A stretch of DNA of 64,000 nt from Rhodococcus triatomae. GTDB lineage: Bacteria; Actinomycetota; Actinomycetes; Mycobacteriales; Mycobacteriaceae. Location of the stretch: the NCBI RefSeq assembly GCF_014217785.1, contig NZ_CP048814.1, forward strand, positions 3,224,001 through 3,288,000, in the 5' to 3' direction. Under the pieces are notes generated by a model that saw only the letters and a program-made list of their open reading frames with translations, did not search any database and had not been told where the DNA came from. A program made the position numbers and the translations under genes. Within the stretch, counting starts at the first letter, position 1; each line of letters begins with the position of its first letter. Positions 1 through 64,000 of the stretch are shown one piece after another.

Positions 1-1
1 G

Positions 2-767
2 CGCGAGAGGAAGTGGTCAGCCCGGCGCATCGCCTTCGAACTCGCTGCCGAGGGCATCAGGATTTCGGTCCGCACCGTCAGCCGTCACCTGGTCCGCCTC
101 GGCCTGAACCGGCGTAGATTCCTCGACCCGACCGGTGCCGACAACCGCACACCGGCGGCCACGATCGTCGCCCGATACCCCGGCCACATGGTGCATGTCG
201 ATGTGAAGAAGGTCGGCCGGATTCCCGACGGAGGCGGATGGCGGATGCACGGCCGTGGCAGCGGCCATGCCAAGAAGGTCGACCGGAGCAAGAAGCGCGG
301 CACCCGCACTGGATACGTGTACCTGCACTCGATCGTCGACGGGTTTTCCCGACTCGCTTATACCGAAGCCCTCGCCGACGAGAAAGGCGTCACCGCAGTC
401 GGGTTCATCAACCGGGCGAAGGCGTTCTTCGTCGCCCACGGTATCGCCCGGTTCACCCGGGTCGTCACCGACAACGGCTCCTGCTACCGGTCGGCGGTGT
501 TCGCCCGCACTCTCGCCGGCACCCGGCATCAGTTCATCCGGCCCTACACCCCACGGCACAACGGCAAGGTCGAACGTTACAACCGCATCCTGGCCGAGGA
601 GTTCCTCTACGCCCGCGACTGGACCAGTGAGACCCAACGAGCGGAGGCCCTCGCTGTGTGGAACGTCCACTACAACTACCATCGACCCCATCACTGCCGC
701 CGGGAACCGGCCGCCAGCGACCCTGCTTCACGCCGGTGTCACCAACGTCATGGCCTCATACAGCTAG
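2..767 (+). pseudogene. IS481-family transposase, 5' truncated by the window and frameshifted
   Basis: Open from the window edge. The N-terminal part reads as a helix-turn-helix region (FELAAEGIRISVRTVSRHLV), followed by the integrase core with D (HSIVDGFSR), D (VVTDNGS) and E (HNGKVERYNRILAEEF), as in IS481-type DDE transposases. After HYNYHRPH the reading frame is lost. The expected C-terminus (TAAGNRPPATLLHAGVTN) continues in the next frame and stops at 765-767. Removing the T at 691 restores the frame, so this looks like a single-base insertion. The stop overlaps the stop of the convergent lipoprotein gene, and no terminal inverted repeat was recognised downstream. A sequencing error at 691 is the alternative. 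Confidence 0.85.
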
Positions 768-1318
768 AGCCGGTCGGGGAGGTGGGGTGCGAGTGCGGTG
801 AGGATGCGTTCGGCTTCGCTGCAGGCCTGTTCGATGGTGGCGACGTATCGGTCGGGGTATCCCGATGTGGGGGAGTAGGTGACGGAGAACTGGAAGACGC
901 CGGGTTCGATGTCCATGGTGGCGAAGCAGTTGGAGCCGACGGTGAAGTCGGCGATGGACACGTCGCGTCCGTTGATCTGGATGCGCTTCTTTTCTTCGAG
1001 GCGTTCGTCGGCCACGACGTCCTCGAAGGCTCTTCCCATGGCGGCGAAGGTGGCGCCGTAGCCGGGGTCGATGTGGGCGAAGGTGCACTCGTGTGAGATC
1101 GGGTTCTGTCGGTCGGTGCGGTCGTGCTCGAGGTCGAACCCGACCTGTGCGAGTGCGTCGAAGGAGAGGTCGTCGCAGGGGTGGTAGGTGATCGGGATCG
1201 GTGCCGCGCTGGTGGTTGTGGTGGTGGGCGAGTCGGTGTCGCTGCCGCAGGCGGTGAGTGTCGTGACGGTGAGGAGGCCGAGTGCGCCGAAGACGGCGAG
1301 GGTGCGGGGGTGGGTCAC
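764..1318 (-). CDS. DUF3558-like lipoprotein, copy A1
   Basis: 184 residues from a GTG start. The signal peptide ends in a lipobox (LTACGS), so the mature protein should be lipid-anchored outside the membrane. A Thr/Ser-rich linker is followed by a domain with four conserved cysteines and the phrases YHPCDDLSFDAL, ECTF, SNCFATMDI and EQACSEAERIL, typical of the DUF3558 family of actinobacterial lipoproteins, whose function is unknown. It is nearly identical to the copies at 1462, 37282 and 37982. The start is placed by alignment with those copies: its GTGA overlaps the stop of a ten-codon remnant of the ESX-like gene that normally precedes it. Confidence 0.85.
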   Translation of the reverse strand: MTHPRTLAVFGALGLLTVTTLTACGSDTDSPTTTTTSAAPIPITYHPCDDLSFDALAQVGFDLEHDRTDRQNPISHECTFAHIDPGYGATFAAMGRAFEDVVADERLEEKKRIQINGRDVSIADFTVGSNCFATMDIEPGVFQFSVTYSPTSGYPDRYVATIEQACSEAERILTALAPHLPDRL

Positions 1319-1344
1319 TGGTTGGTTCCGATCGAGTGGTAGCC
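1315..1344 (-). pseudogene. 3' remnant of the ESX-like partner gene
   Basis: Encodes only the last residues of the 138-residue protein at 2013-2429 (GYHSIGTNQ and stop). The rest of that gene is missing. The TGA overlaps the GTG start of lipoprotein A1, as in the intact pair. It shows that A1 arose by duplication of a unit whose edge lies inside the upstream gene. Confidence 0.8.
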
Positions 1345-1357
1345 GCCGAGGTTCGCG

Positions 1358-1425
1358 ATCCGCGGACGTTGTGTGCACCGTGCTCTCGAAGGTTCGAGGG
1401 CGCGGTGTGCAGTATGGCCGCGGAT
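1358..1425. terminator. Imperfect inverted repeat between tandem lipoprotein genes
   Basis: The outer arms ATCCGCGG (1358-1365) and CCGCGGAT (1418-1425) enclose the inner arms TGTGCACCG and CGGTGTGCA, with a CTCGAA/TTCGAG core. The same element recurs at 37187-37253 and 37879-37946 in the same place relative to the lipoprotein genes. It could terminate transcription or be a mobile repeat. There is no T-tract. Confidence 0.6.
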
Positions 1426-1461
1426 TCCGGGGGTAGTACGCGCCGTCGGTGTTCGCGCGGG

Positions 1462-2016
1462 CTATAGGCGGTCGGGGAGGTGGGGTGCGAGTGCGGTGAG
1501 GATGCGTTCGGCTTCACTGCAGGCCTGCTCGATGGTGGTGACGTATCGGTCGGGGTATCCAGATGTGGGGGAGTAGGTGACGGAGAACTGGAAGACGCCG
1601 GGTTCGATGTCCATGGTGGCGAAGCAGTTGGAGCCGCCGGTGAATTCGGCGATCGACACGTCGCGTCCGTTGATGGTGGTGCGGTTGTATTCGACGAGTC
1701 GTTCGTCGGCGAGGACGCTGTCGAAGGTCATTCCTCTGGCGGAGAAGGTGGCGCCGTAGCCGGGGTCGATGTGGGCGAAGGTGCACCCGTGTGAGATCGG
1801 GTTCTGTCGGTCGGTGCGGTCGTGCTCGAGGTCGAACCCGACCTGTGCGAGTGCGTCGAAGGAGAGGTCGTCGCAGGGGTGGTAGGTGATCGGGATCGGT
1901 GCCGCGCTGGTGGTTGTGGTGGTGGGCGAGTCGGTATCGGTGCCGCAGGCGGTGAGTGCGGTGACGGTGAGGAGGCCGAGTGCGCCGACGGCGGCGAGGG
2001 AGCGCGAGTGGGTCAC
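1462..2016 (-). CDS. DUF3558-like lipoprotein, copy A2
   Basis: 184 residues from a GTG start, with a lipobox (LTACGT) and the same four-cysteine DUF3558-like domain as A1. It sits directly after the intact ESX-like gene. The GTG overlaps that gene's TGA (GTGA), so translation is probably coupled. It differs from A1 mainly around residues 90-125. The likely role is cell-surface or secretion-associated, but this is inferred only from the lipobox and the neighbour. Confidence 0.87.
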   Translation of the reverse strand: MTHSRSLAAVGALGLLTVTALTACGTDTDSPTTTTTSAAPIPITYHPCDDLSFDALAQVGFDLEHDRTDRQNPISHGCTFAHIDPGYGATFSARGMTFDSVLADERLVEYNRTTINGRDVSIAEFTGGSNCFATMDIEPGVFQFSVTYSPTSGYPDRYVTTIEQACSEAERILTALAPHLPDRL

Positions 2017-2429
2017 TGGTTGGTTCCGATCGAGTGGTAGCCGTCGGCGGACTGGGAGTCGGTGGTGAGGTAGGCGTCGAGTACTGCCTGGAGCGAATCG
2101 CGGAGATCGGTGGCATACCTGATGTGGGCGCCGAGGTAGCCGACGGCGGAGCTCTCGTCTGCGATTTGGCCGCCGCCGCGGGCTTTGTGCTGGAATTTCT
2201 GCACGATCAGCCTCGAGGTCTCGATGTCTGCTTCACCGATTCCGAGGGTCTCGTAGTAGAGCTCGTCGCTCGCTCGGTCCTGTAATCGCTGGAGCTTGCG
2301 GATGTAGTCGTCGCAGTAGTTGATGCACTCGCGCATCTTGTCCGGGTCGAGGCTGAGTTGGCCGCTGCCGATGGCTGCGGCGGAAAATTCCTGCCAGCTC
2401 CCCGGCGCGGGTGCGTCGCTTGCGCTCAT
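2013..2429 (-). CDS. ESX-like small helical protein, partner of lipoprotein A2
   Basis: 138 residues starting at MSASDAP. A strong ribosome binding site (GGGAGG) lies about eight bases upstream, so the longer reading from an upstream Met is rejected. The sequence is mainly amphipathic helix (RECINYCDDYIRKLQRLQD) with no signal peptide or membrane segment. The C-terminal region (RDSLQAVLDAYLTTDSQSADGY) resembles the tails of WXG100/EspC-like proteins, which are often secreted by type VII systems. No WXG motif was seen, so this family link is tentative. It forms a translationally coupled pair with the lipoprotein and is nearly identical to 38533-38949. Confidence 0.8.
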   Translation of the reverse strand: MSASDAPAPGSWQEFSAAAIGSGQLSLDPDKMRECINYCDDYIRKLQRLQDRASDELYYETLGIGEADIETSRLIVQKFQHKARGGGQIADESSAVGYLGAHIRYATDLRDSLQAVLDAYLTTDSQSADGYHSIGTNQ

Positions 2430-2597
2430 GGTTGTGCTCCCTCCCTGTACGGCTGACGGCCGCTGCACGTCGGCCGAACTCCCCGGCGCGCACCATACCA
2501 GCAGGGGCCTGGATCGTTGACTGCGCGAAGGCCTGCAGTCTGGGGCGCCGCATGAACTGAGGCGGGGCGAAGGCCGTTGGTGCCGACGAGGATCGAT

Positions 2598-3359
2598 GCA
2601 GCTCCCGAAGGAGCTGCGACCCCCGAACGAGAGGGTCGGCTGGTGTTCGCTGGTCGTGCCTCAATGAAGGGCAGCTCCCGAAGGAGCTGCGACTTCGGTC
2701 TCCCTCGTCACCCGCACCGTGTCCGCGAGCGGGCCTCAATGAAGGGCAGCTCCCGAAGGAGCTGCGACTCGAGCAGCTCGTCGGGCCGGTGAAGTGATGG
2801 ACGAGGCCTCAATGAAGGGCAGCTCCCGAAGGAGCTGCGACCGCCGCCTGGTCGGTCCTCAACGCGAACCCCTACTCGCCTCAATGAAGGGCAGCTCCCG
2901 AAGGAGCTACGACTGGGAACATCCGTGCCTGGGATGACCCCGACGGAATCGGGCGCGCCTCAATGAAGGGCAGCTCCCGAAGGAGCTGCGACGCCAGCGG
3001 CGACGACGTCACCGCCTCGATCTGCCGGGCCTCAATGAAGGGCAGCTCCCGAAGGAGCTGCGACGGTGGGGAGGTGGGAGGCGATGCCAGAGGGGAGGCC
3101 GCCTCAATGAAGGGCAGCTCCCGAAGGAGCTGCGACCGCCAGTCGGCACGAGCACGCTCTGTGCGTCTCAGAAGGCCCCAATGAAGGGCAGCTCCCGAAG
3201 GAGCTGCGACTTCTGGCCGATCCATTGTGCGCGGCCTCCAATTCCCGCCTCAATGAAGGGCAGCTCCCGAAGGAGCTGCGACGACGCATACGCCGACGAA
3301 CTCGAAGCGGCTGGTTTTACCATGCCTCAATGAAGGGCAGCTCCCGAAGGAGCTGCGAC
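2598..3359 (-). CRISPR. CRISPR array 1, leader-distal part
   Basis: Ten 36-base repeats start at 2658, 2733, 2806, 2878, 2957, 3029, 3101, 3175, 3247 and 3324, with spacers of about 36-43 bases, preceded by a truncated terminal repeat at 2598-2620. On the + strand each repeat begins GCCTCAATGAAGGGCAGCTC, passes through a CGAA loop and ends GGAGCTGCGAC. The conserved leader lies to the right, so the array is transcribed leftward. The copy at 2878 ends CTACGAC, and the copy at 3175 begins GCCCCAATG. The terminal copy lacks 16 bases compared with the matching end of array 4, between two GC dinucleotides. The array continues at 4782 beyond an insertion sequence. Confidence 0.97.
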
Positions 3360-3368
3360 CCGGACGGG
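3359..3368. repeat. Left target-site duplication of the ISAs1-family element
   Basis: CCCGGACGGG occurs here and again at 4740-4749, directly outside both ends of the insertion sequence. Its first base is the last base of a CRISPR repeat; the rest is spacer. Confidence 0.93.
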
Positions 3369-4739
3369 CAGGGCTCCGTAGTTGTTGAGTAGCGGAGCTG
3401 TGGCCTGGTGGTTTGGGTTCGTTGGAGCGTGTGGGGGCGGTGGAGCGGGCATGGGGACAGGGGCCGATCATGGGTGTGTCTTACGCATCCAGATCGTCCA
3501 CAAGGAGTCACCCATGCCCGCCGGGACAGTGTCCCCGATCGACCCATGCCTTGACCAGCTGACCCGGTTTGTCGGTGGTGTCGTCGACGAGAAGCAGGTG
3601 CCGCGGTTGATGACTGCACTCGAAGTGGTGCCCGATCCGCGGGATCGTCGCGGTCGCCGGTACTCGCTGCCCTCGTTGATCGCGATTGCCCTGTGTGCGG
3701 TTGCCGCGGGCGCTCGGTCGTATTCGAGTATCGCGGATTGGGCCGTAGCTGCTCCGCGGGAGGTGTTGGTGCGCTTGGGTATCCGGTTCCGTGTGCCGAG
3801 CGAGGCCACGATCCGGCAGGTCCTCGGACGGGTCGAGGGGGATGGGTTGGATCTGGTGCTGGGCCGCTACCTGTCCGATGCCGGCGATAATGACAGCGGC
3901 GGCGAGCGGGTGGCAGTGGCTGTCGACGGTAAAACTGTCCGCGGTGCACGAGCCGGCGAGGAGTCGGCCCCGCACCTGGTTTCGGCGGTCACCCATACCG
4001 GTGGTGTGGTACTCGGGCAGTGCCGCACCGCGGACAAGTCCAACGAGATATCCGCTGTCCGAAGGTTGCTGCGAGGAATCGACCTGGTCGGTGCGGTCGT
4101 CACCGTCGATGCCATGCACACGCAGAAGGCCACTGCCCGGTGTCTGCGTGAGCGGTGTCGGGCCGAGTACGTGATGGTTGTCAAGGCGAACCAGCCTGGG
4201 CTGCTCGCCCGGATCCGGGAGCTGCCGTGGGAGCAGGTGCCGGTGGTGTGGTCCGACCCGCTCGAACGTGGTCACGGTCGTGAGGAGGCGCGGATCTACA
4301 AGATCGTCACCGTCACCCGTGGTCTTCGATTCCCGTACGCGCAGCAGGTGATCGAGATCACTCGCCGTCGCCGCCGGATCGGTGCCGACCGGTGGAGCAT
4401 CGAGGTTGTGTACGCGATCTGCTCGTTGCCCTGTGAGCAGGCGCCACCGAAGCTGCTCGCGAGGTGGATCCGCGGGCATTGGTCGATCGAGAACAGGGTC
4501 CATTGGGTACGGGACGTGACGTTCGACGAAGACCGCTCCACGGTCCGTGCCGGTCACGGACCGCAGGTGATGGCGACGCTGCGGAATACAGCGATCAGCC
4601 TTCATCGACGGGCGGGGCAGTCGAATATCGCCCAGGCCTGCCGACGTGTCGCGGTAAACCCGCATCGTGCTGTCGACCTGGTCTTGAGATCCTGAACCCG
4701 CAGGTCGCGGCCCTGGGCCTCAACAACTACGGAGCCCTG
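3369..4739 (+). mobile_element. ISAs1-family insertion sequence inside a CRISPR spacer
   Basis: A 1371-base element with perfect 21-base terminal inverted repeats (3369-3389 and 4719-4739; the left end begins CAGGGCTCCGTAGTTG), flanked by a 10-base target duplication. It carries one transposase gene. Removing the element and one copy of the duplication restores a single spacer of about 41 bases (4741-4781) between the repeats at 3324 and 4782. The target size and transposase fit the ISAs1 family. Confidence 0.95.
3514..4695 (+). CDS. ISAs1-family DDE transposase
   Basis: 393 residues, started at the ATG after an AAGGAG ribosome binding site. The catalytic acidic residues appear in VAVDGKTVRGAR and VTVDAMHTQ, and the late motif is HWSIENRVHWVRDVTFDED, as in ISAs1-type transposases. 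An N-terminal region with VPDPRDRRGRRYSLPSLIAI is also typical of the family. The frame is intact and the element's ends are perfect, so it may still be active. It is transcribed against the direction of the CRISPR array it interrupts. Confidence 0.95.
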   Translation: MPAGTVSPIDPCLDQLTRFVGGVVDEKQVPRLMTALEVVPDPRDRRGRRYSLPSLIAIALCAVAAGARSYSSIADWAVAAPREVLVRLGIRFRVPSEATIRQVLGRVEGDGLDLVLGRYLSDAGDNDSGGERVAVAVDGKTVRGARAGEESAPHLVSAVTHTGGVVLGQCRTADKSNEISAVRRLLRGIDLVGAVVTVDAMHTQKATARCLRERCRAEYVMVVKANQPGLLARIRELPWEQVPVVWSDPLERGHGREEARIYKIVTVTRGLRFPYAQQVIEITRRRRRIGADRWSIEVVYAICSLPCEQAPPKLLARWIRGHWSIENRVHWVRDVTFDEDRSTVRAGHGPQVMATLRNTAISLHRRAGQSNIAQACRRVAVNPHRAVDLVLRS

Positions 4740-4749
4740 CCCGGACGGG
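4740..4749. repeat. Right target-site duplication of the ISAs1-family element
   Basis: Second copy of CCCGGACGGG, matching 3359-3368. The remainder of the interrupted spacer follows it up to 4781. Confidence 0.93.
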
Positions 4750-4781
4750 GCAGCCGCTCGCGTGACCGAGCTGTCTCGTGA

Positions 4782-5343
4782 GCCTCAATGAAGGGCAGCT
4801 CCCGAAGGAGCTGCGACCAACATCGAGTCCGCCGAGACCGCGACCCCCAGGCTCTTCGCGCCTCAATGAAGAGCAGCTCCCGAAGGAGCTGCGACCCCCA
4901 GCCGACGCCAACCCCGCGTTCCGGAGGATCCGGCCTCAATGAAGAGCAGCTCCCGAAGGAGCTGCGACACCCACCGGTCAGCGATAGTGCCGCGCCGGAT
5001 CGCCGTGCCTCAATGAAGAGCAGCTCCCGAAGGAGCTGCGACCATGAAGCCCCGGTGGGATTGCCCGCTGGGGTTTTCGTCGCCTCAATGAAGAGCAGCT
5101 CCCGAAGGAGCTGCGACGGTGATCGAGCGCAACGTCGTCGTGAGAACCCATACCCGCCTCAATGAAGAGCAGCTCCCGAAGGAGCTGCGACTCCACCGGG
5201 CTGTCGGCGGTGGAGCGCACCTGGGGTCGCAGGCCTCAATGAAGAGCAGCTCCCGAAGGAGCTGCGACCTCGAAGGAGAGAAGTGATCATGGCGAAGGCT
5301 GATCCCAGCCTCAATGAAGAGCAGCTCCCGAAGGAGCTGCGAC
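4782..5343 (-). CRISPR. CRISPR array 1, leader-proximal part
   Basis: Eight repeats start at 4782, 4860, 4933, 5007, 5082, 5156, 5233 and 5308. The first has the same sequence as the leader-distal repeats (GAAGGGCAG). The seven nearer the leader all carry G to A (GAAGAGCAG). The spacer next to the leader (5269-5307) contains AAGGAG followed nine bases later by ATGGCGAAGGCT, so it looks as if it was taken from the start of a coding gene. The leader is at 5344 onward, so transcription runs leftward until it meets the insertion sequence. Confidence 0.97.
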
Positions 5344-5525
5344 AGCGCCCCAAATTTACCCCCTCTGAACAGCGGCGGAACACCCCTCTCGCGAGCGCTC
5401 CGTCTCCGGCCGTCGAAATCCGAGTGCGAGAATGGCGTGGGCGACACGTGCTCGTCTTCTACCTGCGGAAATGGGACGCGAGCGCTCCCCGGGAAATCGT
5501 ACACCGGTGGAGCGCTCGCGAAACG
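5344..5525 (-). promoter_or_regulatory. CRISPR leader of array 1
   Basis: About 180 bases conserved with the sequences beside array 3 (22491-22676, inverted) and array 4 (41132-41312). Shared blocks include CAAATTTACCCCCTCTGA next to the first repeat, CGGCGGAACACCCCTC, TACCTGCGGAAA, and several direct and inverted copies of GCGAGCGCTCC. A leader normally holds the crRNA promoter and the signals for spacer insertion. From 5526 to 5783 no gene or other structure was recognised. Confidence 0.88.
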
Positions 5526-5783
5526 ACTCGGCGACAGGGCTCGGCGACAGACGGTCGTCCGATTGGGGCAGCCGACGGTATCGCGGTGAGGCGCGATCAC
5601 CCTCGGGCGTGGTCGTCGCCGCGCTCCGGCGTGTGCACGCCGATGCCGACGTGTATCGGCACCGCCGTTCGACCGGGCACGCCCCACGACAGTGACACGC
5701 AACCGGAGAGAAGAGCGGGTCGGCGATCAGTGAACACCTGTCGAAGGGCGCCGCGGCCCCTCGCCAGGTTCCTTCCACGGCGG

Positions 5784-6764
5784 TCACCGAGCCGTCTCGG
5801 TGTTCGGTCGGGAGCCCTCGACGAGGCGGGACAGGCGAGGGCTCTGGGCGCGGAGCCAGGCGGCACGCCCGGCGGGGTCGTCGGTGCCGAGTATTCGGCC
5901 GATCAGTTCGGCGGAGCGTTTCCCCGGCCGGCGGGATTCGAGCAGCCACATGTGGATACGGTCGCGCCGCTCGTCTGATGCCCGCCACGCGACCTCGGCC
6001 GCATACAGCCGGAGTTCGTGAGTTACCGACCCGTGCGCGATCAAGCCAGATACCGCCTCGTCCGGGCAGGACGGGTGCACAGCGATCTCCAGCAACCGTG
6101 GGCAGTGCGCACGAGGATGTGGCGATCGCAGATACCGCGTGCTCTCGGCGACGATGAGTCGATCCATGACGTCCGGCGGAATGTCGTTGCGCCGCAGCAG
6201 TTGCGCAGCCACGCGTTCGTCGGATGCCGAGGCGAGCAGTGCATCGTGCGAGCACGCCGGATTGCGCAGCGCCTCGGTGCGCACCTGCTCGTTCGGATGG
6301 TGCGCGGCGAGCCAGCCGAGCAGAGGCGTGTCCGCGCTCGCGCGTGCGCACGTCATCGCGGCCCGGTGTTCGAGCGTGTACTCGAGGCCGTAACTGATTC
6401 CCGGATAGAGGGGCAACTGTTCGAACGTGTAGCAAGGGTGGGAGCCGGACACGAGGCCTTCCAGCGTGATCTGTTCGGCGCGATCGAGATCCTGCAGGAC
6501 TGCAGTATCCGGCCGGTCGGTCACCTGCCCCACCATCTGATCAATCGAGTTGAGCATGTGCTCTCGGTCCCAACGGCGATCACCGACGGATTCGCGCCAC
6601 GCGATCGTGCGGACGGTGCGATGGCGTGCGGTGAGCCGGACGAGGTCTCCGGGGCCGTCGACGGCGCCGACGTCCACTCCGGAAACACTGCACCACAGCC
6701 CGTCGCGACCGTCGCGGCGTGTGTATCCGAGCGCGTGAAATATCTGTTCCCAGTTGTCGTTCAT
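5784..6764 (-). CDS. HEAT/leucine-rich-variant-like repeat protein
   Basis: 326 residues, started at MNDNWEQIFH because the ATG overlaps the stop of the upstream gene (ATGA). The C-terminal two thirds are short repeating helical units such as LLGWLAAHHPNEQVRTEALR and DALLASASDERVAAQLLRRN, the pattern of actinobacterial variant leucine-rich or HEAT-like repeat proteins. There is no signal peptide and no catalytic motif was seen, so a scaffold or binding role is the simplest reading. It is co-transcribed with the RNase H-domain gene and lies in the defence island. Function unknown. Confidence 0.75.
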   Translation of the reverse strand: MNDNWEQIFHALGYTRRDGRDGLWCSVSGVDVGAVDGPGDLVRLTARHRTVRTIAWRESVGDRRWDREHMLNSIDQMVGQVTDRPDTAVLQDLDRAEQITLEGLVSGSHPCYTFEQLPLYPGISYGLEYTLEHRAAMTCARASADTPLLGWLAAHHPNEQVRTEALRNPACSHDALLASASDERVAAQLLRRNDIPPDVMDRLIVAESTRYLRSPHPRAHCPRLLEIAVHPSCPDEAVSGLIAHGSVTHELRLYAAEVAWRASDERRDRIHMWLLESRRPGKRSAELIGRILGTDDPAGRAAWLRAQSPRLSRLVEGSRPNTETAR

Positions 6765-7669
6765 GCGGCGGCCTGTACGTGGGCTGCACGCAGGGGCGCG
6801 ACGATGTTGTCCGCCACGGATCGTCGGCTTGCTGCCGGAACCTTGGACTCGTGGTGACGGCGCGCGGCGACAGCAAGTCGGTCCGCGATCTCGTTGAGCT
6901 CGTGCCCGGAATGGCCCTTGACCCAGCTGATCCGCACGTCCCGACCACTCATCAGCGCGCGGATCCGTGCCCCCAGCGTGGCCGTCTCGCCGGTGACCCG
7001 CCAGCGCGGCTCCCATTCCACGCCGATCGCCTGCATCGCGTCTCGGCTGTCGGTGAGGATGTGGAGTCTACGTCCGGGGAAGTCGGCGACGGCCGCCTCG
7101 ATGGCGAGTAGTTCCCCGACGGAGATGTGCCGGACACCAGATAGGAACTCCTGCCGGTATCGGCCGTCTGCCGTCGCGTAGGCGATGCCGGCGCCGCGGC
7201 GATGCGTTGCCTTGGATGCATCGGTCGCGATGACGAGCTCGGGCAGCTCCGCCAGGGCCTGGGCTCGCTCGATCCGGGCCCGCTCGAGCCGCTCGTGATG
7301 CACGGCAGCGGCAACATGGGTGTGCTCGTCGATTCGGTGCATGGCGGTCTCCAGCAGGGCGAGCAGGTTGCCTCTGGTTCCGTGCGCCAGGTGGATGTGG
7401 GGAAAGGCGTCGAGAACCATGTCGATGTTGGCGCGCAGTCCGTGGTCGTTGATGTGGAGCATCACCGTGTCGTCGTTCGTCTCGCACAGTGCGAGAGCCA
7501 TTTCGAAGGCGTCGAGTCCGGCGGCGTAGCGGGCTTCGCAGGAGGCGCCGGGCCGGATGAAGAGCTGGCTGCGGTGTTCGCCGTCGGCAGCGGACCAGGC
7601 CAACGCAGCCACCGTGTGGGCGTCATCGGCAAGTCCGGAGACGGTACGGGTGTGGATGACAGCGTGCAT
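6761..7669 (-). CDS. RNase HI-domain protein with an N-terminal extension
   Basis: 302 residues with a good ribosome binding site (AGGAGG) before ATG. The RNase H fold covers about residues 140-270, with all four acidic positions visible: D in VIATDASKATHRRG, E in VGELLAIEAAV, D in LTDSRDAMQ and D in GHELNEIADRLAV. RNase H enzymes cut the RNA strand of RNA-DNA hybrids. The first 140 residues match no family that I recognise. It is transcribed divergently from the restriction-modification operon across a palindromic site, so it may be controlled together with it. Confidence 0.85.
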   Translation of the reverse strand: MHAVIHTRTVSGLADDAHTVAALAWSAADGEHRSQLFIRPGASCEARYAAGLDAFEMALALCETNDDTVMLHINDHGLRANIDMVLDAFPHIHLAHGTRGNLLALLETAMHRIDEHTHVAAAVHHERLERARIERAQALAELPELVIATDASKATHRRGAGIAYATADGRYRQEFLSGVRHISVGELLAIEAAVADFPGRRLHILTDSRDAMQAIGVEWEPRWRVTGETATLGARIRALMSGRDVRISWVKGHSGHELNEIADRLAVAARRHHESKVPAASRRSVADNIVAPLRAAHVQAAA

Positions 7670-7736
7670 CGGAGCCTCCTCGGTTGCGGTATGGCGACGA
7701 GCATGGCTTCTGATGATCGTGCAATCACGGAAAGTA

Positions 7737-7756
7737 TCGATAACCCGGGTTATCGA
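7737..7756. promoter_or_regulatory. Perfect 20-base palindrome in the divergent promoter region
   Basis: TCGATAACCCGGGTTATCGA is fully self-complementary and lies between the divergent RNase H gene and the restriction-modification operon. Its half-sites CGATAA-N6-TTATCG recur at 32337-32354 upstream of hsdR. It is probably an operator for a dimeric repressor. The regulator is not identified. Confidence 0.75.
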
Positions 7757-7850
7757 GCAACTAGACGGTACAGTCGGATGGTTGCTGTAGCTTTCTCCCC
7801 AGTGTGGTCCCCCCCGACGTTGTCCCCCCGGACCTGAGAGGAGTATGCCG

Positions 7851-9926
7851 ATGACTACCGACACATCCATGGACTCGGCCCTGTTGCTCACTCGCTCGGG
7901 GATTGCGGCGCTCGCCGGCGTCCGGCGTCCGGTGGTGACCGTGTGGGCAGATCGTTACCGAATTGGGGGCGATCCGTTCCCGGCGCCGGTGCAGTCCGTG
8001 GGTGGCCAGGACCGGTTCGACGGCGCCGAAATCGTCGCATGGCTGACGCGGCGGAGGCTGGGCAACAATGACGCGGTGGCCGAGGATCTCGCCGTGCATG
8101 CTGCCCTCGATCACCGCAGCGACCTCGAGCCCGGTGTCGTGTTCGAGGGAATCACCGCACTGCTGTGCCTGAAATGGATGATGGGTGCGCAGCTGGGTGA
8201 TCTGGACACCGAGGAGCTCCTGGACGAGGCCGACGAGCACGATCCCGACGACGAGATGGTGTATTCGGAGTTGATCGCGCTCGGGCCGGAGCTGCGGACG
8301 ATGGCCCTCTACGTGGATCGCATCGCCGACGCCGCGTACACGCCACTCGACGCGTTCGAGGTGCTCATGCGGCAGCGAACGCGCTATCCGCACCTGGGTT
8401 CGGGTCCGGCGGGCGTAGCCGCCCGTGCATCGGCGATGGTTGCGGCAGTTGCGACTTCGTTGGCCGACCCGGATCACGCAACGTTCGTCGATCCGATTCC
8501 CGGAGGCACCGATCTGCTGGTGGCCGTGCGAAGGCGCCTACCGGAGTACGCGAGCCCGGTGGCAGCGGTCGCGAGTGACGGCGGCCCGGTGTCGCGGCTG
8601 GCGCGGCGTCGCTTGACCGTGCACGGGTGGACACTACGCCGCGGCGGCGTCGACGACGCGGCAGCCGTGCACGATCGCGCGGTGTTCGTCATGCAGTATC
8701 CGGTCTCGTCACGGGCGGCGGATTCGCCGGTGGACGTGCTCACCGAGATCGATGACGTCACCCTGCGGATGGGGGAGCGGCACACCGCGGTGGTGCTGGC
8801 GCCGGCCCGGATCCTCGTCGATCCGTTGCGTGATGCCGCCGCCTCGCGGGTTCGTTCGGACATCCTCCGGTCGGACCGGCTGCGGGCGTCGATCCGATTG
8901 CCGGAAGGCCTCGTCCCGTCCGCTCCGGGGTTGCCACTGGCGCTGTGGGTGCTGGGCTCCGCAGACGACTCGGTTCCGCCGGCAGAGCGACGGGCAGTGC
9001 TGGCCGACATCGGTGACATCGACCTGAACGAGGCGGTCACGTCCGCGATCGTTTCCGACGTGACGGCAGCGATGGGCTCGCCTGCGTCGGTGCGGGCACA
9101 CTCGTTCCAGTTCGGCGAGCTCGAACGTACCGCCACATTGCTCGCGCAGGATGCACACGGTGCGCTCTCCGGGCGCCGGAAGCGGCCACGCGCGCGGGTC
9201 GAAGGTGCCGACATCGCCGTGCGCGCCGGAGTGCTGGTGGACCGTATCAACCGCGCGGCGACATCCACGCGATCGACCGTGACGATGCCGCTCGAGTACC
9301 GCAGCGGCGGTGCGGCGAGGATACGCACGGTCGGGGATCTCGTGTCCGAGGGTGTCGTCCGGATGGTGCCCGGCAACCGGATCGATCCCGACGACGTCGT
9401 GGCGGACGCAGACCACCGGGTGATCGGGCCGGACGAGGTATTCGGCCGCTGCGCGGTCGGTTCCCGGGGGATCGACCGGCTGACCTTCGCGGCCGACTAC
9501 CCCCGGGGCCGCTTCACCGTGCAAGGCGACATCGTCGTCTGTGGGGACGCCGATTTCGGGGTGCTCATCGACCACGAGGGTGCGGCCGTCGTGCTTGCGC
9601 CAGCGCGGGTGTTGCGGATCGTGGATCCCGATGCCGGGCTCCTTCCGGAGGTGGTGGCCGAGTGCCTACGCGGCGCCAAGACCCGGACTCGGCCCCGGCA
9701 GGGTGTACGGACCGGCGCGCGCTGGGGCGGGTGGGAGGTGCCGCAGTTGCGATCCGACCACGCGCAGGCGACCAGGGCGGCGCTCGAGGAATTGGCTCGG
9801 CAGCGCAGGGCCGCTGCCGAACTGGTGCGAAATATCGATCTCTTGACGACGACGGTGGTCGACGGACTGGCACGAGGTGTGCTGGTGGTCACCGACGCGT
9901 CCACGGAAAGCACGGAGGAAGGCTGA
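7851..9926 (+). CDS. Pseudo-methylase with N-terminal HTH, first gene of the type I RM operon
   Basis: 691 residues. The ATG at 7851 is chosen because GGAG lies about seven bases upstream; the ATG at 7845 is too close to it. Residues 1-75 look like a DNA-binding helix-turn-helix (GIAALAGVRRPVVTVWADRY). The centre has the layout of an HsdM-type N6-adenine methylase, but its motifs are degenerate: FVDPIPGGTDLL stands where DPxxGxGG is expected, and VMQYPVSS where NPPF/Y is expected. The C-terminus (ALEELARQRRAAAELVRNID) resembles HsdS conserved helices. It is probably inactive as an enzyme and may act in DNA binding, assembly or regulation. It stops two bases before hsdM. Confidence 0.7.
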   Translation: MTTDTSMDSALLLTRSGIAALAGVRRPVVTVWADRYRIGGDPFPAPVQSVGGQDRFDGAEIVAWLTRRRLGNNDAVAEDLAVHAALDHRSDLEPGVVFEGITALLCLKWMMGAQLGDLDTEELLDEADEHDPDDEMVYSELIALGPELRTMALYVDRIADAAYTPLDAFEVLMRQRTRYPHLGSGPAGVAARASAMVAAVATSLADPDHATFVDPIPGGTDLLVAVRRRLPEYASPVAAVASDGGPVSRLARRRLTVHGWTLRRGGVDDAAAVHDRAVFVMQYPVSSRAADSPVDVLTEIDDVTLRMGERHTAVVLAPARILVDPLRDAAASRVRSDILRSDRLRASIRLPEGLVPSAPGLPLALWVLGSADDSVPPAERRAVLADIGDIDLNEAVTSAIVSDVTAAMGSPASVRAHSFQFGELERTATLLAQDAHGALSGRRKRPRARVEGADIAVRAGVLVDRINRAATSTRSTVTMPLEYRSGGAARIRTVGDLVSEGVVRMVPGNRIDPDDVVADADHRVIGPDEVFGRCAVGSRGIDRLTFAADYPRGRFTVQGDIVVCGDADFGVLIDHEGAAVVLAPARVLRIVDPDAGLLPEVVAECLRGAKTRTRPRQGVRTGARWGGWEVPQLRSDHAQATRAALEELARQRRAAAELVRNIDLLTTTVVDGLARGVLVVTDASTESTEEG

Positions 9927-9928
9927 GT

Positions 9929-11545
9929 ATGCCACCGAGGAAGAAGTCCGCGTCGTCGGCGCCGTCGACGATGAAGGAGCTCAAGGACACGCTCTGGAAG
10001 GCCGCGGACAAGCTGCGTGGGTCGATGGACGCCTCCCAGTACAAGGACATCATCTTGGGGCTGGTGTTCCTCAAGTACGTGTCGGACGCATTCGAGGAGC
10101 GTCGCGCCCAGATCCACGACGAGATGGTTGCGGAGGGCTTGGACGAGGACGCGATCGTCGAACTCGTCGACGTGCCCGACGAGTACGTCGGTGGCAGCGT
10201 GTTCTGGGTGCCCGCACCGTCCCGGTGGTCCTATCTCGCCGAGAATGCGAAGGGCATCCAGGAGAGCAGTTCCGCAGATGCGAAGACCATCGGCCAGGTG
10301 GTGGACGATGCGATGCGCGAGCTGGTTGCGGCCAATCCGACGCTCGAGGGCATCACCCAGACGTCGTTCAACAGCCCCGCGGTCGACCAGCGTCGGCTGG
10401 GCGAGCTGATCGACCTGCTCGGCGATACGCGGTTCACCGGTCACGGGGCGACCAAGGCCCGCGACCTGATGGGTGAGGTGTACGAGTACTTCCTGGAGAA
10501 GTTCGCCCGTGCCGAGGGGAAGCGTGGTGGCGAGTTCTACACCCCGCCGGGCGTGGTGCGGGTGCTGGTGGAGGTGCTCGAGCCGTACGGTGGGCGCGTA
10601 TACGACCCGTGCTGTGGGTCGGGTGGCATGTTCGTGCAGACGGAGAAGTTCATCGAGCGGCACGGCGGTAGCCCCACCGAGGCTGCGGTGTACGGGCAGG
10701 AGTCCAATCAGCGGACGTGGCAGATGGCGAAGATGAACCTCGCCATTCACGGCATCACCGCCAATCTCGGTGGCAAGTGGGACGATACGTTTGCCCACGA
10801 CCGGCACCCGGATCTGCTGGCCGACTACGTGCTGGCGAATCCTCCGTTCAACATCAAGGATTGGGCCCGCCGCGAGGACGACAAGCGCTGGCGCTTCGGC
10901 GTTCCGCCGTCCGGCAACGCGAACTATGCGTGGATCCAGCACATCGTGTCGAAGCTGGCCGAGCGTGGCAGTGCCGGCATCGTCATGGCCAACGGCTCGA
11001 TGTCCTCGAACTCTGGCGGCGAGGGCGAGATCCGGGCCCAGCTGGTCGAGGCCGATCTGGTGTCGTGCGTGGTGGCGTTGCCAACCCAACTGTTCCGCAG
11101 CACCGGCATCCCGGTGTGCGTGTGGTTCCTGGCGCGGGACAAGAGCGCCGGGCCGAAGGGGTCGGTCGACCGGCAGGGCCAGGTGTTGTTCATCGACGCC
11201 CGCAATCTCGGCTACATGGTCGATCGTGCCGAGCGGGCGCTGTCCGGGGAGGATATCGCGAAGATTGCCGGTGCGTTCCATGCCTGGCGCGGAACGGAAT
11301 CCGCCGGTGATGCGGTGTACAAGGACGAACCGGGATTCTGCTACTCGGCCTCACTCGCCGAGATCAAAGAGGCCGGCTATGCGTTGACCCCCGGCCGGTA
11401 CGTCGGTGCCCCGCAGCTCGAGGACGACGGCGAACCCATCGGCGAGAAGATCGAGCGCCTGACGAAGGAACTGTTCGCGCAGTTCGAGGAGTCGGACCGG
11501 TTGCAGGCGGTTGTGCGTGAGCAGCTGGGGCGGGTGTTGTCGTGA
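9929..11545 (+). CDS. hsdM: Type I restriction-modification methyltransferase subunit HsdM
   Basis: 538 residues. An N-terminal helical domain (LWKAADKLRGSMDASQYKDI) is followed by the N6-adenine methylase core with motif I DPCCGSGGMF and catalytic motif IV NPPFN. The phrase GGEFYTPPGVVRVLVEVL is typical of HsdM. It transfers a methyl group from S-adenosylmethionine to adenine in the site chosen by HsdS, protecting host DNA and forming part of the restriction complex. The start is the ATG two bases after the preceding stop. The stop overlaps the hsdS start (GTGA). Confidence 0.96.
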   Translation: MPPRKKSASSAPSTMKELKDTLWKAADKLRGSMDASQYKDIILGLVFLKYVSDAFEERRAQIHDEMVAEGLDEDAIVELVDVPDEYVGGSVFWVPAPSRWSYLAENAKGIQESSSADAKTIGQVVDDAMRELVAANPTLEGITQTSFNSPAVDQRRLGELIDLLGDTRFTGHGATKARDLMGEVYEYFLEKFARAEGKRGGEFYTPPGVVRVLVEVLEPYGGRVYDPCCGSGGMFVQTEKFIERHGGSPTEAAVYGQESNQRTWQMAKMNLAIHGITANLGGKWDDTFAHDRHPDLLADYVLANPPFNIKDWARREDDKRWRFGVPPSGNANYAWIQHIVSKLAERGSAGIVMANGSMSSNSGGEGEIRAQLVEADLVSCVVALPTQLFRSTGIPVCVWFLARDKSAGPKGSVDRQGQVLFIDARNLGYMVDRAERALSGEDIAKIAGAFHAWRGTESAGDAVYKDEPGFCYSASLAEIKEAGYALTPGRYVGAPQLEDDGEPIGEKIERLTKELFAQFEESDRLQAVVREQLGRVLS

Positions 11546-12807
11546 GTGCTGAAACCAGTACGGGAGGTAGGGGGCCTACGGGGGGAGTGATCGCAGGGAG
11601 GTTCGCCTTGAGTGTCGGTATGCCGACCACCTTGAGTCAGCCAACAGGGTTCCGCTGGAGGCCTCTTGGCGAGCTGGCCCGACTAGAGAGTGGACACACG
11701 CCGAGTCGCAAGGTCGACGAGTACTGGGACGGTGAGATTCCCTGGATCGGTATCCGAGACGCGACGGCCAACCACGGACGAACGATCGACCACACCTTGC
11801 AGAACGTGACGCAGAAGGGGATCGAAAACTCGTCAGCGCGCATCCTGCCAGCTGGCACAGTGTGTCTGTCGCGAACTGCCTCGGTCGGCTACGTCGTCCG
11901 AATGGGGGTTCCGATGGCGACAAGTCAGGATTTCGTCAACTGGGTCTGCGGTCCTGGGCTGTCTTCTAGGTACCTTCGGTACCTTCTCGTCGCAGAGCAG
12001 GAGAGTGTGCGCAGGTTCTCTTACGGGACCACACATCAAACGATGTATTACCCCGAGGCTAAGGCCCTCCATGTGTGTGTTCCTGAACGTTCTGAGCAGG
12101 ATGCCATCGCTGAAATCCTCGGCGCCTTCGACGACAAGATCGCCGTCAACCGCAAGGTCGTGGAGACGGCAGCGGAACTTGCAGTTTCGATGCTTGCAGG
12201 CGGCAACCGATTCGTCGAACTGGGCGCTGTTGCAAGCTTGAGGAAGGCGACGTGCTCGCCAGCTCTGATGGGTGACATGGCAGTCGCTCATTTCAGTCTG
12301 CCCGCATTCGATTCGGGCGAGATGCCAGAGATCTCCAACCCGGTTGAGATCAAGAGTGCGAAGTTCGAGGTGGAAAAGCCGAGCGTGTTGATCTCCAAGC
12401 TCAACCCGCGTTTTCCCAGGGTGTGGAATCTCGCGAGGCTTCCCGCCGAGCGTGCGTTCGCCTCGACCGAGTTCCTGGTACTCGAGCCGATGTCGTGTTC
12501 CACCTCGGTGCTCTGGGCGCTTCTGCGGTCTCCTGTTCTTTCAGCTCAGCTGCAGTCGCAGGTCGCGGGTACTTCAGGGAGCCATCAGCGAGTGAAGCCA
12601 GCGGATGTCATGGCCAGCCAGGTCCCCGATCCTGAGCAGTTCAGTCCGTCGTTGCTCGATACGGTTTCCAGTTTGGGAACGCTGGTTGTTGATCGGCGGG
12701 AAGAATCTGCCTCTCTGGTCCGACTCCGCGACACCCTTCTCCCGCGACTGATTGCCGGTGAACTCCGTGTCCGCGATGCGGAGCGGGAAGTCGAATCCGT
12801 CCTCTGA
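11542..12807 (+). CDS. hsdS: Type I restriction-modification specificity subunit HsdS
   Basis: 421 residues from a GTG overlapping the hsdM stop. It has two target-recognition halves, each followed by a conserved helix: ERSEQDAIAEILGAFDDKIA in the middle and LVRLRDTLLPRLIAGELRV at the end, the usual HsdS layout. The first recognition domain starts near WRPLGELARLESGHTPSR. HsdS sets which split DNA sequence is methylated or cut. Base composition is noticeably less GC-rich than in the neighbours, as is common for exchanged specificity genes. The first 27 residues are dispensable-looking, so an internal start is possible. Confidence 0.95.
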   Translation: MSAETSTGGRGPTGGVIAGRFALSVGMPTTLSQPTGFRWRPLGELARLESGHTPSRKVDEYWDGEIPWIGIRDATANHGRTIDHTLQNVTQKGIENSSARILPAGTVCLSRTASVGYVVRMGVPMATSQDFVNWVCGPGLSSRYLRYLLVAEQESVRRFSYGTTHQTMYYPEAKALHVCVPERSEQDAIAEILGAFDDKIAVNRKVVETAAELAVSMLAGGNRFVELGAVASLRKATCSPALMGDMAVAHFSLPAFDSGEMPEISNPVEIKSAKFEVEKPSVLISKLNPRFPRVWNLARLPAERAFASTEFLVLEPMSCSTSVLWALLRSPVLSAQLQSQVAGTSGSHQRVKPADVMASQVPDPEQFSPSLLDTVSSLGTLVVDRREESASLVRLRDTLLPRLIAGELRVRDAEREVESVL

Positions 12808-12823
12808 ATCAACTGGAGCGCAT

Positions 12824-13594
12824 ATGAATCTGATCGTTCCCTACCTCCGGGTGGTCGCCGGGTTCTTTGCCGGGATCTGCACGTGGCTCGTCTTCACGAC
12901 CCTCGCCGAGGGCGATTTCGGTGCAGCGCTCATTCAGCTGCTGTTCGCTGCGGGGCTGTGGTACCTGGCCGTCGGCAAGCTCCTTCGGGACCGGCATGCC
13001 CGGGTCAAGGCGGAGAAGGAAGCGATCGCGGCCCGCGCCGATGCGGGACACGCAGCCTTCCTCGCTGGTGACACAGCCGGGTACATGGCGCCACCACCGG
13101 AGGTTCCCGAGAAACGGCCGATGCGGAAGGGGTTGGTGGCAGCGAGTGTCGTCGCGGGCGTGTTCGTCCTGGTGGGCATCATCGGGGACGTGACCGGACG
13201 GGAGGAGTCAGAGACCGAGCCGAGCGCGACGTCCACCACTGCGCCCGCGACGGTGGCAGCTGCACCGGAGCCGAATCCGCAGGCCTCGGGACCGGCGCAG
13301 CAGGGGAGAGCACCGGCGACCAGCAGTGAGCCGTCGCTGACATCCGCGGTGGCACCGATCCCGGCGCTGATGCCCGACGTGATGTGCATGGATTTGCAGG
13401 AGGCGCAGAACCTGATCCAGGAAACCGGCGCGTTCTACTCCCGCAGCGAAGATGCGACCGGCCGCGGTCGATCTCAGATCATCGACTCCAACTGGGTGGT
13501 CGTCGGCCAGGATCCCCAGCCGGGAGCGCCCATCGGAGAAGGGGACGCGATGTTGTCGGTGGTCAAGGACGGGGAGAGGGGGGACTGCTCGTGA
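12824..13594 (+). CDS. Membrane protein with C-terminal PASTA-like domain
   Basis: 256 residues, started at MNLIVPYLRVV behind GGAG. Residues 1-50 hold two membrane segments. A third (LVAASVVAGVFVLVGIIGDV) lies around residues 105-125. A Pro/Thr/Ala-rich linker follows, then a domain (MPDVMCMDLQEAQNLIQETG to PIGEGDAMLSVVKDG) that resembles PASTA modules. The likely topology places this last domain outside the cell. It follows hsdS by 16 bases, so it is probably co-transcribed, although no role in restriction is known. A cell-envelope function is equally possible. Confidence 0.7.
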   Translation: MNLIVPYLRVVAGFFAGICTWLVFTTLAEGDFGAALIQLLFAAGLWYLAVGKLLRDRHARVKAEKEAIAARADAGHAAFLAGDTAGYMAPPPEVPEKRPMRKGLVAASVVAGVFVLVGIIGDVTGREESETEPSATSTTAPATVAAAPEPNPQASGPAQQGRAPATSSEPSLTSAVAPIPALMPDVMCMDLQEAQNLIQETGAFYSRSEDATGRGRSQIIDSNWVVVGQDPQPGAPIGEGDAMLSVVKDGERGDCS

Positions 13595-13601
13595 GCTGGT
13601 A

Positions 13602-13748
13602 GCCCTCAATGAAGGCTCGTCCGGGTGGAGGGCGGCGCCGCCCACCCGGACGAGATGCCGACTTGCGTCCGCACGACGCGGCTGCTCTCAGGTCACGCCT
13701 CAATGAAGGGCAGCGCACACCCAGCCTAATGGGCGCTGCCTCCCTGAC
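13602..13748 (-). ncRNA. Degenerate two-repeat CRISPR mini-array (CreA/CreR-like candidate)
   Basis: Two copies of the repeat's conserved end lie on the + strand at 13604 (CCTCAATGAAGG) and 13697 (GCCTCAATGAAGGGCAGC), in the same orientation. Their hairpins are remodelled. In the right copy GGCAGCGC pairs with GCGCTGCC around a longer loop. In the left copy CTCGTCCGGGTGG pairs with CCACCCGGACGAG. The left copy ends ATGCCGAC, similar to the normal TGCGAC. Between them is one spacer (13663-13696, 34 bases). Read leftward like a normal array, the RNA would have an intact CCTTCATTGAGGC handle followed by a guide. It lies 300 bases before the cas operon and has no leader. Such degenerate mini-arrays next to cas genes are typical of regulatory crRNA-like RNAs. 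Confidence 0.75.
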
Positions 13749-13771
13749 ATGCACCCGTGAGGTAGTGCTAG

Positions 13772-13787
13772 GTGACATGAGATCAGC
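13772..13787 (+). promoter_or_regulatory. Candidate target site of the mini-array guide, upstream of the cas operon
   Basis: GTGACATGAGATCAGC matches the first 16 bases of the predicted guide (GTGACCTGAGAGCAGC) except at positions 6 and 12. Pairing is lost after position 16. The three bases in front (13769-13771) are TAG, at the place of a protospacer-adjacent motif. The site lies 265 bases upstream of cas7. No confident -35/-10 pair was recognised, so it is not clear which promoter it would cover. Apart from this site and the inverted repeat at 13906-13953, the stretch 13749-14050 shows no convincing gene. Confidence 0.65.
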
Positions 13788-13905
13788 TAACGGTTGCCAC
13801 CGTGTCCGAATTCTGCAATTCTGGTACGTGCGTTCCAGGAGTTGTTGCCAGTAGGTCGCTGGCCGGGGCGGTGCCATGCCTCTCAGTGCCCTGCTGTTCC
13901 AGGTC

Positions 13906-13953
13906 GACCGTTCGTGCGGTGTGTTCGCGATGGTGAAGTCCGCACGAACGGTC
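13906..13953. promoter_or_regulatory. Strong inverted repeat in the cas upstream region
   Basis: GACCGTTCGTGCGG (13906-13919) and CCGCACGAACGGTC (13940-13953) are perfectly complementary around 20 bases. There is no T-tract. It may be a transcript hairpin (an attenuator, or the end of a short RNA) or a two-site operator for the cas operon. Confidence 0.6.
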
Positions 13954-14050
13954 GGCGGCGAGGTGAAACGCCTTCCTGAATGGGGGCGCGTGCTCGCGAT
14001 TTCGATGCTCGATCTCCAGTTTTCGCGCTTCATGACACGAAGGATCTCCA

Positions 14051-15253
14051 ATGCCCCAGCTCGACTACCAGACCCTGCTCGCCGCCTGCCGCCCCGGCGG
14101 ATCGAGTGCCTTGACCTCGGTCACCGACCTGAAGCCCGCGGGTGGCGACCACGCTGCCGTGGCGCCCGCCCGGTTCGTCCTGGGCGACAACTCCGTGTAC
14201 GCGTACGGCGTCCGCTACATCGACGGGGAGGCGCAGCAGACCGTTGACATCGACGGTAAGTCTTCGCAGGGTAATCGCTTCGAAAAGCCCCTCGCCGATG
14301 CGATTGCCGACGGCCACCCGCTGCTGTCCCGGGTGCCGCACGTGGCCGTCACCTACCGGGACGGCACCGAGGTCTACACCGACTTGCAGTTGCCACACCG
14401 TCTGTGGGACGGGCACATTCGCGCCGGAACGATCGACGGAGCTCCCGCCACCGACGATCCGCGCTATCGTGCAGCTCGCGATTCGTCCCCGGCCGACGCG
14501 AAGGCACTGCTCGAGACGAGCCCCACCAGCCTCGTCTTCGGGTCCTGGGACTCGACCCGCAAGTCGCATCAGGCGCGCTACCGGAGCGTGCTCGTCGGTG
14601 AGATCATCGGCGTCCTCGCCGACCAGGGCAAGGAGGCGCGCACTCCCAACCCACGCGGTGGCGCCCGCGTCGACCCGGTGGCAATGAGCGTGCGGCTCAC
14701 CGGCAAGGAACTTCAGGGCATCGTGGACGCGCAGGCATCGGAGTTGAGCCCCAAGCTGATCGAGAGGGTCGGCAAGACCATCAAGAGCGCAGGCACCAAG
14801 GCACAATCGGCGTCCGCACTGGGGCTCGGAGCGATCCCACCGAGCCTGGACCCACTCGGCTCGGTGGCGTGCAAGCGGATCATCCGCACCCACGTCCTCA
14901 GCTTCAGTGCCCTGCGCCAGTTGCGTTTCGGAGCCGGCCCCGACGGCGACGCCGCCGCGCGTGCCCTGCTCGCCGCGTACGCCCTCGCCGGCCTGGCCCG
15001 CTCGGATTCCGAGCTGAGCCTGCGCGCCAACTGCGATCTGGTCGAGTCCGGCAATCCCACCGTGACGCTCGATGCCCGCTACGGCAAGACCGTCGAGTTC
15101 GATCCGATCACCATCGAGACCGCCGACGCACTACTCGAGAAAGCGCTTGCCGAGGCGGAGAAGAAGGCCGACGTCACCTGGGACGGACTGGTGTTGACCG
15201 TCACCGGCAACCCGGCGATCCGGGCGGGCGCCGTCGCGGATGCGGACGAATGA
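14051..15253 (+). CDS. csb1: Type I-G Cas7 (Csb1/GSU0053 family), Cascade backbone
   Basis: 400 residues; AGGA lies seven bases before ATG. The sequence matches the Csb1/GSU0053 type of Cas7, with the N-terminal DYQTLLAACRPGGSSALTSV, the middle SPTSLVFGSWDSTRKSHQAR and VRLTGKELQGIVDAQASELS. Cas7 subunits polymerise along the crRNA and form the body of the interference complex. This is the first gene of a six-gene operon in which each stop overlaps the next start. The stop overlaps the csb2 ATG. The family assignment rests on sequence phrases and operon context. Confidence 0.92.
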   Translation: MPQLDYQTLLAACRPGGSSALTSVTDLKPAGGDHAAVAPARFVLGDNSVYAYGVRYIDGEAQQTVDIDGKSSQGNRFEKPLADAIADGHPLLSRVPHVAVTYRDGTEVYTDLQLPHRLWDGHIRAGTIDGAPATDDPRYRAARDSSPADAKALLETSPTSLVFGSWDSTRKSHQARYRSVLVGEIIGVLADQGKEARTPNPRGGARVDPVAMSVRLTGKELQGIVDAQASELSPKLIERVGKTIKSAGTKAQSASALGLGAIPPSLDPLGSVACKRIIRTHVLSFSALRQLRFGAGPDGDAAARALLAAYALAGLARSDSELSLRANCDLVESGNPTVTLDARYGKTVEFDPITIETADALLEKALAEAEKKADVTWDGLVLTVTGNPAIRAGAVADADE

Positions 15254-16809
15254 TGTGGGCCATCGTCGCCCGGTTCCTGCTGGGCACCTACACCGGACAC
15301 CGCGACGACGGGGCACCGGACCCGTTTCCCGACCCGGCCCGCCTGCACGCCGCGCTCGTCCACGCCGCCTGCCAGGGATCGACAGCTCTCGCCGATTCCG
15401 GCGGCAGCCTGCGCCCGTCACCCGAATCGCTCGCGGCGCTGCGCTGGTTCGAGAGCAACCCGCCCACCGGGATTCATCTTCCGGAGTCCGTGCCGATCAA
15501 CGGCGAGCGGGTCATTGCCTACCGGCACGAGGGCGTCGTCCGGAAGGAAGGCGCGGCGTGGACGGACAAGAAGACGCAGCGTCGCGTCGCCGACGGCTAC
15601 GCGTTCAACGGTGAGATCGCCTGGGTCTGGGAGCAGGAGCCGCCCGCCGACGTGCGTGACACCCTCGACGCTCTGTGCGCGGACGTCTCCTGCCTCGGTG
15701 AGGCCGCCAGCCCGGTGGTCCTCGAGGTCTCGTCCGCCGCGCCGGAACAGACGCTGCGATTGCGGCCGGAGGCATCGCGGTTCGCCGCCGGTGCCACCGC
15801 CGTTCGGGTCGCCGAGCCCGGCCGAGTCGACGCCCTTCTCACAGGTCATCAGAAGGCCAACGTCAAGCGCCCGACGACGGCACAGGACAGGCCCGCGAGT
15901 TCGGAGCTTCCGGCGCCCCATCCCGTGGTGACCACGGGTTTGGCGTCGGCTCAGTACTTTCCGGCCGATCCGGCTCCGGCCGCGGGGCCGTGGCAGGAGG
16001 TGATCCTGCTGCCGGTCGATCTCGACGTCGATTTCCGTGACCGCGTCCTCTGGTGCACCGCGCTGCACCGGGCGCTGGTCTCCCGGATCGGCTTCGGTGC
16101 GCCGTCCCTGGTCACCGGCGTGTACGAGCCGGGAGTACCGAGGCCCGCGAACCGGCTGGCGCTGCAGTACCTGCACCGCTCACTCCTCGGTCATCTGAAC
16201 ATCACCAGCGATGCGTTCGCGCTGATGATTCCGGCCGGGGCGGAGCAGGAGGACTACGCCGCGCTCACCGCCGCACTGGCGAACTTCCGCTACCTGCGAT
16301 CGCCCGCCGGAATGGTGCAGTTCGACGGCACCGTGCACAGCGTCCTCGCCGACGAGTTCTGGCCGGCGCCCGCGCCGCGCACCGTCCGCATGTGGACGAC
16401 GAACCCGGTGGCGGTAGCGGAGACCCGACCCCAGCGGGACGCGGTGCCGGCATGGACGCTGCAGGATGCGGCGTTGCTGTCGGTGGGTTTCGTGCTGCGC
16501 GACCGTTGGCAGCTCGAGCCCGGACGTGGATTGGCGTTCTACCGCAGCGTCGTCGAGCAGGCACGCGAGCGGGGAGTGCGCGTGCAGCAGGTTCGTGCGG
16601 TCGCCAAGCGGGACGCCGAGCGGTACGTCCACAAACTCCACCGAAACACGCCGGTCCTGACCTATTCGGCGACATTCGACGTCGGCGAGGCGATTCCCCC
16701 GCGGACGCTGTCGGCCGTGGGACAGTCGCGGCACCTCGGCGGCGGGCTCCTCGTGCCCGTCGACCATCCGGAGGACCTTGCGAACGCGCTGCGGGAGGTG
16801 CAGGGATGA
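15250..16809 (+). CDS. csb2: Type I-G Csb2 (GSU0054 family), fused Cas5-Cas6
   Basis: 519 residues from the ATG overlapping the cas7 stop. It opens with the Cas5-like strand WAIVARFLLGTYTGHRDD. The C-terminal half carries RAMP features including a glycine-rich loop (GQSRHLGGGLLVPV). Csb2 proteins combine Cas5, which caps the crRNA 5' handle, with Cas6, which cuts the repeat hairpin. No separate cas6 exists in the window, so this protein must process both hairpin variants seen in the arrays (stems with GCAGCTCC or GCACCTCC). Histidines in the C-terminal half (for example VHKLHRN) are candidate catalytic residues; this was not tested. Confidence 0.9.
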   Translation: MMWAIVARFLLGTYTGHRDDGAPDPFPDPARLHAALVHAACQGSTALADSGGSLRPSPESLAALRWFESNPPTGIHLPESVPINGERVIAYRHEGVVRKEGAAWTDKKTQRRVADGYAFNGEIAWVWEQEPPADVRDTLDALCADVSCLGEAASPVVLEVSSAAPEQTLRLRPEASRFAAGATAVRVAEPGRVDALLTGHQKANVKRPTTAQDRPASSELPAPHPVVTTGLASAQYFPADPAPAAGPWQEVILLPVDLDVDFRDRVLWCTALHRALVSRIGFGAPSLVTGVYEPGVPRPANRLALQYLHRSLLGHLNITSDAFALMIPAGAEQEDYAALTAALANFRYLRSPAGMVQFDGTVHSVLADEFWPAPAPRTVRMWTTNPVAVAETRPQRDAVPAWTLQDAALLSVGFVLRDRWQLEPGRGLAFYRSVVEQARERGVRVQQVRAVAKRDAERYVHKLHRNTPVLTYSATFDVGEAIPPRTLSAVGQSRHLGGGLLVPVDHPEDLANALREVQG

Positions 16810-19525
16810 CCGGGCCCGAGGGGATCGTGAAGCCCGCCGATTTCGCGGAGTTCTTCGCCGCGGTCAGCGGGCACCAGCCGTTTGCGTGGCAGATTCGTCT
16901 GGTCGACACCGTCCTCTCCGACGGCCGGTGGCCGGACCGGATCGTCGCGCCCACCGGCGCGGGCAAATCCAGCGTCGTCGACGTGCACGTGTTCCTCAAC
17001 GCGCTGTACGGCGCCGGGACCGGTCCGCGGGTGCCGCGGCGGTTGGCCGTGGTGGTCAACCGCCGCGCTCTCGTCGACAGTCACGCCGACCGGGCCGAGT
17101 ACCTGGGGAAGCTGCTCTCGGAGACCGAGGACGACAGCGTCCTGGGCGCGGTGCGCAGCGCGCTGGGCTCGCTGCGCGTCGTGGCCCACGAGGGGACGCC
17201 GACCGCCGCCGAGATCCTGCCTTTGACGCAGTTGCGGGGCGGCCTGCCGACCGATCGCTCCTGGGTGGACGACCCGAGCGCGTGTGCTGTCCTCTGTGCA
17301 ACCCCGGACATGTGGGGGAGCAGTCTGCTGTTCCGCGGCTACGGCTCGTCCCGCTATGCGCGCCCCCGCGACGCCGGGATGCTGGCGTACGACTCGGTGA
17401 TGGTGCTCGACGAGGCCCATCTCAACCGGCAGTTGCTCGTGACGGCGCGCCGGATCGCGGACCTCGAGCGCGACGCGCCGCAGCGTATCGGGGTGCCGGT
17501 GTTGCAGGTGGTCGAAACCACCGCCACGCCCGGCGATCCCGGGTCCGGTGTTCGGGAGGTCGGTGTGCTCGCAGGCGACATTGCTCCCGGTGGGGACGGA
17601 TCGGGTGAGGTGCTCCGGCGACGGCTCACCACGCCCAAGCCGATTCGCTACCTGCCGACGACGTACCCGAAGACGACCGGGCCGTACTGGGACGTGCTGG
17701 TCGAACAGGTTCTCGCGCAACACGAGAGGTTCGGCACGGCAAGCGGATCCGGTCGCTCCGTGGCGTGTGTGGTCAACACCGTCAAGGGAGCGGTCGAGAT
17801 GAGCACGCGTCTGAAGAAGCGGGGGCTGCGGGTGGTCACTCTCGTCGGCCGCATGCGCCGCTACGACGTCGCGCGGTTGCGCGACGAGCACGGCGGGCTG
17901 TTCTCGCTGGACGGCGATTCCGACGTCGACGTGCTGGTGGCCACCCAGACGGTCGAGGTCGGCGTCGACGCGGACCTCGCGTCCCTGGTCACCGAACTGG
18001 CGCCGGGTGCGGCGCTCGCACAGCGCGCGGGGCGGGTGAACCGGATCGGGAGATCGGCCGACACCGAGGTAGTGGTGGTGTCGACCCATATCGACGCCAT
18101 GAAGGATTGGCACGGTCCCTACCGGCGTGACGACCTGGAAGCCGCGAAGAAGTGGGTCGACCGCCTGGCCGCGACAGCCGACGGTATCGCCCCGTGGGCT
18201 GTGGCGTCCGACCCACCGCCGCCCGAGGCGCCCCGCCGCACCCTGTATCAGCGTCCGGAGTTGTGGGATGCGTGGTCCTGGGCGCGCACCACGGAGGAGG
18301 GGGCCGCGCGTGCGGACCTTACGCTGTGGCTCCGTGATTCCCTCGAGCGCGACCGATCGAGTTCCGGGATCGTGGTGCGTTCGCTACCCAGGGATGACGG
18401 GGGCGCGCTCGCGCTGCTGCGGGCCGCGCCGCCTGTCGCCGACGAGGTGTTTCCGTGCCAGCGGTGGGAGGCCGAGCATCGGCTCGCGGTGGTGTGGGAT
18501 GCGGACAAGGGCTATGACGACGATCTCCGTCGTCGTGCGTTCGTCTACCGCGATGGCGAGGTGGACGTCCTGGACAACGACGCAGCCGTCGAGGATGGCG
18601 ACATCGTCATTCTCGACGACATCCATCCCGTGGCCTATGAGGGTGTCGCGGTGGACGAGCCGGTCGCGAAAGCCAAGGACGTCTACAGCGAGTGCACCGG
18701 CGCCGAGGTCATCGTGTGGCGCGGCGACGAGGACCCGAGGAAGTGGGACAAGGATCAGCGGGACCTCGTCGACGCCGCGGAAGCGGACGACCCCCGCGAC
18801 GTTCTGGTACTCCGTGTTCCCGAGCCCCGGCGGGAGGAGGTGCGGCGCACTGCGCTGGTGGGCCCGCTGGCGCCGGACACCGTTGTCGTGCAGGCATTGT
18901 CCTGGGTGGTGATTCCTCGTGGTGCCGCCGCGATCGCAGCCGACGAGGAAGCCCGACAGGAATGGACGGCGTCGCGCGCGCCGGTGCTGTTGGACGACCA
19001 CAATGCGGCGGTCGCGGATCGAGGTCGCGCACTGGCCACGGTTCTGGGGGTTGCTGAGGACGTCGCCGAGGCACTCGCCTCGGCCGGGTTGCACCACGAC
19101 GCCGGCAAGGTCGACGTGCGATTCCAGAAGCTGCTCGGGGCGAAGGCGGAGGTGCTGGCCAAGAGTGAGCGGCGGACGGCCCAGTGGCTGGCCTCCGGGA
19201 AGGGTGCCAGCGGGCTGCCGGTGGGCTGGCGGCACGAGCAGCTGTCGGTGGTCCTCGCTGCCCCGGCAGTGGGCGATTCGCCGCTCGCGGATCTGGTGCT
19301 GCGGCTGGTCGGCACCAGCCACGGTCGTGGCCGGAGCGGCTTCCCGCACACGGCCGAGGAACTGATCGGTGCCGGCGGCCTCCCGGCCCACGCCGTGGAG
19401 TTGTTCGACGTCGGCACCTGGGACCGCATTCTCGATGACACTCACCGCCGATGGGGGGTCTGGGGTTCGGCATATCTCGAGGCCCTGCTGCGGGCCGCCG
19501 ACGGCCAGGTATCGAAGGAGGGGCG

Positions 19526-19529
<4 letters not shown>
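16806..19529 (+). CDS. cas3: Type I-G Cas3 helicase with C-terminal HD nuclease domain
   Basis: 907 residues from the ATG overlapping csb2. The helicase comes first: Walker A APTGAGKSS near residue 45, Walker B VMVLDEAHL, motif V VATQTVEVGVDADL and motif VI QRAGRVNRIGR. The HD-type nuclease is near residue 760 (LHHDAGKVDVRFQKLL), the helicase-first order that is usual in I-G/I-U systems and the reverse of most Cas3 proteins. Cas3 is recruited to the R-loop and degrades target DNA. All visible catalytic motifs are intact. A bridging region of about 300 residues between the helicase and HD domains is rich in acidic residues. Confidence 0.94.
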
Positions 19530-22487
<2,958 letters not shown>

Positions 22488-22490
22488 TTC

Positions 22491-22676
22491 CGAGGTGTTT
22501 CGCGAGCGCTCCGTCGGTGCACGATTTCCTGGGGAGCGCTCGCGTGATGTTTCCGCAGGTAGAGGCCATGTTCGTGCCGAAGAGTAGCCTTGAAGCCCTC
22601 AATCGGGGTGCTGAAAGCGGAGTGCTCGCGGGGAGGGTGCTCCGATGCTGGTCAGAGGGGGTAAATTTAGGGTGCT
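22491..22676 (+). promoter_or_regulatory. CRISPR leader of array 3
   Basis: Conserved with the leaders at 5344 and 41132 in inverted orientation. It includes GCGAGCGCTCC, TTTCCGCAGGTA and CAGAGGGGGTAAATTTAGGG directly before the first repeat. It shows that array 3 is transcribed rightward, away from cas2, and that all three arrays share one acquisition signal. Confidence 0.88.
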
Positions 22677-24041
22677 GTCGCACCTCCTTCGGGAGGTGCC
22701 CTTCATTGAGGCGTCGGTCGCATCGTCCGGGTTCGGTCGCGGCACGCCGTCGTCGCACCTCCTTCGGGAGGTGCCCTTCATTGAGGCTGAGCCGACGGAC
22801 GAGAGTGCGCACCCGCTCGGAATCCAGGTCGCACCTCCTTCGGGAGGTGCCCTTCATTGAGGCCGACACGGCCGCCGTCGGGTCCCTCGCCGCCGAGACG
22901 GTCGCACCTCCTTCGGGAGGTGCCCTTCATTGAGGCTCTCGAAGAGTTGGCCGCGGCCCTCGGCGACGACCCGAAGTCGCACCTCCTTCGGGAGGTGCCC
23001 TTCATTGAGGCGGTCGTCGGGTCACGTACGGAGGAGCCGAACCCGGTCGCACCTCCTTCGGGAGGTGCCCTTCATTGAGGCGGCATGCCGACGTATCTGC
23101 CCGGCGGCCAGGTCGTGGGTCGCACCTCCTTCGGGAGGTGCCCTTCATTGAGGCCAAAAAAATGCCCCCTGTCGGGATGGGGTGCCACGGCCGTCGCACC
23201 TCCTTCGGGAGGTGCCCTTCATTGAGGCTTCGATGACCCTGCCCGACTTCGCGATGGAGCACCTGGGGTCGCACCTCCTTCGGGAGGTGCCCTTCATTGA
23301 GGCTCGCCGGACGCCTCGGCCTCGAGCATCGCCGACACACGTCGCACCTCCTTCGGGAGGTGCCCTTCATTGAGGCCCGCAGCCCCGCACCGGACGCCGC
23401 CCCCATGCTCACCGAGTCGCACCTCCTTCGGGAGGTGCCCTTCATTGAGGCTGCTCTCCCGCTTCGGCCGGGCGAGGCGACTGGCAGCAGGTCGCACCTC
23501 CTTCGGGAGGTGCCCTTCATTGAGGCTCGAGGAACCGCAGCCGGAGGCGGTGGACGTCCCGGGTCGCACCTCCTTCGGGAGGTGCCCTTCATTGAGGCAC
23601 CATGGGAGCGCTCCGGCAGGCGTTCATCTACGCCGGTGGTCGCACCTCCTTCGGGAGGTGCCCTTCATTGAGGCGGCGAAACCGTCGCCGACGCCAACGC
23701 CGACATGAAGAAGTCGCACCTCCTTCGGGAGGTGCCCTTCATTGAGGCGAATGGTCAAAGTCGTTCGCGGCCATGCAGCGTCACGGTCGCACCTCCTTCG
23801 GGAGGTGCCCTTCATTGAGGCACAGCTCCGGCGTCGTACATCGTGTACGACACGCCGCGGTCGCACCTCCTTCGGGAGGTGCCCTTCATTGAGGCGAGCA
23901 GCCCGTCCTCGTCGTGCGAGGCGGGCCGGACGAGGGTCGCACCTCCTTCGGGAGGTGCCCTTCATTGAGGCGGCGAGCACATGCTGCACCACTTCGACGA
24001 CCACGCGTCGCACCTCCTTCGGGAGGTGCCCTTCATTGAGC
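22677..24041 (+). CRISPR. CRISPR array 3, 19 repeats, next to cas2
   Basis: Repeats of 36 bases start at 22677, 22752, 22828, 22901, 22976, 23046, 23119, 23193, 23268, 23341, 23416, 23491, 23563, 23639, 23713, 23786, 23860, 23936 and 24007, with spacers of about 34-40 bases. Each begins GTCGCACCTCC, has a TTCG loop and continues GGAGGTGCCCTTCATTGAGG. The last copy has lost a G at its end (GAGC). The stem is GCACCTCC/GGAGGTGC, where arrays 1 and 4 have GCAGCTCC/GGAGCTGC, a paired change that keeps the hairpin. The spacer at 23155-23192 holds a run of seven A's next to a hairpin, like an inverted phage terminator. Confidence 0.98.
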
Positions 24042-24143
24042 GGAGCGGCCCGCTTGACGCGGCTCGACGTCGATAGCGGGAGGTTCTGGTTGTCCTTGGT
24101 TTGGTAGTTTTGACGGGCATTGGCGGTGGGACGAGTGGGGGAT

Positions 24144-24545
24144 ATGACCGAATCTGGTGAGGATTGGAAGGCGTTTGCGGAGTCGTGTGCTGCGCACGCG
24201 TTCTCGATCGAGCGTGATGGGCTTGTGCGGCTGGTTGCGCTGTGTGATCAGCATGCGGCGGACATGCAGCGGTTCGCGGATCGTGCGAAGGTTGAGCTGT
24301 ACGTCAACACGTTGGGTATCGGGGAATCTGAGCTCGAGTCCGCCCGTACGTTGACGGCGAAGTTTCAGGACAAGGCGATCGGTGGTGGCAGCATCGCGCA
24401 CGAGTCGAGTGCGGTGGGGGTGTTCGAGGCGCACCGTGATTGGGCTCGGGCGATGGGTGACAGTTTCCGGGCGGCGTTGCGGCGGTATGAGGAGCAGGAT
24501 GCGGTGAATGCGGCTGGTTACGGGCAGTGGGGAGATTCGCTGTGA
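24144..24545 (+). CDS. ESX-like small helical protein
   Basis: 133 residues from MTESGEDWKAF. It has the same length class and pattern as the protein at 2013-2429: helical, with ...VELYVNTLGIGESELESAR.. corresponding to ..DELYYETLGIGEADIETSR.., and a C-terminus AALRRYEEQDAVNAAGY. No signal peptide. The TGA overlaps the GTG of the following lipoprotein, so the two form a coupled pair. Type VII-type export is suggested by the fold pattern only. Confidence 0.8.
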   Translation: MTESGEDWKAFAESCAAHAFSIERDGLVRLVALCDQHAADMQRFADRAKVELYVNTLGIGESELESARTLTAKFQDKAIGGGSIAHESSAVGVFEAHRDWARAMGDSFRAALRRYEEQDAVNAAGYGQWGDSL

Positions 24546-25081
24546 GACAGACTTTTCCCTCGCTGGTGGCGATAGCGGGTGTTGTGTTGGTGGGGTGTTC
24601 GTCGGGTTCGGGGGCACCGGAGCCGACTGCTACTGCTGGCCCGGTGTCGTGGCAGCCGTGTGACGAGATCTCGCCTGAGGCACTGGCGGCTGCAGGTTTG
24701 AGGTTCGACGGTGACGACGGTTCGAGACTTGCTCGCGCCGATCCGCAGTCCTTCGGCTGCATCTTCTCCTCGGACCCACCGTGGACAGCGCCGAATGTGA
24801 CCGTGTCGGGGTGGTCGATGACCGTTGACGAGGCGGTGAAGGGTGAGGTGCTGGCGGAGTCCGAGCTCGGGGGACGGCGGATGATCGCGACCGATGACAC
24901 GAATTCGCGGTCGTGTGTCGTGGTGATCGAGCTTCCTCCCGGCGTCATCACCCTCCAGGTGGGCTGGACCCCGAATCCGTCCGAGTCGATCAAGGATGCG
25001 GCGAGTGCGGTAGAGGCATGTGAGTATGCGACGGGCTATGCGGAAGGGTTGGCGCCGGCGTTCCCGGATCGGCTGGGTTAG
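24542..25081 (+). CDS. DUF3558-like lipoprotein, copy B1
   Basis: 179 residues from a GTG overlapping the ESX-like stop. The signal peptide ends in the lipobox VLVGCSS. The domain has the cysteine pattern WQPCDEIS, FGCIF, RSCVV and VEACEYA, as in DUF3558-like lipoproteins. It is almost identical to the next copy at 25320. It is predicted to be anchored on the outer face of the membrane. Confidence 0.85.
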   Translation: MRQTFPSLVAIAGVVLVGCSSGSGAPEPTATAGPVSWQPCDEISPEALAAAGLRFDGDDGSRLARADPQSFGCIFSSDPPWTAPNVTVSGWSMTVDEAVKGEVLAESELGGRRMIATDDTNSRSCVVVIELPPGVITLQVGWTPNPSESIKDAASAVEACEYATGYAEGLAPAFPDRLG

Positions 25082-25154
25082 CCGCACCGTTTCGTGAGGT
25101 GTGGTTGGTGGAGGTGACACCTCGGTCCTCAGCCACCGGCGCGGAGGACCGGTC

Positions 25155-25241
25155 GAGCTGCATGAGCGGGCGGTGCGAATGGTCGCCGAGGTGCGTGGCG
25201 AACACTCGTCGGTGTGGGCGGCGATCGAGTCGACGGCGAAG
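25155..25241 (+). pseudogene. IS3-family transposase OrfA remnant
   Basis: The frame from 25155 reads ELHERAVRMVAEVRGEHSSV followed by WAAIESTAK, the start of the helix-turn-helix OrfA protein of IS3-type elements. It ends exactly where the duplicated ESX-like fragment begins. No start codon, terminal repeat or OrfB remains. Confidence 0.75.
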
Positions 25242-25242
25242 C

Positions 25243-25323
25243 TTCCGGGCGGCGTTGCGGCGGTATGAGGAGCAGGATGCGGTGAATGCGGCTGGTTACG
25301 GGCAGTGGGGAGATTCGCTGTGA
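25243..25323 (+). pseudogene. 3' remnant of the ESX-like gene
   Basis: Identical to the end of the gene at 24144-24545 (FRAALRRYEEQDAVNAAGY and GQWGDSL), without the first 105 residues. It keeps the GTGA overlap with the following lipoprotein gene, so the duplicated unit carried the ribosome binding region that lies within the upstream gene. Confidence 0.85.
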
Positions 25324-25859
25324 GACAGGCTGTGTCCTCGCTGGTGGCGATTGCGGGTGTTGTGTTGGTGGGGTGTTCGTCGGGTTCGGGGGCACCGGAG
25401 CCGACTGCTACTGCTGGCCCGGTGTCGTGGCAGCCGTGTGACGAGATCTCGCCTGAGGCACTGGCGGCTGCAGGTTTGAGGTTCGACGGTGACGACGGTT
25501 CGAGACTTGCTCGCGCCGATCCGCAGTCCTTCGGCTGCATCTTCTCCTCGGACCCACCGTGGACAGCGCCGAATGTGACCGTGTCGGGGTGGTCGATGAC
25601 CGTTGACGAGGCGGTGAAGGGTGAGGTGCTGGCGGAGTCCGAGCTCGGGGGACGGCGGATGATCGCGACCGATGACACGAATTCGCGGTCGTGTGTCGTG
25701 GTGATCGAGCTTCCTCCCGGCGTCATCACCCTCCAGGTGGGCTGGACCCCGAATCCGTCCGAGTCGATCAAGGATGCGGCGAGTGCGGTAGAGGCATGTG
25801 AGTATGCGACGGGCTATGCGGAAGGGTTGGCGCCGGCGTTCCCGGATCGGCTGGGTTAG
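25320..25859 (+). CDS. DUF3558-like lipoprotein, copy B2
   Basis: 179 residues. It differs from B1 only at the start of the signal peptide (RQAVSS against RQTFPS). Lipobox VLVGCSS. The almost complete identity points to a recent duplication or to gene conversion. Only the 3' tail of the partner gene precedes it. About 100 bases with no recognised feature separate it from the convergent gene at 25960. Confidence 0.85.
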   Translation: MRQAVSSLVAIAGVVLVGCSSGSGAPEPTATAGPVSWQPCDEISPEALAAAGLRFDGDDGSRLARADPQSFGCIFSSDPPWTAPNVTVSGWSMTVDEAVKGEVLAESELGGRRMIATDDTNSRSCVVVIELPPGVITLQVGWTPNPSESIKDAASAVEACEYATGYAEGLAPAFPDRLG

Positions 25860-25959
25860 CCGCACCGTTTCGTGAGGTGTGGTTGGTTGAGGTGACACCC
25901 GGACCTCCGCCACCAGCGCAGACACCGGTCGCAGTTCGCGACGGAAGACCCGGTGAAGG

Positions 25960-26772
25960 CTACTGATTCTCCGTGGGTCCGATCCACTCGGGGTATTGGA
26001 GGGCGACGGGTTGGGTGGGTGGAGTCCAGCCGTCGGGGGCGTTGAGAATGTTGAGTTCGGTTCTGTGTTCGAACTCTGGGAATCGTGAGGACCACCAGGG
26101 CAGGCAGGATTCGGGGATGGTGTGGTCCGGGCTTACCGGGATGAGTCGGAGTGTCTGGATTCTCCAGTCGCCGAATACATTCCATCCGGGAGGGTTCTGT
26201 GCGTCCGGGTCGGAGGTTGCGGGATCGCTGTCGGGCGTGCCTGCAGCGCCGTAGTTTCCGCCAGGTGCGAGTAGTAGCTCGACGCGAGTGGCTCGGCTGA
26301 GCGGGTTGAACAGGGTGTTGTCTCCCTCGGCGAACAGTTGGTAGCTGCAGACGTTGGCTGTGATGCGGTCATGGTCGACCTCGAGGTCTACGAGGTGGCG
26401 GTACAAGGTAACTGGACGTTGACGCACGTCTATCGGACTATTCCACGCAGCACCTCTGTCGAAGTGATCGTCAGTGGTTTCCCGTGGTCCTCCCACGGCT
26501 TCGGAGTAGCCGGGGAAGGAGTTGTCGATCCCGAAGCGGTAGGTCATTTCGGCGCCTTCGATGCTGGCGCGGATCAGTTCGGCCTCGCGGCTGAACAGGT
26601 CGGTGCCCGGTTCTGTGGACCAGACGTGGCTGTGTACCAACTCTGGCGGGGGCGGGCTGTGCTCGGCGGGCGGCTCGTCGGTGTCGTTGGTGCACGCGGT
26701 GGCAACGAGGAGAATCGTGGCCACCACCGCGATGGCTTGCACAGCGTGGTGCGCGGGGCGGCTACCGCTCAT
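25960..26772 (-). CDS. Lipoprotein of unknown family, copy C1
   Basis: 270 residues from MSGSRPAHHAVQ. The signal peptide ends at LVATACTND, a lipobox. The mature part has no motif that I recognise, apart from a conserved C-terminal region (WNVFGDWRIQTLRLIPVSPD). It is about 80 percent similar to the next copy at 26808; the C-terminal third is almost identical and the middle is divergent. The start overlaps a 3' remnant of the large gene at 27601. Possibly a surface partner of that large protein. Confidence 0.78.
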   Translation of the reverse strand: MSGSRPAHHAVQAIAVVATILLVATACTNDTDEPPAEHSPPPPELVHSHVWSTEPGTDLFSREAELIRASIEGAEMTYRFGIDNSFPGYSEAVGGPRETTDDHFDRGAAWNSPIDVRQRPVTLYRHLVDLEVDHDRITANVCSYQLFAEGDNTLFNPLSRATRVELLLAPGGNYGAAGTPDSDPATSDPDAQNPPGWNVFGDWRIQTLRLIPVSPDHTIPESCLPWWSSRFPEFEHRTELNILNAPDGWTPPTQPVALQYPEWIGPTENQ

Positions 26773-26797
26773 TGCGGACACGGTTGTACTCGCTTTC
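26762..26797 (-). pseudogene. 3' remnant of the 768-residue gene
   Basis: Repeats the last codons of the gene at 27601-29907 (ESEYNRVRNER and stop) in front of lipoprotein C1, overlapping its start in another frame exactly as the intact gene overlaps C2. Confidence 0.8.
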
Positions 26798-26807
26798 GTG
26801 TGAGGGC

Positions 26808-27611
26808 CTACTGATTCTCCGTGGGTCCGATCCACTCGGGGTATTGGAGGGCGACGGGTTGGGTGGGTGGAGCCCAGCCGTCGGGGGCGTTGAGAATGTT
26901 GAGTTCGGTTCTGCGTTCGAACTCGGGGAATCGTGAGGACCACCAGGGCAGGCAGGATTCGGGGATGGTGTGGTCCGGGCTTACCGGGATGAGTCGGAGT
27001 GTCTGGATTCTCCAGTCGCCGAATACATTCCATCCGGGAGGGTTCTGTGCGTCCGGGTCGGAGGTTGCGGGATCGCCGTCGGGCGGGCCCGCAGCGCCGT
27101 AGTTTCCGCCAGATGGAAGGTCCAACTCAACGTGAATCGCTTCGCTCAAGGGGTTGAACATGCGGTCTTCCCGGTCCGCGAATAGTCGGTAGCCGCAGAC
27201 GCTGGCCGTGATGCGATTGTCGACGACCTCGAGGTCGACGAGGTGCCGGAAGAACGTGACAGGAATCGGTGCAACATCCACCGGATACTTCCATCTCGCC
27301 GATCGGTGGAAGCGGTCGTCAGTGGTTTCCCGTGGTCCTCCCACGGCTTCGGAGTAGCCGGGGAAGGAGTTGTCGATCCCGAACAGCAGCGTCATTTCGG
27401 CGCCTTCGATGCTGGCGCGGACCAGTTCGGCTTCGCGGCTGAACAGGTCGGTGCCCGGTTCTGTGGACCAGGCGTGACTGTGCACCAGTTCTGGCGGGTT
27501 GGGTTCGGCGGGCGGCTCGGTGTCGTTGGTGCATGCGGTGGCACCGAGGAGGATCGTGGCCACCACCGCGATGGCTTGCACAGCGTGGCGCGCGGGGCGG
27601 CTACCGCTCAT
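26808..27611 (-). CDS. Lipoprotein of unknown family, copy C2
   Basis: 267 residues with lipobox LGATACTND. It overlaps the end of the large upstream gene by 11 bases in another frame, so translation is probably coupled. It is a paralogue of C1, with the middle region (residues about 110-170) diversified and the C-terminal region conserved. Diversified middles with fixed ends fit a surface or immunity-type protein, but no evidence here proves either. Confidence 0.78.
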   Translation of the reverse strand: MSGSRPARHAVQAIAVVATILLGATACTNDTEPPAEPNPPELVHSHAWSTEPGTDLFSREAELVRASIEGAEMTLLFGIDNSFPGYSEAVGGPRETTDDRFHRSARWKYPVDVAPIPVTFFRHLVDLEVVDNRITASVCGYRLFADREDRMFNPLSEAIHVELDLPSGGNYGAAGPPDGDPATSDPDAQNPPGWNVFGDWRIQTLRLIPVSPDHTIPESCLPWWSSRFPEFERRTELNILNAPDGWAPPTQPVALQYPEWIGPTENQ

Positions 27612-29907
27612 TGCGGACACGGTTGTACTCGCTTTCCAGGGTGAGCACGGAGTGGTTTCCCAAGCCGGAGAACATCGTTGCGTATCCACTGCCGACAAGA
27701 CTGAGACTGTCGAGCGACTCATCTTGCACTTCGTGATACTGGCGAAGGCTCCCGTCCACGTCGAAGGCCCACGGATGCGCCTCTCGGTAACTTTCCGGAA
27801 GTTCCGGCGATTGCATCAGGATTGCGTGATAGTGCGCCGAGTAGTCAGGGGTCTGGACGACCGCGGTAGGTGCCTCTCCGGGGCGGGTGCCGATGAGGGA
27901 GTCCTTCAACGAATCGCCGCTGAGCCCGACCATCTGGTTGATGTACTCACCGCCGGGGAGCTTGCCGATCCCGAGGGTTCCCAGCCCCGTCAACGCCTCG
28001 TAGGCACTCGATTTCCGGTCATACACGGCCTGGGCCCGATCGGCGTCGTTGTCGTATCGGCTCTGCAGTGCGTTCTCGGCTCCGGAGTCGACCAGGGCCA
28101 TGAGTTTGCCGGCCGTCGCGAGGTGGCTGCCGGAGTTGGGTCCGGCCGGCTCGGCCGCGTACATGCCTTCCTGTGCCAGGATCTCGCCCATTGCCGCGCT
28201 GTTGAACAGGGCACCGGCCTGCTCGTCCGTGTTCAGGAGCGAGACCACTCGGACGGAACCCGCCATCGTGCTGTTGCTGTGGGGATCGGCCCACCGGGTC
28301 ACCTCGCCGTCCTCGCCTCGTCGTGCGAGGTCGAAGCCCGGCCGGTCGGCCGGATCGGCACCGGCCAGGTCGGACGCGTAGGGGCTCATGCTTTCCGAAA
28401 CAGTCCGCAGTAGTTCGGGGTTGAGATCGCCGACGGACTGTCCACCGGATTCCGGGACGTTCGACATGAGCTGCCAGGCCTGGTCTGTGCTGACGGATTC
28501 GGCGACGGCGGACATGATTTCGCCGGTGCGAGTGGCACGGGCGACGTCGCGGGGATCGTCGGGGTTCTCCACGAAGGCGTCTGCATCGTCGAACCGGAAC
28601 AGCGTGGAGGCCGCCGATCCGTCGTCGGTCCAGTTCTTGGTGAACAGATCGGAGACGAAGTCCTTCCCGTGGTCCGGGTCGGTGAAGGCCTGTTGAACGG
28701 CGATCTTGTCGTCCCCGACGGCAGCGAAGATCTCCTCGGTGACGGCCGGGTTCTCGCCGCCTCTGCCGTCGACGGTGAAGTACTCGAACTTGTGGTCGGG
28801 ATTCTGTTCGTGCGCGACTTGCGCATCCAGATACTGGCGACCCACCTCCATCAGGCCGGTATTCAGGTCGCTGCCGGCCTTGTAGTCGCTGTCCGCGGCT
28901 CCGGCGATACGGGCGACGGCCTGATTGTCGGCCACACCGTTGAGTTCGACACTCGGAAGTGGGTAGCCGCTGCCGATCTTCATCTCGCGCACAACAAGAT
29001 CGTCACGTTCCAGCGATTGGCGAATCTGATCGGGGAGCAGTTCTATTCCACCATGTGTGGGGACCTCGGCATCACCCTCCACCGATGCGGTGATGTTCGG
29101 GTTGGACACGAGTTGAAGCGAGTTCGCCAATCCCGTCCGGGCATCCGGCGGGAGCTGTTCGAAGATCTCCTCGATCTCGCTGGGGCTCTTGCCGTCGAGA
29201 GATCGGCTGATCTGGTTCAGGTACTCCATGTGTGAGGCGGGCACCGTTGTTGCGGCTCCCTCGGAGAGGGAGCTGAGTTGTTCGGGACTCAATTCCCCGG
29301 CTTCGACCAGGCGTTGAACTGCTTCCGGGCTGAGGTCGCCAGGGTTGTTCGTGAGAGCAGCGGCATCGGACCTGCCCTGATCGGCGCCGAGAGTGGCGGC
29401 CGAGGTGAACGTCGCGCGGAGCCCGTCCCGGGCCGCAGCCAGGTCGGCACGCACCGCCTCGTCCGCCCGCGCCGCATCCTGGGCGGCAGTACGAATGTAT
29501 TCCTGCCATTCGGCTCGGGCGGTGTCCCGTTCGGGGGAGGGGCCGTGGACGAGGTCCGTGACCGACAATTCGTCCGAGACGCTGAACTGCTCGGCCTCAG
29601 CTTCCATGATCGCGGTGCGGGCACGCGACAACGGCGCCTCCACCTCGTGGAAACCCTGCCGCGCGCGGTCCGCGAGGGCCTCGAGTGCATCGACGACGAC
29701 CACGGCGGTCTTCCGATCGGCATTCGCGCGATTCTGCGCGGCCTCGGCTGTGGCACCTTCCCAATACGAGTCGCCCACCCGTGTCACTGCATCGACGTAG
29801 CGGGTGAACAGGTCCTCGACCGTGGTGCCCACGTGTATCCAGGCGTCGGCGACGTCGGAGAGTGTAGCGGGGTTCCAGGCGTTGATCTGGCTGCGGGTGA
29901 GCGTCAT
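27601..29907 (-). CDS. Large ESX-type (WXG-like) protein of 768 residues
   Basis: Starts at MTLTRSQINAWNPATLSDVA, overlapping the preceding stop (ATGA). The N-terminal 200 residues are helical, with a WXG-like turn (VGDSYWEGATAEAAQNRAN), as in long type VII-secreted proteins. The rest is acidic and contains short helical blocks annotated in related actinobacteria as TPR-like regions (for example NPGDLSPEAVQRLVEAGELS). No transmembrane segment or signal peptide. No toxin domain was recognised at the C-terminus. It is probably an exported or cell-surface protein, together with the 114-residue partner before it. Confidence 0.72.
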   Translation of the reverse strand: MTLTRSQINAWNPATLSDVADAWIHVGTTVEDLFTRYVDAVTRVGDSYWEGATAEAAQNRANADRKTAVVVVDALEALADRARQGFHEVEAPLSRARTAIMEAEAEQFSVSDELSVTDLVHGPSPERDTARAEWQEYIRTAAQDAARADEAVRADLAAARDGLRATFTSAATLGADQGRSDAAALTNNPGDLSPEAVQRLVEAGELSPEQLSSLSEGAATTVPASHMEYLNQISRSLDGKSPSEIEEIFEQLPPDARTGLANSLQLVSNPNITASVEGDAEVPTHGGIELLPDQIRQSLERDDLVVREMKIGSGYPLPSVELNGVADNQAVARIAGAADSDYKAGSDLNTGLMEVGRQYLDAQVAHEQNPDHKFEYFTVDGRGGENPAVTEEIFAAVGDDKIAVQQAFTDPDHGKDFVSDLFTKNWTDDGSAASTLFRFDDADAFVENPDDPRDVARATRTGEIMSAVAESVSTDQAWQLMSNVPESGGQSVGDLNPELLRTVSESMSPYASDLAGADPADRPGFDLARRGEDGEVTRWADPHSNSTMAGSVRVVSLLNTDEQAGALFNSAAMGEILAQEGMYAAEPAGPNSGSHLATAGKLMALVDSGAENALQSRYDNDADRAQAVYDRKSSAYEALTGLGTLGIGKLPGGEYINQMVGLSGDSLKDSLIGTRPGEAPTAVVQTPDYSAHYHAILMQSPELPESYREAHPWAFDVDGSLRQYHEVQDESLDSLSLVGSGYATMFSGLGNHSVLTLESEYNRVRNER

Positions 29908-30248
29908 CGCCGATTCTCCTCGGCGCTCCATTCGCCGGTGGCCGCGGTGTAGGTGGCGGCCAACGCGTCGGCGTTGCTCGCATCCTGGTTCCGGTACTGC
30001 TCGGCGACGTTTGTCATGATCTCGCCGGTCTCGCCGAGCCGTTCCTCGATAGCGGCCACGAGCGCCCCGTCCACCAGGTCGCCGGAGATGCTCGACGCCT
30101 CGAGCACGGACGGCATCATGCCGCCCGGCGTGCTCAGATAGGGCCCAGCAGCGGGGCCGGTGCGCACCGCGGACGCCTCGGCAGCAAGATCATGCAGTAT
30201 CGAACTCAGCCGTGTGAGTTCGTCCAGGTCAGCAGAAAATGGCGTCAT
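29904..30248 (-). CDS. EspC/WXG100-like small protein
   Basis: 114 residues. Helical, with LDELTRLSSILHDLAAEASA at the start and EIMTNVAEQYRNQDASNADA near the end. This is the layout of EspC-like (DUF2580) type VII partners, which usually pair with a larger substrate, here the 768-residue protein directly downstream with an ATGA overlap. Confidence 0.75.
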   Translation of the reverse strand: MTPFSADLDELTRLSSILHDLAAEASAVRTGPAAGPYLSTPGGMMPSVLEASSISGDLVDGALVAAIEERLGETGEIMTNVAEQYRNQDASNADALAATYTAATGEWSAEENRR

Positions 30249-30319
30249 GAGATCCCCCCCTAGAGATTGCCGACGCTCGTCACTCTAGCAAGCTGGTATC
30301 GAGGCGCCGTCGATGCGGG

Positions 30320-30898
30320 CTACGCCCCTTCGGGCAGGTAGCGCAGGAAGATGCGCATCATGTCCTCGATCCCGTCGCACCACTGGTCGCGGGGCGGATG
30401 GGAGTCGAAGATATTCCTGGTGACAACGATGTAGCCGAACTCGGTCTCGACATTGAGCGCGCACGCAGGCGAGCTGTTGACACTCGGGAGGAGGGCGGCT
30501 CGACGGCCGTCCAGAGTGAGCTCCTGAACCTGGCCGGTGCCGGCTTCCTTGGCGATGTACTCGTCGAGCATCGAGTTCGTGGAGAGTATGTTGACTCCGA
30601 CCACGCGGCGGGTGATGTACGTGCACCCCAGGAAGGTGCGATCGTCGCCCGGAAAGTCCTGCTCACTCTTGCTCAGGGGGTCGAGTCCAGCTTCCTCGAT
30701 TGCGGATTCGGGGATATCGAGGCATGGATCGTAGGTGACCAGCGGTCGGTCGCTCTGATCGGTGAACCGAGGTGCTCGGGTGGTCGACTCGGCCCCAGTC
30801 GCTGCGGGATCGGCTGGGTCGGAGTCGCCCTGTCCACATGCTGCCACGAATGCGGCCGCGAGGAGCAGGACGAGGACAGAGCGAATTCTTACCTTCAC
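30320..30898 (-). CDS. DUF3558-like lipoprotein, copy E
   Basis: 192 residues from a GTG. Signal peptide with lipobox FVAACGQ. Cysteines in YDPCLDIP, LGCTYI, PACALNV and DQWCDGI follow the DUF3558 pattern. The GTG overlaps the TGA of an upstream ESX-like remnant. More distant from the other copies, so an older member of the same family. Confidence 0.82.
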   Translation of the reverse strand: MKVRIRSVLVLLLAAAFVAACGQGDSDPADPAATGAESTTRAPRFTDQSDRPLVTYDPCLDIPESAIEEAGLDPLSKSEQDFPGDDRTFLGCTYITRRVVGVNILSTNSMLDEYIAKEAGTGQVQELTLDGRRAALLPSVNSSPACALNVETEFGYIVVTRNIFDSHPPRDQWCDGIEDMMRIFLRYLPEGA

Positions 30899-31044
30899 CT
30901 GGAAATCTCTCCCGCGATTGCGTTGATTGCGGCGTTGACCGCGCTGTCCTGGTCAGCGTAGGCATCCCCGCCTGCTTCGAACGCATCACGCATGGCCTGG
31001 ACCGCAGGGACCGAAGTGGACGACCACTCCGGGCGCCCCACCTG
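30895..31044 (-). pseudogene. 3' fragment of an ESX-like partner gene
   Basis: About 50 codons ending VQAMRDAFEAGGDAYADQDS and AVNAAINAIAGEISR. This corresponds to the C-terminal 45 residues of the ESX-like proteins at 2013 and 24144. No full-length start was found. The stop overlaps the lipoprotein E start. An alternative is a short intact gene with an internal start. Confidence 0.6.
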
Positions 31045-31064
31045 CGCGGGACACCCGGAGAGGC

Positions 31065-31517
31065 TCAAGACGCCGCGGCGGAACCGGTGAGGAGCAAACC
31101 CGCCACGAGGGGCAGGACCGAACTGCCGACGACGGCGCTCCCGACGACAGCGGAACCGATGACCGGGCCGGTGAAGTCGGGGGCCGGGACGTCGCCGATC
31201 CTGGTCCAGGTGCCGCAGTCCTCGGAGCGGAACGCGTAGTCGGACGGCAGGATCGTGACCACGACGCGACCGGAGTGGGTGTAGTCGTTGGCGAGGATCT
31301 CGTCGAAATTGCCGCTGGTCCCGGAGCGCCGTTCCCAATAGCAGCCCATGTGTTCGTCGACCTGACCCGAACCTGCGTACTGGCCGGGCGCGATGTCCGT
31401 ACCGACGAGATAGGTGCCGTCACCGAAGGTGGGTGACGCCGCTGCAGATCCGACTGTGGCGATCGTCGCGCACACTGCTGCGGTCGTCGTGGCCGCAGCG
31501 GCGAGGTACTTGTTCAT
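31065..31517 (-). CDS. Secreted protein of unknown function
   Basis: 150 residues, started at MNKYLAAAATTTAAV behind AGGAG. A Sec signal peptide is likely cut after GSAAAS. The mature protein has GTYLVGTDIAPGQYAG and CYWERRSGTSGNFDEILAND, a pattern found in small secreted actinobacterial proteins. The C-terminus is hydrophobic (SSVLPLVAGLLLTGSAAAS), so it may be retained in the membrane. No enzyme motif. Confidence 0.75.
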   Translation of the reverse strand: MNKYLAAAATTTAAVCATIATVGSAAASPTFGDGTYLVGTDIAPGQYAGSGQVDEHMGCYWERRSGTSGNFDEILANDYTHSGRVVVTILPSDYAFRSEDCGTWTRIGDVPAPDFTGPVIGSAVVGSAVVGSSVLPLVAGLLLTGSAAAS

Positions 31518-31555
31518 AGCTGTCTCCTGATGAAAGTTGTAGGGGAGAAACAAGA

Positions 31556-32224
31556 TCAGCGGAGTGCGACGCGGGTTCCGCCGGAGAACATGGAGTCGTG
31601 GAGTTCGATTTCGGCGGGGATCGCGTCGACGGGCATGTCGAACACGACCTGCATCGTGACGGTGTTTCCGGGGTTGATCCGGTCCCACACCGCGACGTCG
31701 GAACCGAGGCTGATGCCCGCCATCGTGTTGGCGGTGAACGTGCGTCCCGCCTCGTCGTACAGGTCCTGGTCGCTCGGACTCAGACCCTTCGGTTCGCCGG
31801 AGATGTTGTGCACCGTCATCGTGACGACGACGAACTGGCCCTGCGCCTTCTCGATGAGGTACGGGTTGTCCCCGACCTGCGCGAGTCCCGTCTGCACATC
31901 GGTGACGACGAACTCGAACTTGCCGTCACGAACCGGGGTGTGCAGCCCCGGCGCGGCGGGGCCGGGCTGCGGATCGGCGACGACGGGAGCGGCGTCCGCG
32001 GGGGCCGCAGGAGCCGCAGCGTCCGCGGGAGCCGGATCGCTGGCGGTGCGCGGAGTGTCGTCGGAATCCCCGCCGCCGGCGATCGCCGAGACGATCACCA
32101 GTGCCGCGAGCGTGCCGACCACCCACGGCCACTTCTTGCGTTTGCGCGACGGAGTCGGCTGCGGGACGGCGCCCGGCTGAGGCGTCCACGGCTGCTGGGG
32201 CATCTGCCCCGGGGGCTGGGTCAT
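31556..32224 (-). CDS. DUF4352-like membrane-anchored protein
   Basis: 222 residues. A Pro/Gln-rich cytoplasmic N-terminus, then RKRKK and one membrane segment (WVVGTLAALVIVSAIAGGG), an Ala/Pro-rich linker, and an extracellular Ig-like domain (KFEFVVTDVQTGLAQVGDNP, FVVVTMTVHNISGEPKGLSP) of the DUF4352 type. Family function is unknown; these are usually cell-surface proteins. Confidence 0.8.
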   Translation of the reverse strand: MTQPPGQMPQQPWTPQPGAVPQPTPSRKRKKWPWVVGTLAALVIVSAIAGGGDSDDTPRTASDPAPADAAAPAAPADAAPVVADPQPGPAAPGLHTPVRDGKFEFVVTDVQTGLAQVGDNPYLIEKAQGQFVVVTMTVHNISGEPKGLSPSDQDLYDEAGRTFTANTMAGISLGSDVAVWDRINPGNTVTMQVVFDMPVDAIPAEIELHDSMFSGGTRVALR

Positions 32225-32336
32225 GACGGTCTCGATTCGTCGATAGGGGATGAGTAGAGGAGTGATCGGACTCTCCTCGGTCGAAGTGATGGGACATATG
32301 GTGCAACGGGGGCGGAAACTGCGGAAACGATTACCT

Positions 32337-32354
32337 CGATAAAGGGGGTTATCG
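32337..32354. promoter_or_regulatory. CGATAA-N6-TTATCG site upstream of hsdR
   Basis: CGATAAAGGGGGTTATCG has the same half-sites and spacing as the palindrome at 7738-7755 in front of the hsdM operon. It lies about 160 bases upstream of hsdR. A shared operator for the split restriction system is the likely meaning. The rest of 32225-32512 shows no gene. Confidence 0.7.
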
Positions 32355-32512
32355 ATGATCTCCGGATAGTTCCGTAATCAAAGGGCTAGTTTTGTGCACG
32401 ACCACTCGCGGAGCGGAAACACGAATCTCCGAGGATTCCCGACCCGTCCCGGGCGCCGACGCCGTCCGCCACGGTAGAACTATCCGCAGGTGCGGGACAG
32501 GAAGGCATACAG

Positions 32513-35500
32513 ATGAGCGCGAACAACCGGTTCGGTGAGGACGATTGGGAGCAGCTCGCTCTCGATGAGCTCGGTGAGCTGGGATGGCGGCCGGTCTCCG
32601 GTACCCAGATCGCTCCCGGGCAGGGAGAACGCGAATCCTGGGCCGAACTGGTCATTCCGTCCCGGCTGTCGACGGCCCTCGCCCGCTTGAATCCCGCCCT
32701 TCCGGTTACGGTCCTCGAGGACGTGGTCAAGGAGGTCACGGCCGCTCGGTCGAGTGACGCGTGCGCCGAGAACGAGCTCGCGCATCGCCACCTCACCGAG
32801 GGGGTGCGGACCGTCAGCTATCTGGACGAACGGGGTGCGGAAGTCACCCCGACGGTGCGGCTGCTGTCCATGGTCCCGGACGACAACGACTGGCTGGCCG
32901 TCAGCCAGGTGACGGTGATTCGCGGTGACCACGAGCGCCGGTTCGATATCGTGCTGTACCTGAACGGACTGCCGGTGAGCATCATCGAGCTGAAGCGGGC
33001 CGGCGACCGGTATGCGACTGTGGCCGACGCACACGCGCAGATGCAGACCTACGTGCGCGAGTTCCCGTCGGCGTTCCGGTTCGTCGACTTCGTGATGCTC
33101 TCCGACGGTGTCACCACCCGATACGGAACGCCCTTCACGTCGTACAACCATTTCTCGCCGTGGAATGTCGACGAGCACGGCGTGCCGGTCGCGGCACCCT
33201 ACGACGGTGACCACACTCCGCTGGGTATTGCGTTGCGCGGTCTGTACTTTCAGGAGAGGTTCCTGCAGCTGCAGCGGGACTTCACTGCGTTCGACCAGAG
33301 CGAGAAGGGGCTGGTCAAACGCATCGCCAAGCCGCACCAGTACTTTGCCGTGGTCAAGGCGGTCCGTTCGACCATCGCCGCGGTGTACAGCCACGGTCGG
33401 GCAGGGGTCGTCTGGCACACCCAGGGGTCGGGCAAGTCGATGGAGATGGAGCTGTACGCCAACAAGGTGATTCGGCACCCGAAACTCGCCAACCCGACGA
33501 TTGTGGTCATCACGGACCGCAACGAATTGGACGGGCAGTTGTACGAGACGTTTGCGCGATCTCAGCTGTTACCGGAACAGTCGAAGCAGATTCGCAAGCG
33601 GGAAGAGCTTCGGCGGGAACTCTCCGGCCGTACCACCGGAGGGATCTACTTCACCACACTCCAGAAGTTCGGACGCAGCAAGGCCGAGCGTGAGGCCGGC
33701 GAAGGGCACCCGCTGCTGTCGAACCGCCGGAACATCATCGTCATCGTCGACGAGGCGCATCGCAGTCACTACGACAACCTCGACGGCTACGCCCGCCACC
33801 TGGCCGACGCGCTGCCCCACGCGACCCTCATCGCCTTCACCGGCACACCGGTCTCCACCGCGGACCGTGATACCCGCGCGGTGTTCGGCGCCGACATCGA
33901 CGTCTACGACCTCACCCGGGCTGTCGAGGACGGTGCGACGGTGCCCGTTGTCTTCGAAAGCCGCTTGGTCAAGGTCGTCTTCGCCGAAGGCGTGACCGAG
34001 GACGACCTGGACGCCACTGCTGACGAACTCACTCTCGGTCTCGACGACACCGAACGCGACCGGATCGAGAAGAGCGTCGCCGTCGTCAACGCCGTCTACG
34101 GCACGCCGGACCGTCTGCGGCTGCTGGCCGAGGACATTGTCGGGCACTGGGAGCGTCGGCGCCGGGCAATGAGTCCGTTCATCAACTCGGAAGAGCATCC
34201 GTTCACGCCGGGGAAGGCTTTGATCGTCGGTGCCACCCGTGAGATCTGCGCGAACCTCTACAACGCGATCGTGGCTCTGCGTCCCGACTGGCATTCGGAG
34301 GACCTCGATGCGGGACGTATCAAGGTCGTGTACTCGGGCGGACCTGCCGATCCCGCCCCGATCAGCGATCACGTCCGCCGGGATTCGGCGAATGCGTCGA
34401 TCAAGAAGCGGCTCAAGGATATCGATGACGAACTCGAGCTCGTGATCGTCAAGGACATGATGCTCACCGGGTTCGACAGTCCGCCGCTGCACACGCTGTA
34501 TCTGGACCGTCCGCTGAAGGGGGCGCTGCTGATGCAGACACTCGCGAGGGTCAATCGCACGTTCCGCAACAAGCAGGACGGGCTCCTGGTGGCCTACGCG
34601 CCGATCGCGGAGCCGCTCGCCGAGGCATTGCGTGAGTACACCGAATCGGACCAGAAATCGAAGCCGATCGGGCGGGACGTCGAAGGAGCGGTGGATGCGG
34701 TCAAGGACCTCGTCACGATTCTCGACGGACTGCTGTACGGCACCGACTGGCGGACCAAGATCGCGGCGCCGAGTAGGCGTGCATTCCTCGACGCAGTGTT
34801 CTCGGCGGTCGACTTCTTGCGGGATCCGAAGAATCCGGCCAACACCGTCGCTGAAGGCGAAAAAACCCTCGCCGAGAGGTACCGCACCTATTCGTCGCAG
34901 TTGTCCCGGGTCTGGGCGCTTGCAGGTGGGCGCCCGGAGTTGAAGGCGCTGGTGCTGCCCGCACAGTTCTTCGAAGAGGTGCGGGTGTACATGGCCAAGT
35001 TCGACGCGGAGGAACGGCAGGCCAGTGGCAAAGCGGTGCCGGAGGACGTGCAGCGGGCCCTGCGGCAGCTGATGGCGGCCTCGGTGGAGGCGGACGACGT
35101 CGTCGACATCTACCAGGCGGCGGGAATGCCGAAACCGTCCCTGGCGGAATTGAACAACGACTTCGTGGCCAAGGCGCAGAAGGCGATCAACCCGAACCTG
35201 GCGATCGAGGCGTTGCGGGCGCTGATCGCCGCGGAATCCCGAAAGGCTGTCCGGCACAATGTGGTGCGCCTGCGATCGTTCTCGGATCGTCTGCAGGACT
35301 TGATGAGCAAGTACACCAACAGCCAGCTGACATCGGCGGAGGTGATTGCCGCGCTGGTCGAGATGGCGGCCGAGGTCTCGCACGAATCGGACCGCGGGCT
35401 GCGATTCGATCCCCCGCTCGACGAAAAGGAGCTTGCCTTCTACGACGCGGTCGCCCAGAATCCGTCGGCGGTCGAGATCAGGGGAGAAGACATCCTCGCT

Positions 35501-35701
35501 CAGATCGCCAGGGAACTCGTGCTCGTCATGCGACGCGACGCCACCACCGACTGGACCGTCCGCGAAGACGTCAAGGCACGGTTGAGGTCCCGGGTTCGGC
35601 GCCTGCTGGCGCGCTACAAGTACCCGCCGGATGCTCAGCCCGAAGCGATCAAGCTCGTCATCGAGCAGATGGAGACGCTGGCGGCGACAGCACACGAATG
35701 A
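32513..35701 (+). CDS. hsdR: Type I restriction endonuclease subunit HsdR
   Basis: 1062 residues. The nuclease domain has RRFDIVLYLNGLPVSIIELK near residue 145, the D...ExK catalytic pattern. The translocase follows, with Walker A QGSGKSMEM near residue 305, DEAH (IVIVDEAHRSHY) and motif III FTGTPV. The C-terminal third is the helical region that docks on HsdM. HsdR pulls in unmethylated DNA and cuts it at a distance. It is separated by about 20 kb from hsdMS, but carries the same upstream palindrome, so these are probably parts of one system. Confidence 0.95.
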   Translation: MSANNRFGEDDWEQLALDELGELGWRPVSGTQIAPGQGERESWAELVIPSRLSTALARLNPALPVTVLEDVVKEVTAARSSDACAENELAHRHLTEGVRTVSYLDERGAEVTPTVRLLSMVPDDNDWLAVSQVTVIRGDHERRFDIVLYLNGLPVSIIELKRAGDRYATVADAHAQMQTYVREFPSAFRFVDFVMLSDGVTTRYGTPFTSYNHFSPWNVDEHGVPVAAPYDGDHTPLGIALRGLYFQERFLQLQRDFTAFDQSEKGLVKRIAKPHQYFAVVKAVRSTIAAVYSHGRAGVVWHTQGSGKSMEMELYANKVIRHPKLANPTIVVITDRNELDGQLYETFARSQLLPEQSKQIRKREELRRELSGRTTGGIYFTTLQKFGRSKAEREAGEGHPLLSNRRNIIVIVDEAHRSHYDNLDGYARHLADALPHATLIAFTGTPVSTADRDTRAVFGADIDVYDLTRAVEDGATVPVVFESRLVKVVFAEGVTEDDLDATADELTLGLDDTERDRIEKSVAVVNAVYGTPDRLRLLAEDIVGHWERRRRAMSPFINSEEHPFTPGKALIVGATREICANLYNAIVALRPDWHSEDLDAGRIKVVYSGGPADPAPISDHVRRDSANASIKKRLKDIDDELELVIVKDMMLTGFDSPPLHTLYLDRPLKGALLMQTLARVNRTFRNKQDGLLVAYAPIAEPLAEALREYTESDQKSKPIGRDVEGAVDAVKDLVTILDGLLYGTDWRTKIAAPSRRAFLDAVFSAVDFLRDPKNPANTVAEGEKTLAERYRTYSSQLSRVWALAGGRPELKALVLPAQFFEEVRVYMAKFDAEERQASGKAVPEDVQRALRQLMAASVEADDVVDIYQAAGMPKPSLAELNNDFVAKAQKAINPNLAIEALRALIAAESRKAVRHNVVRLRSFSDRLQDLMSKYTNSQLTSAEVIAALVEMAAEVSHESDRGLRFDPPLDEKELAFYDAVAQNPSAVEIRGEDILAQIARELVLVMRRDATTDWTVREDVKARLRSRVRRLLARYKYPPDAQPEAIKLVIEQMETLAATAHE

Positions 35702-35833
35702 ATAGTTCCGGCGTGGTCCGTGTCGTCGAACTCCCTTGTGCACAGATGGTGGCGTGAGTACTCTCGTACTCTTCGCCCTTCGCCGGGTGGAGTCTCCACG
35801 CGCTCACCGTGGTATCTCAGTGAGCAGGAAGAC

Positions 35834-37138
35834 ATGACAACAGATTTCGTACAGTCTCTCGAGGAGCACCTCGCTTCCGAGCCCGATACCGTTCGCCGCG
35901 CCATCGAGGTGATCGGTCAGATCCTCACCGGTGCGGGCGGTCGGCGAGACACCGCCGAGTCGTTCGTCTCACGCAGCCTGGCTGCACCTCTACACGAACT
36001 GGCTACTCACGAAGTCGATCTCACCGCTACCACCGAGCTGACCGTCGGTGCCGTGCTGGCCGATCTGATCGAGAGTCATCGACCGCTCACGGGGCCGGGC
36101 GAGCTCGACGACCCGCCCTCCTGGCGCAAGCTCGAGCTCGGCGGTTCGGCGGTGTCGATCCCGACATCGATTTCCGCGGCGTTTCCTGCGGGATCGCTCG
36201 CGCCGGTCGACCTCGTGGTGCGGGTGAGCGAGTCCTACCAGCACGATCGCAGTGTCCTTCGCGTCTATGCGCGCGCCGACGATCGACGTCATGCGGCGGC
36301 GGTCGCCGACACGATCACGCGGCGGGCCGACACCGAACGCAACTTCCTGCGTGGTCGCGTCCTGCTGGCGTCGTGTGGTTCTGTGCTTCGGTTGGAACTC
36401 GGGAGTCTCTGTGAGGTGGACCGTTGCGGTCTCGTTCTCCCGGACGAGGTGTGGCGTGAACTCGACACCAATATCGCGGCCGTGACGTCACGGGCGGAGT
36501 TGATGCGCAGTCTCGGGCTGGGTACCCGGCGCGGCATCTTGTTGGCCGGGCCGCCCGGTGTCGGTAAGAGTGCGGTGACGCGCACGATCGCGGCCGAGTT
36601 GCTCGGCGCGTTCACCGTGATCGTGGTCGACGCCGATGCCGGGGCGTCCCGATTACGGGAGATCTACCGGGAAACACGCAAGCTCGGTCCCACGGTCGTC
36701 ATTCTCGACGACATCGATCTCTATATCGGTAACCGTTCGCGAGGTTCGGGCGGGCCTTCTCTGGCCGGCCTGCTCGCGGTTCTGGACGGGGTCGAGAAGT
36801 ACGACGACGTTCTCACTCTGGCGACGACGAACGATCCCGGTGCCCTCGACAGTGCGGCAACGCGTGCGTCCCGGTTCGATTCTGTCGTGCATCTCGGCTA
36901 TCCCGGTCGTGAGTCCGCGGTGCGGATTCTCGAGGTGTTCACCCGGCCCTTGGGTGTGGAGATCGATTGCGGTGCGGTGCTCGAAGGGCTCGATGGTGAT
37001 GTTTCGGGTGCGGATCTGCGGGACATGGTGAGCCGTGCGGTTCTCGAGCACGGGTCGGAACTGACCACAGCCAGTTTCCGGGAGGTTGTGCGGGCAGGTC
37101 GGTGGAAGGTCGCCGAACTGACCGGCCAGTATCTGTAG
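35834..37138 (+). CDS. AAA+ ATPase downstream of hsdR
   Basis: 434 residues, started at MTTDFVQSLEEHL behind GCAGGA. The first 200 residues match no family that I recognise. The AAA+ module follows, with Walker A LLAGPPGVGKSAVTRT, Walker B TVVILDDIDLY, sensor 1 LTLATTNDP and arginine finger region ATRASRFD. It resembles membrane-remodelling or protease-type AAA proteins. It lies 132 bases after hsdR, so a role in the defence island is possible. Its 3' end abuts a broken lipoprotein duplication unit. Confidence 0.8.
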   Translation: MTTDFVQSLEEHLASEPDTVRRAIEVIGQILTGAGGRRDTAESFVSRSLAAPLHELATHEVDLTATTELTVGAVLADLIESHRPLTGPGELDDPPSWRKLELGGSAVSIPTSISAAFPAGSLAPVDLVVRVSESYQHDRSVLRVYARADDRRHAAAVADTITRRADTERNFLRGRVLLASCGSVLRLELGSLCEVDRCGLVLPDEVWRELDTNIAAVTSRAELMRSLGLGTRRGILLAGPPGVGKSAVTRTIAAELLGAFTVIVVDADAGASRLREIYRETRKLGPTVVILDDIDLYIGNRSRGSGGPSLAGLLAVLDGVEKYDDVLTLATTNDPGALDSAATRASRFDSVVHLGYPGRESAVRILEVFTRPLGVEIDCGAVLEGLDGDVSGADLRDMVSRAVLEHGSELTTASFREVVRAGRWKVAELTGQYL

Positions 37139-37146
37139 CGGCGACG

Positions 37147-37175
37147 CGCTGGTTGGTTCCGATCGAGTGGTAGCC
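37147..37175 (-). pseudogene. 3' remnant of the ESX-like gene without its lipoprotein
   Basis: The sequence CTGGTTGGTTCCGATCGAGT and GGTAGCC matches the tail of the ESX-like genes (YHSIGTNQ), but the lipoprotein gene expected to its left is gone and the AAA+ gene ends there. It marks an older duplication unit cut by rearrangement. Confidence 0.65.
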
Positions 37176-37186
37176 GCTGATCTGCG

Positions 37187-37253
37187 ATCCGCGGACGTTG
37201 TGTGCACCGTGCTCTCGAAGGTTCGGGGGCGCGGTGTGCAGTATGTCCGCGGT
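37187..37253. terminator. Inverted repeat, second copy
   Basis: Same element as 1358-1425, located upstream of lipoprotein D1's downstream end, with CTCTCGAAGGTTCGGGGG at its centre. The right outer arm is slightly changed (CCGCGGTT). Confidence 0.55.
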
Positions 37254-37281
37254 TTCGGGGCGTTGTCTGTGTTGGTGCGGG

Positions 37282-37839
37282 TTAGAGCCGGTCGGGGAGG
37301 TGGGGTGCGAGTGCGGTGAGGATGCGTTCGGCTTCGCTGCAGGCTTGTTCGGGTGTGGTGACGTCTTCGTCGGGGCGGTCTGAGGTGGGGGAGTAGGTGA
37401 CGGAGAGTTGGAAGATTCCGGGTTCGATGTCCATGGTGGCGAAGCAGTTGGAGCCGCCGGTGAATTCGGCGATGGACACGTCGCGTCCGTTGATGGTGGT
37501 GCGGTTGTATTCGACGAGTCGTTCGTCGGCGAGAACGCTCTCGAAGGTCATTCCTCTGGCCGCGAACGTTGCTCCGTAGCCGGGGTTCCAATGAGCAACG
37601 GAGCATTCGTTGGAGATGGGATTCTGCCGCTCGGTCCGGTGGTGATTCGCTACCGAGAAACCAACTTCTTCGAGCGCGTCGAAAGGGAGGTCGTCGCAGG
37701 GGTGGTAGGTGATCGGGATCGGTGCCGCGCTGGTGGTTGTGGCGGTGGGCGAGTCGGTATCGGTGCCGCAGGCGGTGAGCGAGACGGCGGCGAGGAGGCC
37801 GAGTCTGCCGACGGCAGCGAGGGTGCGCGAGTGGGTCAC
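37282..37839 (-). CDS. DUF3558-like lipoprotein, copy D1
   Basis: 185 residues from a GTG, lipobox LTACGT. It is a mosaic: the C-terminal half is almost identical to D2, but the segment around residues 60-90 (EEVGFSVANHHRTERQNPIS) differs and the signal peptide has LAAVSLTACG. This suggests recombination between copies. It is preceded by a short remnant of the ESX-like gene at about 37836-37866. Confidence 0.85.
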   Translation of the reverse strand: MTHSRTLAAVGRLGLLAAVSLTACGTDTDSPTATTTSAAPIPITYHPCDDLPFDALEEVGFSVANHHRTERQNPISNECSVAHWNPGYGATFAARGMTFESVLADERLVEYNRTTINGRDVSIAEFTGGSNCFATMDIEPGIFQLSVTYSPTSDRPDEDVTTPEQACSEAERILTALAPHLPDRL

Positions 37840-37865
37840 TGGTTGGTTCCGATCGAGTGGTAGCC
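37836..37865 (-). pseudogene. 3' remnant of the ESX-like gene before D1
   Basis: Ten codons (GYHSIGTNQ and stop) overlap the D1 start as GTGA, as at 1315-1344. Confidence 0.75.
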
Positions 37866-37878
37866 GCCGAGGTTCGTG

Positions 37879-37946
37879 ATCCGCGGACGTTGTGTGCACC
37901 GTGCTCTCGAAGGTTCGGGGGCGCGGTGTGCAGTATGTCCGCGGAT
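37879..37946. terminator. Inverted repeat, third copy
   Basis: Same element as 1358-1425, between lipoproteins D1 and D2. Outer arms ATCCGCGG and CCGCGGAT, inner arms TGTGCACCG and CGGTGTGCA. Confidence 0.6.
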
Positions 37947-37981
37947 TCTGGGGTAGTGGGTGCCGTCGGTGTTCGTGCGGG

Positions 37982-38536
37982 CTAGAGCCGGTCGGGGAGG
38001 TGGGGTGCGAGTGCGGTGAGGATGCGTTCGGCTTCACCGCAGGCTTGTTCGGGTGTGGTGACGTCTTCGTCGGGGCGATCCGACGTGGGGGAGTAGGTGA
38101 CGGAGAGTTGGAAGATTCCGGGTTCGATGTCCATGGTGGCGAAGCAGTTGGAGCCGCCGGTGAATTCGGCGATGGACACGTCGCGTCCGTTGATGGTGGT
38201 GCGGTTGTATTCGACGAGTCGTTCGTCGGCGAGGACGCTGTCGAAGGTCATTCCTCTGGCGGAGAAGGTGGCGCCGTAGCCGGGGTCGATGTGGGCGAAG
38301 GTGCACCCGTGTGAGATCGGGTTCTGTCGGTCGGTGCGGTCGTGCTCGAGGTCGAACCCGACCTGTGCGAGTGCGTCGAAGGAGAGGTCGTCGCAGGGGT
38401 GGTAGGTGATCGGGATCGGTGCCGTGCTGGTGGTTGTGGCGGTGGGCGAGTCGGTATCGGTGCCGCAGGCGGTGAGTGCGGTGACGGTGAGGAGGCCGAG
38501 TGCGCCGACGGCGGCGAGGGTGCGCGAGTGGGTCAC
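37982..38536 (-). CDS. DUF3558-like lipoprotein, copy D2
   Basis: 184 residues from a GTG overlapping the stop of the ESX-like gene upstream. Lipobox LTACGT. It is nearly identical to A2 at 1462; the differences lie near the C-terminus (SDRPDEDVTTPEQAC against SGYPDRYVTTIEQAC). It is part of the unit duplicated with the CRISPR array. Confidence 0.87.
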   Translation of the reverse strand: MTHSRTLAAVGALGLLTVTALTACGTDTDSPTATTTSTAPIPITYHPCDDLSFDALAQVGFDLEHDRTDRQNPISHGCTFAHIDPGYGATFSARGMTFDSVLADERLVEYNRTTINGRDVSIAEFTGGSNCFATMDIEPGIFQLSVTYSPTSDRPDEDVTTPEQACGEAERILTALAPHLPDRL

Positions 38537-38949
38537 TGGTTGGTTCCGATCGAGTGGTAGCCGTCGGCGGACTGGGAGTCGGTGGCGAGGTAGGCGTCGA
38601 GTACTGCCTGGAGCGAATCGCGGAGATCGCGTGCGTACTTGATGTGCGCTTGGAGGTAGCCGACGGCGGAGCTCTCGTCTGCGATTTGGCCGCCACCGCG
38701 GGCTTTGTGCTGGAATTTCTGCACGATCAGCCTCGAGGTCTCGATGTCTGCTTCACCGATTCCGAGGGTCTCGTAGTAGAGCTCGTCGCTCGCTCGGTCC
38801 TGTAATCGCTGGAGCTTGCGGATGTAGTCGTCGCAGTAGTTGATGCACTCGCGCATCTTGTCCGGGTCGAGGCTGAGTTGGCCGCTGCCGATGGCTGCGG
38901 CGGAAAATGCCTGCCAGCTCCCCGGCGCGGGTGCGTCGCTTGCGCTCAT
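38533..38949 (-). CDS. ESX-like small helical protein, copy D
   Basis: 138 residues, about five residues different from the protein at 2013-2429 (for example QAFSAAA against QEFSAAA, LQAHIKYARDLR against LGAHIRYATDLR). Same ribosome binding site and the same GTGA overlap with its lipoprotein. About 150 bases further right, CRISPR array 4 begins. Confidence 0.8.
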   Translation of the reverse strand: MSASDAPAPGSWQAFSAAAIGSGQLSLDPDKMRECINYCDDYIRKLQRLQDRASDELYYETLGIGEADIETSRLIVQKFQHKARGGGQIADESSAVGYLQAHIKYARDLRDSLQAVLDAYLATDSQSADGYHSIGTNQ

Positions 38950-39098
38950 GGTTGTGCTCCCTCCCTGTACGGCTGACGGCCGCTGCACGTCGGCCGAACT
39001 CCCCGGCGCGCACCATACCAGCAGGGGCCTGGATCATTGACTGCGCGAAGGCCTGCTGTGTGGGGCGAGGGCCGTTGGTGCCGACGAGGATCGATGCT

Positions 39099-41131
39099 GC
39101 CTCAATGAAGGGCAGCTCCGGCAGGAGCTGCGACCGGCCTGCGGATCCGACCACGGGTCCACTGCCTCGAGGATGCCTCAATGAAGGGCAGCTCCCGAAG
39201 GAGCTGCGACACCTCCTGCACGAGTGTGCCGTCCGCGTCGGTGTACGGGCCTCAATGAAGGGCAGCTCCCGAAGGAGCTGCGACTCGGCGGCGTGGAGCT
39301 CGGCCTCGACGTCGGACCACTCGCCTCAATGAAGGGCAGCTCCCGAAGGAGCTGCGACACTCGTCATGATGATGATTCCGCGGCTGCCGTAGTGGCTGCC
39401 TCAATGAAGGGCAGCTCCCGAAGGAGCTGCGACATCGCAGTGGGCTTCATCGTGTGGGCGATGTGGCGGCCTCAATGAAGGGCAGCTCCCGAAGGAGCTG
39501 CGACCGAACACCGGGCCGTTACTCTTGTACGCTCCGTTGACGCCTCAATGAAGGGCAGCTCCCGAAGGAGCTGCGACCCTGGGCAGAGAACCTCGCTGTC
39601 GTCGTCGGCGTACCGGCCTCAATGAAGGGCAGCTCCCGAAGGAGCTGCGACGCCGATCGCTACTGCGGTAGCTCACTCGGCGCGTCGGGCCTCAATGAAG
39701 GGCAGCTCCCGAAGGAGCTGCGACACCCGGCCGGCCCCCAAGTCCACAACATCGCGTCCGAGCCTCAATGAAGGGCAGCTCCCGAAGGAGCTGCGACCCG
39801 ACGCACGGAGCTCCGGCAGCGCCGCCTCGAGCGCCTCAATGAAGGGCAGCTCCCGAAGGAGCTGCGACCGCCGAGAAGCTGGGGAAGGACTGGTGGAAGT
39901 GAAGCAGCCTCAATGAAGGGCAGCTCCCGAAGGAGCTGCGACCCAGTCACCAGACGGCGACCGGCGACGCGGCTTGCGGGGCCTCAATGAAGGGCAGCTC
40001 CCGAAGGAGCTGCGACCGGATTCGGCCGTTGCCGGACAGGATGGCCTGCCCTCCAGCCTCAATGAAGGGCAGCTCCCGAAGGAGCTGCGACGCAGTCATG
40101 AGGGATTCATACCAGACGAATCGGACAGCCGCCTCAATGAAGGGCAGCTCCCGAAGGAGCTGCGACGGTCGACGAGCGACTCACCTAGCGCCCGGCTGAT
40201 CTCGCCTCAATGAAGGGCAGCTCCCGAAGGAGCTGCGACCGGAAGTAGCCTTCGCCGCGGCGGGCGGGATCGACGCCTCAATGAAGGGCAGCTCCCGAAG
40301 GAGCTGCGACGACGAGTTGTTCGAGCATCACCTCGGCGTTCTCGCGGCCTCAATGAAGGGCAGCTCCCGAAGGAGCTGCGACTTCGGCCACCCCACACGC
40401 CATCACGGAACCGGTGCTCTTCCGCGCCTCAATGAAGGGCAGCTCCCGAAGGAGCTGCGACTGCGGTCCTGCTGCCCGCGTGCACGACCGCCCGACTCAT
40501 GCCTCAATGAAGGGCAGCTCCCGAAGGAGCTGCGACGACTGTTCGCGTAATTGCGTGGGTGTCACCTGGTAGTGCCTCAATGAAGGGCAGCTCCCGAAGG
40601 AGCTGCGACATCGCGTTCATCGCGAACCTGGACCTGTGCGCGATGCCTCAATGAAGGGCAGCTCCCGAAGGAGCTGCGACACGCCAGCCGGAGCGGTCGC
40701 TGTGGACGTCCCATGCGGTGCCTCAATGAAGGGCAGCTCCCGAAGGAGCTGCGACGTCGAGAACAAGTTTCGCTACGGCGCCGCCGCCCCCGTCGGCCTC
40801 AATGAAGGGCAGCTCCCGAAGGAGCTGCGACATCGGCCTCCACGCGCATGCAGCACTGGGGGCAAATTCCGAGCCTCAATGAAGGGCAGCTCCCGAAGGA
40901 GCTGCGACGGTGCGGGCTCTACGGCCTTAACCCTGCACGACTTGGGGGCCTCAATGAAGGGCAGCTCCCGAAGGAGCTGCGACTCGGCACCGTGGTCGGC
41001 CTCGGTGCGGCCCTCGACGGCCTCAATGAAGGGCAGCTCCCGAAGGAGCTGCGACTCGACCCGGTGCGATGTCTCATCGCCACCCGCACGGAGGTGCCTC
41101 AATGAAGGGCAGCTCCCGAAGGAGCTGCGAC
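39099..41131 (-). CRISPR. CRISPR array 4, 28 repeats
   Basis: Repeat starts: 39099 (degenerate, CTCCGGCAGGAG in the hairpin), 39175, 39249, 39323, 39398, 39469, 39542, 39616, 39689, 39762, 39833, 39907, 39981, 40056, 40131, 40204, 40275, 40347, 40426, 40501, 40574, 40645, 40720, 40796, 40873, 40948, 41020 and 41096. The repeat is the same as the older repeats of array 1 (GAAGGGCAGCTC). The leader lies to the right, so transcription is leftward. The degenerate copy at the left end is the oldest, as expected for the leader-distal end. No spacer is obviously shared with array 1. Confidence 0.98.
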
Positions 41132-41312
41132 AGCGCCTCAAATTTACCCCCTCTGACCAGCGGCGGAACACCCCTCCCGCGAGCGCTCCGCTTCCGAGTG
41201 CTGAAATCCGAGGGCCACAATGGGGTGGACGACGCGTACGCGCTCTCTACCTGCGGAAACGAGGCGCGAGCGCTCCCCGGGGATTTGTGCACTGACGGAG
41301 CGCTCGCAAAGG
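41132..41312 (-). promoter_or_regulatory. CRISPR leader of array 4
   Basis: Closely matches the leader at 5344: CAAATTTACCCCCTCTGA, CGGCGGAACACCCCTC, GAAATCCGAG, CTACCTGCGGAAA, and terminal GGAGCGCTCGC. From 41313 to the SDR gene at 41424 nothing else was recognised. Confidence 0.88.
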
Positions 41313-41423
41313 GGTTCTCCTGGGCTCGCTGTCGTCGAGGGAACCGTGCCACTCGAGGGAAGTCCCCGGCTCTTCTCCGACACTGATGCCGAGCAGTCTT
41401 GAGTCGGTGGAACCGGCTGTCGC

Positions 41424-42167
41424 TCAATGCCGGTGGAACCGGCCCGGATCGGCTTGATCGCGCGGCTTGACGATGATCTGGTCCAGGTTGACGTGCGGCG
41501 GCCGGGACGCGACGAATCCGATGATCTCGGCGATGTCGTCCGCGACCAGCGGGTCGATCCCCTCGTACACCTTGTCGGCGCGATCCTGGTCGCCGTCGAA
41601 GCGAACCAGGGAGAACTCCGTCTCCACCGCGCCCGGCGCGATCTCGGTGAGCCGCACCGGCTTACCGAGAAGCTCCCCGCGCAGGGTGCGATGGAGGACG
41701 GCCTGGGCGTGCTTGGCCGACGTGTACCCGGAGCCGTTGTCGTAGGCGGAGAACGCCGCCACGGAGGTGACCGTGACGATCAGTCCGTCTCCGGAATCGA
41801 TCAACTTGGGCAGTAGGGCCTTGGTGACCCGCAGCGTGCCCAGCACGTTCGTCTCCCACATCCAGCGCCAGTCGTCGAGGTCCGCCTCGAGCACCGTGGC
41901 CAGCCCCTTGGCGCCACCCGCGTTGTTCACCAGCACGTCCACCCGCGGCAGCACCGCGCCGAGAGCCGCCACCGAGTCCTCGTCGGTGACGTCCAGTTCG
42001 ATGGCGGTGCCGCCGATCTCGTCGGCGAGCTTCTCGAGACGGTCCAGCCGGCGGGCGCCGACCACGACGTGGAAGCCCTGCTCGGCGAGGGTGCGGGCGG
42101 TGGCTTCGCCGATTCCCGAGCTGGCTCCGGTGACGACGGCGATACGGGTGTCCGGTGCAATGGTCAT
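41424..42167 (-). CDS. Short-chain dehydrogenase/reductase
   Basis: 247 residues, started at MTIAPDTRIAVV. Classical SDR features: the nucleotide-binding TGASSGIG, the LDVTDEDSV acidic residue, NNAGG, and the catalytic Ser/Tyr/Lys set with TVTSVAAF and YTSAK. It is likely an NADP-dependent oxidoreductase of the YdfG type; the substrate is not evident. It forms a small operon with the dioxygenase upstream (16-base gap). Confidence 0.92.
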   Translation of the reverse strand: MTIAPDTRIAVVTGASSGIGEATARTLAEQGFHVVVGARRLDRLEKLADEIGGTAIELDVTDEDSVAALGAVLPRVDVLVNNAGGAKGLATVLEADLDDWRWMWETNVLGTLRVTKALLPKLIDSGDGLIVTVTSVAAFSAYDNGSGYTSAKHAQAVLHRTLRGELLGKPVRLTEIAPGAVETEFSLVRFDGDQDRADKVYEGIDPLVADDIAEIIGFVASRPPHVNLDQIIVKPRDQADPGRFHRH

Positions 42168-42183
42168 GGCGACGATCGTAGGC

Positions 42184-43140
42184 TCAGACACCTACCGGCT
42201 CGTCGATCACCGAGTACTCGCTCGCGTCGCCGGCGATCGAACGGCTCTGCTCACCGTTCACGCTCACCGGGACGTCGCCGGCGAGGGTGATCCGGTGCAG
42301 CCGGCGGTGCTGGTCGTCGTAGTCCGCGACCGCGTAGTGCTGGGTGGCACGGTTGTCCCAGATCGCGACGTCACCGGGCTGCCAGCTCCACCGGGTGGTG
42401 TACTCGAGCGAGACGGCATGGTCCTGGAGGACCTTGAACAGTGCCTGGGACTGTGAGCTGCTGAGGCCCACCAGGCTCTTCACGAAGTGGCCCAGCAGCA
42501 GGGTGCGCTCGCCGGTCTCGGGATGCACGCGCACGACGGGGTGCTCGGTCTCGAAGTAGGTGGACTGGAACTCGGCGCGGTACTCGCTGGTCTTCGCGTC
42601 CGTGGCGCGTTCGGCGCTCGTCGCCGCGTAGTCGTAGACATTGGTGTGTGTGGCCCACAGGTTCTCGGCGAGCAGCCGGAGCGGCTCGGGGAGCGCGTTG
42701 TAGGCCGCGACCCCGGACGCCCACGTGGTGGTGCCGCCGTACGAGGGCAGCTCGATCGCGCGCAGGATCGATGCCTTCGGGATTCGGTCGACGAAGGTGA
42801 CGTCGGTGTGCCAGCTGTTGGCCTTGCCGAAATCGGAGTCGATCGGCAGCACGCGGGTGCCCCGGGAGGTGACGGTCGGGTGTGCGGTGGTGGGGCTGCC
42901 GAGCAACTCGGCGAACGCGTACTGCTCGTCGTCGGTCAGGTGATCTTGACCATGGAAGAACACCACCTTGTGGGTGAGCAGCGCAGTGCGAATCGACGAC
43001 ACGACCTGCTCGTCGAGGTTGCCGGACAGACGGACTCCGTCGATCCGGGCACCGATGTGCGCGCCGAGCTTGACCACGCTCGGGGTGGTCACGGGGGTGG
43101 CGGACGTCGTGGCGGGTGCTGCGGCGAGTGATGCGGACAT
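42184..43140 (-). CDS. TauD/TfdA-family alpha-ketoglutarate dioxygenase
   Basis: 318 residues with a ribosome binding site (AAAGG) before ATG. The iron-binding facial triad is visible as HTD ([12 protein letters not shown]) and the distal histidine in [10 protein letters not shown]; the 2-oxoglutarate arginine is in LHRITLAG. Such enzymes release sulfite from taurine or alkylsulfonates, cleave alkyl sulfates, or act on herbicides. Here the substrate cannot be told. A Cys-rich short reading frame in the divergent region hints at sulfur control. Confidence 0.9.
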
Positions 43141-43287
43141 CGTCGGCCTTTCACGGAAAGGGGCAGTGGGGATCCCCGCCACCGCATCACGCAGGAGGCG
43201 GCTCCCGGAAGCGTTCGGCTCAGCCCGATCCCAACACCGCACGGCGTCTGCGATTGGAGGCATCCGGGAAAGCTGCTATTTTCATGG

Positions 43288-43399
43288 CATGCCCTCGAGT
43301 CGGCCCACCCAACTGCGCGTCACCTATGTGACTGCTGCGCTGGGTTCTCGGCTGCCTTTGGCGCGGGAACTGTGTTGTCCCCGCACCTTCTGCAGCTGA
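43288..43399 (+). CDS. Possible Cys-rich leader peptide
   Basis: A 36-residue reading frame from ATG ending ARELCCPRTFCS. Actinobacterial sulfur genes often carry upstream peptides with clustered cysteines that sense cysteine supply. There is no clear ribosome binding site, so this is tentative. The remainder of the gap 43141-43498 shows no other gene; it holds the divergent promoters of the dioxygenase and the ROK regulator. Confidence 0.35.
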
Positions 43400-43498
43400 C
43401 CTGCGCTGCCGTCCCCTCCACCCGAAGTTCGCCTCCGGCGACACGTGGTCTCGTAGGGATGCGGAGCGCTCCGCATCGACAATTCGAGGACGACACCC

Positions 43499-44776
43499 GT
43501 GTCCGTACCCACTCTTTCGCCCGCACTCTCCAACTCCGCACGCCCCGGGACGGCCTCCCGCACCGCCCGAGGTGCCCGATCGCGACCGGTCATCGTCGCG
43601 CCGGAACTGGGGCTGAGTGACACCCCGGCGGCCGCCGTGTTCCGGGTCGCGCGTGCCCGAGGCCCCATTGCCAGGGACGCCGCGGCCAAGGCCACGGGGT
43701 TGAGCATCGCCACCGTCAATCGTCAAGTGTCCGCGCTGCTGGACATCGGTGTCCTGCGCGAACGCGCCGACCTCGCCCCGTCGGGGGCGGTCGGCCGGCC
43801 CCGTGTCCCGTTCGAGGTCGATCACGACCCGTACCTGACCGTGGGAATCCACATCGGTGCCGTCGTGACCAGCATCATCGCCAGCGACATCCGAGGGAAG
43901 GTGCTCGGCGCCGTCGAGGTGCCCACACCGCGGTCGCCCGCACCGGAGGCACTGGCCTCGATCGCCCGCAGCGCCAGGGCCTTCGCCTCCCGCTGGCATC
44001 GACGTCGCCCCCTGTGGGCCGGGGTCGCGATCGGCGGCCGGGTCGACACCCGCACCGGCGTGGTCGATCACCCGCGCCTGGGATGGTCCGAGGCGCAGGT
44101 CGGCGCCGTCGTCGCCGCGGGGCTCGGTCTGCCGGTGTCCGTGGCGCCCCACGTCGAGGCCATGGCGGCCTCGGAACTGCTGCTCACCCCCGATCAGGTG
44201 GACACCACCACCGGTCCCGGTGACACCGGGCTGTACTTCTACGCCCGGGAGACCGCGGGCATCGCGATCACGATCGGAGGGCGGGTGCACACCCCGTCGA
44301 ACGGTCCCGGATCCATCGCGCACCTGCCGACCGGGTCGTCGTCGCAGTGCTCGTGCGGATCCACCGGCTGCCTCGAGGCCACGGTCAGCGACCGGGCGGT
44401 GCTCACCGCCGCGGTCGATGCCGGAATCCTCGACGGCACCCCGTCGATGACGGCGCTGGTCAAGGCGGCTGCCGACGGCTCGGTGCCGGCACACGACCTG
44501 CTCGTGGACCGGGCTCGCGTCCTCGGCCGGACGGTGGCGATCCTGCGTGACCTGTTCAACCCCGATCGGGTGATCCTGGGCGGGCAGGCGTTCACCGCAT
44601 ACGAGGCCGGAATCCCGCACGTCGCATCCGCTTTCGCGCAGGCGTCCTCGCTCGAACGCAAGGACATCCGGATCACCGGGTTCGGCAACCGCGTGCAGGA
44701 GTACGCATCCACCGTGGTGTCGCTGAGCGGCGTCTTCTCCGATCCCGTGTCGGCCATGCGGCGGGCGTCGGCCTGA
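43499..44776 (+). CDS. ROK-family transcriptional regulator
   Basis: 425 residues from a GTG. Winged-helix DNA-binding region at about 45-95 (ARDAAAKATGLSIATVNRQV), then a ROK sugar-kinase fold with the zinc motif CSCGSTGCLE and an incomplete ATP site. These proteins usually repress sugar genes and respond to a sugar ligand. The N-terminal 40 residues are low complexity, so a later start is possible. Divergent from the dioxygenase gene. Confidence 0.88.
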   Translation: MSVPTLSPALSNSARPGTASRTARGARSRPVIVAPELGLSDTPAAAVFRVARARGPIARDAAAKATGLSIATVNRQVSALLDIGVLRERADLAPSGAVGRPRVPFEVDHDPYLTVGIHIGAVVTSIIASDIRGKVLGAVEVPTPRSPAPEALASIARSARAFASRWHRRRPLWAGVAIGGRVDTRTGVVDHPRLGWSEAQVGAVVAAGLGLPVSVAPHVEAMAASELLLTPDQVDTTTGPGDTGLYFYARETAGIAITIGGRVHTPSNGPGSIAHLPTGSSSQCSCGSTGCLEATVSDRAVLTAAVDAGILDGTPSMTALVKAAADGSVPAHDLLVDRARVLGRTVAILRDLFNPDRVILGGQAFTAYEAGIPHVASAFAQASSLERKDIRITGFGNRVQEYASTVVSLSGVFSDPVSAMRRASA

Positions 44777-44789
44777 CCGGTCGACCACC

Positions 44790-44830
44790 GAGCGCGGCCC
44801 CTCCCCACATTCAGGGGAGGGGCCGCGCTC
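44790..44830. terminator. Bidirectional hairpin between convergent genes
   Basis: GAGCGCGGCCCCTCCCC and GGGGAGGGGCCGCGCTC form a perfect 17-base-pair stem with a 7-base loop, between the stops of the ROK regulator and the efflux gene. Confidence 0.85.
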
Positions 44831-44841
44831 GTCTCGGGAGG

Positions 44842-46293
44842 TCAGTCGACCGGCGTGAACTCACGCTCGCGCAGCGGAACCCGCGTGTAGCTGTGGGTGG
44901 GGCGCGGTCGGCGGCCGAGGAACAGCAGGGCGACGAGCGCGGCCAGCGCGAACCCGGCGGCGACGAGGATCGTCGGCCCGGTCGCGGTGCCGGAGGGGTC
45001 GCTGCGCTGGAGCGGTCCGTACACCGTCATCAGCACGGCGAGGCCGAGCGCCCCGCCCACCTGGATGCCCGTCTGCATGAGGCCGGACGCCGCGCCGGTG
45101 TCCTCCGCGGGCGCGTTCTGCACCACGAGCGCACTCAGTGGCACGAACGCGAGGCCCGCTCCCACGCCCAGCACCAGTGACGGCCCCAGGATCGACGCCG
45201 CGTAGGAGCTCGCGGGTCCGAGCAGGGACATCCAGACGAGCCCGACGACGAACAGGGCGATCGCCGAGGTCAACGTGCGCTGCGGGCCGAACCGATCGAC
45301 GACGCGGGCCGTCACGCCCGAGACGACGAGCCCGAGATTCACGAGCATGAACGGCAGGAAGGCCAGCCCGGTGGTGAGGGAGTCGTAGCCCTTGACGTCG
45401 TGCAGGAAGAGCACGACGAAGGTGAACATCCCGATCATGGCGCCGGGGATGAGCAGGATCGCCACGTAGGGCGCGAGCTTGGCGCGGCTGTCGAGGATGC
45501 GGGGAGGTAGCAGCGGCTGCCCGGCGCGTCGTTCCACGAGGACGAAGGCGATCAGTCCGGCGGCGCCGAGTGCGAACGCGACGAGGGCACCGGGATCGGT
45601 CCAGGCGTGTTCGGCGGCGCGGATGAATCCGTAGACCAGTGCCGTCATCCCCACCGTCGATGTGACCGCGCCCGCCACGTCGAATCGTCCTCGTACCCGG
45701 GCGCCTTCGGCGACGGTGAACGGGACGGCGAGAAGGATGGCGAGTCCGATCGGCACGTTGACGAACATGACCCAGTGCCAGGAGAGCCGGGTGGTGAGGA
45801 TGCCGCCGAGGAGGAGACCCAGCGCCCCGCCCGAGGCGGCACCGATGGAGAACCACGAGATCGCGCGCGTGCGTCCCGGCCCCGGCGGGAAGTTCTGTGC
45901 GATGAGCCCGAGTGCGGTGGGCGCTGCCAGGGCGGCGCCGACGCCCTGTGCGATGCGGGCCGCCAACAGCATCCATCCCTCGGTGGCGAATCCGCCGAGC
46001 AGTGACGCCACCGTGAAGACCGCCGTGCCCACCAGCAGTGCGCGTCGTCGCCCGATCACGTCGCCGATCCTGCCTCCGAGCAGGAGCAGGCCGCCCACGG
46101 AGAGGGCATAGGCGTTCATCACCCAGGACTGGTCGACGGGGGTGAAGCCGAGATCGTTCCGGATCTCGGGCAATGCGATCGTGACGATGGTGCCGTCGAG
46201 CACGATCATGAGCTGGCTGGCGACGATGAACGCCAACCCGAACCAGGTCCGCCGGGACACGGTGTCCGCGGCGGCAGTGGGGGCGGTGGTCAC
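44842..46293 (-). CDS. DHA2-type (14-helix) MFS drug efflux transporter
   Basis: 483 residues from a GTG behind GAGGAG. It has the 14 hydrophobic segments of DHA2 proteins, motif A GRIGDVIGRRRALLVG, motif C-like GLLLGGILTTRLSWHWVMFV and motif D1-like LDGTIVTIALPEI in the first helix. Proton-coupled export of drugs or dyes is the usual role. It is divergent from a TetR regulator with three operator copies between them, so it is very likely the target of that repressor. A longer upstream reading frame exists but lacks a ribosome binding site. Confidence 0.93.
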   Translation of the reverse strand: MTTAPTAAADTVSRRTWFGLAFIVASQLMIVLDGTIVTIALPEIRNDLGFTPVDQSWVMNAYALSVGGLLLLGGRIGDVIGRRRALLVGTAVFTVASLLGGFATEGWMLLAARIAQGVGAALAAPTALGLIAQNFPPGPGRTRAISWFSIGAASGGALGLLLGGILTTRLSWHWVMFVNVPIGLAILLAVPFTVAEGARVRGRFDVAGAVTSTVGMTALVYGFIRAAEHAWTDPGALVAFALGAAGLIAFVLVERRAGQPLLPPRILDSRAKLAPYVAILLIPGAMIGMFTFVVLFLHDVKGYDSLTTGLAFLPFMLVNLGLVVSGVTARVVDRFGPQRTLTSAIALFVVGLVWMSLLGPASSYAASILGPSLVLGVGAGLAFVPLSALVVQNAPAEDTGAASGLMQTGIQVGGALGLAVLMTVYGPLQRSDPSGTATGPTILVAAGFALAALVALLFLGRRPRPTHSYTRVPLREREFTPVD

Positions 46294-46329
46294 GGCGGTG
46301 CTCCTCGGGTCGGGGGTATCGTGGGAATC

Positions 46330-46386
46330 GGAGAGCGTCTCCAAATGGAGAGTGTCTCCGGATGTGAATATACGGAGAGAGTCTCC
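46330..46386. promoter_or_regulatory. Three TetR-type operator copies
   Basis: GGAGAGCGTCTCC (46330-46342), GGAGAGTGTCTCC (46347-46359) and GGAGAGAGTCTCC (46374-46386) are palindromes with arms GGAGA/TCTCC, in the divergent promoter region between the efflux gene and the TetR gene. Confidence 0.88.
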
Positions 46387-46414
46387 GCTTGCGCAAGAAG
46401 GGGTGAGGTGTCCC

Positions 46415-46999
46415 ATGTCACGATCGGTGGACGCGCCGGCCAAGCCGATGCGGGCGGACGCCCGGCGCAACTACGAGCGGATCGTCGAGGTCGCCACCGA
46501 GACGTTCCTCTCGTGCGGGGTCGACGCGTCGCTCGACGAGATCGCGAAGAAGGCGGGTGTCGGCGCGGGCACGCTGTACCGGCACTTTCCCACGCGTGAT
46601 CTGCTCGTGGCCGCCGCTCTCCGGCACAGCATGGACACCCTGACGCGCGACGCCGAACGGGACGCCGCGGAACTGCCGGCGGACGAGGCTCTGACGAACT
46701 GGATCCGGTCGCTGGCCCGGCATTCGGGGAGCTTCAAGGGCCTGCCCGAGACGATCATCGCGGCCGGGCAGGACGCCGATTCGCCGCTGTTCACCACCTG
46801 TACCGGTGCGCGGGTCGTGGGCGGACGCATCCTCGACCGCGCGCAGCGCGAGGGTTCGGTGCGCGCGGACCTCGACATCGACGAGGTGTTCACCATCGCG
46901 ACCCTGATCGCGATGGCCGGCCCACAACGGAAGTGCCAGGGCGGCCCGAGCGTGGATCGCCTGATCACCCTGTTCCTGGAAGGGATCTCGCCGCGCTGA
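46415..46999 (+). CDS. TetR-family repressor of the efflux gene
   Basis: 194 residues. N-terminal helix-turn-helix (ASLDEIAKKAGVGAGTLYRHFPTRD), variable ligand-binding C-terminal domain. It is placed divergently from the DHA2 transporter with shared palindromic operators. It would repress both genes until a drug-like ligand binds. Confidence 0.92.
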   Translation: MSRSVDAPAKPMRADARRNYERIVEVATETFLSCGVDASLDEIAKKAGVGAGTLYRHFPTRDLLVAAALRHSMDTLTRDAERDAAELPADEALTNWIRSLARHSGSFKGLPETIIAAGQDADSPLFTTCTGARVVGGRILDRAQREGSVRADLDIDEVFTIATLIAMAGPQRKCQGGPSVDRLITLFLEGISPR

Positions 47000-47060
47000 T
47001 CCCTGGAAGGGGTCCCACCGCGCTGATCCCTGGAAGGGATCCCACTTCGCTGATTCGGTG
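46975..47060. repeat. 27-base tandem repeat at the end of the TetR gene
   Basis: Units beginning GCTGATCCCTGGAAGGG start at 46995 and 47022, with a partial unit at 47049 and a diverged first unit in the last codons of the gene. The period is 27 bases. The function is not evident; it may be only slippage. Confidence 0.6.
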
Positions 47061-47072
47061 ACCGCCGATGGG

Positions 47073-47846
47073 TCAGAGCGGGAGGGCGGTCTCCCGGTAT
47101 CCGGCGGGCGCGCCGCGCAGGCGGAACCATTCCTGCCCGAACGCTGCGCGCAACTCGTCGTCGGAGAGATTCAGGAACGGCCCGAAGTCGCCGATCTGCG
47201 TGCGGTGCGCGTGCATCGCGGCGCGCTTCGCCTCGATCGCCCCGCGGACGTCGACGAACGTCGTCAGCTCCGACTCCGGCAGCCCGAAGGTGTCCAGGTC
47301 CGGGATCTGCGCATCCTCCGGCCCGGACGGCCGCAACGTAATCAGACGCCGTACGTGGTCGCGATTGACGGCCGCCTCGTACACCGCGTCGACCCCGGCC
47401 AGTCCCGCCGCTCGCACACCGACGTGGTGGACCTGGATGTGGTCGGGGTGACCGTATCCGCCGTTCGGGTCGTAGACGGTGACGACGTCGGCGGACTCCT
47501 CGTGCAGGACGTCGGCGAGCCGACGAGCGGCCTCGTCCGGATCCGCGTTGCAGAAGGCGGCGGACGCGGAGTTGGAGGCGGTGCCCGCCATGCCCGAATC
47601 GGCGTAGGGCAGGAAGACGACGCGTTGCGCGCCGAGCAGCGCCGCCGACGCCTCCAGCTCGGAGCGCCTCCGCTCCGCCAGGGATTCGCCGTCACGGAGA
47701 ATGCCCTCGGGGACCTCGCCGAGGGCGCCGTCGGTGGCGGTGACGAGTACGACCCGGTGTCCCTCGTCCGCGGCGCGGCGAATGATGCCGCCGGTGGTGA
47801 AGACCTCGTCGTCGGGATGGGCGTGGAAGCACACCAGGACACTCAT
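47073..47846 (-). CDS. PIG-L family deacetylase (MshB/Mca-like)
   Basis: 257 residues. Zinc-binding AHPDDE (VCFHAHPDDEVFTTGG) and YGHPDH typical of the GlcNAc-PI de-N-acetylase family, which includes MshB and the mycothiol conjugate amidase Mca. mshA lies 2.3 kb downstream, so a mycothiol-related role is possible. It is a little shorter than MshB (about 300 residues). A Met three codons upstream is an alternative start. Confidence 0.88.
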   Translation of the reverse strand: MSVLVCFHAHPDDEVFTTGGIIRRAADEGHRVVLVTATDGALGEVPEGILRDGESLAERRRSELEASAALLGAQRVVFLPYADSGMAGTASNSASAAFCNADPDEAARRLADVLHEESADVVTVYDPNGGYGHPDHIQVHHVGVRAAGLAGVDAVYEAAVNRDHVRRLITLRPSGPEDAQIPDLDTFGLPESELTTFVDVRGAIEAKRAAMHAHRTQIGDFGPFLNLSDDELRAAFGQEWFRLRGAPAGYRETALPL

Positions 47847-48099
47847 TCCGCCCATCGTGCCAGAGCGGCCGGTGGATGCGCCGGTCGAGTTGTCAGCTGC
47901 GAGCACATCTGTGAGGCTCGGCAATGACCGTCGGTGCCACCCCGCGCCGGCGACGAGCAGAGAGATTCGAGCACACCCCGATGAGGCACCACCCGGCCGA
48001 GGACCCGGCCCCGGGATTTTCCCGGCGAACCGAACTGTCCCGGCATAACGGCCTTTCCGCGCATACCGACCTTCGGCGGCGAACCGGCGGTGCGACACC

Positions 48100-49302
48100 G
48101 TGATCGGGCACTACCGGGTCATCTTCGCCGCGCCCGGGTCGGTGGCGTTCTCCGCCGCCGGATTCGTCGCGCGGCTGCCGATCGCGATGGTCGGCATCGG
48201 AATCGTCACCATGCTGTCCGAACTCCGCGGCAACTATGCCCTCGCGGGAGCTCTCGCCGCCGTGTTCGCGCTCGCGAACGCTGTACTGACGCCGGTGGTT
48301 TCGCGGGCCGTCGATCGGTACGGCCAGAGCCGCGTCCTGCCGGTCGCCACCGCCGTGAGCGCGATCGGTATCGCGAGCATGCTCCTCGCGGTGCGCCTCG
48401 ACGCTCCCGACTGGGCATTGTTCGTCTGCGTGCTGCCCGCCGGATTCATGCCGACCATGGGCGCGATGGTGCGGGCCAGATGGACCGAGATCTATCGGGG
48501 CAGTGGAAAACTGCGCACCGCGTTCGCCTTCGAAGCGGTCCTCGACGAGGTGTGCTTCATCGCCGGTCCGGTGATCTCGGTCGGACTGTCGGTGGCGGTG
48601 TTCCCCGAGGCGGGCCCGCTCGCCGGGATGGTCCTGCTCGTGGTCGGCAGTACCGCACTCGTCGTCCAGCGCGGCACCGAGCCGCCGGTGCATCCGCGCG
48701 GGACGGAGCGGGCCACCTGGGTGATGCGGAACCCGGCGATGTGGATGCTGGTGATCGTCATGGTCTCGATGGGCACGATCTTCGGGGTGATCGACGTGAG
48801 CGCGATCGCGGTGACGCGTGAACTCGGTGCCCCGGGCTCGGCCACACTCGTCCTGGCCCTGTTCGCCGGTGGATCCGCCACTGCCGGACTCGTGTTCGGC
48901 ACGCTCGACCTGGTGGCTCCACTGCACAGACAACTGCTGATCGCGGTCGGTGTCCTCACGGTGCTGATGCTTCCGCTGCTGTTCGTGGAGTCGATTCCGG
49001 CGGTGGCCGTCGCCTATGTCTTCGCCGGAGCTGCCGTGGCACCGACCATGATCGTCACGATGGGTCTGGTCGAGCGGACCGTCGCGGCATCGGCACTCAC
49101 CGAGGGAATGACCTGGACGGTCGCCGGACTCGGTGTCGGCGTCTCCGCGGGCTCCGCTCTCGCGGGACAGATGATCGACCGGTTCGACACCACGGCGGGC
49201 TTCGCCGTGGCGGTCGTCGCGGCGGCACTGGCCTCTATGGTGTCGGCATGGCTATTCGTGAGACCACCGGCAGCGACGGCACCGCACTCGTCTACTCGGT
49301 GA
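48100..49302 (+). CDS. MFS transporter
   Basis: 400 residues from a GTG. About 12 hydrophobic segments. Motif A-like SRAVDRYGQSRVLPVA between helices 2 and 3, and a conserved acidic stretch AFEAVLDEVCFIAGPV. It resembles small actinobacterial MFS exporters. The substrate is unknown. It overlaps the downstream hydrolase gene by 55 bases, so the two are co-transcribed. Confidence 0.85.
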   Translation: MIGHYRVIFAAPGSVAFSAAGFVARLPIAMVGIGIVTMLSELRGNYALAGALAAVFALANAVLTPVVSRAVDRYGQSRVLPVATAVSAIGIASMLLAVRLDAPDWALFVCVLPAGFMPTMGAMVRARWTEIYRGSGKLRTAFAFEAVLDEVCFIAGPVISVGLSVAVFPEAGPLAGMVLLVVGSTALVVQRGTEPPVHPRGTERATWVMRNPAMWMLVIVMVSMGTIFGVIDVSAIAVTRELGAPGSATLVLALFAGGSATAGLVFGTLDLVAPLHRQLLIAVGVLTVLMLPLLFVESIPAVAVAYVFAGAAVAPTMIVTMGLVERTVAASALTEGMTWTVAGLGVGVSAGSALAGQMIDRFDTTAGFAVAVVAAALASMVSAWLFVRPPAATAPHSSTR

Positions 49303-50078
49303 CGGGATCACCCGACTCCGGGAAGACCCTGGTCCTGTTGCACGGCTGGGCGCAGTCGTCCCGGTGCTGGGGCGAGGACGTGCTCGCCGAACTCGCGGAC
49401 CGGTACCGGCTCGTCGCGGTCGACCTGCGTGGACACGGGTACTCGGGTGCGCCCGACAGCGGTTACGACGATCCCGCCGTCTGGGCGGGGGACGTGCGTG
49501 CGGTGCTCGATGCCGAGGGGATCGCCGAGGGCGCGGTACTGCTCGGCTGGTCCTACGGCGGGCTCGTCATCTGCGACTACCTCGCCGCGCACGGCAGCGG
49601 TGCGGTGGACGGCATCGTGCTGGTCGGGGCGATCACGGGTATCGGGCGAGGACGCAAGGGCGGCAAGGTCGGGCCGGCGATGCGTGCGGCTGTTCCGGAC
49701 GCCATGTCCGAGGACCCGAGGACGGCCATCCGGGCCCTCGGCTCGTTCGGTACCGCTCTCACCGGGCCTCCCGAAGGCAAGGGGGTCACGTCCCAGGCGC
49801 TGTTCGGGGCCAGCCTCTCCACCCCGCCGCGGGTGCGGGCCGCGCTGTTCGCCCGGGAAGCCGACCACGACGATCTCCTCCGTGCCCTGGACGTTCCGGC
49901 CCTGGTTCTGCACGGCACCGCCGATTCGGTGGTGGACGTGTCGGCGGGGGAGCACGCCGCAGCGCTGATCCCGGACGTGCGGACGTCCTTCTGGGACGGC
50001 TGCGATCACGGCCCGTTCGTCGAGGACCCGAAGCGCTTCGTCACCGAGGTGAGCGAGTTCGTCGACTCGCTCGGGTGA
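49248..50078 (+). CDS. Alpha/beta hydrolase
   Basis: 276 residues, ATG inside the MFS gene. Oxyanion region LLHGWAQSS, nucleophile elbow LGWSYGGLV (catalytic Ser), acid in HGTADSVVD and histidine in [11 protein letters not shown]. It looks like an esterase or a haloperoxidase-like enzyme of the fold. The substrate is unknown. Confidence 0.9.
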
Positions 50079-50121
50079 GCGAGCGCGCTCGCGGACCCGG
50101 GCCGCGAGCGCCTTCGCGCGG

Positions 50122-51477
50122 GTGAGGCAGTATGGAGGAGTGACGTCCCAACGCAGTGCACGCCCGCACCGGGTGGCTGTTCTCTCGGTGCACACCTCGC
50201 CGCTGGCGCAGCCGGGCACCGGCGATGCGGGCGGAATGAACGTCTACGTCCTGCAGACCGCGATCGAGCTGGCTCGCCGCGGTGTGGAAGTGGAGATCTT
50301 CACCCGGGCGACGTCGTCCGCCGACGCCCCGGTGCACGAGGCGGCGCCGGGGGTACTGGTGCGACACCTCGAGGCCGGGCCGTTCGAGGGCCTGGACAAG
50401 CGTGACCTGCCGACGCAGCTGTGTGCGTTCGCCGCTGGTGTGCTGCGCGAGGAAGCCCGCCACGAACCGGGGTACTACGGGCTCGTCCATTCGCACTACT
50501 GGCTCTCGGGTCAGGTGGGCTGGCTGGCCAGGGATCGGTGGGGTGTGCCGCTCGTGCACACGGCGCACACCCTCGCCGCGGTGAAGAACGCCTCGCTGGC
50601 CGCGGGGGACACCCCGGAGCCGCCGGCCAGGGAGATCGGCGAACGGCAGGTGGTCACCGAGTCCGACCGGATGGTGGCGAACACCGCCGAGGAGGCCGAC
50701 CAACTCGTCGCGCTGTACGGCGCGGACGCGGACCGCGTCGACGTCGTCGCTCCCGGTGCCGACCTGACCCGTTACCGGCCGGGCGACCGGCGCTCGGCGC
50801 GCAGGGCACTGGGGATCGCCCCGGACGAGCACGTGGTCACGTTCGTCGGCAGGATCCAGCCGCTCAAGGCACCCGATGTACTGCTGCGGGCTGCTGCCGA
50901 ACTCGTCGCCCGCGACCCTGCCTCCCGGCTGCGGGTACTCGTGGTGGGCGGGCCCTCCGGGTCGGGCCTGGACCGGCCGGATTCGCTCATCGAACTGTCG
51001 TCGGCGCTCGGGATCTCGGCGCGGGTGAGCTTCCTCCCGCCGCAGGCGCCCGACACGCTCGCCGAGGTGTACCGCGCCTCCGATCTGGTCGCCGTGCCCA
51101 GCTATTCGGAATCCTTCGGGCTGGTGGCGATCGAGGCGCAGGCCTGCGGTACCCCGGTCGTCGCCGCGGACGTCGGCGGACTCGGCGTGGCGGTTCGCCA
51201 CGGCGACACCGGCCTGCTGGTGCCCGGCCACGGCACGCACGACTGGGCATCCGCGATCGAATCGTTGCTGCGGGACTCGGGGGAGCTGGATCGCCTGTCC
51301 GCCAACGCCGCCCGGCACGCGGAGAGTTTCTCCTGGGGACGTACGGCCGAAGGCCTGCTCGAGAGCTACCGTCGTGCAGGCATCCACGACATCGACGAAG
51401 ACGGTCCGGCCGATTTGCTGCCCCGCCGGGTACGGGGGATGCGGCGACTCCGCCGGGCCGGGGGAGTGCGGGTATGA
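50122..51477 (+). CDS. mshA: D-inositol 3-phosphate glycosyltransferase MshA
   Basis: 451 residues. GT4 glycosyltransferase with the N-terminal [20 protein letters not shown], typical of MshA, the middle [20 protein letters not shown] and the nucleotide-sugar EX7E region [20 protein letters not shown]. It transfers GlcNAc from UDP-GlcNAc to inositol 3-phosphate, the first step of mycothiol synthesis in the cytosol. The GTG at 50140 sits directly after GGAGG, so the start could be there; both are possible. Confidence 0.94.
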
Positions 51478-51965
51478 GCGGAACCGATCACCTCGCCGAT
51501 CTCATCGAGGGAGTGCTCACCGAGCGCGAACTCGAGTTCAGCCGCAAGGCCGACGACAACTTCGTCGTCGAGCTGCCCGGCGAGCGGAAACTGAAGACCA
51601 CCACCCTGCTGACCGTGGGCAATCACGGGCTGCGGGTCGAGGCGTTCGTGTGCCGCAAGCCCGACGAGAACTTCGAGGGCGTCTACAAGTACCTGTTGCG
51701 GCGCAACCGTCGGCTCTACGGAGTCGCGTACACGATCGACAAGATCGGCGACATCTACCTGGTCGGGCGGTTCGCCGCCCAGGCCGTCACCGCCGACGAG
51801 ATCGACCGGATCCTCGGCCAGGTGCTCGAGGCGGCCGACGGCGACTTCAACGTGCTGCTCGAGCTGGGCTTCGCCTCCTCGATCAAGCGGGAATGGGCGT
51901 GGCGGGTCTCGCGCGGCGAGTCCCTCGCCAACCTGAAGGCGTTCGAGCACCTCATCGAGGAGTAG
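51474..51965 (+). CDS. YbjN-domain protein
   Basis: 163 residues, ATG overlapping the mshA stop (ATGA). YbjN-type sequence ([39 protein letters not shown]), which has a type III secretion chaperone-like fold. Commonly found after mshA in actinobacteria. Exact role unknown. The gap 51966-52174 holds no gene; it should contain the promoter of the next one. Confidence 0.88.
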
Positions 51966-52174
51966 GCCAGCCTCCTGACCCGGATGCCGTGGCGTGCGGA
52001 GCAGCGTGCAGATCGATGAACCTGCGGTTCACTTTCGGGCAGTGCCGCGTGCGGCCGGACGGTGATCCGGATAGAGTCGGGCGCGGCCTGTGGGATCAGT
52101 CACAGGTTGGTATATGTTTCTCCCTGTCACAGAAATGTGGCTACACCCGCTCAACACGTCGAAGAGAGGCCACC

Positions 52175-53779
52175 GTGAGCTTCAAGAGCCCGTTCCCGGA
52201 CGTCGAAATCCCCGATGTCAGTGTCTACGACTTCCTGTTCGGATCGTTGAGCGATGCGGATCGCGATCGTCCGGCGCTGACCGACGGTGCCTCGGGCACG
52301 ACCACCACCTACGGCCAGCTCGCGGCCCAGGTCGACGGCGTCGCGGGCGCGCTCGCCGCACGCGGTGTCGGCGTCGGTGACGTCGTGGGACTGCACTCGC
52401 CGAACGTGCCCGCGTTCGCCGCCGTGTTCCACGGCATCCTGCGCGCGGGCGCCACGGCGACCACGATCAATGCCCTGTACACCGCCGAGGACATCGCCAA
52501 GCAGCTCACGGACTCGAAGGCGAAGGCGCTGTTCACGGTCTCCCCGCTGCTGCCACAGGCCAAGGCTGCCGCTGCTCAGGTCGGTATTCCGGACGATCTG
52601 GTCATCGTGCTCGACGGCGCGGAGGGCCATCCGTCGCTGCGGGATCTGCTCGGTCAGGGTGCGCCTGCCCCGCAGGTGAGCTTCGACCCGGCGACCCACC
52701 TCGCCGTGCTGCCCTACTCGTCCGGTACCACCGGTCGCCCCAAGGGCGTCATGCTCACGCACCGGAACCTGGTGGCGAACGTCTGTCAGATCGTGCCCCG
52801 GATGGGCATCGCCGCGGACGACAGGCTCCTCGCGGTGCTGCCGTTCTTCCACATCTACGGCATGACGGTGCTGCTGAACGCCGCTCTCTACCAGCGTGCC
52901 TCGCTGGTGACGATGCCGAAGTTCGATCTCGTCGAGTTCCTGAAGATCGTCGCCGACCAGAAGTGCACGTACGTGTTCATCGCCCCGCCGGTGGCGGTGG
53001 CCCTGGCCAAGCATCCGCTGGTCGACCAGTACGACCTGTCCTCGGTGCACACGATCTTCTCCGGTGCCGCTCCGCTCGACAACGAGCTCGGCAAGGCCGT
53101 CGCGACCCGGCTGAACTGCGCGGTGCGTCAGGGCTACGGCATGTCCGAGATGAGCCCCGTCAGCCATTCGATCCCGTTCGACCGCGACGACGTCGCGCTG
53201 GATTCGGTCGGCTTCACCATCGCGAACATGGAGTGCAAGCTGGTCGATCCGGGCACCGGCGAGGAGGTCGCGTACCCCGAGCCCGGTTCCGGCAAGATCA
53301 GCGAGCCCGGCGAGCTGTGGTGCAAGGGGCCGAACATCATGCTCGGCTACCTCGGTAACGACGCGGCCACCGCGGAGACCCTGGACGCGGACGGCTACCT
53401 GCACACCGGTGACATCGCGACCGTCGATGCCGACGGCGTGGTCACGATCGTCGACCGCCTCAAGGAGCTCATCAAGTACAAGGGCTACCAGGTGCCGCCC
53501 GCCGAGCTCGAGGCGCTGCTGCTCACCCATCCGCAGATCGCCGACGCCGCGGTCATCGGGGTGCTGGACGCGGACGGCGAGGAGGTGCCGAAGGCATTCG
53601 TCGTCAAGCAGGCCGAAGCCGACCTCGACGAGGACGCGGTGATCGCGTTCGTCTCCGAGCGGGTCTCCCCGCACAAGAAGGTCCGCAAGGTCGAGTTCAT
53701 CGACATCGTGCCCAAGTCCGCGGCAGGCAAGATCCTCCGCAAGGACCTGCGCGCGGCCGAGGCGTCCGCCAAGGCCTGA
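52175..53779 (+). CDS. Acyl/aryl-CoA synthetase (4-coumarate-CoA ligase-like)
   Basis: 534 residues from a GTG. ANL superfamily motifs: YSSGTTGRPKGVMLTH (ATP loop), GYGMSEMSPV, YLHTGDIATVD and the C-terminal KELIKYKGYQVPPAELE with PKSAAGKILRKDL (catalytic Lys). It activates a carboxylic acid as adenylate, then thioesterifies it with CoA. The 4CL-like loops suggest an aromatic acid or a medium-chain fatty acid. A long untranslated region precedes it. A perfect hairpin follows it. Confidence 0.92.
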   Translation: MSFKSPFPDVEIPDVSVYDFLFGSLSDADRDRPALTDGASGTTTTYGQLAAQVDGVAGALAARGVGVGDVVGLHSPNVPAFAAVFHGILRAGATATTINALYTAEDIAKQLTDSKAKALFTVSPLLPQAKAAAAQVGIPDDLVIVLDGAEGHPSLRDLLGQGAPAPQVSFDPATHLAVLPYSSGTTGRPKGVMLTHRNLVANVCQIVPRMGIAADDRLLAVLPFFHIYGMTVLLNAALYQRASLVTMPKFDLVEFLKIVADQKCTYVFIAPPVAVALAKHPLVDQYDLSSVHTIFSGAAPLDNELGKAVATRLNCAVRQGYGMSEMSPVSHSIPFDRDDVALDSVGFTIANMECKLVDPGTGEEVAYPEPGSGKISEPGELWCKGPNIMLGYLGNDAATAETLDADGYLHTGDIATVDADGVVTIVDRLKELIKYKGYQVPPAELEALLLTHPQIADAAVIGVLDADGEEVPKAFVVKQAEADLDEDAVIAFVSERVSPHKKVRKVEFIDIVPKSAAGKILRKDLRAAEASAKA

Positions 53780-53809
53780 TCCCCGCGGCCGCCACGGCCT
53801 GAGCACTAC

Positions 53810-53862
53810 CGGATGAATGGCACTGTCATCGCCTCAGAGGCGATGACAGTGCCATTCATCCG
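53810..53862. terminator. Perfect 26-base-pair hairpin with one-base loop
   Basis: CGGATGAATGGCACTGTCAT continuing to GCCTC is followed by an A and then its exact complement. It lies after the acyl-CoA synthetase. Part of the same sequence (GTGCCATTCATCC) recurs at 55443-55457 after the aldo-keto reductase gene, suggesting a family of dispersed terminator-like repeats. Confidence 0.85.
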
Positions 53863-53933
53863 TCTGGGGAGGGCGCGGGCGCGCTGAACGCACCCCGGCA
53901 CGGGAGTAGCTTCGGAGGGGTGAGGACGCCACG

Positions 53934-54341
53934 ATGACACCCACCACGCAGCGCGTCGACTCCGGTGCGACGCTGACCATCGCCGAGGCCGCCGAGAAGC
54001 TGGGCCTGACCACGCACACCCTGCGGTACTACGAGCGGGACGGTTTGCTGCTGGACGCGGTCGATCGCGCCACTTCCGGCCATCGCCGATACGGCGCCCG
54101 CGACCTCGAATGGATCACGCTGGTCACCCGGCTGCGCTCCACGGGCATGCCGATCCGCGAGATCCGCGCCTACACCGAACTGTGCCGGGCGGGCGAGGGC
54201 AACGAGCCCCGGCGGCTGGAACTGTTGCGCGCGCACCGCGAGCGGGTCTTGGCGCAGCTCGCGGAGGTCACCGACCACCTCGGTGCGATCACCCGCAAGA
54301 TCGACATCTACGAGAACCGGATCGGGTGGCCCGAGCGCTGA
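53934..54341 (+). CDS. MerR-family regulator
   Basis: 135 residues. MerR helix-turn-helix (TIAEAAEKLGLTTHTLRYYERDGLL) and wing (GHRRYGARDLEWI), then a dimerisation helix. There are no metal-binding cysteines in the C-terminal region, so it probably senses an organic or redox signal. Adjacent to an aldo-keto reductase gene with a MerR-type promoter in between. Confidence 0.92.
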   Translation: MTPTTQRVDSGATLTIAEAAEKLGLTTHTLRYYERDGLLLDAVDRATSGHRRYGARDLEWITLVTRLRSTGMPIREIRAYTELCRAGEGNEPRRLELLRAHRERVLAQLAEVTDHLGAITRKIDIYENRIGWPER

Positions 54342-54345
54342 GCGC

Positions 54346-54376
54346 TTGACTTCGAGCGCGCTCGAAGCCGAATGCT
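54346..54376 (+). promoter_or_regulatory. MerR-type promoter with 19-base spacer and palindrome
   Basis: TTGACT (54346-54351) and AATGCT (54371-54376) are 19 bases apart. TTCGAGCGCGCTCGAA (54351-54366) is a perfect palindrome within the spacer. The long spacer is the usual MerR activator target. It drives the aldo-keto reductase gene. Confidence 0.8.
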
Positions 54377-54382
54377 GGAGCC

Positions 54383-55414
<1,032 letters not shown>

Positions 55415-55450
55415 TCTGCCGGTCCCTGTCGGATCTGCAGACCGTGCCAT

Positions 55451-57169
55451 TCATCCATGGGGTGGGGTGTCGGGTGGGGGTGGGGTGACGGGCTGGGTGA
55501 GGGTGACGACGCGGTCGGCGGCCGCGATCGTCGCCGGGCGGTGGCTGACGAGGATTCGGGTGCAGTCGAGTGCGGCGATGACGCCGAGGATCTCGGCCTC
55601 GGTGCCCGCGTCCAGGGCGGCGGTCACCTCGTCCAGGACGAGGATGCGCGGGCTCCTGACGAGTGCCCGCGCCAGGCACAGCCGGGCGTGCTGGCCACCG
55701 GACAGCCGGACGCCGCCCTCACCGAGGTCGTCGTCGAGCGCGATCCACCTGTCGGCACCGACACGCGACAGTGCCCGGTGCAGCGTCTCGTCCGGCACCG
55801 GGCGAGGTATCCCGAGGACGAGGTTGTCCCGGACCGTTCCGTGGAACAGTGCCGCATCCTGTTCGACGAAGCCGAGGACCTCGCGCAGGTCGGTGTCGTC
55901 GACGTCGGTGAGTGCGACGACGGCATCCGGCCCGACGAGCTCGATCGTTCCGCCGTCCGGATCCCACACGCGCGCGAGCAGGGCGGCGAGCGTGGATTTG
56001 CCCACCCCCGAATCCCCGACGATCGCGACGAGTTCGCCGGCCTCGATGTCGAGATCGAACCCGTCGAGCACCGGAGCGGTGCGGTACCCGAATTCGAGGG
56101 ATCGGGCCCGAAGCCCCAGTGGCCCCGTGGGTATCTCGCGCGGGTCCGGCGCCGCTCGCACCACGGCAGGACGGTCGAGCTCGTCCCCGATCCGGGCAGC
56201 GGAGGCTGCCAGGGGAGGCAGCGCCGCCGCGGTGCCCGCGACGTCGGCGAGCGGAGCGAGGATCCCGAGCGTGAGCGCGGCGAGTGCGGCGGTCCACTCC
56301 ACGGGGACGGATGCCGTCGTCGCGCCGGTGACGAGGACCGCGACCACCGAGAGCGCGAGGACGAGGTCACGGAGCGACTCCGAGCGGCGGATCCGTGCCT
56401 CGCGGCGGCCACGGGCATCCGCCGCGACACGCGAGAGGCCCGCGATCTCCCGGCGCAGCGGTCCACGCAGCCCGTACCCGAGGACGTCCCGAACACCGCC
56501 GAGGACGTCGGCCACCCGCGCGGACAGTGCGGACTGTGCCGCCACCGTCGCCCTGCCGTCGACGTCCGCGTTCCTGGCCGAGGCCGCGGTCACCACGACG
56601 ACGAGCACTCCCGCCGCGACGAGCACGAGCGAGACGGGCGGGGCCACCACGCCGACGAGAACACTCCCCGCGACGAAGACGAGGGCCGTCGAGGCGAACT
56701 GGGCGACGGTGTGGGCGTAGAAGAACTCCAGTTTCTCGATGTCGGCGAGGATGGTTGCGGCGCGCCCCGAATGGTCCCGAGATCGAGCGGGCATGCCCGC
56801 GGTGTAGCGGTCGAACACGGCCATTCGCAGCCACGCGAGAACTCGGTACGCGAGGGAGTGCGACAGGTCCATCTCCCACCAGGTGAGTACCGCTCGGACG
56901 GCGACAGCGGCCGCGACGGCCACCCAGAACGGGGTGCCCGGTCGTTCTCCGAGGACGACCAGGTGCCCGATCGCGCCCGCGAGCGCGACCCCGAGCGCGA
57001 CGAGGACCGCGGTGCTGATCGTCGCGACGGCGGCAGTGCCGAGAACCCCGCGTCGTTCGCCGCGCAGGACGGGCAGCAGACGCGCCAGCGGTCGTACGAC
57101 GTCGCGGAACGCTGCACGGTTGCGGAGGTCGGTACCCCGGATCGTCTGTCGTGGATCGATTCCCGTCAT
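55451..57169 (-). CDS. ABC exporter half-transporter, CydC-like
   Basis: 572 residues from ATG overlapping the upstream stop. N-terminal six-helix membrane domain, then ATPase with Walker A VGDSGVGKSTLAAL, signature LSGGQHARLCLARAL and Walker B ILVLDEVTAAL. Together with the next gene it forms a heterodimeric exporter like CydDC. Here it lies in the RiPP cluster and probably exports the modified peptide. Convergent with the aldo-keto reductase; 55415-55450 carries a partial hairpin repeat. Confidence 0.9.
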   Translation of the reverse strand: MTGIDPRQTIRGTDLRNRAAFRDVVRPLARLLPVLRGERRGVLGTAAVATISTAVLVALGVALAGAIGHLVVLGERPGTPFWVAVAAAVAVRAVLTWWEMDLSHSLAYRVLAWLRMAVFDRYTAGMPARSRDHSGRAATILADIEKLEFFYAHTVAQFASTALVFVAGSVLVGVVAPPVSLVLVAAGVLVVVVTAASARNADVDGRATVAAQSALSARVADVLGGVRDVLGYGLRGPLRREIAGLSRVAADARGRREARIRRSESLRDLVLALSVVAVLVTGATTASVPVEWTAALAALTLGILAPLADVAGTAAALPPLAASAARIGDELDRPAVVRAAPDPREIPTGPLGLRARSLEFGYRTAPVLDGFDLDIEAGELVAIVGDSGVGKSTLAALLARVWDPDGGTIELVGPDAVVALTDVDDTDLREVLGFVEQDAALFHGTVRDNLVLGIPRPVPDETLHRALSRVGADRWIALDDDLGEGGVRLSGGQHARLCLARALVRSPRILVLDEVTAALDAGTEAEILGVIAALDCTRILVSHRPATIAAADRVVTLTQPVTPPPPDTPPHG

Positions 57170-58833
57170 CGCTGGGCCGCCGGCTCGCGGAGCGACAGGG
57201 TGCCGCCGCGGAGCAGGAACACCCGATCCAGCGGAGACAGCACGTCGAGGCGGTGGGTGACCACGACGACGAGACGATCGGTTGCCGCGTCCCGGAGCGC
57301 GTCCATGACCTGCGCCGCGTTGTGCTCGTCGAGTGCACTGGTCGGCTCGTCGGCCAGCAGGACCGGGCGTCCCGACAGCAGTGCCCGCGCGACCGCGAGC
57401 CGTTGCCGTTGTCCACCGGAGAGCGAGGTTCCCGCCTCCGAGACCGGGGCCTGGAGGCCCCACTCGGCGAGAATCCCCGCCGCACCCGCCGCGGCGCAGG
57501 CCGACCGGATCTCGGCGTCCCCGGCACGGGGATTGCCCACGGTGAGGTTGTCCCGGATCGTGCCGGCGAAGAGCACCGGTCGCTGCGAGATCACCGCGAT
57601 GTCGGTGGGCCCGGGGGTGCGGCCCCGCATCGTGATTCGGCCGGAGGACGGGGAGAGGTGGCCGAGGAACAGGTCGAACAGCGTGCTCTTCCCCGCGCCG
57701 GACTCGCCGGTGACGACGACGAGCGCGCCCGGCGAGAGCATGGCGTCGATTCCGGCGAGGACGTCGTGGTCACTCGCGGGATACCGGTACCGGACGGACT
57801 CGAGGGCGAGAACCGGCGGGTCGCCGCCGGCGACGGAAGCCGTCGTCGCGGGTGCCGGCGCATCCTGGGCAGCGGGAGGGGGAGAGGAGTCGAAGGCATG
57901 CAGCGCACGGAGCGCGGGGAGCGCGGACAGGCCGAGATATCCGGCGTGCCATTGGCGCGCGAGATCGCGCACGGGGCGGAACGATTCGGATGCCAGCAGG
58001 AGTACGGCGTACAGCGCGAAGGTGCCTGCGCCGGGACCGGTGTACCCGGCGACCGCCAGCCCGATCGCGACCGCGATTCCGCCCTGGATCGCCAGGTCGG
58101 TGACCGCGGTGTCGGCCAGGGAGGTTCGCATCACCGACACGGTGGCCCGGTGCAGGGCGTCCGATCGTGCGCGCAGGCGTGCGCGCACCGCGGGGACGGC
58201 GCCCAGCACCCGCACGGTCTTCATCCCCCGCAGTGATTCGAGGACGTCCGCGGCCAGGGCCTCGTAGCTGTCCCAGTGCGCGGAGCCGCGCCTGCGGGTG
58301 CTGCGTTTCCACGCCACGGGGCCGAGGACGGCGGCGATCAGCCCGACCGTGACGGCCGCCGCCGCGGCGGGGCTCACCAGGGCGAGAGCGAGTACCACGG
58401 CCGGGCAGATCACCACCACGGTGACCACGGCGGGGACGTAGCGGGTGACGTACACGTCGGTGCCGTCCACGCCGTCGGTGAGGGCCGACAGGGTCTGGCC
58501 GTCCCGGGTCCCGGTGTCGTGCAATCGGTTCGCCGTGAGCGTCGACGCGAGCGCCCGGTCCCGGACGTCGACGGTGACGGCGGTACCCAGCCGGGTCGCG
58601 GCGCGGGACTCGGCGGCGGACAGGGCGAGCCGCACCACTGCGGCAGCCACGACCCCGACGGCACCGGCGGCTACGAGGGACGTGTCCCGGTGCGCGACGC
58701 CGGTGAGCGTCGCGGCCAGGGCGAGCGCGGCGGGGACGTGGGTCGCCGCGCCCGCCAGATGCGCGAGCAGCAGGGTCAGCGCGTATCGGCGGTGCGCGAA
58801 CGCCGCCCGCCACAATTCGGGGGCGATGGCCAC
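57166..58833 (-). CDS. ABC exporter half-transporter, CydD-like
   Basis: 555 residues. Six membrane segments, then ATPase with Walker A TGESGAGKSTLFDL, signature LSGGQRQRLAVARAL and Walker B VLLADEPTSALDE. The stop overlaps the start of the partner (ATGA). Sixteen bases separate it from the oxidoreductase upstream, so it belongs to the RiPP operon. Confidence 0.9.
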   Translation of the reverse strand: MAIAPELWRAAFAHRRYALTLLLAHLAGAATHVPAALALAATLTGVAHRDTSLVAAGAVGVVAAAVVRLALSAAESRAATRLGTAVTVDVRDRALASTLTANRLHDTGTRDGQTLSALTDGVDGTDVYVTRYVPAVVTVVVICPAVVLALALVSPAAAAAVTVGLIAAVLGPVAWKRSTRRRGSAHWDSYEALAADVLESLRGMKTVRVLGAVPAVRARLRARSDALHRATVSVMRTSLADTAVTDLAIQGGIAVAIGLAVAGYTGPGAGTFALYAVLLLASESFRPVRDLARQWHAGYLGLSALPALRALHAFDSSPPPAAQDAPAPATTASVAGGDPPVLALESVRYRYPASDHDVLAGIDAMLSPGALVVVTGESGAGKSTLFDLFLGHLSPSSGRITMRGRTPGPTDIAVISQRPVLFAGTIRDNLTVGNPRAGDAEIRSACAAAGAAGILAEWGLQAPVSEAGTSLSGGQRQRLAVARALLSGRPVLLADEPTSALDEHNAAQVMDALRDAATDRLVVVVTHRLDVLSPLDRVFLLRGGTLSLREPAAQR

Positions 58834-58848
58834 GGTGGGCTCCTCTCG

Positions 58849-59841
58849 TCAGTTGCGCAGTAGTGCCAGTGCGTGCACCGGAAACGGGGGCGCCGCCGCC
58901 GTCATGCCGGACACCGGGCGGAGTCGGGCGGCACCGGATCGGACGGTGCGGATCGCCCGTCGTGCCGCGTTCAGGTGGATGCGCCAGAGGTCCGGGCCGG
59001 TGACGTCGGTGCGCACCGTCCACACCGCGACGTCGTCGGCACCCCGCACCCAGTGCTGGCCCGACGCGGCAGCCACCGTGGCCGCGCGCGGGGTGGGACG
59101 GCGGTCGAGGGGGAACTCGGTGAGGGCCGGTGACCGCCGTCGCCCGAGGGCGGCGGCGGTGTCCTCGTCCACCTCGAGTCGGCCACGACTCCCGCCGGGT
59201 CCGTACACCGGGATCCGGGCCAGCACGATCTCGGGGACGAGTCCCTGCTCCAGCCAGCGACGGGTGCTGTGTGCGGGCGGGAGTGCCACCGGGCCGGTGT
59301 CGGCGAAGGGGCCGACGCGCACGTCCGGTGCGGCGAGCAGCGACTGCGCGGCGGCCACCGCATAGGCGGTGTCGGCGATCCACAGCGGCCAGGCGCGGTG
59401 CCGGTACCGTCCGAACGCCCGGCCCGGCTGCACACAGAACACCAGTTCCGGTGTGGTCCCCGGCGGCGGCGGCGGGCCGGCCCGCCGGACCAGGATGTCC
59501 GCATCGAGTTGATACGCATACCGTCCCGGTGGAAGCGACGAGCGGACCGCACCGGCCGGCACCACGACATGGGTGCGGACCCCGTACGTGGCTCCCGCCG
59601 AGGGGACCGGGCGCCGGGCGATGGTGGTGGGCAGCCCGTCGGTCCCCGGGTGCATCCCGTCCGCCCGCCACAGCGCGTCGAGCAGCCTCCGCCAGTCGTG
59701 TGGGACCTCGACGGTCACCGCGCCCGCCTCGTGCCAGGGATTGTCCCGCGGCCCCGGGGGAAGGGCGGGGCCGGGCGTGCCGGGAAGGAAGGCCGTGCCG
59801 AGGAGGTCCGGTATCCCCGGTACCGCTGTCACCGGGGCCAT
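58849..59841 (-). CDS. SagB-like oxidoreductase of the RiPP cluster
   Basis: 330 residues, ATG overlapping the YcaO stop by one base. The sequence has AYQLDADILVRRAG, RHRAWPLWIADTAYAVAAAQ and VRVGPFADTGPVAL, which resemble the nitroreductase-like or SagB-type dehydrogenase fold found beside YcaO genes. SagB enzymes use FMN to oxidise azolines to azoles. Classical FMN motifs are not all evident, so the identification depends on the context. Confidence 0.65.
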   Translation of the reverse strand: MAPVTAVPGIPDLLGTAFLPGTPGPALPPGPRDNPWHEAGAVTVEVPHDWRRLLDALWRADGMHPGTDGLPTTIARRPVPSAGATYGVRTHVVVPAGAVRSSLPPGRYAYQLDADILVRRAGPPPPPGTTPELVFCVQPGRAFGRYRHRAWPLWIADTAYAVAAAQSLLAAPDVRVGPFADTGPVALPPAHSTRRWLEQGLVPEIVLARIPVYGPGGSRGRLEVDEDTAAALGRRRSPALTEFPLDRRPTPRAATVAAASGQHWVRGADDVAVWTVRTDVTGPDLWRIHLNAARRAIRTVRSGAARLRPVSGMTAAAPPFPVHALALLRN

Positions 59842-61277
59842 CACATGTGGGGTGCGGGGAAGAGGGTGTAGTCCTCCGGCCCGGCCGGGGCCGTCGCCCG
59901 CCAGTTCCGGGCCAGTGCGGCCTCCCCGAAACGTGGGCACCCGTAATAGGTGAACGCGGCGGGCGCGTTGGGGACCAGGCCCGTGACGAGGGAGCGGACC
60001 ACCCGTAGCGGTGTGCGCGCCACATCCCGGGTGGTGAGGTCGCGGACGATCACGCGGTGCCCGGCCTCCGCCAGCCTCGTTCGGACCTGTGCCATCGTCA
60101 CCGCGGGGACGGCGTCGATCGGCACGATCCCCGACGCCGGGTCGGTGAACCGCCGCTCCTCCGGGTGCAGGCGGGGATCGAGCCACACCTGGACGTGCGC
60201 GCCCAGATCGACGACCCGCTCGAACTGCGTCCCGGCGGAGTCGAGATAGCGCGAGTCCGAACGATGATCCAGGTAGAGCCCCTTCGCCATGAGTCCGGCG
60301 TCGACGGCGCGGAACACCCACCCGTCCCGGGCGGTGACACCGAGGGTGTACGTCCAGGTGTGGACGGCCTCGAGCACGGCCTTGCGTGCGGCGCGTACCG
60401 GATCGAGTGCCGCGGAGAATCCGGCCGCCCGGATCCCGGTGGCGGGATCGTGCACGAGCGCTCCGAAGCAGGGGGCGAACTCGCTGGGCATCACGACGAG
60501 CCAGGCCTGCAGCCGGGTCCCGCGGAGATCGTCCGTCAGCCCGGGAACCGAATCGACGTCGACGCCGACGGTGGGACCGTCCAGATGCCACCAGGTTTCG
60601 AGCGCATCGCGTTCGATGACCTCGACGATGCCGCGATCCCGCGCATCGGCCGCGCCCTGGCCGGTCGCGATGCCCGCGTAGTTGAGGTGGTGGATCCGAG
60701 GCAGGTGGCGGTAGCGGGACTGGCGCCAGTTGAGGAGGACCAGCGAGGCGGGCGCCCAGACGTCGAGGTCCCGATCGTCGATGTCGCCGCCGCCGAGGAA
60801 CGGCCCGCCGTCGTCCTCACGGCACCGCACCCACAGGGTCGGGGTGTCGTCGGTGAAGTCCTCGTAGGGGAATCCGTGCCGATCGAGTTGCCAGGGCGCG
60901 AAGCGCGGCAGCGCCGTGGCGCCCAGCACTTCCTGGCCGTCGGCCCGCAGTTCGGTTGCGGTGGCGACCCGGTGGTCGTCGTCCGGGTATCCGGGAATCC
61001 AGTTGCCGCAGTAGCGTTCGGCGGCCTCCGCGATCGCGGCGATGCGTGCTCCTGCCGGGTCACCGAAGGTGGTCCCGAGCGAGACGCGATCCGCGGGCCA
61101 CTCGCCCAGTCTGCGAGCATCGGCCACCGACGCGGTGAGCGAGAGGTAGCGATCGGGCGCACCGTCGGGGCGCAGTACCTCGCGCACGGATCGGACGATC
61201 CCGGTGAGCGGGTCGACCAGGTCGTCGGCGGTGAGTTCGGGTACGGCGGTGAGTTCGGGTACGGCGGTGTCGGTCAC
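59841..61277 (-). CDS. YcaO cyclodehydratase of an azole-forming RiPP pathway
   Basis: 478 residues from a GTG overlapping the hydrolase stop (GTGA). YcaO features: GARIAAIAEAAERYCGNWIP, RGIVEVIERDALETWW and AALDPVRAARKAVLEAVHTW. These form the ATP-binding set that phosphorylates the peptide amide so Ser, Thr or Cys side chains cyclise to azolines. The C-terminus (YTLFPAPHM) is proline-containing, as in azoline-forming YcaO proteins. An N-terminal TAVPEL direct repeat is due to duplicated DNA. Confidence 0.93.
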   Translation of the reverse strand: MTDTAVPELTAVPELTADDLVDPLTGIVRSVREVLRPDGAPDRYLSLTASVADARRLGEWPADRVSLGTTFGDPAGARIAAIAEAAERYCGNWIPGYPDDDHRVATATELRADGQEVLGATALPRFAPWQLDRHGFPYEDFTDDTPTLWVRCREDDGGPFLGGGDIDDRDLDVWAPASLVLLNWRQSRYRHLPRIHHLNYAGIATGQGAADARDRGIVEVIERDALETWWHLDGPTVGVDVDSVPGLTDDLRGTRLQAWLVVMPSEFAPCFGALVHDPATGIRAAGFSAALDPVRAARKAVLEAVHTWTYTLGVTARDGWVFRAVDAGLMAKGLYLDHRSDSRYLDSAGTQFERVVDLGAHVQVWLDPRLHPEERRFTDPASGIVPIDAVPAVTMAQVRTRLAEAGHRVIVRDLTTRDVARTPLRVVRSLVTGLVPNAPAAFTYYGCPRFGEAALARNWRATAPAGPEDYTLFPAPHM

Positions 61278-62317
61278 GCGGGTGCTCCGGACTGATCGGG
61301 GACGAGGGCTCGGTGTTCGGGTGTCGCGTGTTCGGGTGTCGCGTGTTCGGGTGTCGCGTGCTCGGCGTGGGGATTGCGTCCCCAAGGGGAGAAGTGCCAG
61401 CCCGTCTCGGGATCGAGGACCGACGATCCCGACAGGGGCCACGCGTCCGGGCGTTCGTCGAGTACGGCGGACAGCCAGGCATCGACTGCGCCGCCGGGCC
61501 CGCCGTGAGCGCGGAGTGCCGCGCGCAGTCGCGTGTCGCCGACCCCGGCCATCATCCGGTGCCCCCACGGGCCGTCCACGAGGTGCGCCGGCGCAGGCCA
61601 GGACCGGGCGAGCCGGTGCGCATCCGCGGCGAAGAAGTCGTACGCGCCTCCGACGACGAGCAGGGGCGCCGTGCATGCCCGGTACCGGTCCGCGACGTCG
61701 AGAGGTGCTGCCTGCCAGAGGCGTTCCCAGGAAGCTCGTCGGCGCGCCGACCACCCCGCTGCCCGGGCGGCCCCTTCCGGGCCGAGGGATTCGGCGAGTC
61801 GACAGAGCCGGTCCACGCGGTTCGCCGACAGCGGTTCGCGACGGAAGCGCCCGAAGCCGTGCTCGTGCCACCAGCAGAAGCGGTCGCGCACCTGCGCCGC
61901 GCCTCCGGAGTGATGGGCGGACTCGTACAGCCCCAGCGCCGGGACCATCGCCACCACGGCCGCGACCTCACCGGCCCCGGCGGCACTCCGGGCGAGTTCC
62001 ACGGCGCAGTGCGCCCCGTACGACGCACCGACTGCGACGATCGGGCCCGGCAGGGACGCGGCGGTGTCCACGCCGTCCACTCCCTCCCCGGCGTAGGGCA
62101 CCCAGCGCCCGTCCGAGCGGTACCGCCCGCGGACGTCCTGCACGAGCACCCGGAAACCCCGGCGCGCCCACCACCGCGCCGTATCGCGGTGTGCGGCTGC
62201 GTCGTACGGCGTGCGCATCACCACGGTGCCCCGCGGCGTGCCGGAGGCCTCGTACAGGTGACCGGCGAGCAGGACGCCGTCGCGCGTGCTCACCCGGTGG
62301 GCGCCCGGGGCCGTCAC
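61274..62317 (-). CDS. CocE/NonD-type alpha/beta hydrolase
   Basis: 347 residues from a GTG overlapping the stop of the gene upstream. S15/CocE motifs: VMRTPYDAAAHRDTARWWAR, VLVQDVRGRYRSDGRW, nucleophile VGASYGAHCAVEL and histidine WGHRMMAG. It may act as a peptidase or cyclase on the RiPP, or cleave the leader. The C-terminus holds three ATPEH repeats encoded by a 15-base tandem repeat. Confidence 0.85.
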   Translation of the reverse strand: MTAPGAHRVSTRDGVLLAGHLYEASGTPRGTVVMRTPYDAAAHRDTARWWARRGFRVLVQDVRGRYRSDGRWVPYAGEGVDGVDTAASLPGPIVAVGASYGAHCAVELARSAAGAGEVAAVVAMVPALGLYESAHHSGGAAQVRDRFCWWHEHGFGRFRREPLSANRVDRLCRLAESLGPEGAARAAGWSARRRASWERLWQAAPLDVADRYRACTAPLLVVGGAYDFFAADAHRLARSWPAPAHLVDGPWGHRMMAGVGDTRLRAALRAHGGPGGAVDAWLSAVLDERPDAWPLSGSSVLDPETGWHFSPWGRNPHAEHATPEHATPEHATPEHRALVPDQSGAPA

Positions 62318-63033
62318 GGGCGCGGTGCCGGTTCGTCGAAACCGAGGACGACGTGTTCGCTCGTCTCGAGCCGCACGTCGTCGTGGCGCCACAGCGTGTA
62401 CCGGAGCCGGGCCGCGCGCGCCGGTTCACTCCGCCAGGCACGGACGACGTCGAGTACCCGCCCGGTCGCCAGCACCGTCGCCGCCGTGGAGAGCGTGGTA
62501 CCGGAGGGGGACGCGTGGCGGTGCCAGTGTTCGAGTTCCGGCCCCGCGGCTGCGGCCGCATACCTGCGCCGCCGTACCTCGGACGGGGACGCGTCGGTCG
62601 CGTCGAGGCGGAGCGGGCCCACCAGGACGAGCCGTTCCTCCACGGTGATGTCGAGAACCGGTAGGGAAGTCTCCTCCCGCGGGGGAGCCGGTGTGTCGTA
62701 GGGCGGTGTGGCGCATCGGATCACGAGGCCCGCTGCGGGACCGGTGTCCTCGTTCCGGACGACGGTCACACCGACGCTGACGAGAGCGTCGGCGATCGTG
62801 TCGAGCACGGGGTGCGCACCGTCCAGGCGGATCGGAGGGCACCGGTGGCTCCACCGCGCCGCCCACACCTCCGCGTCGTGCCGGGCCACGGCCCCGGCGA
62901 CGTCGTCGCTGCGGTCCGCCCCGGCCACGGTCACGCGCAGGAAGGTGCCGTCGGTGCCGCGCACGGTGGCGCCGCGGCCGGGCACGGTGAACATCTCGGG
63001 GCGGCGGGAGATCACCGGGTCGTCGAACGTCAT
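62314..63033 (-). CDS. Leader-peptide-binding-like protein of the RiPP cluster
   Basis: 239 residues from MTFDDPVISRRPEMFTVPGR. The first 70 residues (MFTVPGRGATVRGTDGTFLR) resemble a winged-helix RiPP recognition element. The rest (AGLVIRC, LVLVGPLRL, RRRRYAAAAAGPELEHWH) looks like the reduced E1/C-protein partners of YcaO enzymes. It would bind the precursor's leader and present it to YcaO. The assignment is by position and layout. Confidence 0.65.
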   Translation of the reverse strand: MTFDDPVISRRPEMFTVPGRGATVRGTDGTFLRVTVAGADRSDDVAGAVARHDAEVWAARWSHRCPPIRLDGAHPVLDTIADALVSVGVTVVRNEDTGPAAGLVIRCATPPYDTPAPPREETSLPVLDITVEERLVLVGPLRLDATDASPSEVRRRRYAAAAAGPELEHWHRHASPSGTTLSTAATVLATGRVLDVVRAWRSEPARAARLRYTLWRHDDVRLETSEHVVLGFDEPAPRP

Positions 63034-63047
63034 GAATGGCCTCCGGG

Positions 63048-63085
63048 CGCCCGGCCCGTGGACCGAGAGCTCCACGGGCCGGGCG
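63048..63085 (-). terminator. Intercistronic hairpin after the candidate precursor gene
   Basis: CGCCCGGCCCGTGGA and TCCACGGGCCGGGCG pair perfectly (15 base pairs, 8-base loop) between the 40-residue gene and the first biosynthetic gene. In RiPP clusters such hairpins raise precursor mRNA relative to enzyme mRNA. Confidence 0.8.
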
Positions 63086-63101
63086 TCGTCATCGTCGATC
63101 G

Positions 63102-63224
63102 TCAGTCGAAGGGGTTCTCGACCAGGGCGTTCGAGTGTGACGCCGACAGGTGCGCGAGCTGGTCGGTGTCCTCGATCGTCACGACGACAGCATTGTCCGA
63201 ATCTGCGGTGCGGACGTTCTCCAT
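63102..63224 (-). CDS. Candidate RiPP precursor peptide, 40 residues
   Basis: ATG follows a good ribosome binding site (GAGAGGAA). The N-terminal MENVRTADSDNAVVVTIEDT is acidic, leader-like; the end is DQLAHLSASHSNALVENPFD. Three Ser in LSASHS are the only cyclisable residues near the C-terminus. It is the first gene of the leftward operon and is separated from the enzymes by a hairpin. Whether it is the substrate of the YcaO is inferred from position. Confidence 0.6.
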   Translation of the reverse strand: MENVRTADSDNAVVVTIEDTDQLAHLSASHSNALVENPFD

Positions 63225-63310
63225 GAGGATTCCTCTCCATCGATTGTCCCGTGCCACCCGGGTTTCCGGGCGGTCGCGGGGTTCGCGGTGCGAACGAGAG
63301 CCACCATAAG

Positions 63311-63325
63311 TGAAAACGATTATCA
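63311..63325. promoter_or_regulatory. Zur/Fur-like box in the divergent promoter
   Basis: TGAAAACGATTATCA is an imperfect palindrome resembling actinobacterial Zur boxes (TGAAAAtcaTTTTCA type). It lies between divergent genes, five bases before a -10-like TAGTAT (63331-63336) for the rightward gene, so binding would block the promoter. Confidence 0.6.
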
Positions 63326-63347
63326 GTATCTAGTATTGTGTCCCATC

Positions 63348-64000
63348 GTGTCGCCTATCACTCTCCTGATCGCCGATCACCGCGCGAACATCCGCTACCG
63401 CACCGACGGTGCCGCGGCGCGGGTGTCCCCGGTCGGTCCCGGCTGCCCCGCCGAGCACGCCGGGCTGCTGCCCCTGCCCGACGGCGCGCCACACGCGGCC
63501 CGCTACGCCTTCGTCGACGACGCGGCAGGTCACCTGGTGCTGGGCGACGCGGAGTCCGGTGACCTCACCGTGTCGGTGGCCATCCCCGGTGAGCACCTGG
63601 CCGGTACCCCCGACGGCCGATATCTCGCCGTCACCACCGGGCTCGGTGCGAACCACGCGCCGTGGAGTGATCTGCTCACCGTCGTCGACGTTGCGGACCT
63701 GTTCTCGGTGCGGGTCCGGGTACGGGCCGGCGAACCCGGAGTCGTCCTCGCTCGCGACCACGCGACCGGAGAGTCGGTCGTGACGGTGCGTCATCGTGAG
63801 CCCGGCGCGTTGGAGGCGATCGCACTCCGCGATCTCCTCCGGGCGGGCCCGCACTGCCCGACGGTCCGCGGCGACATCCACACCGACATCGGCGATCTGG
63901 GGCACGGTGACGCCTACGACCCGGTGACCGGCACCGTCTTCGTCGCCACCGAACGCGGGCTCGAACGATTCGTCGTCGACGGTGGCCGGATCCACGCCCT
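63348..64000 (+). CDS. Beta-propeller-like protein, 3' end outside window
   Basis: Open to the window end, at least 217 residues from GTG. No signal peptide. Repeating units with HLVLGDAESGDLTVSVAIPG, TPDGRYLAVTTGLGANHAPW and GHGDAYDPVTGTVFVATERG resemble WD40/YVTN-like blades. The His- and Asp-rich turns (DIHTDIGDLGHGD) could bind metal. It is divergent from the RiPP operon across the Zur-like box. The propeller identity is by pattern only; an AztD-like zinc chaperone is one idea, not established. Confidence 0.55.
   Translation, partial: MSPITLLIADHRANIRYRTDGAAARVSPVGPGCPAEHAGLLPLPDGAPHAARYAFVDDAAGHLVLGDAESGDLTVSVAIPGEHLAGTPDGRYLAVTTGLGANHAPWSDLLTVVDVADLFSVRVRVRAGEPGVVLARDHATGESVVTVRHREPGALEAIALRDLLRAGPHCPTVRGDIHTDIGDLGHGDAYDPVTGTVFVATERGLERFVVDGGRIHA

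Follow-up and report, generated by a model that had tools for sequence, protein, structure and literature searches.

What is a crRNA-like mini-array doing directly in front of a type I-G cas operon, when its guide partly matches the DNA that lies between the two? The question is raised by a locus in the window, that is, the whole 64,000-nucleotide stretch of the Rhodococcus triatomae genome that was analysed. An earlier note on this DNA, made from the letters and their open reading frames, had proposed that the mini-array is regulatory; below, we describe its anatomy, compare it with related loci, and weigh this proposal against the alternatives.

The mini-array and its cas locus

The operon behind the mini-array (14051-22487) is complete and cas3-bearing and belongs, as had been assumed, to type I-G: csb1, csb2, cas3g, a cas4-cas1 fusion, cas2 and cas8g, i.e., all six expected cas genes, are present, with cas8g recognised through a PADLOC model only. 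A PDB search with csb1 returned no match. The features of the locus are:

2658..3359, minus strand: CRISPR array of 10 repeats
4782-5343: CRISPR array near the array at 2658-3359; its repeats end in TCTTCATTGAGGC rather than CCTTCATTGAGGC in 7/8 copies
13603..13654, minus strand: second degenerate repeat; hairpin of 39 nt (13654-13616) whose stem has 13 bp, followed by handle CCTTCATTGAGGG (13615-13603)
13655..13696, minus strand: guide (spacer) of the mini-array; the pairing part is bases 1-16 (13696-13681)
13697..13739, minus strand: first degenerate repeat; hairpin of 30 nt (13739-13710) with an outer stem of 7 bp, followed by the intact 13-nt handle CCTTCATTGAGGC (13709-13697)
13769..13771, plus strand: PAM-like TAG adjoining the target
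13772..13787, plus strand: target site, equal to guide positions 1-16 save 6 and 12
13794..13822, plus strand: candidate weak promoter, TTGCCA-17-AATTCT with TGc ahead of the second hexamer; the first hexamer starts at target position 23
14051..15253, plus strand: csb1 (cas7g), first gene of the operon
15250..16809, plus strand: csb2 (cas5-cas6 fusion), the expected crRNA-processing enzyme
16806..19529, plus strand: cas3g helicase-nuclease
19526..20581, plus strand: cas8g-like large subunit (PADLOC PDLC01374, E 2e-107; in NCBIfam, a Cas3-extension family only, below cut-off)
20575..22188, plus strand: cas4-cas1 fusion (NCBIfam cas4g/cas1g model below cut-off)
22191..22487, plus strand: cas2
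22677..24042, plus strand: CRISPR array of 19 repeats behind the operon; the final repeat is degenerate towards its end
39099..41131, minus strand: CRISPR array of 28 repeats with the same handle and a variant hairpin

Around the arrays, we also noted that CCTTGAAGCCCTCAATCGGGG (22588-22608), in the leader of the array at 22677, resembles a decayed antisense handle, and that near-identical tandem small lipoprotein-like genes lie just past the downstream array (about 24550-25081 and 25330-25860, by eye). Genes that we take to be type I restriction-modification-like, with the look of hsdM/hsdS, adjoin the CRISPR locus on its upstream side (about 9846-12807).

Two degenerate repeats enclose the guide, as the earlier note had claimed, each consisting of a hairpin and a handle (13709-13697 and 13615-13603). 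The handle of the first repeat is identical with the final 13 bases of the array repeat, an end common to the four arrays save the one that carries TCTTCATTGAGGC in 7/8 repeats, and exact CCTTCATTGAGG words number 58 in the whole genome, with two outside arrays, both of them in the mini-array (minus strand, 13709 and 13615). The hairpins of the mini-array differ in sequence from the array repeat and from each other, with the pairing kept. The spacer length of 34 bases given in the earlier note has to be revised: the spacer measures 42 bases up to the second stem, or about 39 if the three bases before the stem are assigned to the repeat, as is done for the array; in the array at 22677, spacers have 34-40 bases. 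With an intact 13-nt handle, hairpins, a guide and an adjoining cas operon, the mini-array has the make-up of a crRNA-like unit of the CreR kind. An immune CRISPR array would comprise at least three near-identical repeats and invader-derived spacers, whereas the mini-array has two repeats with unlike stems and a guide that matches the host locus. Rfam returned three matches, each below the gathering score, and a consensus promoter scan of the window region found no promoter. A protein-coding reading at 13777 (a 25-codon frame starting within the target) was dropped because the start would be upstream of the sole promoter candidate considered. Between the target and csb1, we also observed a perfect 14-bp inverted repeat (13906-13953; GACCGTTCGTGCGG/CCGCACGAACGGTC) without a T run.

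The reported 16-base match was recomputed and stands: the minus-strand guide at 13696-13681 equals plus-strand 13772-13787 save positions 6 and 12, positions 17-23 are all mismatched, and position 1 directly adjoins the handle, which ends at 13697. The target's first base lies 76 bases from the guide's first base. For 14 fixed positions, the chance of a match is about 3e-9 per site, with 4e-6 chance matches expected in the 680-bp region and 0.03 in the genome (both strands in either case). In the 4.77-Mb genome, only the guide and the target match the 14 positions with no mismatch, no site matches with one mismatch, and 28 sites do so with two, while a reversed-pattern control gave 36 sites in all. 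Shuffled upstream regions of the window reached the observed score in 0/100 cases.

Recurrence in related type I-G loci

Within the genus, this csb1 was present in only one of 28 genomes, namely that of the window, and conservation was therefore assessed at the family and class level. The whole-genome searches covered samples (28 genomes for the genus, and 401, 394, 242, 59 and 3 genomes); relatives of csb1 were gathered by such searches and by one genome-contig scan, and 20-kb stretches were taken. The pair search admitted any word with at most three mismatches from the local array handle, a default handle standing in at loci without a visible array; the best match of the 18 bases after that handle was scored with positions 6, 12 and 18 omitted and the PAM unscored. 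In total, 26 loci were examined, 21 with near-full-length csb1 relatives and five distant ones (L117, L118, L077, L120, L121); left out of the pair search were L116 (masked upstream), L070-L076, L078-L081, L119 and L122-L124, and L029 is truncated by a contig end. A degenerate repeat handle followed by a guide whose target lies in front of csb1 was found in the following 17 of the 21 related loci:

Rhodococcus triatomae: the window
Gordonia genus: L064, L065, L066
Corynebacterium-like genus (genomes of 2.3-3.1 Mb), eleven loci: L067, L068, L106-L114
Mycolicibacterium frederiksbergense: L028
Nonomuraea longispora: L029

That is, the pairing whose loss in relatives would have counted against the earlier proposal is retained in most of these wider loci, and the crRNA-like mini-array with a partial, PAM-proximal match before a type I-G operon recurs in 16 further loci with other guides. 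L026, L027, L069 and L115 (4/21) showed no pair in handle-based and handle-free searches alike, and the distant loci L077, L120 and L121 showed none either. In L066, two handles tied, and the one with TAT was taken with the PAM in view at the choice. In 15 of the 17 loci, no more than 0-4 of 100 shuffles did as well as the observed site; the figure is 19/100 at L065 and 14/100 at L109, where significance for the single locus is weak. Guides placed on the regions of other loci reached the observed score only at L065 (2/16), L108 (1/16) and L109 (2/16). The guides are mostly unrelated between loci (median identity 6/18; the closest pair beyond L067/L068 is L107/L108, with 13) yet still match their targets, and hence guide and target have been replaced together. 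As a control, we applied the same pipeline, with a TA condition, to 808 other windows from 16 loci: a handle-like word was present in 119, and three passed, two of which are genuine second copies of the module (L112 and L106; see below). No viral contig was found with the window's handle and the start of its guide.

The gene next after the target is csb1 in 17/17 loci. The target is on the cas strand in all 17, and the guide is on the cas strand in 13 and on the other strand in four (the window, L028, L067 and L068, where the mini-array is divergent). Twelve loci have a co-directional mini-array, with the target beginning 83-182 bases beyond the start of the handle; in L029, whose handle is co-directional too, the target begins 44 bases ahead of it, and in the window and L028 it lies about 62 and 24 bases upstream of the handle of the divergent mini-array. 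From the target start (13772) to csb1 there are 279 bases in the window vs. about 125-184 in other loci, the distances for L106, L109, L110, L114 and L066 being approximate because the start of the matched stretch was taken as the csb1 start. Candidate promoter-like pairs are clear in 5/17 loci (L106-L109 and L112, the last tied with another pair), with the first hexamer at target position 29-43, L113 has one at position 12, and the window's weak candidate starts at 23, while the pairs of the remaining loci are not clear. Counted from the PAM, a footprint of Cascade some 35-40 bases long would extend to these hexamers or at least to their edge. We also noted, by eye, a small GGAC...GTCC-type hairpin shortly before csb1 in L106, L107, L108, L111, L113 and L114, in some of them with a start codon in the loop.

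Pairing rule, PAM and split hairpin

Per-position counts over 16 loci (L068 was dropped as a near copy of L067) gave 16, 16, 14, 15 and 15 matches of 16 at positions 1-5 and 4 at position 6; 16, 14, 11, 11 and 14 at positions 7-11 and 5 at position 12; 16, 12, 9, 13 and 11 at positions 13-17 and 5 at position 18; then 11, 12 and 11 at positions 19-21, 7, 6 and 4 at positions 22-24, and background further on. Thus, positions 6, 12 and 18 match in 14/48 cases (background) and the remaining positions to 21 in 237/288, a figure in which the scored positions within 1-17 are inflated because the best site was chosen, whereas 6, 12, 18 and 19-30 are free of that effect. Positions 19-21, which were unused in the choice of site, match in 34/48 cases (P 3e-11 against 0.25), and positions 24-30 in 23/112. 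The backbone of type I Cascade flips out every sixth crRNA base, and the observed periodicity of mismatches, which extends across related loci the every-sixth-position tolerance that the earlier note had invoked, would be the signature expected of such flipping. No "every sixth" statement was found in the I-G structure paper PMC9638904, and the Acinetobacter I-F CreA is described as pairing at 17/20 positions, all save 6, 11 and 18 (PMC10097628, in excerpt).

TAN precedes the target in 17/17 loci (13 TAC, 2 TAG, 1 TAT, 1 TAA), while TA dinucleotides make up 1-6% of the upstream regions. Partial complementarity next to a PAM upstream of the organism's own cas operon, another mark of CreR, is therefore present as well. 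The array spacers of the window and three Gordonia loci were compared with phages (19 phage stretches taken), and nine spacers were counted, with 25-33 of their first 34 bases matching phages of actinobacteria; the count omits matches to Propionibacterium, Vibrio and other phages. Their protospacers adjoin TAN in 6/9 cases (TAC for the spacers matching Whack/Fairfaxidum, Clown, TPA4, Bakery and Sisko; TAG for NiebruSaylor) and CAC in 3/9 (LaterM, Soups/Mulciber/Apiary, Kuwabara). Second phages for the same spacers show TAC (Fairfaxidum), CAC (Mulciber, Apiary, ASegato), TGC (GMA1) and, poorly aligned, GCG (RedWattleHog). Among the window's own arrays, one spacer of 39099..41131 matches Rhodococcus and Gordonia phages with TAC adjoining, and one of 2658..3359 matches a Mycobacterium phage with TAG adjoining. 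Weak matches to phages of the proteobacteria Bordetella, Brevundimonas and Achromobacter adjoin AGA, ATC and GGC, and the poor alignment to LeMond (14/34) adjoins GTA; once these four weak or poor matches are included, TAN accounts for 6/13 spacers. The array spacers of L108 and L112 gave no match to phages.

As far as the excerpts available describe them, the Bifidobacterium I-G system has TAN, TAC or TAT (PMC7284854, PMC12915315) and another I-G system has TTN (PMC9638904). A second I-G branch in our set (L117 and L118) has handles of the CATTGCGGC/TATTGCGGC kind, and its best mini-array sites carry TTC, with 0/200 and 4/200 mononucleotide shuffles reaching the score; L117 also carries another PADLOC cas8g model than the window's. 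TTC in this branch would be consistent with a PAM tied to the large subunit, in two loci only, and both loci, promising as they are, were not included in the main tally. L117 has two TTC sites (5586 and 5621), the second 35 bases beyond the first and identical to it in its initial five bases, and the best mini-array site of L118 is at about -617 (reverse complement).

The 11 Corynebacterium-like loci differ in how the hairpin is built. The bases before the handle pair with bases starting 38-39 into the guide stretch, so that one stem encloses both handle and guide. Shuffled 3' arms do as well in 0-12/200 cases in ten of these loci and in 91/200 in L106, where the stem is broken, and L109 has an additional local 7-bp hairpin before the handle. 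With the spacing held fixed, pairing is seen in 94 of 121 cells vs. 31-67 once either arm is shifted relative to the other by 1-3 bases, at least two pair types occur at all 11 positions of the stem, and L106, L110 and L114 seem to need one base more. Judged from these sequences, the split hairpin looks like a repeat opened at its loop, the halves of which would derive from the two flanking repeats, and its base, seen from the handle side, would match what Csb2 meets in a normal repeat. Cleavage by the I-G Csb2 falls 4 nt from the base of the hairpin, and an 8-nt handle remains (PMC9638904, in excerpt); the enzyme may accept the split form too. For comparison, none of the 104 viral contig stretches with GCYTTTCATTGAGGC has split arms of at least 8, and two have a local hairpin of at least 7. 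These two IMG/VR contigs (L199 and L219) carry a hairpin of 7 and 9 bp, respectively, directly before TTTTCATTGAGGC, possibly as phage-borne repeat units.

Two loci hold second copies of the mini-array together with a PAM-bearing target (L112 at 5570-5974; L106 at about 14030-13363, minus strand). The copy in L112 is almost identical, lies about 870 bases further upstream, and precedes a 49-codon ATG frame at 5825, which is part of an 83-codon frame from GTG; the copy in L106 is diverged and precedes a 132-aa ORF with one hydrophobic stretch. Pfam searches with the products of both second copies gave no match, and it is possible that these copies are Cascade-sensing, toxin-like modules. Short frames starting MIITLV (17 and 15 codons) follow both L106 targets. 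At reverse-complement 5670 and 6675 of L106, these frames, MIITLVGGGDITVHK and MIITLVSGSDIKISTWN, may be leader peptides or minigenes.

Proposed mechanism, alternatives and known systems

Taken together, the sequence comparisons strongly support a regulatory guide and make it quite probable, in our view, that 13603-13739 encodes a CreR-like RNA through which the type I-G Cascade binds but does not cut the DNA and so keeps the cas promoter repressed. Under this model, a minus-strand crRNA-like RNA would be made from 13603-13739 and processed by Csb2 in the same way as a crRNA from an array; the product, consisting of the 8-nt handle ATTGAGGC and the guide, would be loaded into Cascade. The complex would then recognise TAG at 13769-13771 and pair guide bases 1-16 with 13772-13787, with positions 6 and 12 flipped out; this pairing would be too short for a full R-loop and cutting by Cas3, and the complex would therefore merely sit on the DNA. 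From there, between the divergent mini-array and the cas operon, it would repress the cas promoter (and, given the divergent layout of the window, possibly the promoter of the mini-array itself), so that free Cascade would limit its own synthesis until repression is lifted by invader crRNAs competing for Cascade or by Cascade inhibition.

The regulated gene is most likely the cas operon because csb1 follows the target in 17/17 loci; a small gene or RNA within 13790-14050 is the less favoured object of repression. Such an element is what an antitoxin role (CreTA- or CrePA-like) would call for: the guide would silence a small toxic RNA or peptide encoded in 13790-14050, with the result that loss of Cascade would harm the cell, and effects on cas would be secondary. 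The 263-base gap between target and csb1 would leave room for a small RNA, the second copies in L112 and L106 precede a 49-codon frame and a 132-aa ORF, the MIITLV frames stand behind both L106 targets, and CreT genes can be tiny (PMC8501985, PMC10097628, in excerpt). However, no toxin candidate was recognised in 13790-14050 of the window, no small ORF is common to the csb1 leaders of the Corynebacterium-like loci (by eye), the presumed start in L106-L109 and L112 is about 77-120 bases from csb1 and leaves little room, and the constant position of csb1 after the target also speaks against this role. We consider an antitoxin role improbable for the window locus; the toxin variant (CreTA, CrePA) may nevertheless apply to the second copies.

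That the guide mainly represses the promoter of its own mini-array, or another divergent transcript, rather than the cas operon would agree with the targets that lie upstream of the divergent mini-array's handle in the window and L028 and ahead of the co-directional handle in L029. In 12/17 loci, however, the mini-array promoter should be unaffected because the target is downstream of a co-directional mini-array and before csb1, which makes this reading very improbable. Partial spacer matches to self can occur, and degenerate repeats are to be expected in a decayed array remnant, i.e., a self-targeting spacer of accidental host origin that is tolerated because both repeats have decayed. Against such an origin stand the same place and geometry in 17 loci with mostly unrelated guides, a handle that is intact while the stem has changed with its pairing kept, mismatches concentrated at 6, 12 and 18, and TAN at every target; we rejected it as scarcely credible, based on the recurrence, the PAM and the periodic mismatches.

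Going beyond regulation of the window's operon by a CreR-like RNA, it is tempting to speculate that the I-G Cascade is governed by a dedicated guide RNA in several actinobacterial genera; that the Corynebacterium-like genus uses a circularly permuted repeat, in which half-repeats pairing around handle and guide would give a one-hairpin crRNA without a complete repeat; and that the module spreads within its locus, the second copies in L106 and L112 acting as an addiction or abortive-infection switch that senses Cascade. These three propositions are tentative, and that all of them hold jointly is rather doubtful. Self-regulation by a partially matching guide would be extended, by a comparison of 17 loci, to one of the least studied type I subtypes. 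The natural pairs also provide a rule for I-G Cascade (TAN by the target; positions 6, 12 and 18 free; pairing over about 16-23 bases), which makes binding without cutting directly testable and should aid in finding similar RNAs that are hidden by decayed repeats, and the split hairpin illustrates how small a part of a repeat might suffice for a working guide.

Several known systems are relevant here. In type II (Cas9 autoregulation by a natural single guide RNA; scaRNA), a partial guide leads to repression without cutting; the difference is a single-protein effector with a tracrRNA-derived guide and an unrelated anatomy. Shmakov et al. (2023; NAR gkad495) reportedly described mini-arrays and standalone repeats with spacers that partly match cas promoters in many type I systems and V-A; should type I-G be among them, the I-G case would merely add a member to that set. 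CreTA is known in I-B. It has also been described in I-F (PMC10097628, in excerpt), and it resembles the module reported here in its degenerate ectopic repeats around a guide and its partial target match with a PAM. In CreTA, the first repeat best keeps the 5' handle bases, and first repeats of haloarchaea likewise do so, but without a conserved hairpin (PMC9458426, in excerpt). The window differs from CreTA in that its target precedes the cas operon itself and no toxin gene was identified at the locus.

The closest match is CreR, a crRNA-like RNA encoded at the cas locus and partly complementary to the cas promoter region, with which the system's own effector represses cas until competing crRNAs or inhibitors release the repression (PMC12737573, in excerpt). 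The window shares with it the mini-array at the cas locus and the partial match with a PAM upstream of its own cas operon, and would share the repression as well. Types I-G and I-U have no mention in the main text of the CreR review PMC12737573, which names type I in general and V-A, nor was one found in PMC8501985; no I-G case of a CreA/CreR-type guide was among the literature matches listed, and a published case may exist. The split hairpin of the Corynebacterium-like loci was likewise not met in the excerpts of the CreR literature. Several type I subtypes and V-A have established CreA/CreR RNAs that combine degenerate repeats with a partial match (PMC9458426, PMC10097628, PMC12737573, in excerpt). 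That is, the principle is known in type I and V-A, and the newer parts are its probable appearance in type I-G, the split repeat, and the two second copies of the module in front of other genes.
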